This document shows positions 1-64,000 of a DNA stretch of 64,000 bases, one piece after another. The stretch comes from Plantactinospora sp. BC1 (lineage in GTDB: Bacteria; Actinomycetota; Actinomycetes; Mycobacteriales; Micromonosporaceae), in assembly GCF_003030345.1 (NCBI RefSeq), contig NZ_CP028158.1:434001-498000 (forward strand), given 5' to 3'. The notes below the pieces were generated by a model. The model searched no databases. It was not told where the DNA came from and was given only the letters and a program-made list of their open reading frames with translations. The first letter of the stretch is position 1, and every line of letters starts with the position of its first letter. Made by a program: the position numbers and the translations under genes.

Positions 1-381
1 GACCTGCGTCCCTTCGCGCGCTCCGGCGGAAAACTGCTGCTCCTGCACGGTGCTGCCGACGAGCTGGTGTCGCACCGCTCGACGAACGACTACTACCGGC
101 GGGTGCTCGGCACGGTAGGCACCCGGCAGACCCGGGAGTTCATGCGGTACTACCTGGTGCCAGGGGCGAACCACGCCAACGTCGGCGCGCCCGCGTTCGC
201 CGCCAACTGGGACTCGCTCTCCGCCCTGGAGCGCTGGGTCGAGGCAGGACGGCCGCCGGTCAGGCCGGTGGCCACCGACGCCAGGAGTGGCAGGACCCGC
301 CCGCTCTGCGAGTACCCGCGCTGGCCGAAGTACCGCTCGGGTGATCCCGACAGCGCCGAGAGCTTCGTGTGTGCGCGCTGA
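1..381 (+). CDS. Tannase/feruloyl esterase family protein, C-terminal end (5' truncated by window)
   Basis: The frame is open from base 1, so only the last 126 residues are present. It reads DLRPFARSGGKLLLLHGAADELVS, an alpha/beta-hydrolase segment carrying the catalytic Asp, then GANHANVG with the catalytic His, then LERWVEAGRPP near the end. That order is typical of the C-terminal third of tannase/feruloyl esterases, secreted serine hydrolases that cleave aromatic esters such as gallates and ferulates. The nucleophilic Ser and any signal peptide lie outside the window. The importer genes downstream would suit uptake of a released acid, but that link is inference. Confidence 0.75.
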   Translation, partial: DLRPFARSGGKLLLLHGAADELVSHRSTNDYYRRVLGTVGTRQTREFMRYYLVPGANHANVGAPAFAANWDSLSALERWVEAGRPPVRPVATDARSGRTRPLCEYPRWPKYRSGDPDSAESFVCAR

Positions 382-558
382 CGTCACCTCGGTGCCGTCA
401 GCCTGCCGGGGCGCAGCGACCAACCGCGGCACAGCGCCGCCCGAACCGTGTGACCGAGAAGGGACTGAGATGCCTCGACCGCCAGCGCAGCTCCCCGCCG
501 GAGGGAGGGCAGCCGGGATGACGACGGGCTCGGCCGCTCTAGCCAGGAGGGAAGCCGG

Positions 559-1323
559 GTGACGACGAGCGATCGGATGGCGCTGCGCACCCGGTCCCTG
601 ACGAAGGTGTTCCGCGGCTTCCGGGCGGTGGACTCGGTGGACCTCGAGGTTCGCGAGGGCAGTGTGCACGCGCTGGTGGGCCCGAACGGTGCCGGCAAGA
701 CCACGCTGTTCAACCTGCTGACCGGATTCGTCTCCCCGACGTCCGGCGCGATCACGGTCTTCGACGAGGACGTCACCGGCCAACAGCCCGAGCAGGTCGC
801 CCGCCGTGGCGTGGCCAGGTCGTTCCAGATCACCAGCCTCTTCGAGACACTGACGAGCCGGCAGCACGTGGAGCTGGCTCTCCAGGGGCTCACCAGCCAG
901 GGATTCCGGTTCTGGCGGTCGGAGAAGCTGCTCGGCAGGAACCGCGCCCGGGTGGACGAGCTGCTCGCGCAGGTGGGGCTGATGCCGCTGGCGGAGAAGC
1001 CGGTCGGGCTGCTCGCCTACGGGCAGAAGCGCGCGCTGGAACTGGCGCTGGTGCTGGCGCTGGATCCACGGGTGATGCTCCTCGACGAGCCGACGGCCGG
1101 GATGGGGATCGAGGACGTCGACCGGACCATCGAGCTGGTCCGCCGCCTCGCGGCCGGTCGCACGGTGGTGTTCGTGGACCACAACATGCACGTGGTCGGC
1201 AGCCTGGCCGACCGGGTGACGGTGTTGCAGCAGGGCCGAATCCTGGCCGAGGGCGGCTACGACGAGGTCCGCAACGACGAACGGGTGATCACCGCGTACC
1301 TGGGCGAGGCCGACCATGCTTGA
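559..1323 (+). CDS. livG: Branched-chain amino acid-type ABC transporter ATP-binding protein (LivG-like)
   Basis: A 254-residue ABC ATPase with Walker A GPNGAGKTT, the LivG-type signature LAYGQKRALEL, Walker B LLDEPTAGM and a switch His in VFVDHNMHVV. The GTG start follows a GGAGGGA ribosome site. The gene overlaps the next ATPase by 8 bases and opens a five-gene importer operon. LivG-family proteins are cytoplasmic and energise uptake of branched amino acids, amides, urea or short aromatic or aliphatic acids. The substrate cannot be read from this subunit. The gene is full length for the family. Confidence 0.93.
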   Translation: MTTSDRMALRTRSLTKVFRGFRAVDSVDLEVREGSVHALVGPNGAGKTTLFNLLTGFVSPTSGAITVFDEDVTGQQPEQVARRGVARSFQITSLFETLTSRQHVELALQGLTSQGFRFWRSEKLLGRNRARVDELLAQVGLMPLAEKPVGLLAYGQKRALELALVLALDPRVMLLDEPTAGMGIEDVDRTIELVRRLAAGRTVVFVDHNMHVVGSLADRVTVLQQGRILAEGGYDEVRNDERVITAYLGEADHA

Positions 1324-2008
1324 GGTGAACGGCCTGATGGCGTGGTACGGCGAGGCGCAGGCCCTGCACGGGGTGAGCGTACGGGTCGGAGAGGGCGAGG
1401 TCGTCACCCTGGTCGGGCGCAACGGCGCCGGAAAGACCACCCTGGTGCGGTGCCTGATCGGCCTGCACCGGCAGGTCGGCGGCAGCGTCTCCTTCCTCGG
1501 CCGCGACGTCACCCGCACGCCGGCCCACCAGCGGGCCCGCGCCGGGATGGGCTGGGTCCAGGACGACCGCGGCATCTACGCGAGCCTCAGCGTGGAGGAG
1601 AACCTGCTGCTTCCGCCCAGGGTCTCCGACCGGGCGTGGACGCTGGAGCGGGTCTACGAGACGTTCCCGGAACTCGCCGACCGCCGCAGGGCGCCCGGCA
1701 CCACGCTGTCGGGTGGGGAGCAGCAGATGCTGGCCATCGCCCGGGCGCTCCGGACCGGTGCCCGGCTGATGCTGATGGACGAACCCTCCGAGGGCCTGGC
1801 CCCGGTGGTCGTGGCCCGGATCGGGACGATCATCCGCCAGATCAAGGCCACCGGCGCCGGTGTGCTGCTCATCGAGCAGAACGTCAAGTTCGCCGCCACC
1901 GTGGCCGACCGGCACTACCTGCTCAGCCAGGGCCGCGTCGTCGAGACCCTCGACAACTCCGAATTCCGGCGGCGCGAGGGCGAACTCCTCACCCATCTCG
2001 GCATCTGA
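1316..2008 (+). CDS. livF: Branched-chain amino acid-type ABC transporter ATP-binding protein (LivF-like)
   Basis: A 230-residue second ATPase of the importer. Walker A is GRNGAGKTT, the signature is LSGGEQQMLAIARAL and Walker B is LMDEPSEGLAP, the EGLAP being characteristic of LivF. It overlaps the end of livG, so the two are probably translationally coupled and form the heterodimeric ATPase. The length is normal for LivF. Confidence 0.94.
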   Translation: MLEVNGLMAWYGEAQALHGVSVRVGEGEVVTLVGRNGAGKTTLVRCLIGLHRQVGGSVSFLGRDVTRTPAHQRARAGMGWVQDDRGIYASLSVEENLLLPPRVSDRAWTLERVYETFPELADRRRAPGTTLSGGEQQMLAIARALRTGARLMLMDEPSEGLAPVVVARIGTIIRQIKATGAGVLLIEQNVKFAATVADRHYLLSQGRVVETLDNSEFRRREGELLTHLGI

Positions 2009-2059
2009 CCGGTCGGCGAGACGACGCGACACATCCGATACGACACGAGGAGGACCACC

Positions 2060-3304
2060 ATGAGAAGCAAGCGGATTGGGGCCGGTGCCGCGGCGGTGAC
2101 AGGGGTACTGCTCCTCGGCGCCTGCGGTGCCGGCGGCCCCGGGGGGTCGGACGGCGATTTCACCGACGGCAAGCTGGTGCTCGCGGTACTCAACGACCAG
2201 TCCGGCATCTACAAGGACGCGTCGGGGCCGAACAGCGTCAAGGCGGTCAGGATGGCGGTGGCCGACTACCAGAAGAAGTACGGCGACAGGGCGGTCGTCG
2301 ACGAGATCGAGGTGACCTCGACCGACCACCAGAACAAGCCGGACATCGCCAACACCAAGGCGAAGGAGCTGTACGAGCGCGGGGGAGCGGACGTCATCCT
2401 CGACGTGCCGACCTCGTCGGCGGCGCTGGCCGTCGCCAACCAGGCGAAGAGCCACAAGAAGCTGTTCCTCGACGTCAGCGCGGCGACCACCGAACTGACC
2501 GGCGGGCAGTGCAACAAGTACACCTTCCAGTGGGCCTACAACACCTACATGCTCGCCAACGGCACCGGCACGACCGTCACCGAGAACGGCGGCAAGAACT
2601 GGCACATCATCTACCCGGACTACCAGTTCGGCCAGGACATGACCAAGTCCTTCACCGAGGCGATCAAGCGGGCCGGCGGCACCGTGCAGGGCACCATCCC
2701 GACGCCGTTCCCGAACGACAACTTCGCGACCTTCCTCACCAAGGCCGGCAGCACCAACCCCGACGTGATCGGCACGATGCAGGCCGGCGGTGACCTGATC
2801 AACGTGGTCAAGCAGTTCAACGAGTCGGGGCTGCGGGAGAGGGGCATCGACCTGGCCGTCGGGCTGATGCTGATCACCGACATCCACTCGCTCGGCGTCG
2901 ACCAGTTCGCCGGCACGATGTTCACCGACGCCTGGTACTGGAACATGGACGCCGAGTCGCGCGCCTGGGCGGACCGGTTCCGCGACGAGACCGGGACCCG
3001 GCCGACCTTCGAACACGCCGGCAACTATTCCGCGGCGCTGCAGTATCTGGAGGCGGTCCAGGAGGCCGGCACCGACGACGCCGACGCGGTCGTCGGCAAG
3101 CTCGAGGGCAGACGAGTCAACGACGTCTTCCTGCGCAACGGCGAGATCCGCGCCAAGGACCACCTGGTCACCCACGACGCCTACCTGGCCCGGGTCAAGA
3201 AGCCGTCGGAGGTGAAGGAGGACTGGGACTACGAGGAGATCGTCACCACGATCCCGGCGGCGAAGGCATTCCCTCCGGCCGAGGCGTCCAACTGCTCGCT
3301 CTGA
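2060..3304 (+). CDS. ABC transporter substrate-binding lipoprotein (Leu/Ile/Val-binding-protein type)
   Basis: A 414-residue periplasmic-binding-protein-fold lipoprotein. The N-terminus is MRSKRIGAG, then a hydrophobic stretch and the lipobox LLLGAC with the lipidated Cys at residue 22. The mature part has the type I binding-protein pattern (LVLAVLNDQSG, NQAKSHKKLFLDVSA, HIIYPDYQFGQDM). It sits between livF and the two permeases with an AGGAGG ribosome site, so it is the receptor of this importer. The family binds amino acids, amides and many small acids; the substrate here is unknown. Confidence 0.92.
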   Translation: MRSKRIGAGAAAVTGVLLLGACGAGGPGGSDGDFTDGKLVLAVLNDQSGIYKDASGPNSVKAVRMAVADYQKKYGDRAVVDEIEVTSTDHQNKPDIANTKAKELYERGGADVILDVPTSSAALAVANQAKSHKKLFLDVSAATTELTGGQCNKYTFQWAYNTYMLANGTGTTVTENGGKNWHIIYPDYQFGQDMTKSFTEAIKRAGGTVQGTIPTPFPNDNFATFLTKAGSTNPDVIGTMQAGGDLINVVKQFNESGLRERGIDLAVGLMLITDIHSLGVDQFAGTMFTDAWYWNMDAESRAWADRFRDETGTRPTFEHAGNYSAALQYLEAVQEAGTDDADAVVGKLEGRRVNDVFLRNGEIRAKDHLVTHDAYLARVKKPSEVKEDWDYEEIVTTIPAAKAFPPAEASNCSL

Positions 3305-3372
3305 GCGGTGGTCGGAGTCCGTAGTCCGCAGACACCCGTCGGCGCCCAGCGTGAGCCCCGGGAAAGGAACCC

Positions 3373-4245
3373 ATGAACGCAGTGCTGCAGTACGCCGTAC
3401 AGGGCCTGGCGGCCGGCAGCTTCTACGCGCTGGCCGCCCTGGGACTGGCGATCATCTTCGGCGTCCTGGGCGTGGTGAACTTCGCCCACGGCGCGTTCTA
3501 CATGCTCGGCGCGGTCGCCGCGGCCGTGCTGCTCGACACCCTCGGGCTCACGCTGTGGTGGGCGCTGCTGGCGGTACCGCTGCTGATGTTCGGCTTCGGC
3601 GTCGTGGTGGAGCGGCTGCTCGTGCAGTGGCTGCTCCGGCTCGACCCGCTCTACAACTTCCTGCTCACCTTCGGTCTCACGCTGGTCCTGGTGGAGGCCG
3701 TCAAGCAGCGGTACGGCGTCTCCGGGCTGCCGTACAAGCCTCCGGACGTACTGTCCGGACGCGTCGAGCTGGCCGGCGTCGTGCTGCCGCGCTACCAACT
3801 GTTCGTCTTCCTGTTCTCCGTGGCGATCTGTGTGCTCGTCTGGCTGCTGATGACGCGGACCAGGGTCGGCATGATCGTCCGGGCGGCGACCGAGAAGCCG
3901 GAGCTGGCCCGTGCCCTGGGCATCAACGTCGGCCGCTGGGTGACGCCGGTCTTCGGCTTCGGGGTCGCGCTCGCCGGGCTGGCCGGCGTGCTCGCCGCAC
4001 CGTTCCGGGCGATCACCGCCGACATGGGCAACAACTTCGCGATCATCCTGTTCGCGGTCGTGGTGATCGGGGGACTCGGGTCGATCGTCGGCGCCGTGGT
4101 CGCGGGTTTCATGGTGGGCCTGGTGGAGGCGTTCGGGCAGGCGTACGCCCCCACGTTCGCGCAGATCCTGATCTTCGTCCTGATGGCGGTGATCATCCTG
4201 GTCCGCCCCGCCGGGCTGTTCGGACGCAAGGAGGCGACGGCATGA
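3373..4245 (+). CDS. livH: Branched-chain amino acid-type ABC transporter permease (LivH-like)
   Basis: A 290-residue integral membrane protein with about eight hydrophobic helices and the LivH-type opening QGLAAGSFYALAALGLAIIFGVLGVVNFAHG. A GGAAAGGA ribosome site precedes the ATG. The stop overlaps the start of the next permease in an ATGA. It forms half of the transmembrane channel. Confidence 0.94.
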   Translation: MNAVLQYAVQGLAAGSFYALAALGLAIIFGVLGVVNFAHGAFYMLGAVAAAVLLDTLGLTLWWALLAVPLLMFGFGVVVERLLVQWLLRLDPLYNFLLTFGLTLVLVEAVKQRYGVSGLPYKPPDVLSGRVELAGVVLPRYQLFVFLFSVAICVLVWLLMTRTRVGMIVRAATEKPELARALGINVGRWVTPVFGFGVALAGLAGVLAAPFRAITADMGNNFAIILFAVVVIGGLGSIVGAVVAGFMVGLVEAFGQAYAPTFAQILIFVLMAVIILVRPAGLFGRKEATA

Positions 4246-5294
4246 CCCGGTCCGTGGTAACCGAGGCCCCGGTCACCGAGCCGCAGTCCGCCACCTCGGC
4301 GGGCAGCCCGAGACTGCGCTGGGTTCTGCTCGCCGTCGGCCTGGTGGCGGCGCTGGCGCTGCCGTGGTTCGTCTATCCGCCGGTGGCGATGGACATCGTC
4401 GCGATGGCGCTGTTCGCGATCGCCCTGGACATCCTGCTCGGCTACACCGGCCTGCTCTCCTTCGGACACGCGGCCTTCTGGGGCAGTTCGGCGTACGTGA
4501 CCAGCCTGATCGCGACGCACCACGGCGTGCCGTTCCCGGTGGCCGTCGTCGGCGGCGCGCTGTTCGCGATGATTCTCGCCCTCCCCGCCGGATATCTGTC
4601 GGTGCGCCGCTCCGGGATCTACTTCGCGATGGTGACCCTCGCCTTCGCCCAGATGGTCTACTTCATCGGGTACCAGTGGAGCGGCCTGACCGGCGGCGAG
4701 AACGGGCTGCAGGGCGTACCCCGGAATTTCTTCGGGATCGAGCTGGTGGAGACCGATTCGTTCTACTTCTACTACGCGGCCCTGCCGATCCTCCTGCTCG
4801 GCATGTGGGTGGCCTGGCGGATCGTGCACTCGCCGTTCGGCCGGGTCCTGGTGTCGATCCGCGACAACACCCAACGGGCCCGGGCGCTCGGTTACGAGGT
4901 GGAGAAATACAAGGTCATCGCCTTCGTGCTCTCCGCCGGACTGACCGGGCTGGCCGGCGGTGTCTTCGCCATCAACCACGGTTTCGTCGCGCTGACCGAA
5001 CTGCACTGGAGCACCTCCGGCGAGGTCGTGCTGATGACGGTGCTCGGCGGCATCGGCACGCTGTGGGGAGGAATCCTCGGCGCGTTCCTCTCCGTGATGC
5101 TCGCCGACTATCTCGCCTCGTCCGGCTTCGACGGTATCGATCTGGTCACCGGCTCGGTCTTCGTCCTCGTGGTGCTGCTGTTCCGGCGTGGGCTCTGGGG
5201 TACCGTTCGGTATCAATGGCTGGCCTGGCAGCAGCGCCGTACGTCGTCGCGCCGCACCTCGGCCGGTGCCGACCCGGCGGAGCGCGGGCCGTGA
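4242..5294 (+). CDS. livM: Branched-chain amino acid-type ABC transporter permease (LivM-like)
   Basis: A 350-residue membrane permease. A short polar N-terminus is followed by hydrophobic helices and the LivM hallmark GYTGLLSFGHAAFWG, then YQWSGLTGGENGLQGVP and the cytoplasmic coupling region VSIRDNTQRARALGYEVEKYK. The ATG overlaps the livH stop, so the two permeases are coupled. It is the last gene of the importer. Confidence 0.94.
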   Translation: MTRSVVTEAPVTEPQSATSAGSPRLRWVLLAVGLVAALALPWFVYPPVAMDIVAMALFAIALDILLGYTGLLSFGHAAFWGSSAYVTSLIATHHGVPFPVAVVGGALFAMILALPAGYLSVRRSGIYFAMVTLAFAQMVYFIGYQWSGLTGGENGLQGVPRNFFGIELVETDSFYFYYAALPILLLGMWVAWRIVHSPFGRVLVSIRDNTQRARALGYEVEKYKVIAFVLSAGLTGLAGGVFAINHGFVALTELHWSTSGEVVLMTVLGGIGTLWGGILGAFLSVMLADYLASSGFDGIDLVTGSVFVLVVLLFRRGLWGTVRYQWLAWQQRRTSSRRTSAGADPAERGP

Positions 5295-5395
5295 GCCGCT
5301 GCGGACGTCCCGCAGGGGTCACAGAGTTCGGCAAACCTCACGATGCGCGGGAACTGCACTTCGCGCAAGAGCAGATCAGGAGAGGGCACCTGTCG

Positions 5396-6076
5396 GTGAC
5401 TTCGCGGAGAATACTCGAGACCAAGTACCGGATCTCGGAAACGGCGATGGCCCTGTTCCTGGAGGAGGGGTACGCGAATGTGACCGTCGAAGCCGTTGCG
5501 GAGGCGTCGAGCGTGTCCCGCCGCACCGTCTTCCGGCACTTCGAAAGCAAGGACGAACTCGCGTTTCCGGACCACACCGAACGCATCAGGCTGGTCGAGC
5601 GATGCCTCCTGGAGTCGGCCCCCGACACGGATCCGGTGGAGGCCGTCATCGCGGCCACGGGCGAGTCGTTGCGTGACTTCCTCAGTCGTCCCGAACTCGT
5701 CCTCCGGCGATTCAAACTGACGCGTGTCGTGCCCGAGTTGCGCAAGCGGGAGGTCATCGAGCACGAGCGGTACGTGGCGCTCACCCGTTCGTTCCTGCGC
5801 GACCACCTCCCGGCCGACGCTCCGCCTTTCCAGTCGATGGCCCTGGCGGCGCTGATCGACGCGATCCACCGCTCCGCGCTCGGAAACTGGGTACGCACCG
5901 GCGGCGCGACCGACGCCGTCGCCGAGTTGGAGGCGGGCATGGAGTGGGTCCGTCGGCTCATGGTCCACCAGTCGACCTTCTCGGCCTCCCCGCTGCTCCT
6001 CGCGTTGCTCCCGGACACGCCGCAGACCCGTCGCGTCCTGACCTCACTGAAGGACGCGGCGGAGGAACTGTTCTAG
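5396..6076 (+). CDS. TetR-family transcriptional regulator
   Basis: A 226-residue regulator with an N-terminal TetR helix-turn-helix (YRISETAMALFLEEGYANVTVEAVAEASSVSRRTVFRHFESKDEL, about residues 10-55) and a helical ligand-binding C-terminal domain. The GTG at 5396 is chosen because CAGGAGAGG lies 11 bases upstream and the HTH starts at once; the frame stays open further upstream without a better start. It sits between the importer and the SDR-thiolase pair, so it probably represses one or both in response to a substrate or acyl-CoA. No operator palindrome was identified. Confidence 0.88.
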   Translation: MTSRRILETKYRISETAMALFLEEGYANVTVEAVAEASSVSRRTVFRHFESKDELAFPDHTERIRLVERCLLESAPDTDPVEAVIAATGESLRDFLSRPELVLRRFKLTRVVPELRKREVIEHERYVALTRSFLRDHLPADAPPFQSMALAALIDAIHRSALGNWVRTGGATDAVAELEAGMEWVRRLMVHQSTFSASPLLLALLPDTPQTRRVLTSLKDAAEELF

Positions 6077-6117
6077 TCATGGCGGACAGGAGGATCTAGT
6101 TATGGCGGACAGGAGGA
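6072..6117 (+). repeat. 23-bp tandem duplication carrying a duplicated ribosome site
   Basis: Two adjacent 23-bp copies (6072-6094 and 6095-6117) differ at one base, C versus T. Each contains TCTAGT, ATGGCGGAC and AGGAGGA. The first copy includes the TAG stop of the TetR gene. The second copy ends in the ribosome site used by the SDR gene at 6128. It looks like a slippage duplication of a stop and Shine-Dalgarno segment. Confidence 0.85.
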
Positions 6118-6127
6118 GGAGCCGGAG

Positions 6128-6865
6128 TTGCCGAACCTGACCTTCGACTTCGCGGGGAGAACCGCGATCGTGACCGGAGCGGCGCGCGGACTCGGGATCG
6201 AGTTCGCCCGCCTCTTCCACGAGTCCGGGGCGACGGTCTTCCTGGTCGACGCCGACGCCGAGGCGGTCGCGCTGGCGGCGGAGGAGCTGGGCGCCGTCGG
6301 CGTCGCTTGCGACGTCACCAGCACCGAGGCCGTCGAGGCCCTGGTGCGGAGGGTGGTCGCGGCCTCCGGTCGCCTGGACATCGTCGTCAACAACGCCGGC
6401 ATCCTCCGGGACCGTCGACTGTGGAAGCTCTCCGACCAGGACTGGGCCGAGGTGCTGGACGTCCACCTCGGCGGCACCTTCCGGCTGACCCGCGCCGCGG
6501 TTCCGGTGTTCCGGGAGCAGCGCTACGGCCGGGTCATCAACGTGACCTCGTACACGGGGCTGCGCGGCAACATCGGGCAGGCGAACTATGGCGCGGCCAA
6601 GGCCGGGATCATCGGCTTCACCAAGACCGCGGCCAAGGAACTCGCGACGTTCGGGGTCACCGTCAACGCCATCTCGCCCAACGCCGAGACACGGATGATC
6701 GACTCGATTCCCGCGGAGAAGCGTCAGGAACTCGCCGCCGCCATCCCACTCGGCCGGTTCGCGGCGCCGAGCGAAATGGCCACCACCACGGCTTTCCTCG
6801 CCTCCGAGGAGGCCGGTTACATCACCGGAGTCATCCTTCCGGTGGACGGGGGAATCTCGATATGA
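6128..6865 (+). CDS. Short-chain dehydrogenase/reductase (FabG-like)
   Basis: A 245-residue classical SDR: cofactor motif TGAARGLG near the N-terminus, VNNAG at about residue 90, the catalytic triad in NVTSYTGLRGNIGQANYGAAKAG (Ser, Tyr, Lys) and the C-terminal ITGVILPVDGG. A TTG start sits 7 bases after AGGAGGAG. The ATG of the thiolase overlaps its stop, so the two enzymes are co-translated. Together they suggest beta-oxidation-type steps, with oxidation of a 3-hydroxyacyl-CoA followed by thiolysis. A biosynthetic 3-ketoacyl reductase role is the alternative. Confidence 0.9.
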   Translation: MPNLTFDFAGRTAIVTGAARGLGIEFARLFHESGATVFLVDADAEAVALAAEELGAVGVACDVTSTEAVEALVRRVVAASGRLDIVVNNAGILRDRRLWKLSDQDWAEVLDVHLGGTFRLTRAAVPVFREQRYGRVINVTSYTGLRGNIGQANYGAAKAGIIGFTKTAAKELATFGVTVNAISPNAETRMIDSIPAEKRQELAAAIPLGRFAAPSEMATTTAFLASEEAGYITGVILPVDGGISI

Positions 6866-8046
6866 CCGGGCCGGATCAGCGGATAGTGATCGTCGACGGT
6901 GCCCGTACGCCGGTCGGCAGGTACGGCGGGGTGTTCAAGGACACCCCCGCGCACGAGTTGGGGGCCGTCGCCGCCAGGGCGGCGTTGACGCGCTCGGCGG
7001 TGCCGGCCGAGGCGGTCGAGGAGGTCGTGATGGGCTGCGTCGGCCAGGTCGGGCCGGACGCCTACAACGCGCGTCGGGTGGCCATCGCCGCCGGGCTTGC
7101 GCCGTCCACCCCCGCCTACACCGTCAACCGGCTGTGCGGGTCCGGACTCCAGGCCATCTGGTCGGCGGCGATGGAGATGCGCTGGAACGGCCTCGACTTC
7201 GCCCTCGCCGGCGGTGACGAATCCATGACCCGGATGCCCTTCTACGACTTCGGGGCGCGCGCCGGTTACCGACTCGGCGACCGAGTCCTGGTGGACGGCA
7301 CGGTTCTGATGCTCACCGATCCGTTCCAGCACATCCAGATGGGGATCACGGCGGAGAACGTGGCCGGCCGCTACCGGGTCTCCCGCGCCGACCAGGACGA
7401 GTTCGCCGCCGAGTCCCAACGTCGCGCCGCGACCCCGGCGGCCCGGGCGGCGTTCGCCGAGGAGATCGTTCCGGTCACCACCGGGGGACGCCACGGCGCC
7501 GAGGTGACGACCGACGAGCACCCGAGGCCCGACACGACCGTGGCGGCGCTGGCCCGCCTCCGCCCGGCCTTCAGGGAGGGCGGCACGGTCACCGCCGGCA
7601 ACGCCGCGGGCATCAACGACGGTGCCGCCGCCGTCGTGCTCGCCACCCGGTCCGCCGCCGCCGAACGTGGGCTGAAACCCCTGGTGGCCATCGAGGCGGT
7701 TGCCACCGGTGCGCTGGAGCCGGAGATCATGGGCTACGCCCCGGTGGTCGCGCTCCGCAAGCTTTTCGCGCAGACCGGCACGGCGCCCGACGACATCGAC
7801 GCCATCGAGTGCAACGAGGCGTTCGCGGCCCAGGCGGTCGCCGTGATCCGCGACGCCGACCTCGATCCGGACCGGGTCAACCCCTACGGCGGCGCCATCG
7901 CGCTCGGCCACCCTGTCGGCGCGACCGGCGCCATCCTCGCCCTTAGGCTGGCCAAACATCTGGTACGCAACGACCTGGAGCTCGGCGTCGTCACCATGTG
8001 CATCGGTGGCGGGCAGGCGCTGGCCGCGCTCTTCCGGCGGGTCTGA
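6862..8046 (+). CDS. Thiolase family protein (acetyl-CoA C-acyltransferase)
   Basis: A 394-residue thiolase with all catalytic loops: nucleophile Cys in LCGSGLQAI (about residue 93), NEAFAAQ, GHPVGATGA with the catalytic His, and the second Cys in CIGGGQ. The length is normal. It is coupled to the SDR by an ATGA overlap. It would cleave 3-ketoacyl-CoA, or condense two acetyl-CoA in reverse. The next gene is convergent. Confidence 0.93.
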   Translation: MTGPDQRIVIVDGARTPVGRYGGVFKDTPAHELGAVAARAALTRSAVPAEAVEEVVMGCVGQVGPDAYNARRVAIAAGLAPSTPAYTVNRLCGSGLQAIWSAAMEMRWNGLDFALAGGDESMTRMPFYDFGARAGYRLGDRVLVDGTVLMLTDPFQHIQMGITAENVAGRYRVSRADQDEFAAESQRRAATPAARAAFAEEIVPVTTGGRHGAEVTTDEHPRPDTTVAALARLRPAFREGGTVTAGNAAGINDGAAAVVLATRSAAAERGLKPLVAIEAVATGALEPEIMGYAPVVALRKLFAQTGTAPDDIDAIECNEAFAAQAVAVIRDADLDPDRVNPYGGAIALGHPVGATGAILALRLAKHLVRNDLELGVVTMCIGGGQALAALFRRV

Positions 8047-8096
8047 CCGGAGCAGGACGCGGTCCGTCGCGTTCTCGGTGCCGGGCCGGTGCCGGC

Positions 8097-9278
8097 TCAG
8101 CACCAGCCGTTGACCGGCCCGTTCACCCCGGTCCAGAGGTAGGCGTCGGAGACCCAGGCGCCGTCGCTGAGTCGGTTCCACAGCGATGTGGTGCCGTACC
8201 GGCCGGTGTGGGAGGTGCCGTTGGCGGAGCACGAGACGGTGACCGTGGCGCCGTCGCCCACCGATCCCAGCACCGAGTAGCCGGTGCCGGGCCCGGACCG
8301 CTTGGTCAGCGTGCCGCCGCCGTTGGCGTCGACCACCGCCTGGTTGAGGCCGAGCGCGCCGTGGTTGTAGAGGCCGCCTCCGACGCCAACCCAGGCCGAC
8401 CCGTGCCGGGCGCCGCCCTGGTACGCCCCGGCGCCGTTGACGAACTCCCACTTGCCGATGCCGTGGCCGGCGATTCCCACGTACGCGCTGTTCTGCCGCA
8501 GTCCGAAGTGCACGTGCCGACCGGTCGCCGCCCCGCCGCAGGTCACGTCGGTCCCCGTGTTGCCGAGGTACGTGCCCTGGCTGACGGCGGCGCCGTTGAC
8601 CGAGATGCTGCTCCACAGGTGATAGTAGTCGGTGGAGTAGCCCCGGTCGTGGATCACCCGGATCCACCCCGTGCACATGGTGTACGCCGTACCGGCCCGT
8701 GCCGCGCGGACCACCTGGTCACCGCCGGCCAGGTCGATGGAGCTGTACGGCGTCTCGTAGCCGCCCCAACCGTGCGGTCCGCTGGTCATCGTCCACGTCT
8801 GGCCGACCGCGAACGGCAGGGCCATCCCGGTCCGGTAGTCACCACCCGCGAACCTGGGGCTCGGGGTGCTGCCGAAGACGCTCTTCTCCTGGCTGTTCAC
8901 CACGGGCGACTCGGCGGCCAGCTCGGTGAACCCGGCTTCACCGTCGAAGCTCACCCGCCACGTCCCGGCCTCGGCCCGGGCGATGAAGATCGCGCCGGTC
9001 GGGTGGACGTCCCGCTCGTGGGAGGTGAGAGCCACGGCGGTGCCGAAGGCCCACTGGCCGTGCCGGCGGGTGACGGTCACGCGGGTCTCGGAAGCGTCGG
9101 TGTGCTCCGCCGCCGCCGTGGCGCTGACCTGCCCGCGCAGCTTGGCGGCCACGGCGTCCTCGACGCTCGCCCCCAGCGGGTCCGGTGCGGGTCCGGCGTG
9201 GGCGGCAGTGCCCGTGATCAGGAGATTCGCCGCCAGCAGGGCCGGGGCGACCGCGGTCCATCGTCCGATCTGCACCAC
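8097..9278 (-). CDS. Secreted LasA-like M23 metallopeptidase with a C-terminal SH3-type extension
   Basis: A 393-residue protein with a Sec-type signal peptide (hydrophobic core APALLAANLLITG, cleavage near AHA). The catalytic domain resembles staphylolysin LasA: GPHGWGGYETPYSSIDLAGG supplies the zinc ligands His and Asp in the LasA spacing, and GRHVHFGL supplies the HxH ligand; YYHLWS lies between. A region after about residue 290 (SGPGTGYSVLGSVGDGATVTVSC) looks like a bacterial SH3 fold that may bind cell wall. The family cleaves glycine-rich peptide links in cell walls or proteins. It is monocistronic with its own promoter and separates the catabolic genes from the NRPS block. The final residue is Cys, which is unusual. 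Confidence 0.87.
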   Translation of the reverse strand: MVQIGRWTAVAPALLAANLLITGTAAHAGPAPDPLGASVEDAVAAKLRGQVSATAAAEHTDASETRVTVTRRHGQWAFGTAVALTSHERDVHPTGAIFIARAEAGTWRVSFDGEAGFTELAAESPVVNSQEKSVFGSTPSPRFAGGDYRTGMALPFAVGQTWTMTSGPHGWGGYETPYSSIDLAGGDQVVRAARAGTAYTMCTGWIRVIHDRGYSTDYYHLWSSISVNGAAVSQGTYLGNTGTDVTCGGAATGRHVHFGLRQNSAYVGIAGHGIGKWEFVNGAGAYQGGARHGSAWVGVGGGLYNHGALGLNQAVVDANGGGTLTKRSGPGTGYSVLGSVGDGATVTVSCSANGTSHTGRYGTTSLWNRLSDGAWVSDAYLWTGVNGPVNGWC

Positions 9279-9321
9279 TGACGACCTCTTCCATCGAGGA
9301 ACATCGCTCTGGGTAGTGCTG

Positions 9322-9350
9322 ACGATAGGCAGCGCAGCGAAACTTGTCTA
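9322..9350 (-). promoter_or_regulatory. Candidate promoter of the LasA-like peptidase
   Basis: On the minus strand TAGACA (9350-9345) and TATCGT (9327-9322) are exactly 17 bp apart and lie about 45 bases upstream of the ATG at 9278. The rest of the 443-base gap to 9721 holds no convincing gene. It is locally less GC-rich around 9330-9380, and the right part presumably contains the unrecognised promoter of the formyltransferase. Confidence 0.5.
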
Positions 9351-9721
9351 CACTTCCTCGGCACGTTGGCGAAGGTAATCTTCAGACCGTCCCGGCCACC
9401 CGCCCCTGCCGGCCGGCGCGTCGGCGGTCCACCGTCGGTGATCTCGTCCACGACCGAACCACGGCTCACCGACGCCGGTAAGGTTGCCGCCGGGATGATG
9501 AAACGGGATGAAAGGGCAGCCGTGGGATCGGGGTTCGTCGAGGCCGTCGCTCGGCCGTGGCCGACGTCCGCGCTCACCCGTACCCCGGCAGGGTCGGGAG
9601 ACCGGTCCCGGTCCTCCCGGACCCGACGCGTAGCGGTTGCGTGCCGACCGCGAGCAGGCGAGCGGACCGGTTCCGGTGCGCACCGGACGACGACCGGCAC
9701 CACGAGGGGAGAGGGCGCCCC

Positions 9722-10501
9722 GTGAGCCAGCCGCCCGACGCGGTCCCGTTTCGCGTGCCCGGCCGTACCAGCCCGGCCGAGCTGCGCTACGTCTACCTGA
9801 ACCTGCGGGACCATCCCCGGGGCCAGCTACAGCTGGCGGCCCTGGTCGCCGCCGGATTCGTGCCGTGCCTCGTGGTCGACGAGGACTCCCCGCTGGCCGA
9901 GGCCGGGCGTTCCGGCCAGCTCGCGGAACTCAGCCAGGTGGCGGGGTACGCCGAGCCGGAGCCCACCAGCGAGTTTTGCCGGCGGCACGGCATCGCCCAC
10001 CGGACGGTCGCCGACCACAACGACGAGACGACCGTCGAGCTGCTGCGGACCGCCCGGGCCGACCTCGTCGCCCTCGGCGACACCCGGATCCTCAAACCGC
10101 ACATCCTGACGCTGGCTCCGCACGGCATCGTCAACGTGCACCCCGGGTACCTGCCCGAGGTGCGGGGCAACCATCCGTATCTCTGGGCGATCATCCACGA
10201 CCTGCCGCAGGGCGTCAGCGTGCACCTGATCGACGCCGAGGTGGACCGGGGACCGCTCCTGCGGACCCGGCGGGTGCCGATCCCGGACGGAATCGGCCTG
10301 CCGGACCTGGTCCACCTGCTCAACGAGGAGTGCGCGACGCTGCTGGTCGAGACGATGCGGCAGATCGTCGACGGTACGGCGACGCTGATCCCACAGCCCG
10401 GCGACGCGCGCCTGACGTTCCGGCAGGCGCGTCCGGAGATCCGTGAACTCGCCCGGACGATGTTGCGGGAACGCGCCACGGCGCCGGTCGCCGGGCGGTG
10501 A
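9722..10501 (+). CDS. Formyltransferase-family protein (10-formyl-THF-dependent, Fmt/ArnA type)
   Basis: A 259-residue protein with the formyltransferase core: VNVHPGYLPEVRGNHPYLWAI gives catalytic Asn138 and His140, and VHLIDAEVDRGPLL gives the conserved Asp. The GTG start at 9722 follows AGGGGAGAG. It lacks the C-terminal tRNA-binding domain of Fmt, so it resembles the small formyltransferases that modify amines in sugar and natural-product pathways. It is convergent with the diaminobutyrate-type aminotransferase, so formylation of a diamino acid side chain or of a peptide N-terminus is a reasonable inference. Confidence 0.85.
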   Translation: MSQPPDAVPFRVPGRTSPAELRYVYLNLRDHPRGQLQLAALVAAGFVPCLVVDEDSPLAEAGRSGQLAELSQVAGYAEPEPTSEFCRRHGIAHRTVADHNDETTVELLRTARADLVALGDTRILKPHILTLAPHGIVNVHPGYLPEVRGNHPYLWAIIHDLPQGVSVHLIDAEVDRGPLLRTRRVPIPDGIGLPDLVHLLNEECATLLVETMRQIVDGTATLIPQPGDARLTFRQARPEIRELARTMLRERATAPVAGR

Positions 10502-11746
10502 TCACCCGGCGGCCCGGGTGGCCTCGGCCAGGATCGCCAGACCCTGGCCGAGTTCCTCGGTCGAGGCGGTCAACGGCGGCAGCAACTTGACCACCTCGGC
10601 GTCGGCGCCGGAGGTCTCCACCAGCAACCCCCGATCGAACGCCTCGGCCGCGACCTTCGACGCCCGTCCCGGCGAGGCGAAGACCACCCCGTGCACCAGC
10701 CCCCGGCCCCTGGTCGTGATCCCGGCCAACGGCTCGGTGAACTCCCGCAACGCGTCCGCCAGCCATTCGCCCTTGGCGCGTACCTGTTGGGCGAAGCTGT
10801 CGTCGGCCCAGTAGTGCCGCAACGTGGCGGCCGCCGCCGCGAAGGCGAGGTTGTTGCCACGGAAGGTGCCGTTGTGCTCGCCGGGCGCCCAGACGTCCAG
10901 GTCGGGACGGATCAGCGTGAGCGCCATCGGCAGCCCGTACCCGCTGATCGACTTGGCCAGGCAGACGATGTCCGGGACGATTCCCGCCGCCTCGAAGCTG
11001 AAGAACGTACCGGTCCGGCCGCATCCCATCTGGACGTCGTCCACGATCAGCAGCACCCCGTGGCGCCGGCACGACTCGGCCAGCGCCCGCAGCCACCGGG
11101 GCCGGGCGACATTCACCCCGCCTTCGCCCTGCACCGTCTCGACGATGACGGCCGCCGGCCGGTCCGGGCCGCTGCCGGTGTCCCGCAGCATCCGCTCGAA
11201 CGCGGGCGGTCCGCCGCTCCCGACGTCGTCCCGGTCGTCGTCGTACGGGAGCACCGTGACGTTGCCGAGCGGCACGCCGGCCGCGTGGCGCTTGGCGGCG
11301 TTCCCGCTGACCGCCAGGGCGCCGAGCGTCATGCCGTGGAAGGCGTTGCCGAAACAGACGACGTCCTGCCGGCCGGTCACCTTGCGGGCCAGCTTGAGCG
11401 CCGCCTCGACCGCGTTGGTCCCGCCCGGGCCGGGCAACTGCACCCGGTAGTCCAGGTTGCGCGGCCGCAGGACCAGCTCGTGGAAGGTCCGCAGGAACTC
11501 GCGTTTGGCCACGGTGTCCATGTCCAGCCCGTGCACGATGCCGTCGCCGGCCAGGTAGTCCAGGACGACCCGCTTGAGGACCGGATTGTTGTGCCCGTAG
11601 TTGAGTGTCCCGGCGCCGGAGAAGAAATCGAGATAGGGCCGCCCGGACTCGCTGTAGATCCAGCTTCCGGCGGCCCGGTGGAACACCGTCGGCCACACCC
11701 GGCAGTAGCTGCGGACGTTCGACTCCAGCTCGGTCAAGGCGTTCAT
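10502..11746 (-). CDS. Class III aminotransferase, diaminobutyrate-2-oxoglutarate aminotransferase type
   Basis: A 414-residue fold-type I PLP enzyme. FFSGAGTLNYGHNNP and PGPGGTNAVEAALKLARK match the EctB/DABA aminotransferase group. LIVDDVQMGCGRTG holds the PLP Asp, and CLAKSISGYGLPMALTLI the PLP Lys. The family converts L-aspartate-4-semialdehyde to L-2,4-diaminobutyrate. The ATG overlaps the stop of the NRPS gene upstream, so it is co-translated with a C-A-T-TE module and probably supplies a Dab-derived unit. No ectA or ectC neighbour is present, which argues against ectoine. Confidence 0.88.
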   Translation of the reverse strand: MNALTELESNVRSYCRVWPTVFHRAAGSWIYSESGRPYLDFFSGAGTLNYGHNNPVLKRVVLDYLAGDGIVHGLDMDTVAKREFLRTFHELVLRPRNLDYRVQLPGPGGTNAVEAALKLARKVTGRQDVVCFGNAFHGMTLGALAVSGNAAKRHAAGVPLGNVTVLPYDDDRDDVGSGGPPAFERMLRDTGSGPDRPAAVIVETVQGEGGVNVARPRWLRALAESCRRHGVLLIVDDVQMGCGRTGTFFSFEAAGIVPDIVCLAKSISGYGLPMALTLIRPDLDVWAPGEHNGTFRGNNLAFAAAAATLRHYWADDSFAQQVRAKGEWLADALREFTEPLAGITTRGRGLVHGVVFASPGRASKVAAEAFDRGLLVETSGADAEVVKLLPPLTASTEELGQGLAILAEATRAAG

Positions 11747-14700
11747 CGTGTCCCGTCCGGGGTGCCGGCTGAGCCGAGGGTGGTGGCCAGGGCGGAGGCG
11801 AGCTGCCCGACGGCCGGCTGGTCGATGATGGAGAAGTGGGTCGCCTCGACCCGGTCGATGCTCACGCCACCCCGGGTGAAGCGGCCCCAGTCGGTGCGGG
11901 TGACCAGCCCCCGGTCCAGCGAGTCGCCCGCCCAGGTGACCCGGAGCGGCGCGTCGACGACCGGCGGCCGCCAGGCGCTGAAGAGCCACCGGTGCAGCGC
12001 GGCGACCACGGCACGGGCACCGAGCGCGTCCGCGTCCGGTGTGGTGGTGCCGGGCCAGAGCCGGGCAGCGGTGGCAGCGATCCACCGGCCGCTCTCCCGG
12101 GCGATCCCACGGCTGTCCTGACCCGCCAGGCGTACGGTCAACTCGCGCACGTCGTCCGGGCCGGCGGATGCGGCACCCGCCGGGGCGAGACTGGCGAGGA
12201 CCGCCGCCGCCCCGGCGGGCCAGTCGGGGTCCGGGGCGCGCTGGGCCGTGACGGCTGCGACACCGGAGTCCCACAGCGTCACCGACCGCACGGTGACGTT
12301 GCGCCGCTCCAGGGCGGCGGCGGTCGCGTGGGCGAGGAGACCACCCAGCGACCACCCGGCCAGATGGCACCCGCGCCCGTCGAGGCTCCGCGCCACCTCG
12401 GCGGCGTACGTCTCGATCATCTGCTCCGGATCGGCCCACGTCGTGCCGTGGGTGACGTCGGTGTGACCGTCGAAGACCGCGTAGACCGCCCGGTCCGGCG
12501 GCAGGGCGTCGACCAGGTGGCGATAGACGAAGACGTCGCCGCCGAGCGGGTGCAGCAGCACGAGCGGGGTGTCGTCGGCGACGTCACGCAGCGCCAGCAC
12601 GGTGCCTCGGACGGGCCCGGGAGTCGGGGCCGGATCCGGCGAGTCCGGCACCGCTCGGCCGGCGAGCCGGGCGGCCAGCAACCGGGGCGTCGGCGCGTCG
12701 ACGAGATCGGCGTAGGTCATCGTGGCGCCCAGTTCGTGCCGTACCCGGGCCACCAGCCGGGCGGCGAGCAGGGAGTGACCGCCCTGGGAGAAGAAGTGGG
12801 CGTGCGCGTCGAGTTCCGTCGTCTCCAGCAGGTCCGACCACTGCCGACACAGCCAGGACTCGGTCGGTCCGGCCGGCGGTTCCGGCGCCTCGGCGCCGCC
12901 CGTGGCCGTCTGCTCCCCGGTCGCGGCGAGCGCTTCCAGCGCCCGGTGGTCGATCTTCCCGATGATCGTCACGGGCATGCGGTCTAGGAGGTGGATGCGG
13001 GCCGGAACCATGTAGCCGGGGAGGAAGGCCCGCAGGTGGTCGGCGAGGGTGGCGGCGCTCACCGGCGCGCTGACCGTGACGAAGGAGTGCAGCGCCGGTC
13101 CTCGCCGATCCTGGTGGTCCACCACGATGGTGACCGCCGACCGTACGGTCGGATGGGCCAGCAACCGGGCGGTGATCTCGCCGAGTTCGACCCGGTTACC
13201 CCTGATCTTGACCTGGCTGTCGAACCGCCCGAGGTACTCCACCACGCCGCCCTTGGCGATGCGCACCCGGTCTCCGCTGCGGTAGACCCGCAGCGGCGTC
13301 CCGCCCGGCCCCCACGGCCGGGTGGGGAAGGCCGCGGCGGTGAGATCGGGCCGGTTCAGATAGCCCGCGCCCACCCCGGCACCCGCGATGTGCAGCTCTC
13401 CGACCGCCCCGTCGGGCAGCAGCCGCCCCTGCGCATCGGCGACGAAGAGTGCCACCCCGGGCAGTTCCCGGCCGATGACCGGGCGCTCCACCGCCGGGAC
13501 GACCTCCTGGAAGGTCGAGTTGACCGTGCACTCGGTGGGCCCGTACACGTTGAACACCCGCAGCTGAGCGGCGTCGGCGAGCGGTCGCCACATCGGGGCC
13601 GGCAGCGCCTCGCCGCCGGTGACGAGCCGGCGCAGCGCCAGGTCCGGACGGGTGAGCAGGCCCGCGTCGACGAGCAGTTGCAGGTGCGGGGGGATGCACT
13701 CGAAGAGCGTGATGCCGGTGCTGGCGACGTAGTCCAGCATCGCGTCGGGGTCGAGTCGGACCGCCGCCGGGATGATCACCAGGCTCGCGCCGCCGAGCAG
13801 GGCGAGGAGCTGCTGCACGCTCACGTCGAAGATCAACGGGGCGTTCAGGGAGGCCACCTCGTCGTGCCAGTCGTCGATCCCGTACGTCTCACGCAGCCCG
13901 GCCATGAAGTTCAGCATGTTGGCGTGGGTCGTGACGGCGGCCTTGGGCAGACCGGTCGTGCCCGAGGTGTAGATGGCATAGGCGATGTCGGCCGGATCGG
14001 TACGCCGGTCCCGGACAGCCTCCGGCCAGCCCTCGCCGACGACGAGGCGGGGATCGAGCACCTCGGCCCCGCAGGCGTCGAAGCCGGCCGGCCCGCACAC
14101 GACGCCCAGCCCCGCGTCGGAGATCATGTGGCGTCGCCGGTCGGCCGGCAGGGCGGGATCGATGGGTACGTAGGCACCGCCGGCCAGCCAGATACCGAGC
14201 ACCGCGACGATCGAGTGCACCGAACGATCGGCGATCACCCCGACGTACCGGCCGGGCCCGACCCCACGCAGCCCGGCGCCGACCCACTCCGCCCGGCGTA
14301 CCAGTTCGGCGAAGCCGATCGACTCGTCGGCCGAGCGCACCGCGACCCGCCGGTCCCCGATCGCGGCCAGTCGACGGATCGCCTCGCTGGTGACCACGAT
14401 GTCGTCGCGCGGCGGTCCGGCGGCGTGCCGCCGGCACTGCTCCTCGGCGGCCGGCGCGTCCAGCAGCGCCAGCGCCGACACCGGCTGCCCGTCGTCACGG
14501 GCGCCGTGGGTGACGACGGTGAAGACGGCCTGTACGAAGGCAGCCACCAGCGGCTCGTCGAACAGCGAGGTGTCGTACTCGACCAGCAGCCGCAGCCCGG
14601 CTCCGTCCCGCAGGAAGAAGAGTGCGAGGTCGAACTTGGCCCGCCTGTCGTCGAGGCTGTCGACCCGCGCCGACACGCCGCCCCAGAGCCGTACGTCGGA

Positions 14701-15810
14701 CTCCGGGGCGTCCTGCAACTCCAGTGCGATCCGGAAGGGCGGACCGGTGCCCAGCGCCGCGACAACCCGGTCGAACGGCACGTCGTCGTGCGAGAGCGCG
14801 TCGCCGACGGTCCGGGCGGCACGGCTCACGGCCACCCGGAAACTCGGGTCGTCGCGAAGGTCGGTGAACAACGCCACCGTGTTGACGAAGAAGCCCAGAG
14901 CCGACTCGAACTCCGGCGCCTTGCGGTTGAGCGTCGTCGTGGCGAGCGCCACCGCCGGCTCCCCGCTGAACCGTTGCGCCACTGTCTGGACGGTCGCCTG
15001 GAGGACCGCGAACACGCTGACCGTCGGGTCGGCGGTGAACCCGGCGATCGCCGCGGCGGCCGGGGCCGGAACGGCGTAGCTGACGGTGGCGGCCCGGCCG
15101 CTGTGGGTCTGCCCCAGCGGTGCGGTGGCCAGCAGGGACGGCGGCGGTGCCGGCGGCAGGGCGCGTTGCCAGTAGTCGAGCTGCCGGGCGACCAGCTCGT
15201 CGGTGAGCCGGTCGTGCTGCCAGCGGGCGAAGGTCTGGTACTGGGTGGGCTGGTCCGCGGGATCCCAGGCGCCGCTCGCCGCGAAACCCTGGTACGCCTC
15301 GGTCAGCTCCCGCTCGAAGATCGCCATCGACCAGCCGTCGGTGGCGATGTGGTGCATGGCCAGCAGCAGCACGTGGTCGTCGTCGGCGAGCCGCGCCAGG
15401 CAGGCCCGCAGCGGTGCCTCGGTCCGCAGGTCGAACGGGCGGTGCAGGAACTCCCGGGCCGCCTCCCTGACGCCCGCGTCGCCGAGCCCCGCCGGCCAGC
15501 CGACCGTCTCGCCGAGCATCGGCTCGGGGTCCAGTACCAGTTGCCGGACCGTGTCGCCCGCGTCGACGAAGACGGTCCGCAGCACCTCGTGCCGCGCGAC
15601 GAGCGCGGTCAGCGCCCGACCGAGCGCGTCGGTGTCGAGGGGCCCGCGCAGCCGGATCAGCCGGGAGACGTTGTAGGCGTTCGAGTCGCGGTCGAGTTCC
15701 TGGTCGATCCAGAGGCGCAGCTGGTTCGGAGCGATCGGGTCGAGCAGCTCGACCAGGCGTGCGAACTGGTTCTCGTCGAGGGTGGCGAGGAATGCCTCGG
15801 CCTGCGTCAT
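11743..15810 (-). CDS. Non-ribosomal peptide synthetase, C-A-T-TE termination module
   Basis: A 1355-residue single-module NRPS. The C domain (about 10-440) has an intact HHIATDG (His153-His154). The A domain (about 470-960) has YAIYTSGTTGLPKA and NVYGPTECTVNSTF. The carrier has FFSQGGHSLLAARL (Ser about 1013) and the thioesterase LAGWSLGGLLAHA (Ser about 1154). Reading the specificity pocket by eye gives approximately D-V-Q-C-V-G-V-V-N-K, which matches no code I know; it is nearest to Gln- or Pro-type pockets, and a diamino acid cannot be excluded. The ATG at 15810 is chosen from where C-domain homology starts. The thioesterase makes this a chain-release module. Confidence 0.92.
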   Translation of the reverse strand: MTQAEAFLATLDENQFARLVELLDPIAPNQLRLWIDQELDRDSNAYNVSRLIRLRGPLDTDALGRALTALVARHEVLRTVFVDAGDTVRQLVLDPEPMLGETVGWPAGLGDAGVREAAREFLHRPFDLRTEAPLRACLARLADDDHVLLLAMHHIATDGWSMAIFERELTEAYQGFAASGAWDPADQPTQYQTFARWQHDRLTDELVARQLDYWQRALPPAPPPSLLATAPLGQTHSGRAATVSYAVPAPAAAAIAGFTADPTVSVFAVLQATVQTVAQRFSGEPAVALATTTLNRKAPEFESALGFFVNTVALFTDLRDDPSFRVAVSRAARTVGDALSHDDVPFDRVVAALGTGPPFRIALELQDAPESDVRLWGGVSARVDSLDDRRAKFDLALFFLRDGAGLRLLVEYDTSLFDEPLVAAFVQAVFTVVTHGARDDGQPVSALALLDAPAAEEQCRRHAAGPPRDDIVVTSEAIRRLAAIGDRRVAVRSADESIGFAELVRRAEWVGAGLRGVGPGRYVGVIADRSVHSIVAVLGIWLAGGAYVPIDPALPADRRRHMISDAGLGVVCGPAGFDACGAEVLDPRLVVGEGWPEAVRDRRTDPADIAYAIYTSGTTGLPKAAVTTHANMLNFMAGLRETYGIDDWHDEVASLNAPLIFDVSVQQLLALLGGASLVIIPAAVRLDPDAMLDYVASTGITLFECIPPHLQLLVDAGLLTRPDLALRRLVTGGEALPAPMWRPLADAAQLRVFNVYGPTECTVNSTFQEVVPAVERPVIGRELPGVALFVADAQGRLLPDGAVGELHIAGAGVGAGYLNRPDLTAAAFPTRPWGPGGTPLRVYRSGDRVRIAKGGVVEYLGRFDSQVKIRGNRVELGEITARLLAHPTVRSAVTIVVDHQDRRGPALHSFVTVSAPVSAATLADHLRAFLPGYMVPARIHLLDRMPVTIIGKIDHRALEALAATGEQTATGGAEAPEPPAGPTESWLCRQWSDLLETTELDAHAHFFSQGGHSLLAARLVARVRHELGATMTYADLVDAPTPRLLAARLAGRAVPDSPDPAPTPGPVRGTVLALRDVADDTPLVLLHPLGGDVFVYRHLVDALPPDRAVYAVFDGHTDVTHGTTWADPEQMIETYAAEVARSLDGRGCHLAGWSLGGLLAHATAAALERRNVTVRSVTLWDSGVAAVTAQRAPDPDWPAGAAAVLASLAPAGAASAGPDDVRELTVRLAGQDSRGIARESGRWIAATAARLWPGTTTPDADALGARAVVAALHRWLFSAWRPPVVDAPLRVTWAGDSLDRGLVTRTDWGRFTRGGVSIDRVEATHFSIIDQPAVGQLASALATTLGSAGTPDGTR

Positions 15811-16039
15811 GCTGGTGCGACTTCCGGATGGGGGCGGGCTGGACGTGGCGGGAACGGCCGCGCCGAGCCACCGGTCACAGATTGACCTATCTGCGACACC
15901 GCGAGCACGCCGGAGAGAGATAGTGTGAGATTTGTCTATGCGTACGTGACCGTCGTCTTTGGGTAGGGTCCAGGTTCGTGCCCGCTGCGGCGCCATACCC
16001 ACAGAAGATCTTCGAGCTGTTGCGGGGGACGGGTTGAGG
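15811..16039. promoter_or_regulatory. Divergent intergenic region between the C-A-T-TE NRPS and the exporter/NRPS operon
   Basis: This 229-base gap must hold both promoters of the divergent NRPS units. It is less GC-rich at 15880-15970. TAGTGTGA occurs at 15921-15928 inside the imperfect palindrome ATAG-N12-CTAT, and a TTGACC at 15883-15888 could be a plus-strand -35, but no partner -10 is convincing. The SARP-type AAATC repeats found elsewhere in the window are not present in the right arrangement here. Confidence 0.35.
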
Positions 16040-17278
16040 GTGACCGCGCGTGGTCGCTGGTTTCTGGGTGCGAGCTTCCTGTCGTCTCTGGGCGACGTGC
16101 TGGTCGTGACCGCGGTACCGTTCGGCGTCGGCTCGGAGACCGGGCGTATCCAGTTCAGCGTGGTGTTCTGGCTGGTGCCGGCTCTGGCCGTGCTCGTCGC
16201 CAGTTTCGCCGGAGGGCACCTCGCCCGGCGCGTCGGGACCGCGCGGCTCGACTACGCGATGCTGCTGCTCGGCATCGCCGCCGTCGAGGTCATGATCTCG
16301 CTGCTCACGCTCTGGCTCCGAGGAACCCTCGAAACACTGATCCTCTCGATCGTCTTCGTCGCGCTGTACGCCTTCGCGAAGGAGGGCATCCCCCGGCTGT
16401 TCTACCAGGTCGCCGTCTACCGGTACTTCGTGGACGGTGACGAGTACGGTCGTCTGGCCGGCATGAAGGCCGGCCTGGACATCGCCGCCGCCCTGGTGGC
16501 GACGGTGGTGGCGGCGGCCATCGTCGCCACCAACACCTGGCGCTACGCCTTCCTGTTCGACGCGGTCACCTTCGTCGTCCTGGCCGCCACGCTGTGGTTC
16601 GCCGGCCGTGACGCGGCGCCGGAGCGACCCGCGCCGACCGACGACACCGGCGAACCGGCCGCCGCACCCCGGGTCAGCCCCGCGCTGCGCACCGGCCTGA
16701 TCGCCGTGCTGGTGGCCATTCCACTGTTCCACGGGGTCAACGCCGCGTTCGTCAACTACCTGCCGTTGCTCAACAAGGAATTCGGCGTGATGGCGGCCAG
16801 CACCAGCATCCTGCTCCTCGCGGTGCTGCGCCTGCCCGGCATGCTGCTCGGACTGGCCTACGACCGGGTGCGGCGCTGGGCCTCGCCCCGGACCTGGGCG
16901 ACGGCGCTGCCGATCGTCTTCGTCGCGATGGCCGCCACCTACCTGATCCAGCCCAACGTCTGGTCGGTCTACGGGCTGCTCTTGCTCGGCGGCCTCAACA
17001 TCGGCGTCTTCGGCCCCTCCGACGCCGTCATCCGCAACCAGATCCCCGGCCCGTACCTCATCGGCTTCAACGTCATCGTGCTGCGCTGGCTCGGCGTGTT
17101 CCAGGCGCTGGCCTGCGTGGGCGCGATGCTGGTCTTCACCTACGGCGGGATGAACACCGCCTGGCTCGGCGGCATCGTCGCCGCCGCCGTGATCGGTGGC
17201 CTGCTGCTGCCCCGGGTACACGCCCGGCACCCGGTGCTGGCCCGCACGGCCGACGAAGAGACCCGGGTGACGGTGTGA
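16040..17278 (+). CDS. MFS transporter (enterobactin-exporter EntS-like)
   Basis: About 412 residues with 12 predicted hydrophobic helices and an MFS cytoplasmic loop (GGHLARRVGTARLDYA). A Pro/Ala/Asp-rich central loop (RPAPTDDTGEPAAAP) separates the two six-helix halves. The GTG at 16040 is used; a TTG two codons earlier is the alternative. Its stop overlaps the GTG of the six-domain NRPS, so exporter and synthetase are coupled, which points to export of the NRPS product or self-resistance. Confidence 0.85.
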   Translation: MTARGRWFLGASFLSSLGDVLVVTAVPFGVGSETGRIQFSVVFWLVPALAVLVASFAGGHLARRVGTARLDYAMLLLGIAAVEVMISLLTLWLRGTLETLILSIVFVALYAFAKEGIPRLFYQVAVYRYFVDGDEYGRLAGMKAGLDIAAALVATVVAAAIVATNTWRYAFLFDAVTFVVLAATLWFAGRDAAPERPAPTDDTGEPAAAPRVSPALRTGLIAVLVAIPLFHGVNAAFVNYLPLLNKEFGVMAASTSILLLAVLRLPGMLLGLAYDRVRRWASPRTWATALPIVFVAMAATYLIQPNVWSVYGLLLLGGLNIGVFGPSDAVIRNQIPGPYLIGFNVIVLRWLGVFQALACVGAMLVFTYGGMNTAWLGGIVAAAVIGGLLLPRVHARHPVLARTADEETRVTV

Positions 17279-20200
17279 GCGCGCCCGCCGCCGACGGCGT
17301 GCGGCCCGTCGCGCGTACCGCCGACGGGTACCCGGTCTCCTTCGCCCAGGAAGGGTTGTTGCTCGCCGACCAACTCGCCGGCGGCGACCCGTCGTACAAC
17401 ATCCCCTGGTGCCTGCGCCTGGAGGGAAGCCTGGACGTCGCCGCCCTGACGACCGCCCTGCGGACGCTGGTCGGCCGCCACGAGGCACTCCGGACCAGCT
17501 ACGAGTGGACCGGGACGAGCTTCCGGCAGGTGGTCGCGCACCCCGACGGCACGTTCCTGGACGTGCCGGTGACCGACGTGGACGGGGAGGCGACCGCGGA
17601 GCGGGAAGCCGTCGCCCTGCTGCGGGAGCCCTTCGACCTGACCGGCGGGCCGCCGCTGCGCGCCCGACTGCTGCGGGTCGCCGACGACGAGCACGTGCTG
17701 GTCTTCAGCGTGCACCACATCGCCTTCGACGGCTGGTCGCTGCGACTCTTCGGTGCGGAACTCGGCGAGGCGTACGCCGCCGCGCTCGCGGCACGGCCCC
17801 TGCGGCTGCCCGACCCCGGCCCGCAGTACGTGGACTACGCCGTATGGCAACGTAACCTGCCCGATCGTCATCTCGACGCGTCCCTGCGCTGGTGGCGCGA
17901 GCGGCTCGGCGGGGCCGCGACGGTCAACCTGCCCCTGGACCATCCGCGTGCACCGACCCCGCGACACCGTGGCGGCGTGCTGCCCTTCACCATTCCGGCG
18001 GCCGTTGCCGCAGACCTGCGGCGCCTCGCCCGGGCCGCCCGCACGAGCGACTACGTGGTCCTGCTCGCCGCGTTCCTGGTGCTGCTGCACCGCTACAGCG
18101 GCCAGACCGACCTGAGCGTCGGTACGCCGGTGGCCAACCGCGACGTGGACGGACTCGACGAGGTGGTGGGCTTCTTCGTCAACACGCTCGTGCTCCGCGT
18201 CGACCTCGCCGGCGACCCCAGCTTCACCGAGCTGGTCGACCGGGTACGGGCCGTCGTGACGGAGTCGATGCGCCATCAGGAGGCTCCGTTCGAGCGCGTG
18301 GTGGCCGAGGTGAACCCGCGACGCGATCCGAGCAGCACGCCGTTGTTCCAGGTGCTGTTCGGCATGGGACTGCCCGAGACGCCACCGGCCGCCTGGGCAG
18401 CCAGCGGACTGCGCGCCCGCCCGCTCGGCTGGACACATGGCCTGGTCAAGTTCGACCTGACGATCACGGTCAATCCCCGTCGCGACGGGTCCGTCGACGG
18501 ACTGTGGCAGTACGACGCCGACCTGTTCGAGGCGTCGACCGCCCGGACGATGGCTGAGCAGTTCGTCCACCTGGCCACCGGGCTCGCCGACGACGCCACC
18601 GCACCGGTCAGCCGGACCCCTCTGCGAGGACCGGCGGAACCGGACCGTCCCGGCGCGGACGTCACCGCCGAGGACCTCGACGTGACCGTGCACGAGCTGA
18701 TCCTCGCGCAGGCCCGCCGCACGCCGACGGCGGTGGCCGTCGCCCAGGGCGACGCACGGATCAGCTACCGGGAACTGGACCGACGCTCCGCCGCGCTGGC
18801 CGCCAGCTTCGAGGCCGGGCAGGAGATCATCGGTCTCTGCCTGCCCCGCTGCCCCGACAGCATCGTGGCGCTCCTCGGCATCCTGCGCAGCGGCGCCGCC
18901 TTCCTGCCCCTGGATCCGGAGCTACCGGCCGAACGGCTGCGACTCATGGTCGAGGACGCCGGTGTACGCACCGTGGTGGTGCACGACCCGGCGGTCGTGG
19001 CCGGTCTGGACGTCGAGACGATCACCCTGGACGCGCTGCCGGACGCGGCGCGGCCGGTCCCGGCGCCCGGCCGTGCCGACGGGTTGTGCTACGTCATCTA
19101 CACCTCCGGCAGCACCGGGCGGCCGAAGGGCGTCGCGATCGAGCACCGCAGCCTGGTCCACTACGTCCGCAGCCTCGGCGAGGTGCTCGGCGCCGCCGGC
19201 ATCGACCCGTCCGGGGCGAGCTTCGCGACCGTGTCGACGCTGGCGGCCGACCTGGGCCACACCAGCGTCTTCGGGGCGCTGCTCAACGGCGGATGCGTGC
19301 ACGTCCTCGACTACGGCACCGTCACCGACCCGTACCGCTTCAGCTCCTACCTGGGGCAGTACCGGGTCGACATCCTCAAGATCGTGCCGACGCACTTCGA
19401 CGCGCTGCGGCGCGGTGCCGCCACGCCCGAGGCGGTGACCCCCCGCCGGGCGCTGATCTTCGGTGGCGAGACCCTCACCACCCGGCTCGCCGAGGCGGTC
19501 GCCGCGCAGCCCGGGGCACCGGCCGTCTTCAACCACTACGGCCCGACCGAGACCTGTGTGGGCGCGCTGATGGGGCGGTTCACCGTGGACGGCGACGCCG
19601 CGGCCACCGTACCGATCGGTCGGCCCCTCGGCGCCACCCGGATCGCGGTCCTGGACCCGGCGGGCCGGCCGGTGCCGCCCGGGGCCACCGGCGTGCTGCA
19701 CATCGGCGGACCGGGACTCGCCCGTGGCTATCTGGGGCGCCCCGACCTGACCGAACGGGCCTTCGTCGCCCTCCCCGACGGCCGCTACTACCGGACCGGC
19801 GACCAGGTCCGCGTCCGACCCGCCGGTGACCTGGAGTTCGTCGGACGCGCCGACGACCAGGTCAAGATCCGTGGGTACCGGGTGGAACCGGCCGAGGTGC
19901 AGGCCGTCCTGGACGGCATGCCGGGAGTCGCGCAGTGCGCGGTCCTGCCCGTCCGCTCCGGCGACGAGACGACCGCGCTCGCCGCCTACCTCGTGCCGAC
20001 GCCGGGCACCGACGGCGAGGCCCTCGGCCCCCGCCTGGCCGACGCCCTGCGCGAGGTCCTGCCCGCCGTGCTGATCCCCGCCTTCTTCGTGGCGGTGCCG
20101 GAACTGCCCCGCACCCGCAACGGCAAGGTCGACCGCGCCCGGCTGCCCGTACCGCCCACCGACGCGGCGCCAGTTTCCACCGCCCCGGTGAGCCCCGAGG

Positions 20201-23200
20201 AGCAGAGCCTGCTCGCCGTCTGGACCGACCTGCTGGGCCGGCCGGTCACCGACCCCGACCAGGACTTCTTCGCCGCAGGCGGCAACTCCCTGCAACTCAT
20301 GCGGCTCGTCGGCCGGATCAGGGACACCCTCGGCGTGACGCTCTCCGTGCGGGACTGCTTCACCGCCCCCTCCGTACGGGCGATGGCCGCCCGCCTCACC
20401 GCCACCGGAGCGCCGACCGGCCCGGCGCAGGTCGTCCGCACGGTCCCGCGCACACCGCACGGCCGCTACCCACTCTCGTTCGCCCAGGAACGGCTCTGGG
20501 TCCTCGACCGCATCACCGGGACGAGCACGGCCTACAACGTCCCCTGGTGCCTGCGGCTGCACGGCGAGCCGCGCATTCCGGACCTGCTCCGGGCGTTGCG
20601 CTCGGTCGTCGACCGGCACGAGGTGCTCCGCACCCGCTACGTGTCGACGCCCGACGGGCCACGTCAGGTGATCCAACCGCCCGGCGGCGCCTTTCCCGAC
20701 CTGCCCGTCGTGCGGGTACGCGACGAGGCGGCCGCCGAGGAGGAGGCCCGGGAGTTCCTCCGGCGGCCCTTCCGGCTCGACGAGCAACCGCCGATCCGCG
20801 CCATGCTGCTGCGGCTCTCCGCCCGGGAGCACGTCCTGGTGGTGTGCGTCCACCACATCGCCGTCGACGGCTGGTCGGTCGGCATCCTCGACCGGCACCT
20901 GGCCCGGGCCTACCTGGACGCCCGCGAGGGCCGCCCGCTGGCCGGCGATCCGGCCGGCCACCAGTACGCCGACTACGCCCGCTGGCAGCGTGACCGCGAC
21001 GCCGGGCAACTCGACGACTCGGTACGCTGGTGGAAGCGGCAGCTCACCGGGCTGCAACCCCTGCGGATGCCCTTCGACCGGCCGCGCCCCGCGGACGTCG
21101 ACCGGCCGGCGCGCACCATCGCCTTCGACCTGCCGGCCGATGCCGCCCGGGCGCTCCGGCACGCCGCCCGCACCCACGGCACCAGTCCGTTCGTCGCCTG
21201 CCTCACGGTATTCCTGGTCCTGCTGCACCGCTACAGCGGACAACAGGACATCGCGGTCGGCACCCCGGTCGCCAACCGCGACCGGGCGGAGTTCGACGAG
21301 GTCGTCGGCTTCTTCGTCAACACGCTGGTGCTGCGGGCCACGGTCACCGGCGACGACACCTTCGGCACGCTGCTGGAGCGCGTCCACGGCGTACTCGCCG
21401 ACGCGCTGACCCACCGGGACGCACCGTTTGAGCGGATCGTGACCGAGGTCAACCCGGTCCGTGACGTCGGGCGGACACCCCTGTTCCAGGTGATGTTCGG
21501 GATGGAGCTGCCCGGGGTCCGGGACTCCCGGTGGACCGCCGGTGACCTGCGGGCCGAGACCCTCCGGTGGAGCCACGAGACGGCCAAGTACGACCTCTCG
21601 GTCAGCGTCGAGGACCACCCGGACGGATCCCTCACCGGTACCTGGCAGTACGACACCGCCCTCGTCGGCGACGCGACCGCCTCGGCTATGGTCGGCCACT
21701 TCCGTCACCTGGCCGCGACCCTGGCCGGCGACCTCACCTGCCCGGTCGCCCGGGCCCGGATGCTCGACGACGTCGCGTGGGACCGGATGGTCCGAGCCGA
21801 GAACGACACCGGCACGTCCGTCCCCGACGCGCAGGCCAGCGTCGGGGAGTTGATCCTGCGAGCCGCCCGCTCCCACCCCGGGGCGCCGGCGCTGCGGCAG
21901 GGTCGCCGCGAGATCAGCTATCGGGAACTCGACGACTGGTCCGGCTCGGTCGCCGCCCAACTCCGCCCGGGACCGGGCCTCGTCGGCATCCTGATGCCGA
22001 GGGTGCCGGAGAACATCGTGGCCCTGCTCGCCGTCCTACGCGTCGGCGCCGCCTACGTCCCGCTGGATCCGACCCTGCCACCGGCGCGGCTGCGTTTCAT
22101 CATCGAGGACGCGGGCATCGACACGCTGCTGCTCGACGCCCCGGACCTCGACCAGCGACTGCGTCCGGCGGTCGACGGCCTCGACGTACGCCTGGTCGAC
22201 GTCCGCGCCGCGGCCGACGGGCCCAGGGCGGCGGTCAGCACGCCGGGTCCGGGCGGTGACGCGCTGTGCTACGTCATCTACACCTCCGGCACCACGGGTC
22301 GACCCAAGGGCGTCCTCGCCCACCACCGGGGCGTGCTGAACTACCTCTCCTGGGCCTGCCGGGAGTACGGCCTCACCGCCGGGTCCCGGGTCCTGCTGCA
22401 CTCACCACTCACCTTCGACCTGAGCGTGACCACCACACTCGCCCCGCTGACCGTGGGCGCGGTGATCGAGATGACCGCGGGTGACGACCTCGACGGGCTG
22501 ATCACCGCGCTGCGCGACACGGCGGCGCCGTACCAACTCGTCAAGCTGACCCCGGCCCACCTGCGGGTGCTCAACGTCGCCCTCGCCGCGGAGCTGGAAC
22601 AGCGCACCCTCACCCGGTGCCTGGTGGTCGGGGGCGAGGCCCTGCCGTCGGAGCGGGTACGACCCTGGCGGCGATCCCGGGTGATCAACGAGTACGGCCC
22701 GACCGAGACCGTTGTCGGCTGCACCGCGCACGAGGTGACCGACGGCGACGGCGAGGGCGACGTGCCGATAGGTCGACCGATCGCCAACACCGCCAACCAC
22801 GTACTGGACCGGTATCGGCAGCCGGCGCCGGTGGGGGTTCCCGGTGAGCTGTGGGTGGGCGGTATGGGCGTGACCCTCGGCTATCTCAACCGGCCCGGAC
22901 TCACCGCCGAACGGTTCACTCCGGACCCGTTCGTCCCCGGCGCCCGCCTGTACCGCACCGGCGACCTGGCCGTACGGGACACCGACGGGCTACTGCACTA
23001 CCTGGGCCGCACCGACGACCAGGTCAAGATTCGCGGGTACCGGGTCGAGCTGGCGGAGGTGGAGAACACCCTGCGGACGCTCCCCGGCGTGCTCGACGCG
23101 GCCGTCGTGCACGATCGGCACCGGGACGTCCTGCTGGGCTATGTGGTCGCCCCCGGGCAGGACACCGAGGACATCCCGGGCGCACTGCGGGCGATCCTGC

Positions 23201-23655
23201 CCGAATACATGGTGCCGGCCGGTGTCCAGGCGCTGCGCCGGCTGCCGTTGACCGCCAACGGCAAGCTCGACCGGGCCGCCCTGCCCCGTACCCCGTCGGT
23301 GGTCGCGCCCTCCGCGCCGGTGCCGGGCAACGCCGGCGCCGAGGAGATCGTCCTGCGGCTGTGGGCGGAGCTGCTCGGTCGCACCGACCTGGGCCGGCAC
23401 GAGAACTTCTTCGACGTCGGCGGCCACTCGCTGCTGCTGGTCCAGCTGCATGCGCGGCTGACTCGCGCATTCCACACCGACGTCGCCCTGTTGGACCTGT
23501 TCCGCAATCCCACCGCTGCGGCGATGGCGGCGCTGATGCGCCCATCCTCGACACCGCAAGGGCCGGTGGCGGCGTCGGCGCCGCTGAACACCGACCGGCG
23601 GCAGGACCGGGCCAACGCGTTGAACAGTCTGCGCAGGAGAAGGAACGGCGCGTGA
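17275..23655 (+). CDS. Non-ribosomal peptide synthetase, C-A-T-C-A-T (predicted Asp then Asn)
   Basis: A 2126-residue bimodular NRPS. C1 has HHIAFDG at about residue 147. A1 has YVIYTSGSTGRPKG at about 604. T1 is AGGNSLQL at about 1005, with Asn in place of the usual His before the Ser. C2 has HHIAVDG at about 1192. A2 has YVIYTSGTTGRPKG at about 1664. T2 is VGGHSLLL at about 2049. No epimerase or methyltransferase is present. Pocket residues read by eye are D-L-T-K-I-G-H-V-G-K for A1 (Asp-type) and D-L-T-K-V-G-E-V-G-K for A2 (Asn-type). Starting with a C domain implies an acyl starter or an upstream peptidyl donor. It is coupled to the PKS by a GTGA overlap. Confidence 0.94.
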   Translation: MSAPAADGVRPVARTADGYPVSFAQEGLLLADQLAGGDPSYNIPWCLRLEGSLDVAALTTALRTLVGRHEALRTSYEWTGTSFRQVVAHPDGTFLDVPVTDVDGEATAEREAVALLREPFDLTGGPPLRARLLRVADDEHVLVFSVHHIAFDGWSLRLFGAELGEAYAAALAARPLRLPDPGPQYVDYAVWQRNLPDRHLDASLRWWRERLGGAATVNLPLDHPRAPTPRHRGGVLPFTIPAAVAADLRRLARAARTSDYVVLLAAFLVLLHRYSGQTDLSVGTPVANRDVDGLDEVVGFFVNTLVLRVDLAGDPSFTELVDRVRAVVTESMRHQEAPFERVVAEVNPRRDPSSTPLFQVLFGMGLPETPPAAWAASGLRARPLGWTHGLVKFDLTITVNPRRDGSVDGLWQYDADLFEASTARTMAEQFVHLATGLADDATAPVSRTPLRGPAEPDRPGADVTAEDLDVTVHELILAQARRTPTAVAVAQGDARISYRELDRRSAALAASFEAGQEIIGLCLPRCPDSIVALLGILRSGAAFLPLDPELPAERLRLMVEDAGVRTVVVHDPAVVAGLDVETITLDALPDAARPVPAPGRADGLCYVIYTSGSTGRPKGVAIEHRSLVHYVRSLGEVLGAAGIDPSGASFATVSTLAADLGHTSVFGALLNGGCVHVLDYGTVTDPYRFSSYLGQYRVDILKIVPTHFDALRRGAATPEAVTPRRALIFGGETLTTRLAEAVAAQPGAPAVFNHYGPTETCVGALMGRFTVDGDAAATVPIGRPLGATRIAVLDPAGRPVPPGATGVLHIGGPGLARGYLGRPDLTERAFVALPDGRYYRTGDQVRVRPAGDLEFVGRADDQVKIRGYRVEPAEVQAVLDGMPGVAQCAVLPVRSGDETTALAAYLVPTPGTDGEALGPRLADALREVLPAVLIPAFFVAVPELPRTRNGKVDRARLPVPPTDAAPVSTAPVSPEEQSLLAVWTDLLGRPVTDPDQDFFAAGGNSLQLMRLVGRIRDTLGVTLSVRDCFTAPSVRAMAARLTATGAPTGPAQVVRTVPRTPHGRYPLSFAQERLWVLDRITGTSTAYNVPWCLRLHGEPRIPDLLRALRSVVDRHEVLRTRYVSTPDGPRQVIQPPGGAFPDLPVVRVRDEAAAEEEAREFLRRPFRLDEQPPIRAMLLRLSAREHVLVVCVHHIAVDGWSVGILDRHLARAYLDAREGRPLAGDPAGHQYADYARWQRDRDAGQLDDSVRWWKRQLTGLQPLRMPFDRPRPADVDRPARTIAFDLPADAARALRHAARTHGTSPFVACLTVFLVLLHRYSGQQDIAVGTPVANRDRAEFDEVVGFFVNTLVLRATVTGDDTFGTLLERVHGVLADALTHRDAPFERIVTEVNPVRDVGRTPLFQVMFGMELPGVRDSRWTAGDLRAETLRWSHETAKYDLSVSVEDHPDGSLTGTWQYDTALVGDATASAMVGHFRHLAATLAGDLTCPVARARMLDDVAWDRMVRAENDTGTSVPDAQASVGELILRAARSHPGAPALRQGRREISYRELDDWSGSVAAQLRPGPGLVGILMPRVPENIVALLAVLRVGAAYVPLDPTLPPARLRFIIEDAGIDTLLLDAPDLDQRLRPAVDGLDVRLVDVRAAADGPRAAVSTPGPGGDALCYVIYTSGTTGRPKGVLAHHRGVLNYLSWACREYGLTAGSRVLLHSPLTFDLSVTTTLAPLTVGAVIEMTAGDDLDGLITALRDTAAPYQLVKLTPAHLRVLNVALAAELEQRTLTRCLVVGGEALPSERVRPWRRSRVINEYGPTETVVGCTAHEVTDGDGEGDVPIGRPIANTANHVLDRYRQPAPVGVPGELWVGGMGVTLGYLNRPGLTAERFTPDPFVPGARLYRTGDLAVRDTDGLLHYLGRTDDQVKIRGYRVELAEVENTLRTLPGVLDAAVVHDRHRDVLLGYVVAPGQDTEDIPGALRAILPEYMVPAGVQALRRLPLTANGKLDRAALPRTPSVVAPSAPVPGNAGAEEIVLRLWAELLGRTDLGRHENFFDVGGHSLLLVQLHARLTRAFHTDVALLDLFRNPTAAAMAALMRPSSTPQGPVAASAPLNTDRRQDRANALNSLRRRRNGA

Positions 23656-26600
23656 GCGAACTCGACATCGCGATCATCGGGATGGCCGGGCGATTCCCCG
23701 GGGCCGCCCACGTGCAGGAGCTGTGGCAGGCGGTCACCGAGGGCCGGGCCAGCGCGACCACCTTCACCCGCGACGAGTTGCTGGCCGCCGGGGTCCCGCC
23801 GGAGCTGGCCGACCAGCAGGGCTTCGCGCCGGTGCGGGGCGTACTCGCCGACGCCGACCGGTTCGACGCCGCGTTCTTCGGCTACTCGCCCCGGGAGGCC
23901 GAGTACATCGATCCGCAGCAACGGGTCTTCCTGGAGGTGGCCTGGAACGCCGTCGAGCACGCCGGCTACCGGCCCGACGGGTTCGTCAGGCCCGTCGGCG
24001 TCTTCGCCAGTTGCAGCCAGAACACGTACCTGGAGGCCGTCGGCGGCCGAGGCGGCGGCGACTGGACCGACGGGCTGCTCGTCGGGATCGGCAACCAGAT
24101 CGACTTCCTGAGCACCCGGGTGTCGTACAAGCTCAACCTGACCGGTCCGAGCCTGACGGTGCAGACCGCCTGTTCCAGCTCGCTGGTCGCGATCCACCTG
24201 GCCGTGCAGAGCCTGCTCTCCGGCGAGTGCGACTTCGCGCTGGCCGGCGGGTCGGCGATCCGCTTCCCCCAGGTCGGCGGTCAACTGCACACCGACGGCG
24301 GCGTCTACTCACCGGACGGGCGGTGCATGGCGTACACCGTCGCGGCGCGGGGGGTCTTCAGCGGCAACGGTGCTGCCGTGGTCGTCCTCAGACGCCTCGA
24401 CGACGCCCTTGCCGACGGCGACCACGTGCACGCGGTCATCAAGGCGTCGGCGGTCAACAACGACGGCCGGGAGAAGATCGGATTCAGCGCACCCAGCCAG
24501 GCAGGTCAGGCCGCAGCCATGCGGTCGGCGCTGGAACTGGCCGGGGTGGCACCGGGAGCCGTCGGCTACGTCGAGGGGCACGGCACCGGCACACCGCTGG
24601 GTGACCAGATCGAGATGGCCGCCCTGCGCAGCGTGCACGAGGTTCCGGGGCGCGGGGCGAGATCGTGCGCGGTGGGCTCGATCAAGAGCAATCTCGGGCA
24701 CCTCGACGCGGCCGCCGGAGTCACCGGCCTGATCAAGGCCGCGCTGGCGGTCCGGGACGCGGTGATCCCGCCGCAACCGCACCCGGCCGAACCCAGCCCG
24801 GCGCTGGTCGACGGGGCGAGCCCGTTCTACCTGGCGACCGAGGCCGAGGCGTGGCCGACCCCCGGCGAGCGGGTCGCCGCCGTCAACTCGCTCGGGCTGG
24901 GCGGGACGAACGCGCACGTCGTCCTGGCCCAGCCGCCCGAGGCCCCGGCACAGCACACCGCGTCGACCGGCCTGGCCGGGTACTTCCTGGCGCCGGTGTC
25001 GGCCACCGGGGCGTCGGCACTGCAACGGCAACGACTCGCCGTCGCCGACGACCTCGACGCGGTGGACCACGGGCGTTTCCACCCGGCCGACGTCAGCGCG
25101 ACGCTGCTCGCCGGCCGCAGCGTGCACCGGCACCGTGCGGTCGCGATCGGCCGGGACCTCGACGAGCTGACCCGGGCGCTGCGCGGGCCGGACCTGACGC
25201 ACGACGAGGGCGACAGCACCGCCCAGGAGGTCGTGTTCATGTACTCCGGCGGCGGGACCCAGCACCTCGGGATGGCCCGGGAGCTGCTCGACACCGATCC
25301 CGTGTTCGCCGCCCACCTGGCCGAGTGCCGGTCCGTGTTCGCCGAGCGTACCGGTATCGACCTGGTCGACGACATCCTGCGGCGGGACGCCGACTTCACC
25401 GACCCGGTGATCGGGTTGGGCGCGACGTTCCTGCTACAGGTGGCGATGGCCCGCACCCTTGTCGAGCGCGGTGTACGCCCGCGCCGGCAGATCGGGCACA
25501 GCCTGGGTGAGTACACGGCGGCCGTGGTGGGCGGAAGTCTGTCGCTGCCCGACGCCGTCGGGCTCGTCGTGGCCCGTGCCGAGCTGCTGCGGGGTATCGA
25601 GGGCGGCATGCTCAGCGTCTACGCCTCGGAGGACGCCCTGCGCCGCTCGGGCGTCCTGCACCGGGTGTCACTGGCTGCGGTGAACGCTCCGGACATCTGC
25701 ACGCTCTCCGGCTCGCGTCCCGCCATCGAGGAGGTGGCCGCCCAACTCGCCGCCCAGGGCGTGGAGTGCCGGATGGTGGCGATCGGCACCCCGGGACACT
25801 CCTCGCTGCTGGATCCGATCCTCGACCGGTTCGCCGAGGTCGTCCGCGGCGTCACGTTCAACGTGCCGGCCATCGGCTGGATCTCCAACCTCACCGGCAT
25901 CGAGATCACCGAGGCCGACCTCGCCGATCCGGGCTACTGGGTGCGGCACCTGCGGCACACCATCCGCTTCACCGACGGGGTGACGACGCTCCTCGACGCC
26001 GGTATGGAGGTCTTCGTCGAGATCGGCCCCAGCCGGGTGCTGGGCGCCTTCGTCCGCGCGACGGCCGGTGGCCGCCGGGTGCGCACCGTGCCGACGATGC
26101 GTCACGCCGACGAGCCGGTCACCGAAGGCTTCGCGTTGGCCCGTTGCTTCGCCCAGCTCTTCGCCGCCGGGGTGACGGTGGACCCCGCGCTGCTCTACGG
26201 ACGCCGGTGGCGGCGGGTACCGATGCGGGGGTACCGCTTCGCACGCACCCGACACTGGGCGGCGCCGGCACCGGCGTTGTCGTCCGGCACCGGCGTGCTG
26301 GCCGACCCGGACGCCTGGCTCACCGCACCGACCCTGGCCCGGCTACCCCGCCTGCGGCGGCGACCGCGGCTGGCGGGACGGTCGATCGTGCTCGTCGGGG
26401 CGGCATGGCCGGGCGCCGAGGGAGTGCGTCGGGCCGCCGCCGCGCGAGGTGGCACCGTGCTGACGCTCGGCGAGCTGGCGGAGTCGACCGGCCGGGACGG
26501 CGACGTCCAGCTGGTCGTCACACCGGGGACGGCCGCCGCCGAGGCGATGGCGGTGCTCGCCGCTGCCGTCGCGGCGGCCGGGAAGCGGCCGTACCCGTCG

Positions 26601-28016
26601 GTCACCGTCCTGACCGCCGGGGCCTTCGCGGTGGGCGACGAGCAGACCATCGGGTACGGGCCACGTGAGCTGATCGCCGCCGTGCGGGTGTTCGCGCAGG
26701 AGTACGCCGGGCTGCGGTGGCAGTGCGTCGACCTGGCCCCGGCCGGTGAGGACGCGGACGCCGTACTCGACGAGATCGCCGAACCGGCCGACCACACGAT
26801 CCGGGTGGTCCGCGGAGCGCATCGCTGGCGGCAGCTGCTGACCGGTGGCGCCTGTGATCCGGTCCCCGCCGTCGGCACCGCCTTCCGGCAGGGCGGCAGC
26901 TATCTGTTCACCGGTGGCCTCGGCCGCTTCAGCCTGCACCTGGCCCACCACCTGTGCACCCGGTACCGGGCCCGGGTGGTCCTGGTGAGCCGTCGCGGCG
27001 CCGCCACCGGGCTCGATCCGTCGACCCGGGCGGCCTTCGACCGGCTCCGCGCCGACCACGCCGAGCGGGTCGAGATCGAGCGGTGCGACGTCACCGACGT
27101 CGCCGGCCTCACCGCGGTCGTCGACCGGCATCCCCGGATCGACGGCATCTTCCACGCCGCGGCCGCCACCGCCGGGGCCTCGATGCGGGTACTCTGCGAC
27201 CGGCTCACCGACGGCGACTTCGCCGAGCAGGCCGCCGCCAAGCTCGGTGGCGCGGAGGCGCTAGCCCGGGCGATGACCGGCCGCGACTTCGACTTCTGCC
27301 TCTCCTTCTCCTCCAACGCGGTCTGGTTCGGTGGCCCGGGCCTGGCCGCCTATGCCGCCGGCAACGCGGTGTTGGAAGCGTTCGCCGAGCGGCGATGGTC
27401 GGCCGGGGACACCCGGTGGCTGACCGCGGCGTGGGACGGGTGGCGGCTGCCGGACGAGCCGCCCCCGGCCGTGCGGACCGCCCTGGACGCCCTCGCGCTG
27501 GCGCCCGGCGAATCCGTGGCGATGGTGGAGGCGATCGTCGCCGGTGCCCGTGGACCGGTGACGGTGGTGTCGAAGGCCGACGTGACCGAGCGGGCCGCCC
27601 GGTGGATCCGCGACAGCGCCTCGGCCTACGCGACGGCGGATCCGCCACCCGAGCCGGTGCCGGGCACCGGGACGCCGGTGATGTCGAGCGAGCCGCCCGC
27701 CGACGAGCTGGAGACGACGATCGCGGGGATCTGGCACGACGTGCTCGGCACCAGCGGGATCGGCCGGCACGACACCTTCTTCCACCTGGGCGGGCATTCG
27801 CTGATGGGACTGCGCATGCTGAGCCGGGTCAACGAGACCTTCCGGGTCGAGCTGCGCTACGTCAACCTGATGGAACTCGACACGGTCGCCAAGCTGGCCG
27901 ACTGGGTCAGGCGGCAGAGAGCGGCCAAGGCCGATCCGGGCCCGCCGCCCGTACCCGTTCCGACGCGTAGCCGTACCCTTTCCGAACTACGCAGGCTGGT
28001 GACCGAAACCCCATGA
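23652..28016 (+). CDS. Type I polyketide synthase module, KS-AT-KR-ACP
   Basis: A 1454-residue module. The KS has QTACSSSLVAIHLA (Cys about 173), EGHGTGTPLGD and KSNLGHLDAAAG, all intact. The AT has GHSLGEY (Ser about 616), but the specificity segment before the conserved GHS reads TPGHS, neither the malonyl HAFH nor the methylmalonyl YASH form. The KR has FTGGLGRF at about 1085 and the active-site run SSNAVWFGGPGLAAYAAGN; no LDD motif is present, so an A-type hydroxyl stereochemistry is more likely. The ACP has LGGHSLMGL (Ser about 1381). There is no DH, ER or TE. Fused translationally after the Asp-Asn NRPS, it should extend the peptide by one ketide and reduce it to a beta-hydroxy acyl chain. 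Confidence 0.92.
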   Translation: MSELDIAIIGMAGRFPGAAHVQELWQAVTEGRASATTFTRDELLAAGVPPELADQQGFAPVRGVLADADRFDAAFFGYSPREAEYIDPQQRVFLEVAWNAVEHAGYRPDGFVRPVGVFASCSQNTYLEAVGGRGGGDWTDGLLVGIGNQIDFLSTRVSYKLNLTGPSLTVQTACSSSLVAIHLAVQSLLSGECDFALAGGSAIRFPQVGGQLHTDGGVYSPDGRCMAYTVAARGVFSGNGAAVVVLRRLDDALADGDHVHAVIKASAVNNDGREKIGFSAPSQAGQAAAMRSALELAGVAPGAVGYVEGHGTGTPLGDQIEMAALRSVHEVPGRGARSCAVGSIKSNLGHLDAAAGVTGLIKAALAVRDAVIPPQPHPAEPSPALVDGASPFYLATEAEAWPTPGERVAAVNSLGLGGTNAHVVLAQPPEAPAQHTASTGLAGYFLAPVSATGASALQRQRLAVADDLDAVDHGRFHPADVSATLLAGRSVHRHRAVAIGRDLDELTRALRGPDLTHDEGDSTAQEVVFMYSGGGTQHLGMARELLDTDPVFAAHLAECRSVFAERTGIDLVDDILRRDADFTDPVIGLGATFLLQVAMARTLVERGVRPRRQIGHSLGEYTAAVVGGSLSLPDAVGLVVARAELLRGIEGGMLSVYASEDALRRSGVLHRVSLAAVNAPDICTLSGSRPAIEEVAAQLAAQGVECRMVAIGTPGHSSLLDPILDRFAEVVRGVTFNVPAIGWISNLTGIEITEADLADPGYWVRHLRHTIRFTDGVTTLLDAGMEVFVEIGPSRVLGAFVRATAGGRRVRTVPTMRHADEPVTEGFALARCFAQLFAAGVTVDPALLYGRRWRRVPMRGYRFARTRHWAAPAPALSSGTGVLADPDAWLTAPTLARLPRLRRRPRLAGRSIVLVGAAWPGAEGVRRAAAARGGTVLTLGELAESTGRDGDVQLVVTPGTAAAEAMAVLAAAVAAAGKRPYPSVTVLTAGAFAVGDEQTIGYGPRELIAAVRVFAQEYAGLRWQCVDLAPAGEDADAVLDEIAEPADHTIRVVRGAHRWRQLLTGGACDPVPAVGTAFRQGGSYLFTGGLGRFSLHLAHHLCTRYRARVVLVSRRGAATGLDPSTRAAFDRLRADHAERVEIERCDVTDVAGLTAVVDRHPRIDGIFHAAAATAGASMRVLCDRLTDGDFAEQAAAKLGGAEALARAMTGRDFDFCLSFSSNAVWFGGPGLAAYAAGNAVLEAFAERRWSAGDTRWLTAAWDGWRLPDEPPPAVRTALDALALAPGESVAMVEAIVAGARGPVTVVSKADVTERAARWIRDSASAYATADPPPEPVPGTGTPVMSSEPPADELETTIAGIWHDVLGTSGIGRHDTFFHLGGHSLMGLRMLSRVNETFRVELRYVNLMELDTVAKLADWVRRQRAAKADPGPPPVPVPTRSRTLSELRRLVTETP

Positions 28017-28627
28017 GCCCTCTGCTTCGGTTGCGTACCCCACGCCTGCTCCTGCGCGATTTCGACCCGTCCGACGAGGCGGCGGTGCACGCCTTCGCCG
28101 GCGACCCGGTCGTCACCCGCTACACCGACTGGGGCCCCAACACCCCCGCCGAGAGTGCGGCGTTCGTGCGTGGCTGCGTGGCGCAGGCCGCCGACCCGCA
28201 CCGCACGGCCTTCAACCTGGCGGCGGTGGCCGACGGCGTGCTCGTCGGATCGGTCGCCGTCTGGGTGGAGAACGTCACCCACCGCCGGGGCGAGATCGGC
28301 TTCGTCTTCCATCCCTCGGTCTGGAACCGGGGCTACGCCACCGAGGCGGCGCGGGAGCTGGTCCGGTTCGGCATCGCCGAACTGGGCCTGCACCGCATCT
28401 CCGCGACGTGCCATCCGGAGAACATCGGCTCGGCCCGCGTCCTCGGCAAGGCCGGCCTGCGCCAGGAGGGGCGGCTGCGCGACCACCTGCTCGCCCGCGG
28501 CCGCTGGCGGGACTCGTTGCTCTTCGCCGTCGTCGCACCGGGCGCGGACGAGGCCGCCTCCGGTCTCCGGTCGCAGGACGAGACGGCGTTTCGCTCTTCA
28601 GACCCTGCAACCGGGAGAACGCTGTGA
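28013..28627 (+). CDS. GNAT-family N-acetyltransferase (RimJ/RimL type)
   Basis: A 204-residue acetyltransferase: LRTPRLLLRDF opening, RRGEIGFVFHPSVWNRGYATEAARELVRFG for the acetyl-CoA pyrophosphate loop, and HRISATCHPENIGSARVLGKAGLRQEGRLRDHL, all standard for RimJ/RimL GNATs. It overlaps both the PKS stop and the next GTG, so it is embedded in the biosynthetic operon and may acetylate the product or an intermediate, either for tailoring or for self-protection. Confidence 0.86.
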   Translation: MSPLLRLRTPRLLLRDFDPSDEAAVHAFAGDPVVTRYTDWGPNTPAESAAFVRGCVAQAADPHRTAFNLAAVADGVLVGSVAVWVENVTHRRGEIGFVFHPSVWNRGYATEAARELVRFGIAELGLHRISATCHPENIGSARVLGKAGLRQEGRLRDHLLARGRWRDSLLFAVVAPGADEAASGLRSQDETAFRSSDPATGRTL

Positions 28628-30393
28628 CAGCCAACCAGAGCAACGGCACGCTGGTCGATCTCTTCACCCGGTCCCGGCGACGTCACGGCCAACGGCCGGC
28701 CGTCGGGGACGGCACGACCACCCTCTGCTACGACGAACTCGACCACCGGTCGGACGCGGTGGCCGCGCTGTTGCGCAGCCACGGGGTGGGCACCGAGGAC
28801 CGGGTGGGCGTCTGCCTGCCCCGCTCGGTCGACTTCGCCGTCGCGGTGCTGGGCATCCTGAAGGCTGGTGCGGCGTACGTCGCGGTGGATCCCCGCTATC
28901 CGGACGCCCGCCGGGGCCAGATGCTCGTCGGCAGCGGCGCCGACGTCGTCCTGGGTGACCCGTCCGCCCGGCCGGCCGGCGTCACGGCGACGTTCGTGTC
29001 GATCTCCGACTGGTCCGGCTTCGCGGGTCATGGCGTCGACCAGCCGCCGCTGCCGGAGAACGCCGCCAGTGTGCTCTTCACCTCCGGTTCCGCCGGGGAG
29101 CCGAAGGCGATCGTGCTCGAGCACCGCAACCTGGTCTCCTTCGCGACCAATCCGAGCCTGCCGCGGCTGGGCCCGGAGGACCGGACGGGACAGATCTCCA
29201 GCGTCTCCTTCGACGCCTTCCACTTCGAGATGTGGAACACCCTCGCCGCCGGTGCGCAGCTGGTGATCCTGCCGGCGGTCCCGGATCTGCTCGCGGCGGA
29301 TTTCCAACGGCAGATGAAGAGGTACGGCATCACCGCCATGCTCGTGCCCACCATGGTGGTCAACCACGTGGTGCGGGAGGATCGCGAGGCGTTCGCCTCG
29401 TTGCGGGTCCTCGCCGTCGGCGGTGACGTGCTGCAACCGGCCGCCTGCCGGGCACTGCTGGAGAGCCGCTTCGACGGCGACCTCTACAACCTGTACGGTC
29501 CGGCCGAGATCACCACCGCCTGCACCGCGCACCTGGTCACCGAGGAGGACGTCGCCGCCGACGTCGTACCGATCGGCACGCCGCTCGCCGGCGTGACCGT
29601 ACGGCTGCTCGGCCCCGGCCTCGACGAGGTGCCGGCGGGCGAACGCGGTGAGATCGTCGTCGGCGGACCCGGCCTGGCCCGTGGCTACCTCGGCCGCGCG
29701 GATCTGACGGCGGAGCGTTTCGTGACCGTCCAGATCGACGGCACACCGGTCCGGATGTACCGCACGGGCGACCTGGCGCGGCGGCGTGCGGACGGAACGC
29801 TGCTGTTCGTCGGCCGGGTCGACGACCAGGTGAAGATTCGCGGTTACCGCGTCGAACCCGGCGAGGTCGAGCAGGCACTGAGGCGGTACCCGGAGGTGCA
29901 GGACGCCGTGGTGCTCGCCGGTGGCGAGGGCGACGGCCGCACGCTCGTCGCCTTCGTGGCCCTCGCCGACGCCCTGAACGTCAAGGATCTGCGTGGTCGC
30001 GTCGAGCGCGATCTGCCGGACTACATGGTGCCGAGCCGCATCGTCATCCTCGACGAGATCCCCTTCACCCAGCACGGCAAGCGGGACGTCGTGGCGCTGC
30101 GCGCCGAACTCGAGCGTCAGGACGCCCGTGCCGAGGGCGTCGTGGCACCGCGGACCGAGACCGAACGGTACCTGGCGGCGCTCTGGGAGGAGCTGCTCAA
30201 CATCGAGCAGGTGGGCCGCGACGACGACTTCTTCACCCTGGGCGGCCACTCCCTGCTCGCCTTCCGGATGAGCCGACGGATCAGCCGTGAACTCGACGTC
30301 CGGCTCCCGTTCAACGAGATCCTGGACAACGCCACCCTGAAGGACCTCGCCGGGGAACTCGACTCGGCGCGTACGGCCGGAGCCGTGCAGTGA
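28624..30393 (+). CDS. Stand-alone adenylation-carrier didomain (A-T)
   Basis: A 589-residue A-T protein. The A domain has SVLFTSGSAGEPKA, YNLYGPAEITTACT and DQVKIRGYRVEPGEVE; the carrier has TLGGHSLLAFRM (Ser about 540). There is no condensation domain. Pocket residues read by eye are about D-A-F-M-A-G-L-T-A-K, with no clear match. An A-T didomain directly coupled to a P450 is the known arrangement for beta-hydroxylating an amino acid while it is tethered (for example NovH/NovI and NikP1/NikQ). The amino acid would then be transferred to the assembly line or released. Confidence 0.9.
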   Translation: MTANQSNGTLVDLFTRSRRRHGQRPAVGDGTTTLCYDELDHRSDAVAALLRSHGVGTEDRVGVCLPRSVDFAVAVLGILKAGAAYVAVDPRYPDARRGQMLVGSGADVVLGDPSARPAGVTATFVSISDWSGFAGHGVDQPPLPENAASVLFTSGSAGEPKAIVLEHRNLVSFATNPSLPRLGPEDRTGQISSVSFDAFHFEMWNTLAAGAQLVILPAVPDLLAADFQRQMKRYGITAMLVPTMVVNHVVREDREAFASLRVLAVGGDVLQPAACRALLESRFDGDLYNLYGPAEITTACTAHLVTEEDVAADVVPIGTPLAGVTVRLLGPGLDEVPAGERGEIVVGGPGLARGYLGRADLTAERFVTVQIDGTPVRMYRTGDLARRRADGTLLFVGRVDDQVKIRGYRVEPGEVEQALRRYPEVQDAVVLAGGEGDGRTLVAFVALADALNVKDLRGRVERDLPDYMVPSRIVILDEIPFTQHGKRDVVALRAELERQDARAEGVVAPRTETERYLAALWEELLNIEQVGRDDDFFTLGGHSLLAFRMSRRISRELDVRLPFNEILDNATLKDLAGELDSARTAGAVQ

Positions 30394-31607
30394 CCCGGGG
30401 GGCGGGCACCGTCGACCTCACCGATGTCGACGTGTTCGTCGCGGGTGGTCACCCGGCCGTCTTCGCGCACCTGCGCGCGCACGACCCGATCCATCTGAAC
30501 CAGGGCGCCGACGGCAGCCGGTTCTGGGCACTGACCCGGTACGAGGACGTCCTGTGGGCGTACAGCAGCCACGAGCTGTTCGGCTCCACCCGGGGTGCCA
30601 TCGTCGGCGGTTCGTTCCGCAGCGAGGAGGACACCTCGGCCGGGAAGATGCTGGTCTCCACCGACCTGCCCCGGCACCGGATGCTGAAGCAGATCATCCA
30701 TCCCGCCATGTCGACCAGCGTCGCCAAGCGGGTCGCCGCCCGGGTGTCGGTGCTCCTGGACGACGCGCTGGCGCGGCTGCGCCGGAACGGGGGCGGCGAC
30801 TTCGCCACCGAGGTGGCCACCGAACTCCCCGCTGGCGCGCTCATGGAGATCATGGGGTTGTCGCACGAGGAGGCGCACCATCTGATCGGCCTGACCCGAC
30901 GCATGGTGGGCTACCGGGACGAGGTGTTCGTCGAGACCGGCGGGGACGAGCGGTTGCGTCTGGCCTGGTTGCAGGCGGAGATCTTCGAGTTCTTCACCGA
31001 CGTGGTGGCCGCGCGCCGCCGTGACCCGGGCGAGGATCTGATCACGATGCTGCTGCACGGCACGGTCAACGGACGGAAGCTGACCGAGGAAGAGGTCTTC
31101 TACAACTGCATGAACGTCGCGGTCGGTGGCAACGAGACGTCGTCGTACACCGGGTGTACCGGTCTGCTGGCGTTGCTGGACCATCCCGATCAGTACGACC
31201 TGCTGCTGAGCCGGCCGGCGATCGGGAGCACGGTCGTCGACGAGATGCTCCGCTGGAGTTCGACCAACGCATACGTCCAGCGCGTCGTGCTGCGCGACGT
31301 CGAGCGCGGCGGTGTCACCTTCCGGGCGGGCGAGTCCGTGACGCTGTGGAACTACTCGGCCAACCGCGACGAGCGGGTCTTCGCCGACGGCGACCGGTTC
31401 GACGCGACCCGGTCCCCGAACCGGCACCTCTCCTACGGAGCGGGGCTGCACCGGTGCGTCGGCGCCCCGGTCGCGCAAGCCGAACTGTCGCTGCTCGTGG
31501 AGAAGATCGCCGCCCAGGGGCTGCGACTGAAGCTCGCCGGGGACGTCCGCAGGCTCCGGTCCAACTTCATCCTCGGCGTCACCAGCCTTCCCGTGGAACC
31601 CGTCTGA
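30390..31607 (+). CDS. Cytochrome P450, probably acting on a carrier-bound amino acid
   Basis: A 405-residue bacterial P450: I-helix VGGNETSSYTG (the usual acidic-alcohol pair is altered to E-T), ExxR in DEMLRWSS, and haem loop SYGAGLHRCVGAPVA with Cys356 as the thiolate ligand. The GTG overlaps the stop of the A-T gene. Translational coupling to an A-T didomain supports oxidation of the aminoacyl-carrier substrate. Electron partners are not encoded in the window. Confidence 0.92.
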   Translation: MTRGAGTVDLTDVDVFVAGGHPAVFAHLRAHDPIHLNQGADGSRFWALTRYEDVLWAYSSHELFGSTRGAIVGGSFRSEEDTSAGKMLVSTDLPRHRMLKQIIHPAMSTSVAKRVAARVSVLLDDALARLRRNGGGDFATEVATELPAGALMEIMGLSHEEAHHLIGLTRRMVGYRDEVFVETGGDERLRLAWLQAEIFEFFTDVVAARRRDPGEDLITMLLHGTVNGRKLTEEEVFYNCMNVAVGGNETSSYTGCTGLLALLDHPDQYDLLLSRPAIGSTVVDEMLRWSSTNAYVQRVVLRDVERGGVTFRAGESVTLWNYSANRDERVFADGDRFDATRSPNRHLSYGAGLHRCVGAPVAQAELSLLVEKIAAQGLRLKLAGDVRRLRSNFILGVTSLPVEPV

Positions 31608-31685
31608 GGGCGCTCGTGCCTGACCCGACCGCCCCTCGCGGGGCCGTCCAACGATCCGAACGACACGCTCGGCCGAGGGGGATGT

Positions 31686-32888
31686 GTGGAACGTATCGCG
31701 GTGGTCTACGACGTGGGTGCTGCCACCCCGACCGAGATCCTGGGCAGTCTCGACGGCTTGGCGGAGCCGGTCTTCGTGCTGCCCGACTCCGAGCAGGGCA
31801 GTGAACTTGCCGAGCTGATCTCCGACTTCGCCGCGGTGACGACCTTCGACACCGTTCTCGACCACCGGCCGCGCGGCGTGCTCACCTTCAGCGACTACCA
31901 GCTGGAGCCGGCCGCGAATCTCGCCGAACGACTCGGCGTGCCATTCCACTCCCCGGAGGCCGCGCTCAACATCACCAGGAAGTTCCGGCAGCGGTCGATC
32001 CTCAACGAACGCGGGGTGGACCCCACCCCCACCACCCTGCTCACCAGCCTGGCGGCGGCGGCCGCAGTCGCCGGCCAGATCCCGCTTCCCGCCGTGCTGA
32101 AACCGAACCGGGGGTTCGGTGGCACGAACACCTATCTCGTCGAGTCGACGGAAGAACTGTTGACGCTCGCGGAGAGGCTGTTCGGCGCCGAGGAGGTCGC
32201 CCCGGACGACGGGTACGTCGCCGAGGGCCTGATCGCCGGCGTCGATGTCGCGCCTCCCTGGGGAAACTATGTCTCGGTGGAGTCCATGGTTCGGGGCGGC
32301 GAGATCAGCCACATCGGGATAACCGGAAAGCTGGCGCTGACGCCTCCCTTCCGGGAACAGGGCAGTTACCTGCCGGCCCGCACGGACGCGTTCGACGCGG
32401 ACGCCGTACTCGCGCTGACCACGAACGCACTCACCGCACTCGGAGTCGGCGACTCGATCTGTCACACCGAGGTCAAGCTGACTCCGGACGGTCCCCGGAT
32501 CATCGAGGTGAACGGCCGCCTCGGCCATCCCATCTACGACCTGTTCAAGCGGGCACACCGCGTCGACCTGATTCGGGTGGCGGCCCAGTTGGCGCTGGGG
32601 GAGCGGCCGGCGATCCGGCTCCACCCCAGCCGGGACGTCGTGTACCACTACTTCGGTTTGCCGCCGGTGGGCGCGTGGAAGCTGTCGGAGATCTCCGGGC
32701 TCGGGCAGTTGCGTGCGCGCGGCGAGGTGGAGCAGGTGTCGCTGCTCATCAAACCTCCGTCGTCACTCGATTGGCGACGCGGCTTCCAGGAGCGGATCTA
32801 CACCTGCATCGGTCGTACCGACAACCACGCGGCGCTGGCGGATTTCGCCAGCCGGATCGACGACATCCTCGGCATCCGCTACCTGTAG
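31686..32888 (+). CDS. ATP-grasp ligase (carboxylate-amine/amino-acid ligase type)
   Basis: A 400-residue ATP-grasp protein: ATP-binding PAVLKPNRGFGGTNTYLV, hinge DGYVAEGLIAG, SVESMVRGGEISHIGITGK, and metal-binding EVKLTPDGPRIIEVNGRLGH. The GTG at 31686 has GAGGGGG a few bases upstream; an ATG at 31682 is out of frame. The family joins a carboxylate to an amine through an acyl phosphate, as in L-amino-acid ligases. It is the last gene of the left biosynthetic operon, so it may attach an amino acid or amine to the product outside the assembly line. Confidence 0.88.
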   Translation: MERIAVVYDVGAATPTEILGSLDGLAEPVFVLPDSEQGSELAELISDFAAVTTFDTVLDHRPRGVLTFSDYQLEPAANLAERLGVPFHSPEAALNITRKFRQRSILNERGVDPTPTTLLTSLAAAAAVAGQIPLPAVLKPNRGFGGTNTYLVESTEELLTLAERLFGAEEVAPDDGYVAEGLIAGVDVAPPWGNYVSVESMVRGGEISHIGITGKLALTPPFREQGSYLPARTDAFDADAVLALTTNALTALGVGDSICHTEVKLTPDGPRIIEVNGRLGHPIYDLFKRAHRVDLIRVAAQLALGERPAIRLHPSRDVVYHYFGLPPVGAWKLSEISGLGQLRARGEVEQVSLLIKPPSSLDWRRGFQERIYTCIGRTDNHAALADFASRIDDILGIRYL

Positions 32889-32951
32889 ATCACCGGCTCG
32901 CCGCTCGTGCGCGGATCGCTGCGGCCGGACGGCTCGGCTCCGGGGGAGGAG

Positions 32952-32984
32952 GCGGCGGCGGACATCGGGCGCCCGCGCCGCCGC
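32952..32984. terminator. Bidirectional hairpin between convergent ATP-grasp and MFS genes
   Basis: A 9-bp perfect GC stem (32952-32960 with 32976-32984) has a 15-base loop that itself contains the palindrome GGGCGCCC. It lies between two converging stops and ends one base before the MFS stop codon. There is no T-tract, as is common in actinomycetes. Confidence 0.55.
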
Positions 32985-34244
32985 TCAGGTGGCGAGGTCC
33001 CTGGCCAGGTACCCCGGAAGTCGGAGCAGTGCGAGCGCGACCAGGCCGGCGATGACGGCGGCTCCCGGATAGAGGTACAGCGACAGCCCGGCGCTCGCCG
33101 CCACGGCACCGCCCAGCCACCCGCCGACTGCCGCACCGAGGAAGGCGACTCCCCGGGACACTCCGGAGATCCGCCCGATCGCTTCCGCTCCGGCGACCTG
33201 CTGCCGCATCGCCCGCCAGCCGACGTTGAACACCGTGGCGCCGCAGGTCTCCAGGGCGAGCGCGCCGATCACCCAGCTGATGTGGGCGGGCCTTGCCATC
33301 AGCAGGCAGGCGACCATCGAGAGCAGCAGACCGATCGCGAGCGTGCCGGGATAGCCCAGCCGGCGCTGGAGGCGGGGCAGCGCCGCCACGACCAGCGAGA
33401 AGATCGCCGTCCCCGTCATGATCAATCCGACCGTCGGCGCCGGCACGTCGAACCGGTCGCGGAGCTGGAAGATCGCCACGATGTGCAGCGCTCCGACACA
33501 GACGTTCGTCGTCGTGCTCAGAAGCATGCCGAGCCGGATCGAGCGGGTCCGGAACGCCAGCCCGATTCCCTCGCCGATCTCGCGGAGCAGGTTGCGGGTC
33601 GTCGCCGGGCGCCGGGGCGCCGCCCGGGGCGCCAGTGGCGGCAGCGAGAGGAGCAGCAGCCCGGCGACCAGGAAACTGGCCGCGTCGAAGACGATCGCGC
33701 CGACCCCCGGGCCCAGGGTGACCAGCAGGCCGGCGAGGCCGGGCCCGACCACCGCGCAGACGATGCGGCTGACCTCCAGCCGGGAGTTGGCGCTGACCAG
33801 CCGCTCCGCCGGGACGATCCGCGGAATGCACGACTCGTACCCGGGCAGCAGGGCGGCGAGCAGACACGCCAGGAGCAGCGCGCTCACGGCGAGCGTCACG
33901 GGCCCGGCAGCACCGAAGTGCAGCATGGCCGCCAACACCAGCAGTGCCGCCGTCGCCGCCGCGGAGAGCGTGGCGAGCAGCCGGCGCTGGTCGAAGCGGT
34001 CCGCGAGCGCGCCGCCGAGGATGCCCAGGGCGATGTGCGGCACCATCGTCATGCCGAATGCGATCGACATGGCGCCGGCGGAGCGGGTGGTGGCGTACAC
34101 GATCAGCGGCAGCGCGACGATGAACACCTCGTCGCCGAGCTGGCTGACCGTCTGCGCGGTCCAGAAGCGGATGAAGGTCCGGCCGGAAGGGAGCTTTCGG
34201 CCGGACTCTTCGTGAGTCACCACCGCATCGGTCGTCGGCGACAT
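32985..34244 (-). CDS. MFS transporter (EntS-like exporter) of the peptide-A operon
   Basis: 419 residues with 12 hydrophobic helices; the start region FIRFWTAQTVSQLGDEVFIVALPLIVYATTRSAGAMSIAFG and loop GGALADRFDQRR are typical of the EntS/MFS_3 group. The ATG at 34244 has GGGAGAGGG just upstream; the open frame upstream of it is a shadow. It is the third gene after the 26-residue peptide and the RRE-HDO enzyme, 23 bases behind the latter, so it is a likely exporter of the matured product. Confidence 0.87.
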   Translation of the reverse strand: MSPTTDAVVTHEESGRKLPSGRTFIRFWTAQTVSQLGDEVFIVALPLIVYATTRSAGAMSIAFGMTMVPHIALGILGGALADRFDQRRLLATLSAAATAALLVLAAMLHFGAAGPVTLAVSALLLACLLAALLPGYESCIPRIVPAERLVSANSRLEVSRIVCAVVGPGLAGLLVTLGPGVGAIVFDAASFLVAGLLLLSLPPLAPRAAPRRPATTRNLLREIGEGIGLAFRTRSIRLGMLLSTTTNVCVGALHIVAIFQLRDRFDVPAPTVGLIMTGTAIFSLVVAALPRLQRRLGYPGTLAIGLLLSMVACLLMARPAHISWVIGALALETCGATVFNVGWRAMRQQVAGAEAIGRISGVSRGVAFLGAAVGGWLGGAVAASAGLSLYLYPGAAVIAGLVALALLRLPGYLARDLAT

Positions 34245-34267
34245 GGTTCCCTCTCCCGGGCAGGGTG

Positions 34268-35305
34268 CTACAGGCTGAAGTAGTCGACCTTCACCCGGGG
34301 GATGTAGTTCGAGATGTCCGAGTAGTACTGCACGATCTGGTCGTGGAACTGGTCGTACGAGTGCTTCAGGTCGTGCAGGTTGTTGACCACGACGTGTGCC
34401 TGCCTGCCGGGGATGTCGCCCAGGATCCGCGTGGCCTGACCGATCAGGCTGGCGTGCTCCGCCTGCACGTCGATGCCCATGTGCCGGATGACCGGGTCGA
34501 CCGAGTCCTCGGGGAAGCCGGCCGCCACCGCCGCGCGGCGCATGCTCGCCGCCCCACCCTCGAAGTCGTCCGCCCGGGCCTCGAAGAGCGAGGTGCAGGC
34601 GATGTAGGAGAGGGTGTCCTGGCGGGCGATCTCGCACAGGTTGTTGACCAGCGACCAGGTGCCGATGATCGGGTGCGCGGACCTGACCTGCTCCTCGGGG
34701 ACGCCCATCTGGACGAGACTGCCCAGCAGCATGCCGGCGTGGTTCCACTCGTCCACGAAGTACTCCGACAGCAGCGGCACCAGGCGCTCGTCCCGGCAGT
34801 GGGCGATCGCGGTGCTGATGTGCTTCGGCGCCGACTTGACGTAGTGGTAGGTCTCCAGGATCAGGCCGAGGAAGACCTCCGGCCGCAGGTCGCCGTGCTC
34901 AAGGTCGGCGAAGAGGTGGTGGAACCCGATCTGCCGGGCCCACATCTCGCAGCTCGCGTCGATCTGTGCGGCGAACACGTCGCCGGGAATATATTCGGTC
35001 GGGGTCTCCCGGCGCAGCAGACCGGCCTCGTGCAACGTGCTCACGATCTGTCGTACGGACGCCTCGTCGACGCCCGACAGTTTGGCGATCTCCGGAATGG
35101 TGTGCCGCCCGTCGAGATACCGCTTGACGGTCAGCAGCGCCGTACGGGTCCCCTCTTCCTCGCTGATCTCGAAGTGTTCCCGTCCGACGATCATCAGCAT
35201 GGGCTGGTCGCTGGAGAGTTCACGGAATGTGCAGTGGCGCAGCCGAGGATAGTCCAACTCGGCCAGCGGGTCGATTATGTCGGGCTGGGGAATGACTGCG
35301 GTCAT
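34268..35305 (-). CDS. HDO-family non-heme iron oxidase with N-terminal PqqD/RRE-like domain
   Basis: 345 residues. Residues about 18-100 (FRELSSDQPMLMIVG, LTVKRYLDGRHTIPEIAKL, VRQIVSTLHEAGLLRR) have the PqqD-like winged-helix pattern used as a RiPP recognition element. Residues about 105-340 are a heme-oxygenase-like helical oxidase: ETYHYV at 151-156, DEWNH at 185-189, FEAR at 241-244 and VQAEH at 280-284 offer the Glu/His/Asp ligand set of HDO diiron enzymes. The ATG at 35305 is preferred (AAGGAGA upstream); the longer open frame overlaps the attenuator hairpin. It lies between the 26-residue peptide gene and an exporter. Inference: it binds the peptide and oxidises it. PqqC-like cofactor-free oxidases are the alternative. 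Confidence 0.8.
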   Translation of the reverse strand: MTAVIPQPDIIDPLAELDYPRLRHCTFRELSSDQPMLMIVGREHFEISEEEGTRTALLTVKRYLDGRHTIPEIAKLSGVDEASVRQIVSTLHEAGLLRRETPTEYIPGDVFAAQIDASCEMWARQIGFHHLFADLEHGDLRPEVFLGLILETYHYVKSAPKHISTAIAHCRDERLVPLLSEYFVDEWNHAGMLLGSLVQMGVPEEQVRSAHPIIGTWSLVNNLCEIARQDTLSYIACTSLFEARADDFEGGAASMRRAAVAAGFPEDSVDPVIRHMGIDVQAEHASLIGQATRILGDIPGRQAHVVVNNLHDLKHSYDQFHDQIVQYYSDISNYIPRVKVDYFSL

Positions 35306-35341
35306 GGCGGTCTCCTTCTTCGTCGGTTCAGCAGGGTCTGC

Positions 35342-35382
35342 ACGGGTCGGTGGGCCGCCGAAAAGCGAGCCCACCGACCCGT
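35342..35382 (-). terminator. Strong hairpin (attenuator) between peptide A gene and its HDO gene
   Basis: A perfect 14-bp stem (ACGGGTCGGTGGGC at 35342-35355 pairing with 35369-35382) has a 13-base loop. It starts 8 bases after the stop of the 26-codon gene and ends 37 bases before the HDO start. A partial terminator here would give more peptide transcript than enzyme transcript, as is common for RiPP precursors. Confidence 0.75.
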
Positions 35383-35389
35383 CCTGGCC

Positions 35390-35470
35390 TCAGCCGCAGC
35401 GGACGACCGCCGACAGCTTGGACTCCTGCTTGGGAGCCGCGACCTTCTTAAGGGAGATCTTCACCGACAT
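35390..35470 (-). CDS. Peptide A: 26-residue putative precursor peptide ending in VVRCG
   Basis: A 26-codon gene: start MSVKISLKKVAAPKQ, end ESKLSAVVRCG. It is basic (five Lys, one Arg, one Glu) with a single Cys at residue 25 and a C-terminal Gly. Support for translation is AAGGAGGTG ending 9 bases before the ATG, a SARP-type promoter upstream, a perfect hairpin directly after the stop, and an RRE-containing oxidase as the next gene. Inference: the N-terminal part is a leader recognised by the RRE and the C-terminal Cys-Gly region is the modified core. A structural or regulatory small protein is possible. I do not recognise the family. Confidence 0.72.
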   Translation of the reverse strand: MSVKISLKKVAAPKQESKLSAVVRCG

Positions 35471-35623
35471 GATGTGACACCTCCTTCTCCTGGACGAAGG
35501 GTCGGGGAGGTTCGGGTCCGATTCGGCTGATCCCCGATTGGCGCCGACTGAGGTGAGTCAAGCATGTCAATAGTGGGTAACGCAAGGGCAAATTTTTTGG
35601 ACGGAGTCGCGCATGATATTGCC

Positions 35624-35655
35624 GCATTATTAATCCACAATGTGTCCGGGATTTC
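35624..35655 (-). promoter_or_regulatory. SARP-type promoter of the peptide A operon
   Basis: On the minus strand: GAAATCC (35655-35649), N4, CACATTG (35644-35638), N8, TAATGC (35629-35624) as the -10. Spacing matches the other SARP-type elements here (11-bp period, 8 bp to the -10), and the pair is closest to the second and third heptamers of the 48139 element (GAAATCG, CACATCC). The predicted leader is about 145 bases. A TTGACA at 35570-35565 could mark a second start but has no good -10. The rest of the 375-base gap 35471-35845 is AT-rich and shows no other gene. Confidence 0.6.
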
Positions 35656-35825
35656 GTCCGGGATCACGCCACGCAAGCCGATCTCCACACACGTGGAATC
35701 CAGCATGAATTCGGCGCCGACCCCGCATACGAACAGGGGTCGGACACCGTGCCGGGCGGCCTCTCCGGCAGTTCGGGAATCAGCGGCGCACAACGCTTCC
35801 GCGCCTGCCGGATTTCTCCGTCCGG

Positions 35826-35842
35826 GGGCCGGGTGCCGGCCC
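35826..35842 (-). terminator. Hairpin after the amidohydrolase gene
   Basis: The 7-bp stem GGGCCGG/CCGGCCC with a 3-base loop begins 3 bases beyond the amidohydrolase stop. It would end the peptide B operon before the peptide A promoter. Confidence 0.45.
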
Positions 35843-35845
35843 TGG

Positions 35846-37150
35846 CTATGCCGTCGGCCGGCCCGGGGCGGAGAGCAGCGCGGCCACCCCGGGCAGCATC
35901 CGGGCGGCCGCGTCGCGGTACAACTCGGTCAGGACGTCGTCAGGCAGGTCGAGGCCGTACAGCGGGCCCGGGTCGACCGGGTCCAGCGGGGCGAACGCGT
36001 CGTCGTCGGTCTCCAGCACCCGGAACTGTTCCCGGTAGGTACCGGCGTCCTGGGCGCGGTCGCCGCCGAAGAGCACCCGACCGGCGAACTCCCGGAGGAA
36101 GCGCGCGGCGTGCCGCGGCTGCCGGGCCAGGACCCGATGCCGGGCGCCGAGCTCCACGTACAGGTTGGGATGCCGGCGCAGCGACGCGGCCAGCACGTCG
36201 AGCCGTTCGCCGTACCCGTCGAGATGGGCGGCGACGAGGCGCAGCCGGGGGAACCGGGTCAACACCCGGTCCCGCCGGGCGTGGACCTCCTGCTGGGACA
36301 GTCCGCCGGGGCGGCGACGCGACCACGGCGCCCGGTAGAGCCGCCGCAGCGCCTCGTTCCGGGCGTCCCACGGCCGGTACGTGGCGATGTCGTCGCCGCA
36401 GTGCACGATCACCGGTACACCCAGCTCGGCCGCCGCCGCCCAGAACGGGTCCAGCCGCAGGTCGTCGAGGTGGATCGGGTCCGCTGGCACCGGACCCACC
36501 CCGTGGTCGTCGACCCCGAAGCCCTTGTCGTGTGCCTCGTTCACCAGGACCGCACCGTGCCGCGTCACGTCCTCGTGGAGCCGTTCCGCGAGCAGGGCAC
36601 CGCCGTTCGTCCGCCGGACCAGGGACCAGTCGACGGTGGCCGCGGCGAGGAACCGGCCCGGCGCCGCGGCGACGAATCGGCGTGCGGTATCCGCGGTGGT
36701 GTCCCCGCGGTCGGCGAAGCCGCCGGTGATCGCGACGGCGACGTTGACCGAGTTCATCAGGCGGACCCGCTCGGCCGCGTCCGCGTCGCCGAGCCCGAGG
36801 TGCGCGTGCACGTCGACCACCGGGAACCGGGCCGCCACCGGCTCGGAGCCGGGCACCTCCAGCAGCGGTTCGGGCCGGTAGTCGAAGATCGACACATCCG
36901 GCGGCGGGTCGAAGACCATGAGCCAGGCCCGCCCGTCGCCGGGAATCTCGATCTCCACCGAGCCGTCCTGCCAGCTCAGATGGCGCTTGCGCACCAGATC
37001 GGTCAGGCGCGTGTGCCGGTAGCCGGGCGCCTCCAGGGTGGCTGTGGCGCCGGCCTCGCCGTACACCGAGACGAGTCGGCTGTGCTCGTCGTACGGCTGC
37101 GTCTCGACCCGGCATCCGGCCGCCCGGAACACCGGCTTCTCCGCGCTCAT
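35846..37150 (-). CDS. Amidohydrolase-2-family metal-dependent hydrolase
   Basis: 434 residues. An N-terminal all-beta extension of about 115 residues precedes the TIM barrel: VVDVHAHLG (HxH metal motif), VIVHCGDD, LVAAHLDGYG and LFGGDRAQD (metal Asp) give the full ligand series of the ACMSD/amidohydrolase-2 group. The family hydrolyses amides or decarboxylates acids. Its ATG overlaps the stop of the 2OG oxygenase, and it is the last gene of the five-gene peptide B operon. The N-terminal extension has no recognised function and could bind the substrate or peptide. Confidence 0.85.
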   Translation of the reverse strand: MSAEKPVFRAAGCRVETQPYDEHSRLVSVYGEAGATATLEAPGYRHTRLTDLVRKRHLSWQDGSVEIEIPGDGRAWLMVFDPPPDVSIFDYRPEPLLEVPGSEPVAARFPVVDVHAHLGLGDADAAERVRLMNSVNVAVAITGGFADRGDTTADTARRFVAAAPGRFLAAATVDWSLVRRTNGGALLAERLHEDVTRHGAVLVNEAHDKGFGVDDHGVGPVPADPIHLDDLRLDPFWAAAAELGVPVIVHCGDDIATYRPWDARNEALRRLYRAPWSRRRPGGLSQQEVHARRDRVLTRFPRLRLVAAHLDGYGERLDVLAASLRRHPNLYVELGARHRVLARQPRHAARFLREFAGRVLFGGDRAQDAGTYREQFRVLETDDDAFAPLDPVDPGPLYGLDLPDDVLTELYRDAAARMLPGVAALLSAPGRPTA

Positions 37151-38040
37151 ACCGGCACCACCGGCCCCTCGGACATCCGGACTCGCAGCAGGTGACGCTC
37201 CGGATCCGCGAAGTGCTCCCGGGCGTGCACGGTCCGGTGGTTGTCCACGAGGAGCACCTCGTCGGCGGCGAGTCGGATCCGGGTGCGGTGGCTGTCCGCG
37301 CCGAGCCGCCGGGCGAACGCGTCGACCGCCTCCGTCACCGGGTGCGTCGGGCCCAGCCCGGCCCGCCGCAACCCCTCGGCGATCAGGTCCTCGCGGTACC
37401 GCACCAGCGGCTGGCCGGGACCGCCGAGCACCCGGACCGGCAGCAGCGTCCGGCCGTTCCACAACGGAACGTCGGTGCCGCGCAGCAGCTCCACCGCCGC
37501 CCGGGCACCGGGTTCGGCCGCCATCGCCTCGACCACCCGGCGCGCGTCGACCAGGACACTCGCCCCGCCGTCGCTGGCCGGCCGGACGCACCACAGCCCG
37601 AACCAGCGCTCGGGAGCGGGCGCGAACGTGGCGTCGGTGTGCAGGCACGCCTCGCCGGACGAGATGGAGACGTTCGCGGCCTGCTGTGCCGCCGGCAGGT
37701 CCGGCCGGGGCCGGACGTCCCACACCAGCAGGTTGGTGGTCTCGCCCACCGGGCTGGGCCGGCCGAAGAGCGCGCTCACCGCGACGACCGCCGCGTCCCG
37801 CTGGACGTCGGGGAAGGCGGCGAGCCCGGGTACCCCGACGAGCGCGTAACCGTCGTCGGTGAGGCGCTGGCGTATCCGGAGTACCGCGGCCGGCAGGCCG
37901 GGCACCTGCGCCAGCGCCGCGCGAGCCAGCCGTTCCTGCACGTCGGGACGGTGCAGGCGCCTGCCGCCGACCTCCGGCCACCCGGCCACCGCGTCCACGA
38001 GCGACTGTAGCGACAGGGAGAGTCCCTGCGTGACCGTCAT
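37147..38040 (-). CDS. Fe(II)/2-oxoglutarate-dependent oxygenase (TauD-like)
   Basis: 297 residues with the complete facial triad: HTD at His134/Asp136 (CLHTDATF) and the distal His in LVDNHRTVHARE, followed by the 2OG-binding Arg in HLLRVRM. An N-terminal helical stretch of about 60 residues precedes the fold. The ATG at 38040 has GAGGAG upstream. It is coupled to the amidohydrolase by ATGA. TauD-type enzymes hydroxylate, desaturate or cleave C-X bonds of small molecules or bound amino acids; the substrate is unknown. Confidence 0.84.
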   Translation of the reverse strand: MTVTQGLSLSLQSLVDAVAGWPEVGGRRLHRPDVQERLARAALAQVPGLPAAVLRIRQRLTDDGYALVGVPGLAAFPDVQRDAAVVAVSALFGRPSPVGETTNLLVWDVRPRPDLPAAQQAANVSISSGEACLHTDATFAPAPERWFGLWCVRPASDGGASVLVDARRVVEAMAAEPGARAAVELLRGTDVPLWNGRTLLPVRVLGGPGQPLVRYREDLIAEGLRRAGLGPTHPVTEAVDAFARRLGADSHRTRIRLAADEVLLVDNHRTVHAREHFADPERHLLRVRMSEGPVVPV

Positions 38041-38127
38041 GATCTGCTCCTCGCTGCGGGTGCGGCGTTCGGTATGTCGGTCGGTGGGTGCCGCGCCGTG
38101 CCGCACCCGGGCCAGGCGGCGCGGCGG

Positions 38128-39051
38128 TCAGACCAGAAAGTCGCCCGGCCAGCCGCCGATCGGATCCCGGGCGAAGCCGACCAGGGTGCCGACCACCCCG
38201 TCGACGTCGCACGGCAGGCAGGTGTAGCCGTGCTGGGCCAGCGGCGGCTCGCCGAGGTCGCCACTGAGCCGGTACACCGCGGAGGGGTGCGGTGGCGCCG
38301 AGGCGTCGGCCGCCGACCCGTCCAGGGCGGGCCCGTGGAGGTCGCCGACGCGGACGCCGCCGAGCCGGGTGCAGCTCTCCGGGTGGTCGTGCCCCCGCAG
38401 CACCTCGGCGGTGCGGCGCAGCCGGGCCGGGTCGGTGCCGACCAGGACGACGCAGTCGCCGGTGGCGGCCAGCACCCGGGCGGTCGTGACGGCGCGCACC
38501 TTCGCCACCGTGGCTACCCGCCCGGTGAGTACCACCAGGTCGTCCGGGCCGCAGCCGGCCACCGCCGCGCTGGCCGGCTCGTCGCCGGCGGTCAGGCCGG
38601 GCAGCTCCAGCAGCTCGGCGACGGTCGCGGTGCAGCGCCGCAGCACCGTCCGGTCGACGTCGTGGCCGTGCACCCGGACCGGCCGGCCGCAGAGCGCGAA
38701 CGGCAGGGCCCGGCGGATGACGTGCACCGCGTGGCCGTGCCGGGGCAGCAGGGCGACCACCGTACCGTCGCCGGACCAGGCGGCGCCGGGGAGCGCTCCG
38801 GCGTCCGGCGCCGCCCCGGCGAGTGCGCGTCGGGCCGCCCAGCTCAGGGTCAGCGCCAGTTCCCGGGCGAGCACCGAGTCCCATGCCCCGGCCGGGATCC
38901 GTGGGTCGCGAAGCCCGGCCGCCGCCCCGGCGGGCACCCCGTCCCGCACCAGCGCGCGCAGCCGGCGGAGTGCGGCCGGGACCGGGCGGTGGCGTAGCGC
39001 CACCGCCCGGCCCACCTCGAAGCCCTCCGGCGACCGGTCAGGCGGTGACAT
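38128..39051 (-). CDS. Putative LuxC/aldehyde-dehydrogenase-fold reductase, short
   Basis: 307 residues, Ala/Val/Arg-rich, with no exact family recognised. The segments VVALLPRHGHAVHVIRRALPFALCG, DDLVVLTGRVATVAKVRAVT, GDCVVLVGTDPARL and HPESCTRLGGVRV follow the order of the cofactor and catalytic-Cys regions of LuxC-type acyl-CoA reductases, with Cys in PESCTR as a possible nucleophile. It is much shorter than LuxC or ALDH (450 residues or more), so it may be a reduced member or a misassignment. The start at 39051 overlaps the HDO gene by 14 bases; an ATG at 39087 is an alternative, and neither has a good ribosome site. Confidence 0.55.
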   Translation of the reverse strand: MSPPDRSPEGFEVGRAVALRHRPVPAALRRLRALVRDGVPAGAAAGLRDPRIPAGAWDSVLARELALTLSWAARRALAGAAPDAGALPGAAWSGDGTVVALLPRHGHAVHVIRRALPFALCGRPVRVHGHDVDRTVLRRCTATVAELLELPGLTAGDEPASAAVAGCGPDDLVVLTGRVATVAKVRAVTTARVLAATGDCVVLVGTDPARLRRTAEVLRGHDHPESCTRLGGVRVGDLHGPALDGSAADASAPPHPSAVYRLSGDLGEPPLAQHGYTCLPCDVDGVVGTLVGFARDPIGGWPGDFLV

Positions 39052-40909
39052 GCCAACCGACGCGCTGGAGTACGGCCGCGTCACCATGCCGGTAGTGGCA
39101 CCGTATCCCGTCGAGGAAGCTCCACGTCAGCTGCGGGACGAGCGCGGCGGCGGCGACCGTCTCGGCGTCGACGGTGTGCCGCTCGGCGAGCAGGCGCAGC
39201 AGCGTACGGGTGTCGTCGCCGTGCCCCAGCCGGGTGTCCTCGTCGTCGTGCCGGCGCATGGCCGACACCAGCCGCTCGCTCTCCGGCAGCTCCCGGGCCA
39301 TCGTCTGGTAGAACCGCTCGTGCCGCTCGTGCACGCCGTTGTCGCCGGCGGAGAGCGACAGTTGCAGGTACGCCAGCGCCAGCACGTACGCCTTCCAGTT
39401 GCGCTGACCCAGTTCCCGCAGCGTGCCGATGAACGCCACCGTCGTCGGCAGCGGTCGGGCCGAGGCCACCGGCAGCGTGGCGTACCGGCCGCCCTGGGCC
39501 GCGTCGATGCCCCGCCGGAACATCTTGCCGTGGTTGAACTCCTCGATGAGGTGCTGCACCAGCTCGTTGCGGATCAGCGGGTCGGGGCAGGTGGAGATCG
39601 CGGCGCCGGCGTGCTGCCAGATGCCGGAGACGTAGTGGTAGTTCTCCGCCATCCAGCCGTAGACCAGGGGGTACGTGGGCCGCTCGGTCAGCTCACGCCA
39701 CAGCTCGTGTCCATCGATGGCGCCGAGCCAGCTCTCCACCAGCTTCTCCAGGTCCAGCGCGGACCCGTTGCCGATCCAGCCGTTGCCGGCCCGACTGACG
39801 AAGTCGCGGGCCGCCACGGCCGGCGTGGTGCCGGATTCCGTGGTGCCGGGCTTCGTGGTCGTACCGCCCGGCCGGTCCGCCGCCTTCCCGCCGAAGGCGT
39901 ACGCCAGCGCCAGCGACTGCCGCACCCCTGCGGCGCTGCTCTGCGGCCCGTGGGCGAAGGACTGGTACACCTCGGCGGGCCAGACCGGTAGGCCGTCCAC
40001 CTCGCCGGCGTACACCCGGACGGTGGCGTCGGCGGGGAGGGTGAGGGCGGGCAGCGCGGCGACGACGTCGCCGGAGAGGCCGGTCTCGAACGTGTCCAGC
40101 CACCGCACGATCATCTCGGCGACCAGGGTGACGGAGTTGAGCCAGTCGGCGAGTTCCTCGACCGGGACGACCTTCGCCGCGTGCAGCGCCTTGCGCCAGT
40201 TCGACCCGTGGCCGAGACCGAGGTCCGTCTCCACGTGCTCGAAGATGGCGCGTACGGCCTCGTCGCTGAGCAGTCCCTCCGCGACGAGCATCTGGTGCCA
40301 GCCGGTGACCGCCGCGTTGTCCCCGGCGGTGTACTCCAGCAGGCCCGAGCAGATGCCGGCCGCCAACGGGCTGTATGCCGCCACCGTGCGCATCAGGTGG
40401 ACCCACTCGACGGTCACCGGCGACGGCCGGGCTTCCCGGAGCAGTTCGCGGGGCACGCCGAGCGCGGCGAGCCCGTTCTCGAAGTACGTGTCGTGGTTGG
40501 CCTCCTCGACCACGTGGTGCGCCTGGAGCCGCACGAGGTCGCTCGGGCGCAGCGCGTCGGTGACGCCGCTGGCCATCCGGAACGGCGCCGCGGCCAGGTA
40601 GTGCCGCGACTCGATCAGGTACGCGAAGAGCGCGTGCCGGGCGGCGCCGTCGCGGAAGCGCTGCCAGACGGGGTGCCCGTAGACATACTCCAGACACGCC
40701 TGGTATTGAGCTTCGACGATGGGCTCGACTTCGGCGGCAGGCAGGCAACGGTCGGCCGGACCGAGCCCGAGTGGCCGGGCGGCCCGGGCGAACACCTCGG
40801 TGGACGCCTGAGCCAGCGACAACTCGACCCGGTCGAGCAGCAGCACGCGAGACTCGCTCCGAGCGCGTCCGGCGGCGAGGAAGGGCACGGTTCGACGAAG
40901 GCGGCTCAT
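39038..40909 (-). CDS. Tandem HDO-domain non-heme iron oxidase
   Basis: 623 residues with two heme-oxygenase-like helical domains. Domain 1 (about 50-290) has YLIESRHYLAAAP and HHVVEEANHDTYFEN. Domain 2 (about 370-620) has YGWMAENYHYVSG and HLIEEFNHGKMFRRG. Both repeat the Glu-x-x-His and Glu-x-x-Asn-His patterns seen in the RRE-HDO at 34268. The linker near 350-370 is Thr/Gly-rich (GGTTTKPGTTESGTTP). The ATG at 40909 has GGAGG 6 bases upstream; a TTG four codons earlier falls in that ribosome site. It is the first enzyme gene after peptide B. HDOs are diiron oxygenases used for N-oxidation, desaturation and C-C cleavage. Confidence 0.82.
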   Translation of the reverse strand: MSRLRRTVPFLAAGRARSESRVLLLDRVELSLAQASTEVFARAARPLGLGPADRCLPAAEVEPIVEAQYQACLEYVYGHPVWQRFRDGAARHALFAYLIESRHYLAAAPFRMASGVTDALRPSDLVRLQAHHVVEEANHDTYFENGLAALGVPRELLREARPSPVTVEWVHLMRTVAAYSPLAAGICSGLLEYTAGDNAAVTGWHQMLVAEGLLSDEAVRAIFEHVETDLGLGHGSNWRKALHAAKVVPVEELADWLNSVTLVAEMIVRWLDTFETGLSGDVVAALPALTLPADATVRVYAGEVDGLPVWPAEVYQSFAHGPQSSAAGVRQSLALAYAFGGKAADRPGGTTTKPGTTESGTTPAVAARDFVSRAGNGWIGNGSALDLEKLVESWLGAIDGHELWRELTERPTYPLVYGWMAENYHYVSGIWQHAGAAISTCPDPLIRNELVQHLIEEFNHGKMFRRGIDAAQGGRYATLPVASARPLPTTVAFIGTLRELGQRNWKAYVLALAYLQLSLSAGDNGVHERHERFYQTMARELPESERLVSAMRRHDDEDTRLGHGDDTRTLLRLLAERHTVDAETVAAAALVPQLTWSFLDGIRCHYRHGDAAVLQRVGWHVTA

Positions 40910-40962
40910 GGCATCCTCCAACTAGTGCGTGTGGTCGGTGATGTGCTCATCGGGTGGGACGA

Positions 40963-40987
40963 CCGGGGCCGCGGACCACGGCCCCGG
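40963..40987 (-). terminator. Hairpin (attenuator) between peptide B gene and the tandem HDO gene
   Basis: A perfect 9-bp all-GC stem (CCGGGGCCG at 40963-40971 with 40979-40987) has a 7-base loop. It begins 14 bases after the stop of the 33-codon gene. This is the same position relative to peptide and oxidase as the hairpin at 35342. Confidence 0.65.
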
Positions 40988-41001
40988 CCGTCGGGCGGTG
41001 G

Positions 41002-41103
41002 TTACTCCACCACCGCGGCGCGCAGGGCGGCCGCCGCCTCCTCGGCGCGCTCGGCAACCTCGGCGAGCTCCTGGAGCTCCTCAACGGTGAGCTGCTGGTC
41101 CAT
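41002..41103 (-). CDS. Peptide B: 33-residue acidic, helical putative precursor peptide ending in AAVVE
   Basis: A 33-codon gene: start MDQQLTVEELQELAEVAE, then an Ala/Glu-rich run and end LRAAVVE. Eight Glu, one Asp and two Arg give an acidic amphipathic helix, like many RiPP leaders. AAGGAGGTG lies 8 bases before the ATG, nearly identical to the ribosome site of peptide A. A GC hairpin follows the stop, and then the tandem HDO gene. It has no Cys, Ser, Tyr or Trp, so a Cys/Ser-dependent RiPP chemistry would not apply; the C-terminal Val-Val-Glu, or an acceptor role, would have to be the modified part. The family is not recognised. Confidence 0.7.
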   Translation of the reverse strand: MDQQLTVEELQELAEVAERAEEAAAALRAAVVE

Positions 41104-41181
41104 GTCGTACACCTCCTTCGAATTCGATGGGGGTCTGGATGACTCAGTGAACGGGATTCTTCACCCCGGGCCACCGGTGTT

Positions 41182-41193
41182 GTCAATATTGAC
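41182..41193. promoter_or_regulatory. 12-bp perfect palindrome between divergent peptide B and MFS genes
   Basis: GTCAATATTGAC is a perfect palindrome in the AT-rich 232-base divergent region. On the minus strand it ends in TTGACA (41186-41181), a consensus -35 for peptide B, although no clear -10 follows. On the plus strand a TATGAT at 41265-41270 is a fair -10 for the MFS gene at 41336. Peptide A also has ATTGACA upstream (about 100 bases before its ATG, against 83 here). Confidence 0.45.
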
Positions 41194-41335
41194 CGCAAAA
41201 GATTCCGGCTGGCAAGAGAAAAGCGTGAGGAGACGGTGTGACGAACTTCACTTGACGGGCCGTTTATGATCGACGACGTTCGTTGAACAATGGCCTGGTC
41301 CGGCCGAATGAGCTATCTGGGTTGGGAGTTGTCAG

Positions 41336-42589
41336 GTGCAATTACAAGGCACGAAGAGTTGGCGCTTCCGGCTGCTTTGGTCGGGCCAGAGCGTGTCGGT
41401 GATCGGCGACGGCGCCGCAGCGCTCGCGATCCCGTTGTTGGTGCTGACCGTGACCGGTTCGGCGGTCGCCACCGCGCTGGCCGCAGCGGCACGCACCATC
41501 GCCTACCTGCTGTTCGGCCTCACCGCGGGCACCTTCGTGGATCGCTGGGACGTGCGGCGTACGATGATTTTCTGTGATGTCGTCCGAGCCGTCACCTTCC
41601 TTGTTCTGCCGATTGTCGCCACATTCAACGGCGGTATATGGATAGTTCCGCTGGCCGTTGCCGCCGCCTCGGCCGGCATATTCTTCGAAACCGCGCTCGC
41701 GGTCGCGGTGCAGGACAGTATCGCGCCGGAGCAGCTGACCGGAGCGAACGCGAAACTGGAATTCAGCAATCAGGTCGGGCTGCTGCTGGGGCCGGCCTCA
41801 ATCGGCGTGGCGATCGCCACCATCGGTGTCGAAAAATGCCTCTGGCTGAATGCCGCGACGTTTGCGGTGTCCGTGGTGACCCTGGTTCCGCTGCGATTCC
41901 GGGACCGCCCGCCGGGGGAGCGGGAGACCGGCCGGCTCGGTGAGCGGCTGGCCGGGATCTGGCGGGAGACCAGGGCCGGTCTGCGCTACATCTGGGCCAA
42001 CTCCCTCCTGGTCCGGCTGGTGTCGCTGCAAGCGGTGATCAACTTCGTGATCGCCGCCGAGACGCTGGTGGTCTTCCACGCCGACCGGGGGCTGCACGCC
42101 ACGTCGATCTGGACCGGCGTGGTACTCGCGGCCGCCGGCCTGGGCGGCATCGTGGCCACCGGGCTCGCCGCCTGGTTCGCCGACCGCTTCTCCGCGCAGG
42201 CCCTGATCGCCTGGTCGGTGATCGCGCTGGGTGGTTCCCTGCTCGCGCTGGCGGGCTCGGCCAACCCGCTCCAGTTGGCGATCTCGAACGGGCTCCTCGG
42301 TGCGCTGTCGGTCTTCGCCTCGGTGCACATCCGCACGCTCCGGCAGCGCATCGTGCCGCGCGAGGTGCTGGGCCGGGTCACCGCGACCGCGCGGACGCTG
42401 GCCTTCGCCGCCAACCCGGTCGGTGCGGCGCTGTTCGGGCTGGTCGCGCAGGCGGCCGGCGGCAACGCCCGGTGGAGTTTCCTCGCCGCGACGGTGTTGA
42501 GCGTGGCGAGCGCGGCGGTGGCGTACCGAGGACTCCTCCGGCCGGCTCGTGAGTCTGCGGTCTCGCCGGTGCCCGGCGACGGCGAGTGA
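41336..42589 (+). CDS. MFS transporter (EntS-like exporter)
   Basis: 417 residues, 12 hydrophobic helices. FRLLWSGQSVSVIGDGAAALAIPLLVLTVTG and the loop TAGTFVDRWDVRR are typical of the EntS/MFS_3 group. The GTG start follows GGGAG. It is divergent from peptide B across an AT-rich regulatory gap. A candidate export or resistance protein for the peptide/oxidase pathway. Confidence 0.87.
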   Translation: MQLQGTKSWRFRLLWSGQSVSVIGDGAAALAIPLLVLTVTGSAVATALAAAARTIAYLLFGLTAGTFVDRWDVRRTMIFCDVVRAVTFLVLPIVATFNGGIWIVPLAVAAASAGIFFETALAVAVQDSIAPEQLTGANAKLEFSNQVGLLLGPASIGVAIATIGVEKCLWLNAATFAVSVVTLVPLRFRDRPPGERETGRLGERLAGIWRETRAGLRYIWANSLLVRLVSLQAVINFVIAAETLVVFHADRGLHATSIWTGVVLAAAGLGGIVATGLAAWFADRFSAQALIAWSVIALGGSLLALAGSANPLQLAISNGLLGALSVFASVHIRTLRQRIVPREVLGRVTATARTLAFAANPVGAALFGLVAQAAGGNARWSFLAATVLSVASAAVAYRGLLRPARESAVSPVPGDGE

Positions 42590-42682
42590 TCGTGAGCGAG
42601 GCGGTTGGTCGAGAGTGTCCAGACGATCTGCATCGTTCCTCCTCAGCGCGCCTGACCCGCCGGACTACCTGCTCGTGATGCG

Positions 42683-42708
42683 ACCGGGGCGACGGTATGC
42701 GCCCCGGT
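42683..42708 (+). terminator. GC hairpin downstream of the MFS gene (overlaps an opposing promoter)
   Basis: The 9-bp perfect stem ACCGGGGCG/CGCCCCGGT (42683-42691 with 42700-42708) with an 8-base loop follows the MFS stop by 94 bases. Its loop and right arm coincide with the -10 and spacer of the minus-strand SARP-type element at 42692-42734, so it may be incidental to that promoter. Confidence 0.4.
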
Positions 42709-42734
42709 TATGCCGCTGATTTGCCGGCGATTTC
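42692..42734 (-). promoter_or_regulatory. Triple-repeat SARP-type promoter reading antisense into the MFS gene
   Basis: On the minus strand: GAAATCG (42734-42728), N4, CAAATCA (42723-42717), N4, CATAACC (42712-42706), N8, TACCGT (42697-42692). This is the same layout and nearly the same heptamers as the elements at 46659, 48139 and 50063. About 45 bases downstream is GAGGAGG and then an ATG at 42633, but the frame from that ATG runs antisense through the MFS gene and looks non-coding. Confidence 0.6.
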
Positions 42735-42756
42735 CCGCCCGCCGTCGACCGTCCTT

Positions 42757-42776
42757 TAGTGATGCAGATCACACTA
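42757..42776. promoter_or_regulatory. 20-bp imperfect palindrome upstream of the SARP gene
   Basis: TAGTG at 42757-42761 and CACTA at 42772-42776 flank a 10-base centre; AGTGA-N6-TCACA inside it resembles a CRP/FNR-family half-site pair. It could be an operator for the SARP gene or its divergent element. The remainder of the 532-base gap 42590-43121 holds the antisense SARP-type promoter and no supported gene; the SARP gene's own -10 was not identified. Confidence 0.4.
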
Positions 42777-43121
42777 CGATCAGTAGTGGGGCTCCGGGGG
42801 CGCGGGTGCGGCGGTGGGCGGTCGGGCACCCGGGCCCGCCTGGGGATGCCCGCGTAGTGACTCGGCGTCACCGGCTCGGCCTTTCCGGGTGGCGCAGTGT
42901 TGCCGACGGCTCTCGCAGCGTGCAACTATCGGTCCCGGCCAATGGCGGCACAGAGCCGAGAGTTGTAGCGATCGGCGGTGCTGCAGACGTGCCGCTTCGA
43001 CGCGTACGGCAGCCGGACCCGGGTGAGGGTCTCACCGTTGTCTGGTCCTGCTGTCCGCGACTCCCGGTCCACAGTCGCCATTGGTACCGACAGCGGGGCG
43101 CAACGGGGGGATTTGCCAACC

Positions 43122-46100
43122 ATGGGTCAGTCTGTCCAATTTCGAATACTCGGTCCTCTGGAAGTGGCCGTCGGCGGCAGACAGATCGCCGTCCCGCTCG
43201 GCCGGCAGCAGATCACCATGGCGATGCTGCTGCTTCACCCAGGCCAGGTGACCCCCGCCGACCGGATCGCCGAGGCGGTGTGGGAGGACCGGATGCCGGC
43301 CACCCCGGCGAACCAGATCGCGATCTGCATCCACGCGCTCCGCCGCAAGTTCAGCGCGGCCGGCGCCGACGAAAAGATCATCACCACTCGGGCCCCGGGC
43401 TACCTGCTGCGGCCGGCGCCCGGCAGCATCGACACCCACGTGGTGGAGGAGCATGCCGCCGCCGCCCGGAAAGCGCTCGCCGACGGTGCCGTGGAGGTGG
43501 CGGCGGAGCGGCTCCGGGCCGCACTCGCCGTCTGGCGTGGCCGCTGTCTGGCCGGCATCACCAGCCGCGTGCTACAACCCGAGATCATCAAGTGGGAGGA
43601 GCGCCGGCTCGCGCTGACCGAGGAGTACTTCCAGGCGGAGTTGCAGCTCGGACACCACGTCGACATCATCAGCCAGCTCCAGGCGTTCGTCGCCGAGCAC
43701 CCGCTACGGGAAAAGGCGCGGGTCCGGCTGATGGTCGCGCTGTACCGGGCCGGGCGGCAGGCCGACGCGCTGAACGCGTTCCACGACGCCCGCCGGGTGC
43801 TCAAGGACGAACTGGGGCTGGACCCGGGTGCGGCACTCCAGGCGACGCACCGGGCGATCCTGCGCGGCGAGCTGTCGCCACCGGCCGGTGGACCGGGCCC
43901 GGAGATGGCCGACGAGGCACCGGAGCCGGCCAGGTCCGCCTCGGCGGCGGGGCGGACCGGTGGGGTGCGCGGCCCCGCCGCCGGGACCGGTGCCGGTGCG
44001 GCGACGCACCGGGTACCGACGGCGGACGAGCACGCCGACGACCTCCCGGCCGGAGGCGGCGAGCCCGTCCGGCGACCCGCGCCGGCTGCTCCGGACCTCG
44101 CCCCGGGCGGCGGTCCGGAGGCGCTCCCCGGCGGCGTCGAACCGGGCCGGTTGCTGGGTCCCGTCGCGATCCCGGACGTCCGCCCCGGATCGGCCGAACC
44201 GGTACGCCCGGAGACGGCCAGGGCCGGGCGGCACCCGGACATCCGGCCCCGGATGCTGCCCGCGGACATCGCCGACCTGACCGGCCGGCACGGCGAGGCG
44301 GAGGAGCTGGAACGGGCACTGACCCCCGACGACCGCGCCGTCCTGCCCATCGCGCTCGTCGCCGGCCGGGGCGGCGTCGGCAAGACGACGATCGCGATCC
44401 ACGTGGCGCACCGGCTGAGCCCGGTCTTCCCCGACGGGCAGCTCTACGTCGACCTGCGCGGCGCCCACCAGCCCGCCGCCGACCCGCTGGAGGTGATCAC
44501 CCGGTTCCTCCGGGAGTTGGGCGCCGACACCTCGACGATCCCGGACGGCCTGGAAGCGCGGGCCGCGCTCTACCGGAGCCTGCTCGCCGACCGGCGAGTG
44601 CTGCTGGTGCTCGACAACGCCGCGGACGAACGGCAGATCGAGCCGCTGCTGCCCGGCTCGCCGGGTTGCGCCGTCCTGATCACCAGCCGGTACCGTCTCA
44701 CCTGCCTGGCCGGGGTGCGCCTGGTCGACCTGGCGGCGTTGGAGAGCGATCAGGCGATCCAGCTGCTGACCTGGATCGTGGGCGCGTCCCGGGTCGAGGT
44801 CGAGCCCCGGGCGGCCGAGGACCTCGCCCGGTTCTGCGGCGGGCTGCCACTGGCGGTACGGGTGATCGGCGCCCGCCTGGCGGCGAAGCCGCACTGGTCC
44901 CTGGCGCAGATGGTCACCCGGCTGGCCGACGAGAGCCGGCGGCTCGACGAGCTGGCGCACGGTTCGCTGGAGGTACGGGCCAGCCTGGCCCTGTCCTACC
45001 AGGCACTCGAACCGGCGGCGCGGCTGCTCTTCCGCCGGCTCGCCCTGCTCGACGTCGTGGACTTCGCGGCGTGGGTCGCCGCGCCGCTGCTGGAGTCGAG
45101 CATGCAGGAGGCGGAGGACCTGCTCGAACGGCTGGTCGACGCCCGCCTCGTCGACGTCTTCTGCCGGGACGCCACCGGCAACCTCCGGTACGGCTTCCAC
45201 GACCTGGTCCGGCTCTACGCCCGGGAGCGCGTCGAGGAGGCGGAGTCCGCCGAGGAACGGACCGCGGCGGTCGGGCGGGTGTGCAGCGCGCTGCTGCACC
45301 TGACCGAGCAGGCGCATCGGCGGGTCTACGGCGGCGACTACGTCGTCGTGCACGGGCCGGCGCCGCGCTGGCGGCTGGACGAGCGGACGGTGCAGCGCCT
45401 CACCGAGGCCCCGCTGGCCTGGTACGACGCCGAGCGCCGGACGATCGTCTCCGCGGTCCGGCAGACGGCAGCGGCCGGGATGTCGGCGCTCTGCTGGGAC
45501 CTCGCCGGCACCGCCCTGTCGATGTTCGGCGTGCGTAGCCACTACGACGAGTGGCGCGAGACGCACGAGGTCTCGCTCTTCGCGGCCCGCGCCGCGAACG
45601 ACCGCTGCGGCGAGGCGGTACTCCTCACCGGGCTCGGCGACCTGTACGTGGTCCAGCAGCGCTACGAGCAGGCCGCCGAACGTCTCGGCGGCGCGCTGGA
45701 GATCTTCGACGAGATCGGCAACTGGCACGGGTACGGGCTCGCGCTGCGCAAGGTCGCGTACATCGACAGCGTCTACGGCCGTACCGACGAGGCCCTGCGC
45801 CGGTACGAGACGGCGTGCCGGCTGCTCCGCGAGGCCGGCGACCGGGGCGCACAGGCGCACGTGCTGCGCTGGACCAGTCAGATATACCTGGAGCGGGGCC
45901 AGCCGGAACGGGCTCGCCCGTACATGGAGGAGGCGCTCGCCGTCGCCGAGGGGAGCAACGGCCGGGCGCGGGCGCAGTCGCTCTACCTCTTCGGTGAACT
46001 GCACCTGGCAACGGGTGACCTGGAGACCGCGGACAAGACCTTCGACGAGGTACTGGCGCTGGTGCACCAGATCGGCGACCCGCGCGGACAGGCACACGCG

Positions 46101-46523
46101 CTGTACGGCAAGGGCCGGGTGAGCCTGAAGTTGGGCTTCCACCGGATCGCCGACAGCACGTTCCGGCAGGCGCTCGCGATCGCCCGGGAGGTGCCGGACC
46201 GGCTGGTCGAGGTGCAGACCCTGATCGCCCTGGGCGAGCTGCACACGATGAAGGGGGAGACCACCAGGGCGATCGGGCTGCTCACCGACGCGGTACGGGC
46301 CGCGCAGGAGATCCACTCGCTGGTCTGGTTGGCCCGGGGCCTCACCGCGCTCGCCGAGGTGCACTTCTCGGCCGGCGCGGAGTCGCTGGCCGAGCAGTGT
46401 CTGGCCGAGGCGGCTCGGCTCCGGGCGGAGTTCGGGGTCACCCGTGCCCGCACCGGGCCGCCGGCCGGCCGGGCACCGCTACGGATGGTCGTCGCCGGCC
46501 GGTCCGCCGGCAACGTGTCGTAG
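43122..46523 (+). CDS. SARP/AfsR-type transcriptional activator with NB-ARC and TPR domains
   Basis: 1133 residues. The N-terminal OmpR-type winged helix (FRILGPLEVAVGGRQIAVPLGRQQITMAMLLLHPGQ, about 1-95) and bacterial transcriptional activation domain (about 100-245) form the SARP core. A Pro/Ala/Gly-rich linker (about 250-370) follows, then an NB-ARC ATPase with Walker A AGRGGVGKTT (Lys about 421) and VLLVLDNAAD, and C-terminal TPR-like repeats (from about 800). The ATG at 43122 is chosen because SARP homology starts there; longer frames upstream lack homology. This architecture matches AfsR-type large activators. SARPs bind heptamer direct repeats overlapping -35 regions, and five such elements occur in this window, three of them directly downstream of this gene. 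Confidence 0.93.
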   Translation: MGQSVQFRILGPLEVAVGGRQIAVPLGRQQITMAMLLLHPGQVTPADRIAEAVWEDRMPATPANQIAICIHALRRKFSAAGADEKIITTRAPGYLLRPAPGSIDTHVVEEHAAAARKALADGAVEVAAERLRAALAVWRGRCLAGITSRVLQPEIIKWEERRLALTEEYFQAELQLGHHVDIISQLQAFVAEHPLREKARVRLMVALYRAGRQADALNAFHDARRVLKDELGLDPGAALQATHRAILRGELSPPAGGPGPEMADEAPEPARSASAAGRTGGVRGPAAGTGAGAATHRVPTADEHADDLPAGGGEPVRRPAPAAPDLAPGGGPEALPGGVEPGRLLGPVAIPDVRPGSAEPVRPETARAGRHPDIRPRMLPADIADLTGRHGEAEELERALTPDDRAVLPIALVAGRGGVGKTTIAIHVAHRLSPVFPDGQLYVDLRGAHQPAADPLEVITRFLRELGADTSTIPDGLEARAALYRSLLADRRVLLVLDNAADERQIEPLLPGSPGCAVLITSRYRLTCLAGVRLVDLAALESDQAIQLLTWIVGASRVEVEPRAAEDLARFCGGLPLAVRVIGARLAAKPHWSLAQMVTRLADESRRLDELAHGSLEVRASLALSYQALEPAARLLFRRLALLDVVDFAAWVAAPLLESSMQEAEDLLERLVDARLVDVFCRDATGNLRYGFHDLVRLYARERVEEAESAEERTAAVGRVCSALLHLTEQAHRRVYGGDYVVVHGPAPRWRLDERTVQRLTEAPLAWYDAERRTIVSAVRQTAAAGMSALCWDLAGTALSMFGVRSHYDEWRETHEVSLFAARAANDRCGEAVLLTGLGDLYVVQQRYEQAAERLGGALEIFDEIGNWHGYGLALRKVAYIDSVYGRTDEALRRYETACRLLREAGDRGAQAHVLRWTSQIYLERGQPERARPYMEEALAVAEGSNGRARAQSLYLFGELHLATGDLETADKTFDEVLALVHQIGDPRGQAHALYGKGRVSLKLGFHRIADSTFRQALAIAREVPDRLVEVQTLIALGELHTMKGETTRAIGLLTDAVRAAQEIHSLVWLARGLTALAEVHFSAGAESLAEQCLAEAARLRAEFGVTRARTGPPAGRAPLRMVVAGRSAGNVS

Positions 46524-46554
46524 CGACGCCGGCTGCCGGCCGGCCTGGAACGCG

Positions 46555-46572
46555 CCGGGCGGCGGCGCCCGG
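46555..46572 (+). terminator. GC hairpin after the SARP gene
   Basis: The 7-bp stem CCGGGCG/CGCCCGG with a 4-base loop lies 32 bases after the SARP stop, in a segment dense in GC inverted repeats and upstream of the next promoter. Confidence 0.5.
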
Positions 46573-46658
46573 TGGTGCCCGGCCGGCCGGGGCGTGCCGG
46601 GCGGGTACGCCGTCGCCGGGGCCGGTGTGGAGCCGCGGCGGCGCCCTGCCGAGGCGAC

Positions 46659-46690
46659 GAAATCGACGGCAAATCGGCGCCGGTTAGCGT
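46659..46690 (+). promoter_or_regulatory. SARP-type promoter of the FhuF-like gene
   Basis: GAAATCG (46659-46665), N4, CAAATCG (46670-46676), N8, TAGCGT -10 (46685-46690). Two near-identical heptamers on an 11-bp period with 8 bp to the -10 is the SARP operator layout. The ATG at 46745 is about 50 bases downstream of the expected start site. Confidence 0.75.
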
Positions 46691-46744
46691 CCGGTGGAGC
46701 GGTGGCTCGACCGGGGCGATCGCGCCCTCACGGGAGGTGTTGGC

Positions 46745-47575
46745 ATGGCACCGTCGGTTGTGGCGGACAAGCCGGCGACCGCCGGTGTCCTGGCCCCGAC
46801 GATCCGGCTGATGCCGAGGCTGCACGGCCGCACCGGGCCGGAACAGGTGGCGATCGCCGAGCCGCTCGTCGTCACCGACGTCGCCGGCTGGCTACCCGCG
46901 GTGGGTCTGGTCGCCGGCGCCGGCCTGGAGCGGCTGCTCTCCGGCAAGGTACGTACGCTGCGGGTCCCCCTGCACGTGTCGGCGGTGCTGACCTGGAAGG
47001 CGTACACCTACTGGCTGACCCTGCCCGCGGTGGCCGGTTACCTGTCGTCGCGACGGGTGCCGGTGCTCTCCGCCGGCAACATGCTGGTCCGGGTGTCGCG
47101 CCGGGAGCCGTGGGTCGTCCTCGGCATGCGCAACCCGCTGGTGACCGTGCTCGCCACGGACCCGAGCGCCGGTGCCGGGGCGACGAGGGTGGTACCCGAC
47201 GAGGCGGTGCTGCTGCGCACCATGCGGGAGGCGATCGTCGAACGGCACCTGCGCCCGCTGGCGCTGGCCGTCTGCGACCTCACCCGGATCGGCGAGCGGC
47301 CGCTCTGGGGTGGCCTGGCGAACGCGGTGGCCCGGCACGTGCAGCGCGCGCCCGGCCTTGCCGGTGAGGAGGCGCTCGCCACCGCCGGCACGCTGCTGCG
47401 CGCCCTCGGGGTGGAGGACCTGGTCCGGCTGGACCTGACCGGGACCGGCGCGCTGCGGGTACGCCGACGGACCTGCTGCATGGCGTTCACCGTGTCCGGG
47501 CTGGATCCGTGTGAGAGCTGCGCGTTGCGCTGGTCGCGGAGCGTCCAGCGGCCGCTCGACAGCCTGGGCGGATAG
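46745..47575 (+). CDS. FhuF-like iron-sulfur protein (ferric-siderophore reductase type)
   Basis: 276 residues ending with the cysteine pattern CC-x10-C-x2-C (TCCMAFTVSGLDPCESCALRW), the [2Fe-2S] motif of FhuF-type ferric-siderophore reductases. The body (TWKAYTYWLTLPAVAGYLSSRRVP) is compatible with the same family. GGGAGGTG precedes the ATG. In known systems the protein reduces ferric iron to release it from siderophores; in a cluster rich in non-heme iron oxygenases it could instead supply Fe(II) or electrons. That second role is inference. Confidence 0.8.
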   Translation: MAPSVVADKPATAGVLAPTIRLMPRLHGRTGPEQVAIAEPLVVTDVAGWLPAVGLVAGAGLERLLSGKVRTLRVPLHVSAVLTWKAYTYWLTLPAVAGYLSSRRVPVLSAGNMLVRVSRREPWVVLGMRNPLVTVLATDPSAGAGATRVVPDEAVLLRTMREAIVERHLRPLALAVCDLTRIGERPLWGGLANAVARHVQRAPGLAGEEALATAGTLLRALGVEDLVRLDLTGTGALRVRRRTCCMAFTVSGLDPCESCALRWSRSVQRPLDSLGG

Positions 47576-47607
47576 CCGCGGCCCGGACGGACAGCGAGGA
47601 GGTACTG

Positions 47608-48141
47608 ATGTCAACGGCTGATGTTCCGCTGGCCCAACCCCGGCACGCCCTGCCGGAGGTGGTCGCCGCGCTGCGCGCGCTGCCCCCGAACTCCCGCCAG
47701 ACCATCGTGGCGTACCTGTCCGACGGCGACTACCGGTTCGACGTCACGCTCGGCGTGGACAGCGCGGTGGTACGCGTCCACGCCACGCTCCGGGAGGACT
47801 GGGCCGCGGGTGGCACCTGGTGGACCAGCCGGGTCGTACGGGTGCGTGGCGCCTCGGCGGGCGACCTTGGGCACCGGGTCGGCGCTCAGGTCGCCGCCGA
47901 GGTGACGGCCCTGCGCGGGCGGTTCGCCCGGCTGCTGCGCGAGCACCGCGCCGAGGCGGCCGAGCCGCAGCGCGCCGAGGCGATCGAGTCGCACCGCGCC
48001 GGGGCGCCTGAGTCGCACCGCAACCAGCCGACCGGTCCGGGCCGGGTCGGCGCCGGCCGGACCGCCGCCGGGCAGGGCGGTGTGCCGCGGGCCGGGGAGC
48101 ACGCCCCGGACCGGTCGGGGCATGCCCTCACCTGGGGGTAA
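47608..48141 (+). CDS. Hypothetical protein with charged repetitive C-terminus
   Basis: 177 residues, family not recognised. The first about 110 residues are well structured (RQTIVAYLSDGDYRFDVTLGVDSAVVRVHATL), likely a small alpha/beta domain. The C-terminal third is low-complexity with imperfect repeats (AEAAEPQRAEAIESHR, AGAPESHR). GGAGGT precedes the ATG. It follows the FhuF-like gene by 32 bases and is probably co-transcribed with it. Its TAA stop is part of the first heptamer of the next SARP-type element. Confidence 0.7.
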   Translation: MSTADVPLAQPRHALPEVVAALRALPPNSRQTIVAYLSDGDYRFDVTLGVDSAVVRVHATLREDWAAGGTWWTSRVVRVRGASAGDLGHRVGAQVAAEVTALRGRFARLLREHRAEAAEPQRAEAIESHRAGAPESHRNQPTGPGRVGAGRTAAGQGGVPRAGEHAPDRSGHALTWG

Positions 48142-48181
48142 ATCAACCCGAAATCGGGATCACATCCGCCCGCCATACGTT
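48139..48181 (+). promoter_or_regulatory. Triple-repeat SARP-type promoter of the AsnO-like oxygenase gene
   Basis: TAAATCA (48139-48145), N4, GAAATCG (48150-48156), N4, CACATCC (48161-48167), N8, TACGTT -10 (48176-48181). Three heptamers in perfect 11-bp register. The ATG of the target gene is 65 bases downstream of the -10. Confidence 0.72.
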
Positions 48182-48246
48182 CGGCGCGCTGGACCGCTTC
48201 GACCAGGAGTGGTCTCCCTGTGCGGTACGTGAATCGGGAGGATCCG

Positions 48247-49239
48247 ATGCTACTGACGGCTGGCTCCGTGAGCGAATACATCGTGGAGGTCGAGGAGCGG
48301 GGCAGGATCTGGGACCTCGCCCAGGGAGTTGCGGTCGATCCGCTGCTGCACGAGGAACGGGTCCGGCGTTGCGCGGCCCAACTCCCGACCGGGCTGCGCA
48401 ACGCCCTGGCGGAGTTCGGCGCCGGCGCCTCGGCCTCGGGCTTCCTGCTCATCCGGGGCCTGGAGATCGGTGAGTTGCCGCCGACGCCCGACGGGCACCA
48501 GGCGACGCCGCTGACGGCGCACGGCACGACCGGACTGCTCGCGATGGTGGCCGACGCGCTCGGCCGGCTGGTCGGGTACGCGGACGAGAAGAACGGCGCG
48601 CTCGTGCACGAGGTGCACCCGGTGCGCAACGAGGAGCACCGGATCGAGAACAGTGGTGCGGTCGCCTTCGACTTCCACACCGAGAACGTGCACCACCCGC
48701 TGCGCCCCGACTTCCTCGGCCTGCTCTGCCTGCGCCAGGACCACGAGGGCGTGGCGGCGACCCGGGTCGCCTCGGTGCGCGAGGCGTACCGGTTGCTGAC
48801 CGAGGAGCAGATCGCGACGCTGCGGCGGTGCGAGTACACCAGTCTGTACCCGACGTCGTTCAGCCGGAACACGCCGGACCGGCCGCGCGCCGAGTCGGGG
48901 CCGCACCCGGTGCTCTTCGGCGGCGGGGACTCGTTGTTCATGCGGTACAACTCGCACAACACCCGGGCGACGAGCACCGCCGGCCGGCACGCCCTCGACG
49001 CCCTGGCCGTGGCGCTGGAGGAGGTCGCCCGCGACCTCGTCCTCGCGCCCGGTGAGATGGTGGTCCTCGACAACCACGTCGCCGCGCACGGTCGGTCGGC
49101 GTTCCGTCCCCGGTACGACGGTGCCGACCGGTGGCTGCGACGCTTCTACTCGCTGCGGGCGGTGCCGCGGTGGGCGGAGCAGATGAGCACCCATGCCCGG
49201 GTGCTGCCGTCGATGGACGCCATCGCCGGCGTGCTCTGA
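48247..49239 (+). CDS. Fe(II)/2OG oxygenase of the clavaminate synthase/AsnO/VioC type
   Basis: 330 residues with the HxE variant of the facial triad (FDFHTENVHH, His144/Glu146), distal His281 in DNHVAAHGRSAF and 2OG-binding Arg in RWLRRFYSL. HxE is characteristic of the clavaminate-synthase-like group, which includes beta-hydroxylases of free L-Asn (AsnO) and L-Arg (VioC). The ATG has GGGAGG 6 bases upstream; a GTG nine codons earlier is less likely. It has its own SARP-type promoter. The predicted role is hydroxylation or desaturation of a free polar amino acid. Confidence 0.88.
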   Translation: MLLTAGSVSEYIVEVEERGRIWDLAQGVAVDPLLHEERVRRCAAQLPTGLRNALAEFGAGASASGFLLIRGLEIGELPPTPDGHQATPLTAHGTTGLLAMVADALGRLVGYADEKNGALVHEVHPVRNEEHRIENSGAVAFDFHTENVHHPLRPDFLGLLCLRQDHEGVAATRVASVREAYRLLTEEQIATLRRCEYTSLYPTSFSRNTPDRPRAESGPHPVLFGGGDSLFMRYNSHNTRATSTAGRHALDALAVALEEVARDLVLAPGEMVVLDNHVAAHGRSAFRPRYDGADRWLRRFYSLRAVPRWAEQMSTHARVLPSMDAIAGVL

Positions 49240-49277
49240 GCGCGCAGCGCGACACGAGCCGAACCAGAGGTGGACGA

Positions 49278-50042
49278 ATGGACTTCGCGGACCTGGCCCT
49301 GCTGCTTCTGGTGGCGGCCGCGGCCGGCTGGGTGGACGCCGTCGTCGGGGGCGGCGGACTGCTCCAGATCCCCGCCCTGATGCTGGCGATGCCGAACCTG
49401 CCGGTGGCGGCGGCCCTCGGCACGAACAAGCTGGCCGCGATCACCGGTACGACCACGGCGGCGATCACCTTCGCGCGCCGTACCAAGCTCGACTGGCGCT
49501 TCCTGTCCGGGGCGGCGGGGCTGGCGGTCGTCTGCTCCGGACTCGGCGCGCTGTCGGCCTCCGAGGTGCCGGTCGGCTACTTCCGGCCGGTCGTGATGGT
49601 GATGCTGCTACTGGTGGCGGTCTTCGTGGTTACCCGACCCCAGTTCGGCACGGTGCAGCAGGACGCCGTGGTGACCCGGATGCGGCGGCTGGCCGCGCTG
49701 CTCCTGGCCGGGGTCGTCATCGGCTTCTACGACGGGGTGCTCGGGCCCGGCACCGGAACGTTCCTCATCTTCGCCTTCATCGGCCTGCTCCAGCAGGACT
49801 TCGTGCACGGCTCCGCGATGGCGAAGGTGGTCAACGCGGGGACGAACCTCGGTGCCCTGCTGGTCTTCGCGGCGCAGGGCCACGTGGTCTGGCTGGTGGG
49901 CCTGGCCATGGCGGTGCTGAACATCCTCGGCGCGCGGCTCGGCGCGGCCACCGCGCTCAAGCGCGGCTCCGGCTTCGTCCGGGTGGTTCTCCTGGTGGTG
50001 GTGACGGCCATGGTCGGCAAACTCGCGCTCGACCAGTGGTAG
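49278..50042 (+). CDS. TSUP (TauE/SafE)-family membrane protein
   Basis: 254 residues with about eight hydrophobic helices and both TSUP half-motifs: VDAVVGGGGLLQIPALM with GTNKLAAITGT, and GFYDGVLGPGTGTFLIFAFI. The family moves sulfur-containing or organic anions such as sulfite, sulfoacetate and taurine across the membrane. It follows the AsnO-like gene by 38 bases, so it is likely in the same SARP-driven transcript. The substrate is unknown; a sulfur link would fit the Cys of peptide A and the cystathionine-synthase-like enzyme, but that is inference. Confidence 0.86.
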   Translation: MDFADLALLLLVAAAAGWVDAVVGGGGLLQIPALMLAMPNLPVAAALGTNKLAAITGTTTAAITFARRTKLDWRFLSGAAGLAVVCSGLGALSASEVPVGYFRPVVMVMLLLVAVFVVTRPQFGTVQQDAVVTRMRRLAALLLAGVVIGFYDGVLGPGTGTFLIFAFIGLLQQDFVHGSAMAKVVNAGTNLGALLVFAAQGHVVWLVGLAMAVLNILGARLGAATALKRGSGFVRVVLLVVVTAMVGKLALDQW

Positions 50043-50062
50043 GGCCGGCTCGCCGCTGCCGG

Positions 50063-50105
50063 AACATCACCGCGAAATAGCCGCCAAATCCGTCTTCCCT
50101 ACCGT
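50063..50105 (+). promoter_or_regulatory. Triple-repeat SARP-type promoter of the ten-gene biosynthetic operon
   Basis: AACATCA (50063-50069), N4, GAAATAG (50074-50080), N4, CAAATCC (50085-50091), N8, TACCGT -10 (50100-50105). The -10 is identical to that of the antisense element at 42692. The GTG of the decarboxylase lies 60 bases downstream. Confidence 0.74.
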
Positions 50106-50165
50106 CCGTATCACTCCGGACAAACGTCGCCGGCCGTGAACCGGCGGGTCAGGAAGGGACCGGTT

Positions 50166-51473
50166 GTGAGTGATCCACGGCATGCCGTCAGCGACCCCAT
50201 CGAGCAGCTCAAGTTCCTCCGCGTCGAGGAGGTCCGCGACATCGCGGAGAGGTACGGAACGCCCGTCTTCGTCTACGACGAAGGCTCCATGGTCGCCGCG
50301 GCCCGGGGCCTGGCCGCACTCTCCAGTCCGTACGGCCTCACCGTCCGCTACTCGGTCAAGTCCTGCCCGACCCGGGCGGTGATCCGGATCTTCGACCGGC
50401 TCGGGCTCGACTTCGACACCAGCTCGGTCTGGGAGGCGCTCCGGGTGGTCGGTGCCGGCGTCCCGGCGGAGCGGATTCTGCTCACCGCCCAGGAGGCGGT
50501 CTTCGACGACCGCCTGCGGGGCCTGATCGAGGCCGGCCTCCGGTTCGACGCCGGCTCGCTGCGCCAGCTCGACCAGTACGGCCAGGCGTTCCCCGGCGGC
50601 GCCGTCTCGGTCCGGCTGAACCCGGGTTTCGGCTCCGGGCTGGTCAACCGGCTGACCAGCGGCGGCCCCAACTCCAGCTTCGGCATCTGGCACGAGGATC
50701 TGGGCGAGGTCAAGCGGCTGGTCGAGAGGCACAGCCTGCGCCTGGTGCGGCTGCACTCCCACATCGGGTCCGGGCACCACTGGGACGTGCTGATCAACGC
50801 CGCCCGCGCGCTGCTCGCCGCCGCCCGGCAGTTCCCGGACGTCGAGGTGATCGACCTCGGCGGGGGATACCGGGTCAAGAGCCTGCTCGGCGACCCGGAG
50901 TACGACCACCGGGAGTGGGCCGAGGTGCTCGGCGCCGACCTGCGGGCGTTCGCCGAGGAGACCGGCCGGCGGCTGCGGGTCGAGCTGGAGCCGGGTACGG
51001 CGATCATGGCCAACTCCGGCTCGCTGGTGACCCGCGTCGTCGACGTGGTCTCCACCGGCGCCGACGGGCACCGCTTCGTGAAGACCGATGGCGGCCTGAC
51101 CGAGATCGTCCGCCCGTCCTACTACGGCGCGGTGCACCCGCTCGTCTCGGTGCCGGCCTCCGGCCCACTCCGCGACGACCGCGAGCGGTACTGCGTCGTC
51201 GGCCACTGCTGCATCGCCGGTGACCTGCTCACGCCCGCTCCCGGCTCGGTCGAGGAACTGGCGCCGGTGCCGCTGGCGCGGACCCAGCCCGGCGACCTGC
51301 TGGTCGTCGAGCGGGCCGGCGGCTACGCCTCCAGCATGTCGATGAAGAACTTCAACTCGTTCCCCGAGGCGCCCGAGGTGCTGCGGCGCACCGACGGCTC
51401 GGTCCACCTGATCCGGGAGCGCCAGACCCTGGACCAGATCATCGCGAACGAACGTGTCCCCGCCGGCCTCTGA
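50166..51473 (+). CDS. PLP-dependent decarboxylase, fold type III (LysA/ornithine-decarboxylase group)
   Basis: 435 residues. The alanine-racemase-like barrel has the PLP Lys in RYSVKSCP (Lys65), the SSVWEA and NPGF segments, HSHIGSG for phosphate binding and DLGGGYRVK; the C-terminal beta domain supplies the catalytic Cys in GHCCIAGD and the SMSMKNFNSFP loop. The GTG at 50166 has AGGAAGGG upstream. Relatives decarboxylate diaminopimelate, ornithine, lysine, carboxynorspermidine or carrier-bound glutamate (BtrK). YSVKSCP in place of YAVKAN sets it apart from housekeeping LysA. It is the first gene of the operon, so it may make an amine building block or a decarboxylated C-terminus. Confidence 0.86.
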   Translation: MSDPRHAVSDPIEQLKFLRVEEVRDIAERYGTPVFVYDEGSMVAAARGLAALSSPYGLTVRYSVKSCPTRAVIRIFDRLGLDFDTSSVWEALRVVGAGVPAERILLTAQEAVFDDRLRGLIEAGLRFDAGSLRQLDQYGQAFPGGAVSVRLNPGFGSGLVNRLTSGGPNSSFGIWHEDLGEVKRLVERHSLRLVRLHSHIGSGHHWDVLINAARALLAAARQFPDVEVIDLGGGYRVKSLLGDPEYDHREWAEVLGADLRAFAEETGRRLRVELEPGTAIMANSGSLVTRVVDVVSTGADGHRFVKTDGGLTEIVRPSYYGAVHPLVSVPASGPLRDDRERYCVVGHCCIAGDLLTPAPGSVEELAPVPLARTQPGDLLVVERAGGYASSMSMKNFNSFPEAPEVLRRTDGSVHLIRERQTLDQIIANERVPAGL

Positions 51474-51539
51474 GTATCCCGATGGCGGCGTGCGGCCACG
51501 ATCTGGCGCTCCCGCCGACACACGCGGCAAGGAGATGCA

Positions 51540-52562
51540 ATGACTGTCACCAGCACCATCCCGCTGCGGGACGACCAACTGGAGCGGCTCGACGCCGCGG
51601 AGAACGCGCTGCTGGCCCCGGTCCGGGGCGAGGACGCCCGGCGGGCGCTGTCCCGGGAGTACTTCGTCAAGAAGCCGGGACGGTTCGTCACGAAGTTCGT
51701 CTTCGCCTTCGCGTTGATCGTGGCCGGTTGGGTCGCGGTCGCGCTCGTCCAGCACTGGGCCGTCACCGTGGCGGCGGTCCTCGTGCTCGGCCTGATGTAC
51801 GCGCACCTCGTCGAACTCCAGCACGAGTGCCTGCACGAGCACGCCTTCCAGCGGCGGATCTGGAACCGGATCTGCGGCGTGCTCTGCGGTCTGTTCATGC
51901 TCAGCTCGTTCTGGCACTACAAGCACGACCACCTGCGCCACCACGCCTTCCTCGGCACCCCGCAGAACCAGGAGTTCTTCAACTACCGCTTCCGCAACCT
52001 CGACCGCTGGTACGGGCTCGGCTTCGCACTGGCGGCGCTGCACCCCGGGCGGTACTGGACCACGCTGCGGGACATCGTCCGCTCCTGCCTCGGCCGGCCG
52101 ATCCCCGGCATCGACCGGGCCCGTGACCTGCGCCGGATCCAGTACGAGTACCGGCTGATGGCGGTGCTGCTGGTCGCCGCGGTCGTCGCCACGGTGGTCA
52201 CCGGCAGCCCGTACCTGCTGCTGGTCTGGCTGTTGCCGGCCATGCTGGTGGCGGAGCCGGCGCACTATCTGATCGAGATGCCGGAGCACTTCGGGCTGAA
52301 CACCCAGTCCGACGACAACGTGCTGACCAACACCCGCACCATCAGGGCCTCGAAGTTCGCGCAGTGGTACACGAACTACAACAACCTGCACACGGCACAC
52401 CACTATCACCAGGGGGTGCCGATGGCGCAGGCGCCGTCGCTGCACGCGCTCATCGAGCCACGGGTGGTGCCCGTCGAATCGTCGTACTGGCACTTCTACC
52501 GGCTGGTGATCACGGGCCGGATCACCAGCGTCCGCGCGGACGAGACCTGTATGACCCGCTGA
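51540..52562 (+). CDS. Membrane fatty-acid-desaturase-family diiron enzyme
   Basis: 340 residues with all three histidine boxes: HECLHEH (about residue 98), HDHLRHH (about 125) and HTAHH (about 280), plus two hydrophobic hairpins. AAGGAGA precedes the ATG. The family desaturates or hydroxylates acyl chains, but members in natural-product clusters act on other molecules (RtxC in the rhizobitoxine pathway forms the vinyl ether). With no acyl-carrier or lipid genes nearby, a small or peptide substrate is possible. The expected product is an alkene or hydroxyl. Confidence 0.88.
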   Translation: MTVTSTIPLRDDQLERLDAAENALLAPVRGEDARRALSREYFVKKPGRFVTKFVFAFALIVAGWVAVALVQHWAVTVAAVLVLGLMYAHLVELQHECLHEHAFQRRIWNRICGVLCGLFMLSSFWHYKHDHLRHHAFLGTPQNQEFFNYRFRNLDRWYGLGFALAALHPGRYWTTLRDIVRSCLGRPIPGIDRARDLRRIQYEYRLMAVLLVAAVVATVVTGSPYLLLVWLLPAMLVAEPAHYLIEMPEHFGLNTQSDDNVLTNTRTIRASKFAQWYTNYNNLHTAHHYHQGVPMAQAPSLHALIEPRVVPVESSYWHFYRLVITGRITSVRADETCMTR

Positions 52563-52588
52563 GGCATCGACACCCAAGGAGGGACCAC

Positions 52589-53650
52589 ATGTCCGCGACT
52601 CCGTCCCAGGCGGTGGACGTCCAGGCCACGCCCGAGTACTCGACGAACGACTCGCCCGAGCCCACCGACCTGCCGCCGCTGGCGACCGCGCTGCCGCACA
52701 CCGCCCGGCTGACGCCCGGCTTCGACGTCGACCGGCTGGTGGCCGACCTGGAGCGACTCGGCACCGCCGAGTGGAAGCAGCAGCAGCTCTACACCGAGTC
52801 CGGGCTCGGCGCCGTGGCCAACTTCGACTGGAAGGTGCTGTCGCTGTGCAGCATCGGCGGCGACCCGACCCGGACGGATCCGGGCGGGCCCGGGCTGGAG
52901 GGCTTCGGGTACACCGAGCGGCTGCAATCCACCCCGTACTTCGCCGAGATCCTCGCCGGGATCCCGGCACCGCTGCGGGCCGTCCGGCTCATGTCGCTCG
53001 GCCCGGGCGCCAGGACCCGGATACACCACGAGACGAAATACGGCTTTCCGTGGGGGACGCTGCGGCTGCACATCCCGATCACCACCTCGCCGGGAGCGAT
53101 CCTGGCGTTCGGCGACGAGGTGTACCAGTGGCAGCCGGGCGAGTTCTGGTTCGGCAACTTCTGCCGCTCCCACATGGTGCGGAGCAGCGGTCCGGGCAAC
53201 CGGGTGCACATGGTGATCGACACGTTGGTGACCCCGGAGTTGGTCGCGTTGTTCCCGGCGGACGTGCGCGCCATCCTCGACCGGCACGAGCCGCTGTTCG
53301 CCCGCCGTACCGTGCCGATCTGCTCCGCCGACCTCGGCGAGTACCGGTCGACGACGTTCGCCATGCCGGCGTCGTTCGCCAACTGGGAGGAGGCCGACGG
53401 CGAGTTCCTCCGCCCGCAGCCGACCGTTGCGGCGTCGGTCGACGTACGCGACTCCCGGCTGGTCCTGCTGGTCGACGACAAGCCGACCTTCGGCCTGGTG
53501 CACATCGGCGACGGCGAGTTCCGGTTCGCGGGTTGGAGCGACGAGCGGACGGTGCAGCTGGGGCCGTCCGGTCCGGCGGGCGGCGTGACCCTGCGTACCC
53601 GACAGGGCGGGGTGACCCGCGAGCTGACCGTCGCCGCGAGCCGTCCATGA
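52589..53650 (+). CDS. Aspartyl/asparaginyl beta-hydroxylase-like 2OG oxygenase
   Basis: 353 residues. The central part RTRIHHETKYGFPWGTLRLHIPI followed by QPGEFWFGNFCRSHMVRSSGPGNRVHMVID matches the AspH-type cupin (two His ligands, 2OG-contacting Arg in GNRVH). About 90 residues precede it and about 130 follow (from residue 225) without known homology. AAGGAGGG precedes the ATG. The family hydroxylates Asp or Asn, free, tethered or in peptides. The stop overlaps the FemAB-like start in ATGA, so the two are coupled. Whether it serves this operon or the Asp-Asn NRPS cannot be told from sequence. Confidence 0.83.
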   Translation: MSATPSQAVDVQATPEYSTNDSPEPTDLPPLATALPHTARLTPGFDVDRLVADLERLGTAEWKQQQLYTESGLGAVANFDWKVLSLCSIGGDPTRTDPGGPGLEGFGYTERLQSTPYFAEILAGIPAPLRAVRLMSLGPGARTRIHHETKYGFPWGTLRLHIPITTSPGAILAFGDEVYQWQPGEFWFGNFCRSHMVRSSGPGNRVHMVIDTLVTPELVALFPADVRAILDRHEPLFARRTVPICSADLGEYRSTTFAMPASFANWEEADGEFLRPQPTVAASVDVRDSRLVLLVDDKPTFGLVHIGDGEFRFAGWSDERTVQLGPSGPAGGVTLRTRQGGVTRELTVAASRP

Positions 53651-54951
53651 CGGTCGGCGCCGTCTCCGCCGACCGGCTCGGTGCGGTCTTCTCCGACCAT
53701 CTCGGCGGGATACCGCCGGGGCGGTGGGACGGGTTGGCGGCCGGCCGGCTCTACTCGTCGCGGGACTGGCTCGCGCTCTGTGCCGGCGACGCCGGTGGCA
53801 CCGCCGGCGCCGTCGGCGTGGAGTCGGTCGACGGACGGCTGGCCGCGCTGCCGGTCACCGCGATCACCGCCGAGGGGAACCCGTTCTACCGCTGGTCGGA
53901 GGCGCTGGCCGAGGCCGGCCTGCCGGCGCCGGCACCGGTCGGGATCCTCGCCGGCCAGCGTCGGGGGTACCAGACCCACCTGCTCGTCGAGACCGGCGAG
54001 CGGGCGGTACCGGCGGCCCGGGCCGAGGCCGCGGCCTCGCTGCTCGACCGGCTCGCCGAGCTGCCCGGTGCGGCGGCCCAGGCCGGGCTGCTGGGGGCGC
54101 GACCGCCGGAACACCCGCCCTGCGTCGCGATGTACCTCGACACGGCCGACGTGCTGGCCTTCCGGGCGGCCGGGGTCGGCACCCTACCGGTGCTGCTCCG
54201 GCCGGACGCCTGGATTGCGGTGCCGGCGGGGGGCTGGGACGCCTGGCTGGCGTCCCTGCCCTCGCCGCGCCGGGCCGAACTGGTCCGGCGGGAGAGCCGC
54301 CGGTTCGACCGCGCCGGCTACACCCTGCGGGAGACCTCGCTGCTGGAGAGCCACGCCGTCGCCGCCCGGCTGCTGGCCGGTACCGAGGCCCGGTACGGCC
54401 GGGCGACCACCGCCGCCGCACACGAGGCGTCGCTGCGCCGGCAGGCGACGATGATGGGACCGGCCGCCCGGGTGCTGCTCTGCCTGCGCGACGACGAGCC
54501 GGTCGGCTACGTCTGCTACTACCTGTGGGGCGACACGCTGTTCCTCAGGTCGGCCGGCTTCGACCACGCCCGGCTGGCCAACGCCGCCGAATACTTCAAC
54601 CTGGTCTACTACCTGCCGGTCCGGATCGCGGCCGAGGCCGGGGCGCGACGGATCCACGCCGGCATCGAGGCGTTCGACGCGAAGGCGCTGCGCGGCGCCC
54701 GACTCTCTCCACTGTGGCTGCTGGACCTCTCCGCCGACAGCCCGCTGGCCGGCCGCGACGCGCAGATCCGGGCGTACAACGCCGGCCGGTCCCGGCAGCT
54801 GGTGGAGTCGTCGCGGGCGGTCGCCAAGTCCTGGCGCGGCGGCGTGTCCGGGGTACCCGAGGAGTTCGGGCTGCACGACGGTCTGGACGCCGGGCGGCCG
54901 GACCCGGAACCTGGGACGGAGGCGTCCGGTGACGCCGGTGCTCTCCGCTGA
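53647..54951 (+). CDS. FemAB-like GNAT-fold acyl/aminoacyltransferase
   Basis: 434 residues resembling the FemAB-like/peptidogalycan-recognition family. WLASLPSPRRAELVRRESRRFDRAG is the typical central helix; VLLCLRDDEPVGYVCYYLWGDTLFLRSAGFDHARLANAAEYFNLVYYLPVRIAAEAGARRIHAGIEAFDAKALRGAR is the C-terminal GNAT fold. Fem enzymes add amino acids from aminoacyl-tRNA to amines, and some relatives build natural-product amide bonds the same way. In an operon without NRPS genes it is a candidate peptide-bond former. The donor and acceptor are unknown. Confidence 0.78.
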   Translation: MTVGAVSADRLGAVFSDHLGGIPPGRWDGLAAGRLYSSRDWLALCAGDAGGTAGAVGVESVDGRLAALPVTAITAEGNPFYRWSEALAEAGLPAPAPVGILAGQRRGYQTHLLVETGERAVPAARAEAAASLLDRLAELPGAAAQAGLLGARPPEHPPCVAMYLDTADVLAFRAAGVGTLPVLLRPDAWIAVPAGGWDAWLASLPSPRRAELVRRESRRFDRAGYTLRETSLLESHAVAARLLAGTEARYGRATTAAAHEASLRRQATMMGPAARVLLCLRDDEPVGYVCYYLWGDTLFLRSAGFDHARLANAAEYFNLVYYLPVRIAAEAGARRIHAGIEAFDAKALRGARLSPLWLLDLSADSPLAGRDAQIRAYNAGRSRQLVESSRAVAKSWRGGVSGVPEEFGLHDGLDAGRPDPEPGTEASGDAGALR

Positions 54952-56179
54952 CTTCGGCCGGTTGTGGGCCGCGCAGGCGGTGTCCCAGGTCGCGGCGAAG
55001 AGCGGTCTGCTCGTCCTGCCGCTGCTGGCGGTGCTGCTGCTGGACGCCTCGCCGGGCGAGGTCGGCCTGGTCAACGCCGCGCAGTACGCCCCGGTGTTCG
55101 TGGTGACGCTGCTGGCCGGCGCCTGGCTGGACGGGCGGGCCCGCCGGCCGGCCATGCTGGCCGCGCACCTCGGCCGGGCGCTCCTGCTCGGGCTCGCCGC
55201 GGTCATGGTGCTGGCCGATGCGGTGCACGTGTGGCTGCTCGCGGCGATCGCCCTCCAGGTGGGCTGCCTCACCGCGCTGGCCGACGTCGCCGCGCACACC
55301 TACCTGCCGACCCTGGTACCGGCCGCGTCGCTGCCGGCCGCGAACAGCCGGCTGGAGGCGACCTACTCGGTGACGCAGATCGCCGCGCCGGGGCTGGGCG
55401 GCATCGCCGTCGGCGCGGTCGGCGGCTCGACCCTGCTGGCGTCGCTCGGCGCGACGTACGCCGTCGCCGCGGCCTGCCTGTACCGGATCCGTCAGCCGGA
55501 GCCGCCGGCCGGGCCGACTCGCGGTGCCGGGGCGCTGCGCCGGATCCACGAGGGGGCCCGGTTCACCGCCGGGTCTCCGCCGCTGCGCAGCCTGATGGTC
55601 CAGGCCGCCTGGTTCAACCTCTTCGAACAGGTCATCCTCACGGTGTACCTGGTGCACGCCGTGCGGTTCCTGCACTTCTCGCCGGGGCTGCTGGGCGTGA
55701 CGGTGGCCCTGGGCGCGGTGGGCGCGGTGTGCGGGTCGGCGCTGGCCCGGCGGATCGAGCGGCGGGTCGGCATCCGGGGCACCCTGGTCCGGGGCATGGC
55801 GGTCGCCTCCGCCGCGCCGCTGGCGATCCCGCTGACCGCCCTGCCGACCCCGGTCGCCGCCGCGCTCTGCACCGTGACGTTCCTGGCCTTCGGGTTCGGC
55901 CTGACCGTGTTCAACGTCTACAGCGTGTCGCTGCGCCAGCGGCTCGCCCCGGACCACCTGCTCGGCCGGGTCACCGCGACCTTCCGGTTCGTCACCTTCG
56001 GCACGATCTGGATCGGCGCGTTGGTCGGTGGCGTGGCCGCCGAACTGCTCGGCACCCGGCCGGCCATCGTGCTCGCCGCCGCCGCGCTGCTGCTCGGCTG
56101 GGTCCACTTCGCGATCGTCACCCGGCGGGTCGAACCGACCCTCTGGACGGTCGGCGAGCGGCTGGAGTGTGCGTCGTGA
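54929..56179 (+). CDS. MFS transporter (EntS-like exporter)
   Basis: 416 residues, 12 hydrophobic helices; LWAAQAVSQVAAKSGLLVLPLLAVLLLDASPGEVG, the loop LAGAWLDGRARRPAMLA and RQRLAPDHLLGRVTATFRF follow the EntS/MFS_3 pattern of the three other exporters in the window. The GTG start lies 23 bases inside the FemAB-like gene, and its stop overlaps the ATP-grasp GTG, so it is tightly coupled to biosynthesis. Confidence 0.87.
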   Translation: MTPVLSADFGRLWAAQAVSQVAAKSGLLVLPLLAVLLLDASPGEVGLVNAAQYAPVFVVTLLAGAWLDGRARRPAMLAAHLGRALLLGLAAVMVLADAVHVWLLAAIALQVGCLTALADVAAHTYLPTLVPAASLPAANSRLEATYSVTQIAAPGLGGIAVGAVGGSTLLASLGATYAVAAACLYRIRQPEPPAGPTRGAGALRRIHEGARFTAGSPPLRSLMVQAAWFNLFEQVILTVYLVHAVRFLHFSPGLLGVTVALGAVGAVCGSALARRIERRVGIRGTLVRGMAVASAAPLAIPLTALPTPVAAALCTVTFLAFGFGLTVFNVYSVSLRQRLAPDHLLGRVTATFRFVTFGTIWIGALVGGVAAELLGTRPAIVLAAAALLLGWVHFAIVTRRVEPTLWTVGERLECAS

Positions 56180-57462
56180 GCGCTGCCTCGGGCGTACCGG
56201 CCGTCATCCTGCTCGGCCGGCTGGCCACGCTGGCCCGGCACGCGCGGTTGATCCGCGAGGCGCGCCGCCGGGGGTACGCCCCGATCGCCGTCGTCGGCTA
56301 CGCCGCGGACGCGGCGCGACTGGCCGTCGCCCGGGCCCGACCCGGGCACCCGCTCGCCGACCTGGCGGACGCGGTCGGGGTGCCCGACGCCGCCGTCGAC
56401 ACGGTGGTCGCCGCCGTGCAGCCGGTACTCCGTACCCGCCCGATCGCCGCGGTGCTCTCCACCGGCGAACCGTTCCTGGAACCGGCGGCCGTACTGGCGG
56501 AACTGCTCGACCTGCCCGGTCCGGGCTGGGCCGCGGCCCGGATCTGCCGGAACAAGCTGCTCCAGCGCACCCGCCTGCCGTGGATCTCGCCGCGCTGGCG
56601 GCCGGCGGCACCGCTCGACGTCGACGGGTTCGGCGGGGTCGGGTTCCCGGCGGTGGTGAAGCCGGCCGGCCGGTTCCAGAGTTCCGGGGTCCGGGCGGTA
56701 CGCGACGCGGCCGAGCTGGCCGACGCGCTGGCAGCGCTGCCCGCCGGCGAGACCGTGCTGGTCGAGGAGCGGGTCGACGGGCGCGAGTACTCGGTGGAGG
56801 CCCTGGTCCGCGAGGGCCGGATCATCTGGTCCGGGGTCACCGGCAAGGAGACCAACGAAAACCACCGGGGCAGCTTCTTCACCGAGCTTTCGCACACCAG
56901 TCCGGCCTGCGGGCTGACCGGCCGGGAACACGAGGCGCTGCTCACCGCCAACGCGGAGGTGCTGCGCGGGGTGGACGTGCGCACCGCGATGACGCACGCG
57001 GAGTTCCGGCTGACCGACGACGGGCCGGTGCTGATGGAGGTGGCCGCGCGGGCGCCCGGCGACGGGATCACGCTGATGTGGGAGCTGGCCACCGGCGTAC
57101 CGCTGGAACCGGTCCTGCTCGACCTGGCGCTCGGCGTCCCGACCGGGTATCCGGAGCCCCGCCGCCGGGTGCACCACCGGTACCTGCCGCATCCGCGCGG
57201 CCGGCTGCGGGACGTCGCCGCCGACGTCCCGGTGCACTGGCTGACCCGCGACGACCGCTGGCCGGAACCCGAACCGTCCCCGGCGACGGCACCGCCGCGC
57301 TGTCACGCGGTGCTGGTCAGCCGACTCCCCGGTGACCTGCTCGGCGAGCAGAGCGACTCGACACAGCGCTCGGTGTCGGTGCTGGTCGACGCGCCGTTGG
57401 AGCAGAGCGTCGAGGCGGTGGCGGCGGCAGTCGCGGCCCGGGTACGGGTCGACGTGCAGTGA
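56176..57462 (+). CDS. ATP-grasp ligase (amino acid/peptide ligase type)
   Basis: 428 residues: N-terminal Rossmann-like half (VILLGRLATLARHARLIREARRRG), ATP-grasp core FPAVVKPAGRFQSSGVRAV, hinge VLVEERVDGREYSVEALV, GKETNENHRGSFFTE, and metal-binding HAEFRLTDDGPVLMEVAARAPGDG. The EVAARAPGDG ending is typical of the biotin-carboxylase-like amino-acid ligases of natural-product clusters. It is coupled to the exporter upstream. Together with the FemAB-like gene it gives this operon two independent ways to form amide bonds. Confidence 0.88.
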   Translation: MSAASGVPAVILLGRLATLARHARLIREARRRGYAPIAVVGYAADAARLAVARARPGHPLADLADAVGVPDAAVDTVVAAVQPVLRTRPIAAVLSTGEPFLEPAAVLAELLDLPGPGWAAARICRNKLLQRTRLPWISPRWRPAAPLDVDGFGGVGFPAVVKPAGRFQSSGVRAVRDAAELADALAALPAGETVLVEERVDGREYSVEALVREGRIIWSGVTGKETNENHRGSFFTELSHTSPACGLTGREHEALLTANAEVLRGVDVRTAMTHAEFRLTDDGPVLMEVAARAPGDGITLMWELATGVPLEPVLLDLALGVPTGYPEPRRRVHHRYLPHPRGRLRDVAADVPVHWLTRDDRWPEPEPSPATAPPRCHAVLVSRLPGDLLGEQSDSTQRSVSVLVDAPLEQSVEAVAAAVAARVRVDVQ

Positions 57463-57482
57463 CAACCGATCGGAGAGGAAAC

Positions 57483-58043
57483 ATGGCGAGAGCGTTCGTG
57501 ATAGTCGACGTGCAGAACGACTTCTGCGAAGGGGGCACGTTCGCGGTGCCGGGCGGCACGCGGGTGGCCGGCGACATCACCCGGTACCTGGCCCGCGCCG
57601 CCGGGGACTACGCGGCCGTGGTGGCGATCGCGGACTTCCACTACCCGGAGACGGCCGGCGACCCGCCGCACTGCGTGCTCGGTACCCCGGGCCACGAGTT
57701 CCGGCCGGAGCTGGACCTGAGCCGGGTCTCGTCGGTCTTCGCGAAGGGTGGCGAGCGGGCCGCGTACAGCGCGTTCGAGGGCACCTGCGACGGCAGGTCC
57801 CTCGGCGACTGGCTGATCGACCGGGGCGTCCGAGAACTGGACGTGGCGGGCCTCGCGGCCGACCTGTGCATCCGGGCCACCGCACTGGACGCGGCCGGCA
57901 GGGGCTTCGGTACCCGGGTCTTCACCGACCTCGTCGCCGGGTTCGACCCGGACCGGGTCGCGTCCGCGTACGACGAGATGCGCGCCGCCGGCGTGACGCT
58001 GGTGAGCACCTCGGCGGCCCCGGCGGCGCGGTGGCCGCGGTGA
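57483..58043 (+). CDS. Isochorismatase-like cysteine hydrolase (nicotinamidase type)
   Basis: 186 residues with the catalytic triad: Asp in VDVQNDFCEGG, Lys in SVFAKGG and Cys in GLAADLCIRATALDA. The metal-binding DFHYPE and the pattern HCVLGTPGHEF follow nicotinamidase PncA. GGAGAGG precedes the ATG. Such enzymes hydrolyse amides such as nicotinamide, ureido and carbamoyl groups. In this operon it may unmask an amine or acid in the product; a misplaced housekeeping pncA is the alternative. Confidence 0.87.
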   Translation: MARAFVIVDVQNDFCEGGTFAVPGGTRVAGDITRYLARAAGDYAAVVAIADFHYPETAGDPPHCVLGTPGHEFRPELDLSRVSSVFAKGGERAAYSAFEGTCDGRSLGDWLIDRGVRELDVAGLAADLCIRATALDAAGRGFGTRVFTDLVAGFDPDRVASAYDEMRAAGVTLVSTSAAPAARWPR

Positions 58044-59257
58044 GGCCACGCACCGCCCCGGCGACCCGGGCGGTCCACCCGCCCGACCCGCCCCCGGTAC
58101 TCCAGCGCTCGCCGACGCCGCCGCTGCACCGGGCCACCTCGTACCTCTTCGAGTCCATGGCCGAGTCGCTGGACCTGCGCGCCGGCCGGCGCAGCGGGTA
58201 CGTGTACGGCCGGATCGACAACCCGACCGCCGACGCCTTCGCCACCGCCGTCGCCGAGATGGAGGCCGTGAACGTCGCCGGCCCGGTCGAGGGGCAGGCG
58301 TTCAACTCGGGGATGGCGGCGATCACGGCGGTGATGCTGGCGGTCACCGGCGCGGGTGCGCACGTGGTGGCACCGCGCGACGCGTACGGCGGCACCTACG
58401 GGCTGCTGGACGGCGTGCTCTCCCGGTTCGGTCTGGCCGTCGACTTCGTCGACCCGACCGATCCGGAAGCCGTCCGCGCGGCGATCCGGCCGGAGACCCG
58501 GGTGGTGTTCGCGGAGACCCTGGCGAACCCGACGCTCGCGGTGCCGGAGCTGCCGGTACTGGCCGAACTGGCCCACGCGGCCGGCGCGCTCCTGGTGGTG
58601 GACTCCACCCTGGCCACCCCGGTGCTGTGCCGGCCGCTGGAGCACGGCGCCGACCTGGTCGTGCACTCCGCGACGAAGTACTTCGGCGGGCACAGCGACG
58701 CCGTCGGCGGGGTCGTGGTGGGCCGGCCCGAGCTGATCCGGGAGGTCCGGGCCGCCCGGGTGGCGACCGGCGGGGTGCTCGCGCCGGACCCGGCCTACCT
58801 GCTCCGGCGCGGGCTCAGCACCCTGCCGCTGCGGATGGCCCGGCAGTGCGCGACGGCGGCGACGATCGCCGACGCGATGACCAGGCACGACGCGGTCCTC
58901 CGGGTGGACTATCCCGGCCTCGGCACCCACCCCAGCCACGACCGGGCCAGTCGGCTCTTCGACGACGAGCGGTTCGGCGCGATCGTGACCCTCACCCTCC
59001 GAGGTGGCAAGGAGGCCGGTAGCGTCTTCCTCGACTCGCTCGGACTTGTCGCGATCGGCACCTCCCTCGGCGGCGTCAGCACGGTGGCGCAACACGTCGC
59101 GTCGACGACGCACCGCCAGTTGGATCCGCAGGCGCTGGCGGAGGCCGGCATCGGGGCCGGTACGGTGCGTCTCTCGATCGGCCTGGAGGACCCGGCCGAC
59201 CTGGTCGCGGACCTGCACCGGGCGCTCTGGGCCATCCGAGGCTTTTGGAGGCTGTGA
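58040..59257 (+). CDS. Cystathionine gamma-synthase/methionine gamma-lyase-family PLP enzyme
   Basis: 405 residues of the Cys/Met-metabolism PLP family: YGRIDNPTADAFATAVAEME, SGMAAITAVMLAV, DAYGGTYGLLDGVL, VVDSTLATPVLCRPLEHGADLVVHSATKYFGGHSD with PLP Lys213, and SIGLEDPADLVADL. The N-terminal about 20 residues (RPRTAPATRAVHPPDPPP) are extra and disordered-looking. The GTG overlaps the previous stop. The family performs gamma-replacement or gamma-elimination on O-activated homoserine, forming C-S or C-N bonds or vinylglycine intermediates, which suits construction of an unusual amino acid. Confidence 0.89.
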   Translation: MRPRTAPATRAVHPPDPPPVLQRSPTPPLHRATSYLFESMAESLDLRAGRRSGYVYGRIDNPTADAFATAVAEMEAVNVAGPVEGQAFNSGMAAITAVMLAVTGAGAHVVAPRDAYGGTYGLLDGVLSRFGLAVDFVDPTDPEAVRAAIRPETRVVFAETLANPTLAVPELPVLAELAHAAGALLVVDSTLATPVLCRPLEHGADLVVHSATKYFGGHSDAVGGVVVGRPELIREVRAARVATGGVLAPDPAYLLRRGLSTLPLRMARQCATAATIADAMTRHDAVLRVDYPGLGTHPSHDRASRLFDDERFGAIVTLTLRGGKEAGSVFLDSLGLVAIGTSLGGVSTVAQHVASTTHRQLDPQALAEAGIGAGTVRLSIGLEDPADLVADLHRALWAIRGFWRL

Positions 59258-59832
59258 TGAGTCACAATCCACTGCTGCTCCCCGCCGACCTGCCGGTGCC
59301 GCAGGACGACGGTGCCGCCGACCACCTGCCCGGCCTCCGGATGCCGGCGCTCGCCCTGCCAGCCACCGACGGTGCGGAGATGCGGGTCGACGTGGTACCG
59401 CCGGGCGCCACCCGACTGGTCCTGTACGCGTACCCCCGGACCGGCCGGCCCGGGGTGGAGCCGCCGCCGGGCTGGGACCTCATCCCCGGTGCGCGCGGCT
59501 GCACCCCGCAGTCGTGCGCCTTCCGGGACCACGCGGCGGAGCTGGGCTCGGCCGGTGCGGCGGTCGCCGGGCTGTCGACCCAGGACACCGGGTACCAGCG
59601 AGAGGCGGTGCAGCGGCTGCACCTGCCGTTCCCGTTGCTCAGCGACGTCCACCTGGCGTTGACCCGGGCGCTGCGCCTGCCGACGTTCGAGGTCGCCGGC
59701 GTCACCCTGCTGCGCCGGTTGACCCTCGTGGTCCGGGACGGCGTCGTCGAGCACGTCTTCTACCCGGTCTTCCCGCCGGACCGGCACGCCCGGGTCGTGC
59801 TCGACTGGCTCGCCGGGCACCCGGTGCGCTGA
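59257..59832 (+). CDS. Peroxiredoxin-like thioredoxin-fold protein
   Basis: 191 residues: YAYPRTGRPG, GWDLIPGARGCTPQSCAFRDHAAEL (Cys-x4-Cys as in PrxQ/BCP peroxiredoxins) and LPFPLLSDVHLALTRALRLPTF. The start overlaps the stop of the PLP enzyme by one base. It is the last gene of the operon started at 50166. It may detoxify peroxide released by the oxygenases or handle a thiol intermediate; both are inferences. Confidence 0.86.
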   Translation: MSHNPLLLPADLPVPQDDGAADHLPGLRMPALALPATDGAEMRVDVVPPGATRLVLYAYPRTGRPGVEPPPGWDLIPGARGCTPQSCAFRDHAAELGSAGAAVAGLSTQDTGYQREAVQRLHLPFPLLSDVHLALTRALRLPTFEVAGVTLLRRLTLVVRDGVVEHVFYPVFPPDRHARVVLDWLAGHPVR

Positions 59833-59838
59833 GGCGCC

Positions 59839-59933
59839 GGCTCGCGGTGCTGCCGGTTCGCGGTGCGGCCGGTTCGCGGTGCGGCCGGTTCGCGGTGCGG
59901 CCGGTTCGCGGTGCTGTCGGCTCGCGTGCGGCT
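59839..59933 (+). repeat. 16-bp tandem repeat, six copies
   Basis: The unit GGTTCGCGGTGCGGCC occurs exactly three times in a row (59855-59902), with degenerate copies at 59839-59854, 59903-59918 and 59919-59933. It lies directly after the last gene of the operon in non-coding DNA. The 605-base gap 59833-60437 also contains the two hairpins listed next; no gene was found in it. Confidence 0.85.
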
Positions 59934-59953
59934 GGTTGGTCGGGGCTCGCGCG

Positions 59954-59986
59954 GTCAGCACGGCCGGTTCGACCGGCCGTGCTGAC
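59954..59986 (+). terminator. Perfect 15-bp hairpin terminating the long operon
   Basis: GTCAGCACGGCCGGT (59954-59968) pairs completely with 59972-59986 across a 3-base loop. It is the strongest inverted repeat noticed in the window and lies 122 bases after the peroxiredoxin stop. Confidence 0.75.
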
Positions 59987-60135
59987 CGGTGCCGGCCCTG
60001 GTCGCCGACGACGGCGCGGACGCGCGGCTTCTCGTGCTTCCCGGTGGCCCCGGTGCGGGTCGCCGGGAGGTCGCGGGATCCGATTGTGTCGGAATATCGC
60101 GGCGGAGATCCGCCCACGACCTGGGCAGTAGTGGA

Positions 60136-60160
60136 ATTCTCGTCGCGTTCCGACGAGAAT
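60136..60160. promoter_or_regulatory. 10-bp perfect inverted repeat in the gap before the aspC-like gene
   Basis: ATTCTCGTCG (60136-60145) and CGACGAGAAT (60151-60160) are separated by 5 bases. The arms are not GC-rich, unlike the terminators nearby, so an operator or an RNA structure is as likely as a terminator. The region around it (60085-60240) is noticeably lower in GC. Confidence 0.45.
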
Positions 60161-60437
60161 GCGAGGCGCCGCCCGAGGAGTCCGACGTTTCGGCCCGCGA
60201 TGTCAATTGAATTCGCCGCCCACGGCAATGCCGTGGCGACCGCGCGAATTGGACCTCAGCTCCCTTGTCGACGCCACCCGGCGGGTGGGACGGGTGCCGC
60301 GCCCGCTGCCGGATCCCTTGCCACGGCTGGCCGAACCGCTTCCCGGAGTCCGGTCGGGGATTGACCGCGAAGCCCGTACCACAGGCTCGGCCGGACCGGC
60401 TCGAGTCGTGCCGGAACCCATATGACAGCATGGGCAC

Positions 60438-61634
60438 ATGAGGCGTATATCGGCGCGCGTCAGCGCCATTACCGAGTCGGCAACCCTCGCTGTCGATGCG
60501 CGGGCGAAGGCGATGAAGGCGGCCGGACGGCCGGTCATCCTCTTCGGTGTGGGTGAGCCGGACTTCCCGACCCCCGAATACATTGTCGAGGCGGCTCGAC
60601 AGGCCTGCGGAAATCCCCGATTCCACCGGTACAGCCCCAGCGGAGGTCTGCCCGAACTGCGCGAGGCGGTGGCGGCGAAGACCCTGCGAGACTCCGGCTA
60701 CCGGGTGGACCCGTCGCAGGTCCTGATCACCAATGGCGGGAAGCAGGCGGTGTACGAGGCATTCGCGACCCTGCTCGACCCGGGCGACGAGGTGCTGGTC
60801 GTCTCGCCGTACTGGACGACCTATCCGGAGGCGATCAGGCTCGCCGGTGGCGTCCAGGTGGACGTGGTGACCGACGAGACGAGCGGCTACCTGGCCACCG
60901 TCGAGCAGTTCGAGGCTGCCCGGACGCCCCGCACCAAGGCGCTGCTCTTCGTCTCGCCCTCCAACCCCACCGGGGCGGTCTACCCGCCCGAGCAGGTGGC
61001 CGCGATCGGACGGTGGGCGGCCGAGCACGGCCTGTGGGTGGTGACCGACGAGATCTACGAGCACCTGACCTACGGCGGTGTCACCGCGCCCAGCATCGCG
61101 ACCACCGTGCCGGAGCTCGGCGACCGGGTCGTCGTCCTCAACGGCGTGGCGAAGACCTTCGCGATGACCGGATGGCGGGTCGGCTGGCTCATCGGGCCGA
61201 AAGACGTCGTCAAGGCCGCCACGAACCTGCAGTCGCACGCCACGTCCAACGTCACCAACGTCGCCCAGGCGGCGGCGCTCGCCGCGGTCTCCGGCGACCT
61301 GAGTGCCGTGGCCCAGATGCGTGCCGCCTTCGACCGCCGCCGCCGGACCATGGTGCAGATGCTCAACGGGATTCCCGGGATCGTCTGCCCCGAGCCGCAG
61401 GGCGCCTTCTACGTGTACCCGAGCGTGCGCGGCTTGCTCGGCCGTGAGATCGCGGGCCGCCGGCCGGCGAGCAGTGCCGAGCTGGCGGAGGTGCTGCTCG
61501 AGGAGGCGGAGATCGCGGTGGTGCCGGGCGAGGCGTTCGGTACCCCGGGCTACTTCCGCTTCTCCTACGCGCTCAGCGACGACGACCTGGCCGAGGGGCT
61601 GACCCGGCTCGCCAAGCTGGTCGCGTCGGCCTGA
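60438..61634 (+). CDS. Class I pyridoxal-phosphate aminotransferase (aspartate aminotransferase type)
   Basis: 398 residues: [47 protein letters not shown] and the PLP Lys in [16 protein letters not shown], typical of the I-gamma aspartate aminotransferases. No ribosome site precedes the ATG, but TATGAC at 60421-60426 is placed to act as a -10 for a leaderless or very short-leader mRNA. It is monocistronic with its own promoter and is probably a housekeeping-type enzyme. Converting aspartate and oxaloacetate would also serve the Asp/Asn-using NRPS. Confidence 0.9.
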
Positions 61635-61646
61635 TGCCCGTGCTGT

Positions 61647-61696
61647 CGTGATCGTCCGTGGACGCCAGCGGTGTCCGGCGTCGACGGACGATCACG
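61647..61696. terminator. Bidirectional hairpin between convergent aspC-like and NRPS genes
   Basis: CGTGATCGTCCGT (61647-61659) pairs with 61684-61696; after one G-G mismatch, GACGCC (61661-61666) pairs with GGCGTC (61677-61682). The 19 pairs in total fill the gap between the two stops and abut the NRPS stop codon. Confidence 0.72.
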
Positions 61697-64000
61697 TCAG
61701 GTTCGTACCACCTCGGCCAGCAGTGGACCGATGGTCGCGAGCGCCTCGACGTTCAGCAGACGGTGGTGGGTCGACGCCACGTCGTGCACCACGATCTCCC
61801 CGCTGACGTACGGGCGCCACGCCCCGGGATCGCGCTCGCCAGCGGCCTCGTCCGCCGCGGCGCGGAAGAAGACCAGGTCGCCGCGGTAGATCCGGCCCGA
61901 GACCGAGCCGGCGAGCGCCGAGTTCTCGGCGAACGCCCGGGCCAGGGCGGGTACGGCCCGCTCCGGCAGGTCCGCAAGCGCCCCGCCCGGGCGGCGGATC
62001 GCGGTCAGTACGTCCGCCGGTGCCGGTGCCGGCCCGACCCCGTCGTCGAGGCCGAGGGAGGCGAGCAGCCGGCGCAGGTTCTCCGGGTCGTCCGGATGCA
62101 GCGCGCCCGCTCTGCCGGGACGGGCCGGATAGCCGTCCAGCATCACGAGCGTGACGTGCTCGCCCTCCGCCTGTAGCCGGGTGGCGATCTCGTGCGCCAC
62201 GCCGGCCCCGAACGACCAGCCGAGCAGGTGGTACGGCCCCCGGGGCCGGGCGGCGCGAATCTCCGCGAGATAGTCCTCGGCCATCGCGGCGAGCGAGGCC
62301 GGGGCGGCGTCGGGATCGGAGAGCCGGCGCGCCTGCAACCCGTAGACCGGAAGGTCCGGGGGCAGATGGCGCAGCAGGCCCGCGTACACCCAGGCGATGC
62401 CGGCCACCGGATGCACGCAGAAGAGCGCGTCCGGTGCCGTACCGGCCCGCAGCGGCAGCAGGACGGCGAGCGGATCGCCACCGGTCGGCGTCGCGCCGGA
62501 TCGGTCACGGTCGCCGAGCCGCAGCGCCAGAGCGGCCGGGGTGGGGCTCTCGAACAGGGCCCGGATGCTCAGCTCGGCACCGAACTCGGCCCGAACCTGC
62601 GCGATCAGCTTGACGGCGAGCAGTGAGTGGCCGCCGAGGGAGAAGAAGTCCTCGCCGGGGCCGACGTGCGGGACCCCCAGCGCCTCGGCGAAGAGCTCTG
62701 CGATCCGCTCGCTGCGAGCGCTCCAGGAGGACTCCGCCGGGCACGGTGCGCCGTCGACGCTCGGCGGGATCCCGGCCGGCCCCCGAGGCGGCTGCGGAAG
62801 GAGCGCGGGCAGCCGGCGCGTGGGATCCTCGGCGGCGGCGTGCAGCACCCGCATGTACGCCGCCGCCAGGCCCTCGGCGGTGTCCCGGTCGAGCAGGTCG
62901 GTGGCGTATTCCAGCGTGCCGTGCAGCCCGGCCGGCGTGCCGTCCGCGGCCCATCGTTCCTGGAAGGAGTAGAACATGTCGAACTTGGCGCTGCGCCGGG
63001 TCACCCCGGTGCGGGAGACCGCCACCTCCGGCAGCTCCAGCGCCGCGTCCGCGGTGTTCTGGAGCAGGAGCATGACCTGGAACAACGGGTGGTGGGCCAG
63101 CGACCGCCTCGGGTTGACCAGCTCCACGACGCGGTCGAACGGGATGTCGTGGTGGCCGAACGCCGCCAGGTCGGTCTCCCGCACCCGGTCGAGCAGGGTG
63201 GTGAAGCGGGGATCCCCGCTGGTGTCGGTCCGCAGCACGAGCGTGTTGACGAAGAAACCGACGAGGTCGTCGAGCTCCTCGTCGACCCGTCCGGCCACCA
63301 CCGAACCGATCGGCAGGTCCTCCCCGGCGCCGCAGCGGGTGAGCAGCGTGGCGAGGCCCGCGTGCAGGACCATGAAGAGGGTCACCCGGCCGGCACCGGC
63401 GAGTCCCAGCAGTCGGGCGTGCAGCTCGGCGTCGATCTCGATGTCGACGACGTCGCCGACGTGACTCGCCACGGCGGGTCGCGGCCGGTCGGCCGGCAGG
63501 GGCAGGATCTCGGGTACCCCGTGCAGCGTCCGGCGCCAGAAGGCCGCCTGCTCGGCCAGCACACTCGACGGGTCCTCCAGCGCACCGAGCAGGTCCCGCT
63601 GCCACAGCGTGTAGTCGGCGTACTGCACGGCGAGCGGAGCCCAGTCAGGTTCCCGGCCGGCGAGGTGCGCCGCGTAGGCCACCGACAGGTCGTGCAGCAG
63701 TGGACGCTCGGACCAGCCGTCGGTGGCGATGTGATGCGTCAGGAGCAGCAGTACGTGCCGTCCCGGCCCCACCGCGAACAGGGTCACCCGGATCGGCAGC
63801 TCGTGGCGCAGGTCGAAGACGTGCGCCGCCGCGTCCCTGAGGAGTTCGTCGAGTTCGGTCTCGGTGGTGGCGACGAGCGAGACCGGGACGCTGGCCTCCT
63901 CCGGCGCCAGCACCACCTGCTCCGGCTCGCCGTGCATCTCCCGGTAGACCGTGCGGAGGCTCTCGTGCCGGGCGACGACCGCACCGACACTCGCGGTCAG
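61697..64000 (-). CDS. Non-ribosomal peptide synthetase, 3' part: C-T-TE (5' end outside window)
   Basis: The frame is open to the window edge; 767 residues are visible. A condensation domain with intact LLTHHIATDGWSE leads straight into a carrier (DFFSLGGHSLLAVKL) and a thioesterase (LLGWSFGAGVAHEIA, nucleophile Ser). There is no adenylation domain between C and T: the C domain ends near YMRVLHAAAEDPTRRLPALLP and only about 50 residues of Pro/Ala/Ser-rich linker precede the carrier. The terminal carrier must be loaded by an A domain in trans, or the C domain condenses onto something else. Domains upstream may lie outside the window. Confidence 0.92.
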   Translation of the reverse strand: MTASVGAVVARHESLRTVYREMHGEPEQVVLAPEEASVPVSLVATTETELDELLRDAAAHVFDLRHELPIRVTLFAVGPGRHVLLLLTHHIATDGWSERPLLHDLSVAYAAHLAGREPDWAPLAVQYADYTLWQRDLLGALEDPSSVLAEQAAFWRRTLHGVPEILPLPADRPRPAVASHVGDVVDIEIDAELHARLLGLAGAGRVTLFMVLHAGLATLLTRCGAGEDLPIGSVVAGRVDEELDDLVGFFVNTLVLRTDTSGDPRFTTLLDRVRETDLAAFGHHDIPFDRVVELVNPRRSLAHHPLFQVMLLLQNTADAALELPEVAVSRTGVTRRSAKFDMFYSFQERWAADGTPAGLHGTLEYATDLLDRDTAEGLAAAYMRVLHAAAEDPTRRLPALLPQPPRGPAGIPPSVDGAPCPAESSWSARSERIAELFAEALGVPHVGPGEDFFSLGGHSLLAVKLIAQVRAEFGAELSIRALFESPTPAALALRLGDRDRSGATPTGGDPLAVLLPLRAGTAPDALFCVHPVAGIAWVYAGLLRHLPPDLPVYGLQARRLSDPDAAPASLAAMAEDYLAEIRAARPRGPYHLLGWSFGAGVAHEIATRLQAEGEHVTLVMLDGYPARPGRAGALHPDDPENLRRLLASLGLDDGVGPAPAPADVLTAIRRPGGALADLPERAVPALARAFAENSALAGSVSGRIYRGDLVFFRAAADEAAGERDPGAWRPYVSGEIVVHDVASTHHRLLNVEALATIGPLLAEVVRT

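Follow-up and report, generated by a model that had tools for sequence, protein, structure and literature searches.

Peptide A, the product of a 26-codon gene of Plantactinospora sp. BC1, is most probably a RiPP-like precursor, and the adjacent RRE-HDO, a heme-oxygenase-like oxidase with an RRE-like N-domain, its single conserved maturase, which would oxidise the C-terminal Cys-Gly of the peptide. This reading is built on the genes themselves, their conserved adjacency and order, a near-invariant peptide C-terminus, the HDO fold of the enzyme, its ligand-like residues and a modelled leader strand.

Genes and RNA elements in the window

The window, i.e. the whole stretch of DNA that was analysed, comprises 64,000 nt of the forward strand of Plantactinospora sp. 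BC1 (assembly GCF_003030345.1, contig NZ_CP028158.1, positions 434,001-498,000). The following features were distinguished:

32985..34244, minus strand: MFS exporter (Pfam MFS_1), third gene of the cassette
34268..35305, minus strand: RRE-HDO, with a winged beta3-alpha3 N-domain (about residues 20-109) and an HDO domain, C-terminal motif YIPRxxVDYF
35342..35382, minus strand: RNA hairpin in the gap from the stop codon of peptide A to the RRE-HDO gene
35390..35470, minus strand: peptide A, precursor-like gene, 26 aa, ending in Arg-Cys-Gly (...SAVVRCG)
35478..35486, minus strand: ribosome-binding site AAGGAGGTG of peptide A
35846..37150, minus strand: Amidohydro_2 protein, outside the conserved unit
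37147..38040, minus strand: TauD-family 2OG oxygenase, outside the conserved unit
38128..39087, minus strand: orphan protein, no family match
39038..40909, minus strand: tandem HDO made up of two domains; motifs E-x-x-H, E-x-x-H and D..H in each
40958..40992, minus strand: RNA hairpin after peptide B
41002..41103, minus strand: peptide B, 33 aa, acidic, ending in Val-Val-Glu, judged coding from its composition and ribosome site
41110..41118, minus strand: ribosome-binding site AAGGAGGTG of peptide B

The first-pass annotation had described two mini-genes on the same strand, each with a ribosome site and a hairpin, and all of these proved to be real. Peptide A (26 codons) reads MSVKISLKKVAAPKQESKLSAVVRCG and peptide B (33 codons) MDQQLTVEELQELAEVAERAEEAAAALRAAVVE; the G + C content at their third codon positions (0.92 and 0.94, respectively) resembles that of the larger genes of the window. 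The sequence AAGGAGGTG occurs only twice in the 64 kb, both times on the minus strand and just before the start of one of the two peptides.

The hairpins had been called perfect and placed 8-14 bases past the stop codons. Both exist, but they start 7 bases (peptide A) and 9 bases (peptide B) past the stop, and the stem of hairpin B contains two G-U pairs. Hairpin A consists of a 14-bp Watson-Crick stem and an inner 4-bp stem (z -3.68; none of 200 shuffles as stable), hairpin B of a 16-bp stem (z -2.60; 5 of 200 shuffles as stable). Both lack a T-run downstream.

Conservation of peptide A beside the enzyme

Relatives of the RRE-HDO were collected with a DNA pattern of the enzyme's own C-terminal motif; since the peptide was not used, the link between peptide and enzyme is not circular. 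The scan gave 37 stretches, of which 25 encoded the enzyme and 12 did not. The sample used below holds 24 intact relatives from four phyla, 23 from the genome scan and one from a Rhizobium plasmid (R. etli). Gene fragments from Paraburkholderia (L073) and Streptomyces zagrosensis (L074) and a remnant copy in Rhizobium T1473 (L007) were left out. Scans of genome contigs and viral contigs with protein-derived patterns yielded no relative, the one stretch of viral contigs matched by the DNA motif pattern was not a relative, and a Serratia enzyme gene had no match at the DNA level in E. coli genomes.

The first-pass annotation had suggested checking whether short ORFs resembling the peptides adjoin the enzyme in homologous loci, and for peptide A they do: in 23 of the 24 relatives, across the four phyla, a small peptide gene lies directly upstream of the enzyme, with a conserved C-terminus. 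This C-terminus is Cys-Gly in 21 peptides, Cys-Ala in one and Ser-Gly in one, so neither residue is absolute; in the alignment these two columns are the only near-invariant ones. Under a strict rule (a ribosome site and an ORF ending in Cys-Gly-stop) an upstream ORF was found in 19 of 24 relatives, against an expected 0.0023 per 390 nt; the expectation comes from the 5 further ORFs of this kind that these loci contain in 849,380 strand-bases. No peptide of the Cys-Gly type adjoined the enzyme in the outgroup HDO loci (L005, L006, L009, L010 and L072), and no NCBIfam model matched any of the six family peptides tried. With 23 of 24 intact relatives, the peptide A family shows what is expected of a RiPP pathway, a gene-encoded precursor peptide conserved beside its putative maturase.

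The short precursors measure 20-28 aa, and five relatives (L004, L052, L058, L063 and L064) have peptides of 64-67 aa. Within the gamma group the peptide is constrained at the protein level: 11 of 20 codons differ silently and 3 with a change of residue between L066 and L070, and 5 silently and none with a change between L068 and L070. Outside this group changing codons often exceed silent ones (12 to 4 for L053/L059, 13 to 1 for L049 and the window).

A small ORF with a strong ribosome site and a hairpin in front of an enzyme gene is also the classic layout of an attenuator, and the peptide could be a regulatory leader (by attenuation or translation coupling) for the oxidase gene, with no role as a product. 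We consider this extremely unlikely: the peptide sequence itself is kept across four phyla, its C-terminus above all, five relatives reach 64-67 aa, and the changes in the gamma group are mainly silent. The hairpins argue in the same direction. Of the 22 relatives whose gap could be tested, 16 have a stem of at least 10 bp immediately after the peptide, at the same place as in the window, but these hairpins share no common sequence and only a few are followed by a T-rich stretch.

The RRE-HDO enzyme

The RRE-HDO, encoded downstream of peptide A, has 345 residues, including the winged RRE-like N-domain. The first-pass annotation had regarded both large enzymes as heme-oxygenase-like oxidases; both match Pfam TENA_THI-4 above cut-off (34268-35305 and 39038-40909), and for the RRE-HDO the HDO fold was recovered as well. 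Foldseek against the PDB gave 45 matches at E <= 0.001, including 3dde, CADD, BesC, UndA and FlcD; PqqC and TenA were also among the matches below 0.001. The modelled enzyme is thus predicted to have an HO-like fold. Two residues, E151 and D279, are invariant, and H154, E186, H189, H275 and H284 are at least 90% conserved; by their pattern these seven Glu, His and Asp residues are candidate dimetal ligands. The peptide-less enzyme L065 has lost four of them (Q, R, R and R at E186, H189, H275 and H284), L062, whose peptide ends in Cys-Ala, has Q at H154, and the other 23 enzymes, including that of the window, keep all seven.

The read-through chain from peptide to enzyme of the window (400 residues) was modelled with AlphaFold2. 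Its N-domain has the topology beta-beta-beta-alpha-alpha-alpha (strands 81-83, 91-95 and 98-106; helices 109-117, 125-132 and 136-148), and this modelled sheet of three strands followed by three helices is that of an RRE. The assignment of a PqqD/RRE-like domain agrees with this topology, but by sequence the profile comparison did not tell an RRE from an HTH domain: the N-domain matched the IclR HTH profile (12 sequences) with probability 94 over 36 columns, covering the helices only, and the PqqD profile (14 sequences) with probability 83 over 63 columns, while Pfam found HTH models and not PqqD. Residues 4-10 of peptide A formed a strand (mean pLDDT 92 over residues 1-10), as would be expected for a leader bound to an RRE, with the N-domain as its presumed partner; the Cys-Gly end was disordered. 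The structure prediction suggested by the annotation gave a leader strand in the window chain, but in a second chain, that of L067, the strand had only 3 residues and the pLDDT over residues 1-10 was 73.

As the contact presumed from the model is with the N-domain, and two-gene units without an exporter exist (R. etli, Bacteroidota), the peptide might be a small structural subunit or an activator of the HDO rather than its substrate. This seems very unlikely, because a subunit would have no need for a near-invariant free Cys-Gly end combined with a variable middle, and the topology of the N-domain is that of the known leader-binding fold.

Exporters and other neighbouring genes

An MFS-type exporter follows the enzyme gene in 14 of 24 relatives, as in the window, and a TauE/SafE exporter in L067; in 9 of 24 loci no exporter directly adjoins. 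The conserved unit is the peptide with the RRE-HDO, often joined by an exporter. The R. etli unit of peptide and enzyme may be linked to a defence island. A SufS-type cysteine desulfurase is the next gene after the enzyme in L060, L061 and L065, which, like the TauE/SafE exporter of L067, fits Cys-centred chemistry. Against it, the SufS gene of L065 adjoins a ligand-dead enzyme. In the Pfam scan of 20 window proteins and 41 neighbour proteins of relatives there was no match to YcaO, TfuA, lantibiotic dehydratase (LanB-like ligase) or MNIO; the maturase itself is of the HDO fold.

A finer form of the precursor reading is that the peptide is a disposable carrier: the HDO would remodel its C-terminal residues, and the resulting small amino-acid-like molecule would be cleaved from it for export or for use by other enzymes, as in 3-thiaglutamate and ammosamide formation, except that Cys-Gly is encoded here and not added by a tRNA-dependent ligase. 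We hold this to be a serious possibility, though somewhat short of probable. Conservation is confined to the last residues, the precursors of 20-28 aa mostly occur together with an exporter gene (of the MFS type at 14 loci, of the TauE/SafE type at one), and other enzyme genes are found nearby: an ornithine-cyclodeaminase-family gene in 5 of 24 loci, SufS in three, and NRPS genes beside L060 and L061 and also within the window. However, no dedicated protease gene was seen at the RRE-HDO loci, and the five long-precursor loci have no exporter next to the enzyme, suggesting a product that is kept in the cell.

The second cassette

A twin system with paired HDO enzymes had been envisaged, in which the two cassettes would form one system and the tandem HDO would act on peptide B as a further substrate. 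The same strand, ribosome site and hairpin layout, the ligand-like motifs kept in both tandem domains, and the comparable arrangement at L108/L109, where the peptide is of a different type, speak for it. However, no ortholog of the tandem HDO was found in 394 class, 354 family and 7 genus genomes (own genome in each), in 13 selected genomes or in plasmids, so a paired-HDO system is not supported, and cassette A stands without it at the other loci, where only single-HDO matches occurred. We therefore regard one joint system as unlikely. The 2OG oxygenase (TauD-type), the amidohydrolase (Amidohydro_2) and the MFS exporter were confirmed by Pfam, whereas the supposed LuxC/ALDH-like protein (38128-39087) had no sequence match in Pfam, NCBIfam or PDB. 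With tblastn, the oxygenase, the amidohydrolase and the 38128-39087 protein had no match in 37 relative loci or 27 wider regions. Of the RiPP-like interpretation, the part concerning cassette A is supported and the twin idea is not.

Proposed pathway

The substrate relation, reaction site, oxidation, release, export and hairpin role outlined here are put together from sequences and models. The basic alternating leader (KISLKKV) would be taken up by the N-domain of the enzyme as an extra beta strand, and this docking would bring the Cys-Gly C-terminus to the dimetal site, where the HDO domain would oxidise it using O2. The modified C-terminal part may then be cut free; in the window, the product of the following MFS gene would be its exporter. 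Genes for an ornithine-cyclodeaminase-like reductase, a SufS-type cysteine desulfurase or NRPSs lie beside the enzyme gene in some relatives, and their products may take part. The hairpin after the peptide stop would ensure that much more peptide than enzyme is made.

We favour a Cys-centred four-electron oxidation. A bolder proposal, which we consider doubtful, is that the RRE-fused dimetal HDO, as a peptide-modifying enzyme class unrelated to the MNIOs, has converged on MNIO-like chemistry, converting Cys-Gly in a four-electron O2 reaction into a metal-binding group of the sulfur heterocycle or thioamide type, on precursors of at least 20 residues in four phyla, with the product exported in some lineages and a modified protein of 65 residues kept inside the cell in others.

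If the precursor reading is true, one enzyme and a peptide of down to 20 residues define a widespread class of ribosomal peptides; a length of 20 residues is below what ordinary gene callers register, and this would help to explain why the class was missed. HDOs, known mainly for acting on small molecules, would gain direct access to gene-encoded peptides as substrates, and the two-gene system could quickly be tested by mass spectrometry.

Comparison with known systems

Neither the RRE-HDO nor a precursor family with C-terminal Cys-Gly was described in the literature searched, which included few subscription journals, and absence is unproven. PMC13419390 was rejected as a precedent; HDOs are named in its reference list only. 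The one HDO-RiPP precedent found in print is VarO of the thiovarsolin pathway, a heme-oxygenase-like protein reported there with an MFS transporter and proposed to desaturate an arginine side chain (PMC6511847). The RiPP-type setting and the transporter are shared, but it is a different pathway: thiovarsolins are reported to require YcaO and TfuA and have a repeating precursor (PMC6511847), whereas here the HDO is the sole conserved enzyme, is fused to an RRE-like domain and has a precursor ending in Cys-Gly.

PqqC/PqqD fusions likewise combine the HO fold and the PqqD-type fold in one protein, as in PDB entry 5vrc, titled a natural PqqC/PqqD (CD) fusion in the Foldseek output. PqqC acts on a late free intermediate and is metal-free; the RRE-HDO has its RRE-like domain on the N-terminal side and retains the metal-ligand pattern. 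BesC, CADD and UndA, stand-alone HDOs of the same fold, act on small molecules; neither they nor FlcD are known to have a peptide precursor or an RRE. FlcD, also a stand-alone HDO of this fold, is likewise described with a small-molecule substrate (PMC11363339).

In the pearlins (3-thiaglutamate, ammosamides) a peptide serves as scaffold and its C-terminal residue is chemically rebuilt; for 3-thiaglutamate this residue is described as Cys, attached by a tRNA-dependent ligase (PMC9303977, PMC9016710, PMC11117183), while in the peptide A system Cys-Gly is gene-encoded. The MNIO fold is a TIM barrel, and the bufferin motif EGKCG also contains Cys-Gly. MNIO (DUF692) RiPPs such as bufferins and thiooxazole peptides are reported to combine iron-dependent O2 chemistry on Cys with short precursors (PMC12452194, PMC12668002); the peptide A system differs from them in the HDO fold of its enzyme and in the position of Cys-Gly at the extreme C-terminus.

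Layout of the locus

Two tiny genes lie on the minus strand of the window, each ahead of a gene for a heme-oxygenase-like oxidase (HDO), one of which (RRE-HDO) carries a domain like a RiPP recognition element (RRE). The features are as follows.

41002-41103, minus strand: peptide B, 33 aa
39038-40909, minus strand: tandem HDO, followed in order by an orphan protein, a TauD-type 2OG oxygenase and an amidohydrolase (all minus)
35390-35470, minus strand: peptide A, 26 aa, about 375 bases beyond the amidohydrolase
34268-35305, minus strand: RRE-HDO, 345 aa, followed by an MFS exporter (minus)
plus strand: NRPS/PKS cluster with an ATP-grasp protein, heading towards the minus-strand genes

The ribosome site AAGGAGGTG was present twice in the 64 kb, only directly before the starts of peptides A and B. 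Codon composition of both mini-genes was like that of the larger genes of the window, and a stable hairpin begins 7 bases (peptide A) and 9 bases (peptide B) past the stop, confirming the two mini-genes, ribosome sites and hairpins noted in the first-pass annotation. Elsewhere, an FhuF-like protein, a second TauD oxygenase, a TauE/SafE exporter, a PLP decarboxylase and a fatty-acid desaturase are encoded consecutively (46694-52562, plus strand), perhaps a further small biosynthetic cluster.

Relatives of the RRE-HDO

Protein-based pattern scans of genome and viral contigs yielded no relatives of the RRE-HDO. A tblastn search of plasmids gave a 37% relative on Rhizobium etli p42f; the gene upstream of it, annotated as a hypothetical protein of 67 residues, ends in ASVVLMCG, versus LSAVVRCG in peptide A. 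The C-termini of the two enzymes are almost identical (DISNYIPRxKVDYF). YIPRxxVDYF was back-translated to a DNA pattern and scanned against one genome per species, resulting in 36 stretches, plus one in viral contigs; 25 of the 37 encoded the enzyme. Relatives were selected by this enzyme motif, and the peptide played no part in any selection. After exclusion of two gene fragments (L073 and L074), the 23 intact scan loci and R. etli made up 24 relatives, for which wider regions were fetched, from Actinomycetota, Bacillota, Pseudomonadota and Bacteroidota. In the enzyme tree a branch with support 99/98 divides 25 motif-bearing enzymes from three outgroup sequences; the deeper order is unsure because of long branches, which were flagged by the program.

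A family of Cys-Gly peptides

A small peptide gene was found immediately upstream of the enzyme in 23 of the 24 relatives, for example in Streptomyces (MSITIKPVEKPAMSKVAGAVLCG), Alteribacillus (MALKVKVKKLDKKPAFATAAVNTTMCG) and Pantoea (MKLKKVSKKSTKKLGGATCG); long precursors of 64-67 residues occur in Rhizobium, Hyphomonadaceae, Methylobacter and Bacteroidota. Twenty-one peptides end in CG, that of Tumebacillus (L062) in CA and that of Amycolatopsis (L059) in SG. A strict rule required a ribosome site, a length of 15-70 codons, CG as the last two residues, the strand of the enzyme and a position near its start. It detected the peptide in 19 of 24 loci; elsewhere in the same loci it picked up 5 ORFs in 849,380 strand-bases, a rate of 0.0023 per 390-nt window. 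The remaining four were recognised by eye (L063 and L064, without ribosome site, and L059) or under a wider rule (L062).

In the peptide alignment Cys and Gly are the only columns conserved at 90% or more; the leader in front of them is basic and alternating, with the pattern (L/V)K(I/V)x(V/I)K(K/R)(V/L). Silent outnumbered changing codons in the gamma group (11 versus 3 of 20 for the pair L066/L070; 5 versus 0 for L068/L070), which points to protein-level constraint on the peptide there. In many pairs outside this group changing codons exceed silent ones, weak evidence either way because only 20-30 codons with a free middle are compared.

Of the relatives that have a peptide, 22 had a gap suitable for testing, and 16 of these carry a stem of at least 10 consecutive pairs just past the peptide stop. 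The other six (R. etli, Methylobacter, Wocania and three Serratia) had none of this length, and some of them still fold better than simple shuffles. The stems have no obvious sequence in common. The hairpin would favour peptide over enzyme, in agreement with the first-pass proposal.

Candidate ligands

Among the loci, only that of Saccharothrix NRRL B-16314 (L065) lacks a peptide; in its enzyme Gln replaces E186, and Arg replaces H189, H275 and H284. This locus serves as a natural control in which peptide and apparent active site, judged from sequence, were lost together. In the Tumebacillus enzyme Gln replaces H154; the other 23 enzymes, including that of the window, retain all seven candidate ligands. 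Additional to the usual HDO ligand pattern, an invariant HDxKHxxD motif lies in the last long helix (RRE-HDO residues 311-318), possibly as an additional site for a metal or the substrate.

No CG peptide was found adjoining the outgroup HDOs (Rhodococcus, Robbsia and others). Serratia inhibens likewise carries an adjacent HDO gene pair without CG peptide (L072, 7975-9985, minus strand), resembling the Rhodococcus (L005) and Robbsia (L006) pairs.

Predicted structure

Peptide A and the RRE-HDO are in one frame, separated only by the peptide's own stop, and the stretch was therefore modelled as one chain with TGA read as Trp (AlphaFold2; 23 alignment rows, the peptide present in 4). Mean pLDDT was 84.2. 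Peptide residues 4-10 are predicted as a strand, with pLDDT 92 over residues 1-10; the C-terminal peptide residues and the linker are disordered, and the N-domain consists of three strands, then three helices; the remainder is helical. A strand must pair with another, and apart from this one only the N-domain has strands of at least 3 residues; we therefore infer that the leader of peptide A joins the N-domain sheet by strand addition. In the distant L067 chain the leader strand was shorter and less confident (residues 4-6, pLDDT 73). Foldseek matches in the PDB were HO-fold proteins (3dde, CADD, BesC, PqqC, TenA, UndA and FlcD). Profile comparison of the N-domain gave PqqD with probability 83 over 63 columns and IclR HTH with probability 94 over 36 columns; sequence alone does not decide the RRE assignment.

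Neighbouring genes

An MFS-type gene lies directly 3' of the enzyme in 14 of 24 relatives: above the Pfam cut-off in 11 (L049, L050, L051, L053, L054, L055, L056, L057, L059, L068 and L069), just below it in L070 and L071, and far below it, with 10 predicted membrane segments, in L066. An ornithine-cyclodeaminase-family gene follows it in L053, L054, L056, L057 and L059. In L067, genes for a TauE/SafE protein and an aminotransferase stand in place of the MFS-type gene. In the actinobacterial L060, L061 and L065 the next gene encodes a SufS-family cysteine desulfurase (above the NCBIfam cut-off), thus also beside the L065 enzyme that lost ligands and peptide. NRPS genes adjoin L060 and L061, and L060 has an additional MFS gene two genes further on. 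No exporter was found next door in six loci (L004, L052, L058, L062, L063 and L064), among which are all five long-precursor loci. As exporter and other neighbours vary, the irreducible unit is the peptide plus the RRE-HDO. Sulfur-handling neighbours in four loci are compatible with, not proof of, a Cys-centred reaction.

Cassette B

The tandem HDO keeps ligand-like motifs in both HDO domains. No ortholog was found in 394 genomes of the class, 354 of the family or 7 of the genus (its own genome counted in each set), nor in 13 selected genomes or in plasmids; five of the selected genomes gave partial matches, to single HDO domains only. The first-pass reading of both cassettes as one RiPP-like system of paired HDOs is thus strongly supported for peptide A and the RRE-HDO, given the recurring upstream peptide, and not for the twin half.

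Two genomes of the same family as the window encode precursor-like peptides ending in VPKxCxYDPLTRL (L109, 10814-10954, minus; L108, 10662-10811, minus), ahead of an HDO whose N-domain is HTH/RRE-like. In L109 a long perfect hairpin comes after the peptide, then a PhyH oxygenase and this HDO; methyltransferase, aminotransferase-like and P450-like ORFs are also present. Pathways of a tiny peptide plus an HDO may be more general.

Comparison with known systems

In the open literature searched, VarO of thiovarsolin was the only HDO linked to RiPP biosynthesis (PMC6511847); an HDO review cites it for ribosomal peptide modification (PMC13108848), and a similar gene was noted in Sinorhizobium (PMC8120280). 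Term searches in the main text of two RRE surveys turned up no fusion with an oxygenase (PMC12710340, PMC7470986). We regard the system described here as a RiPP-like class, marked by an RRE-like domain built into its HDO and by precursors that end in Cys-Gly.
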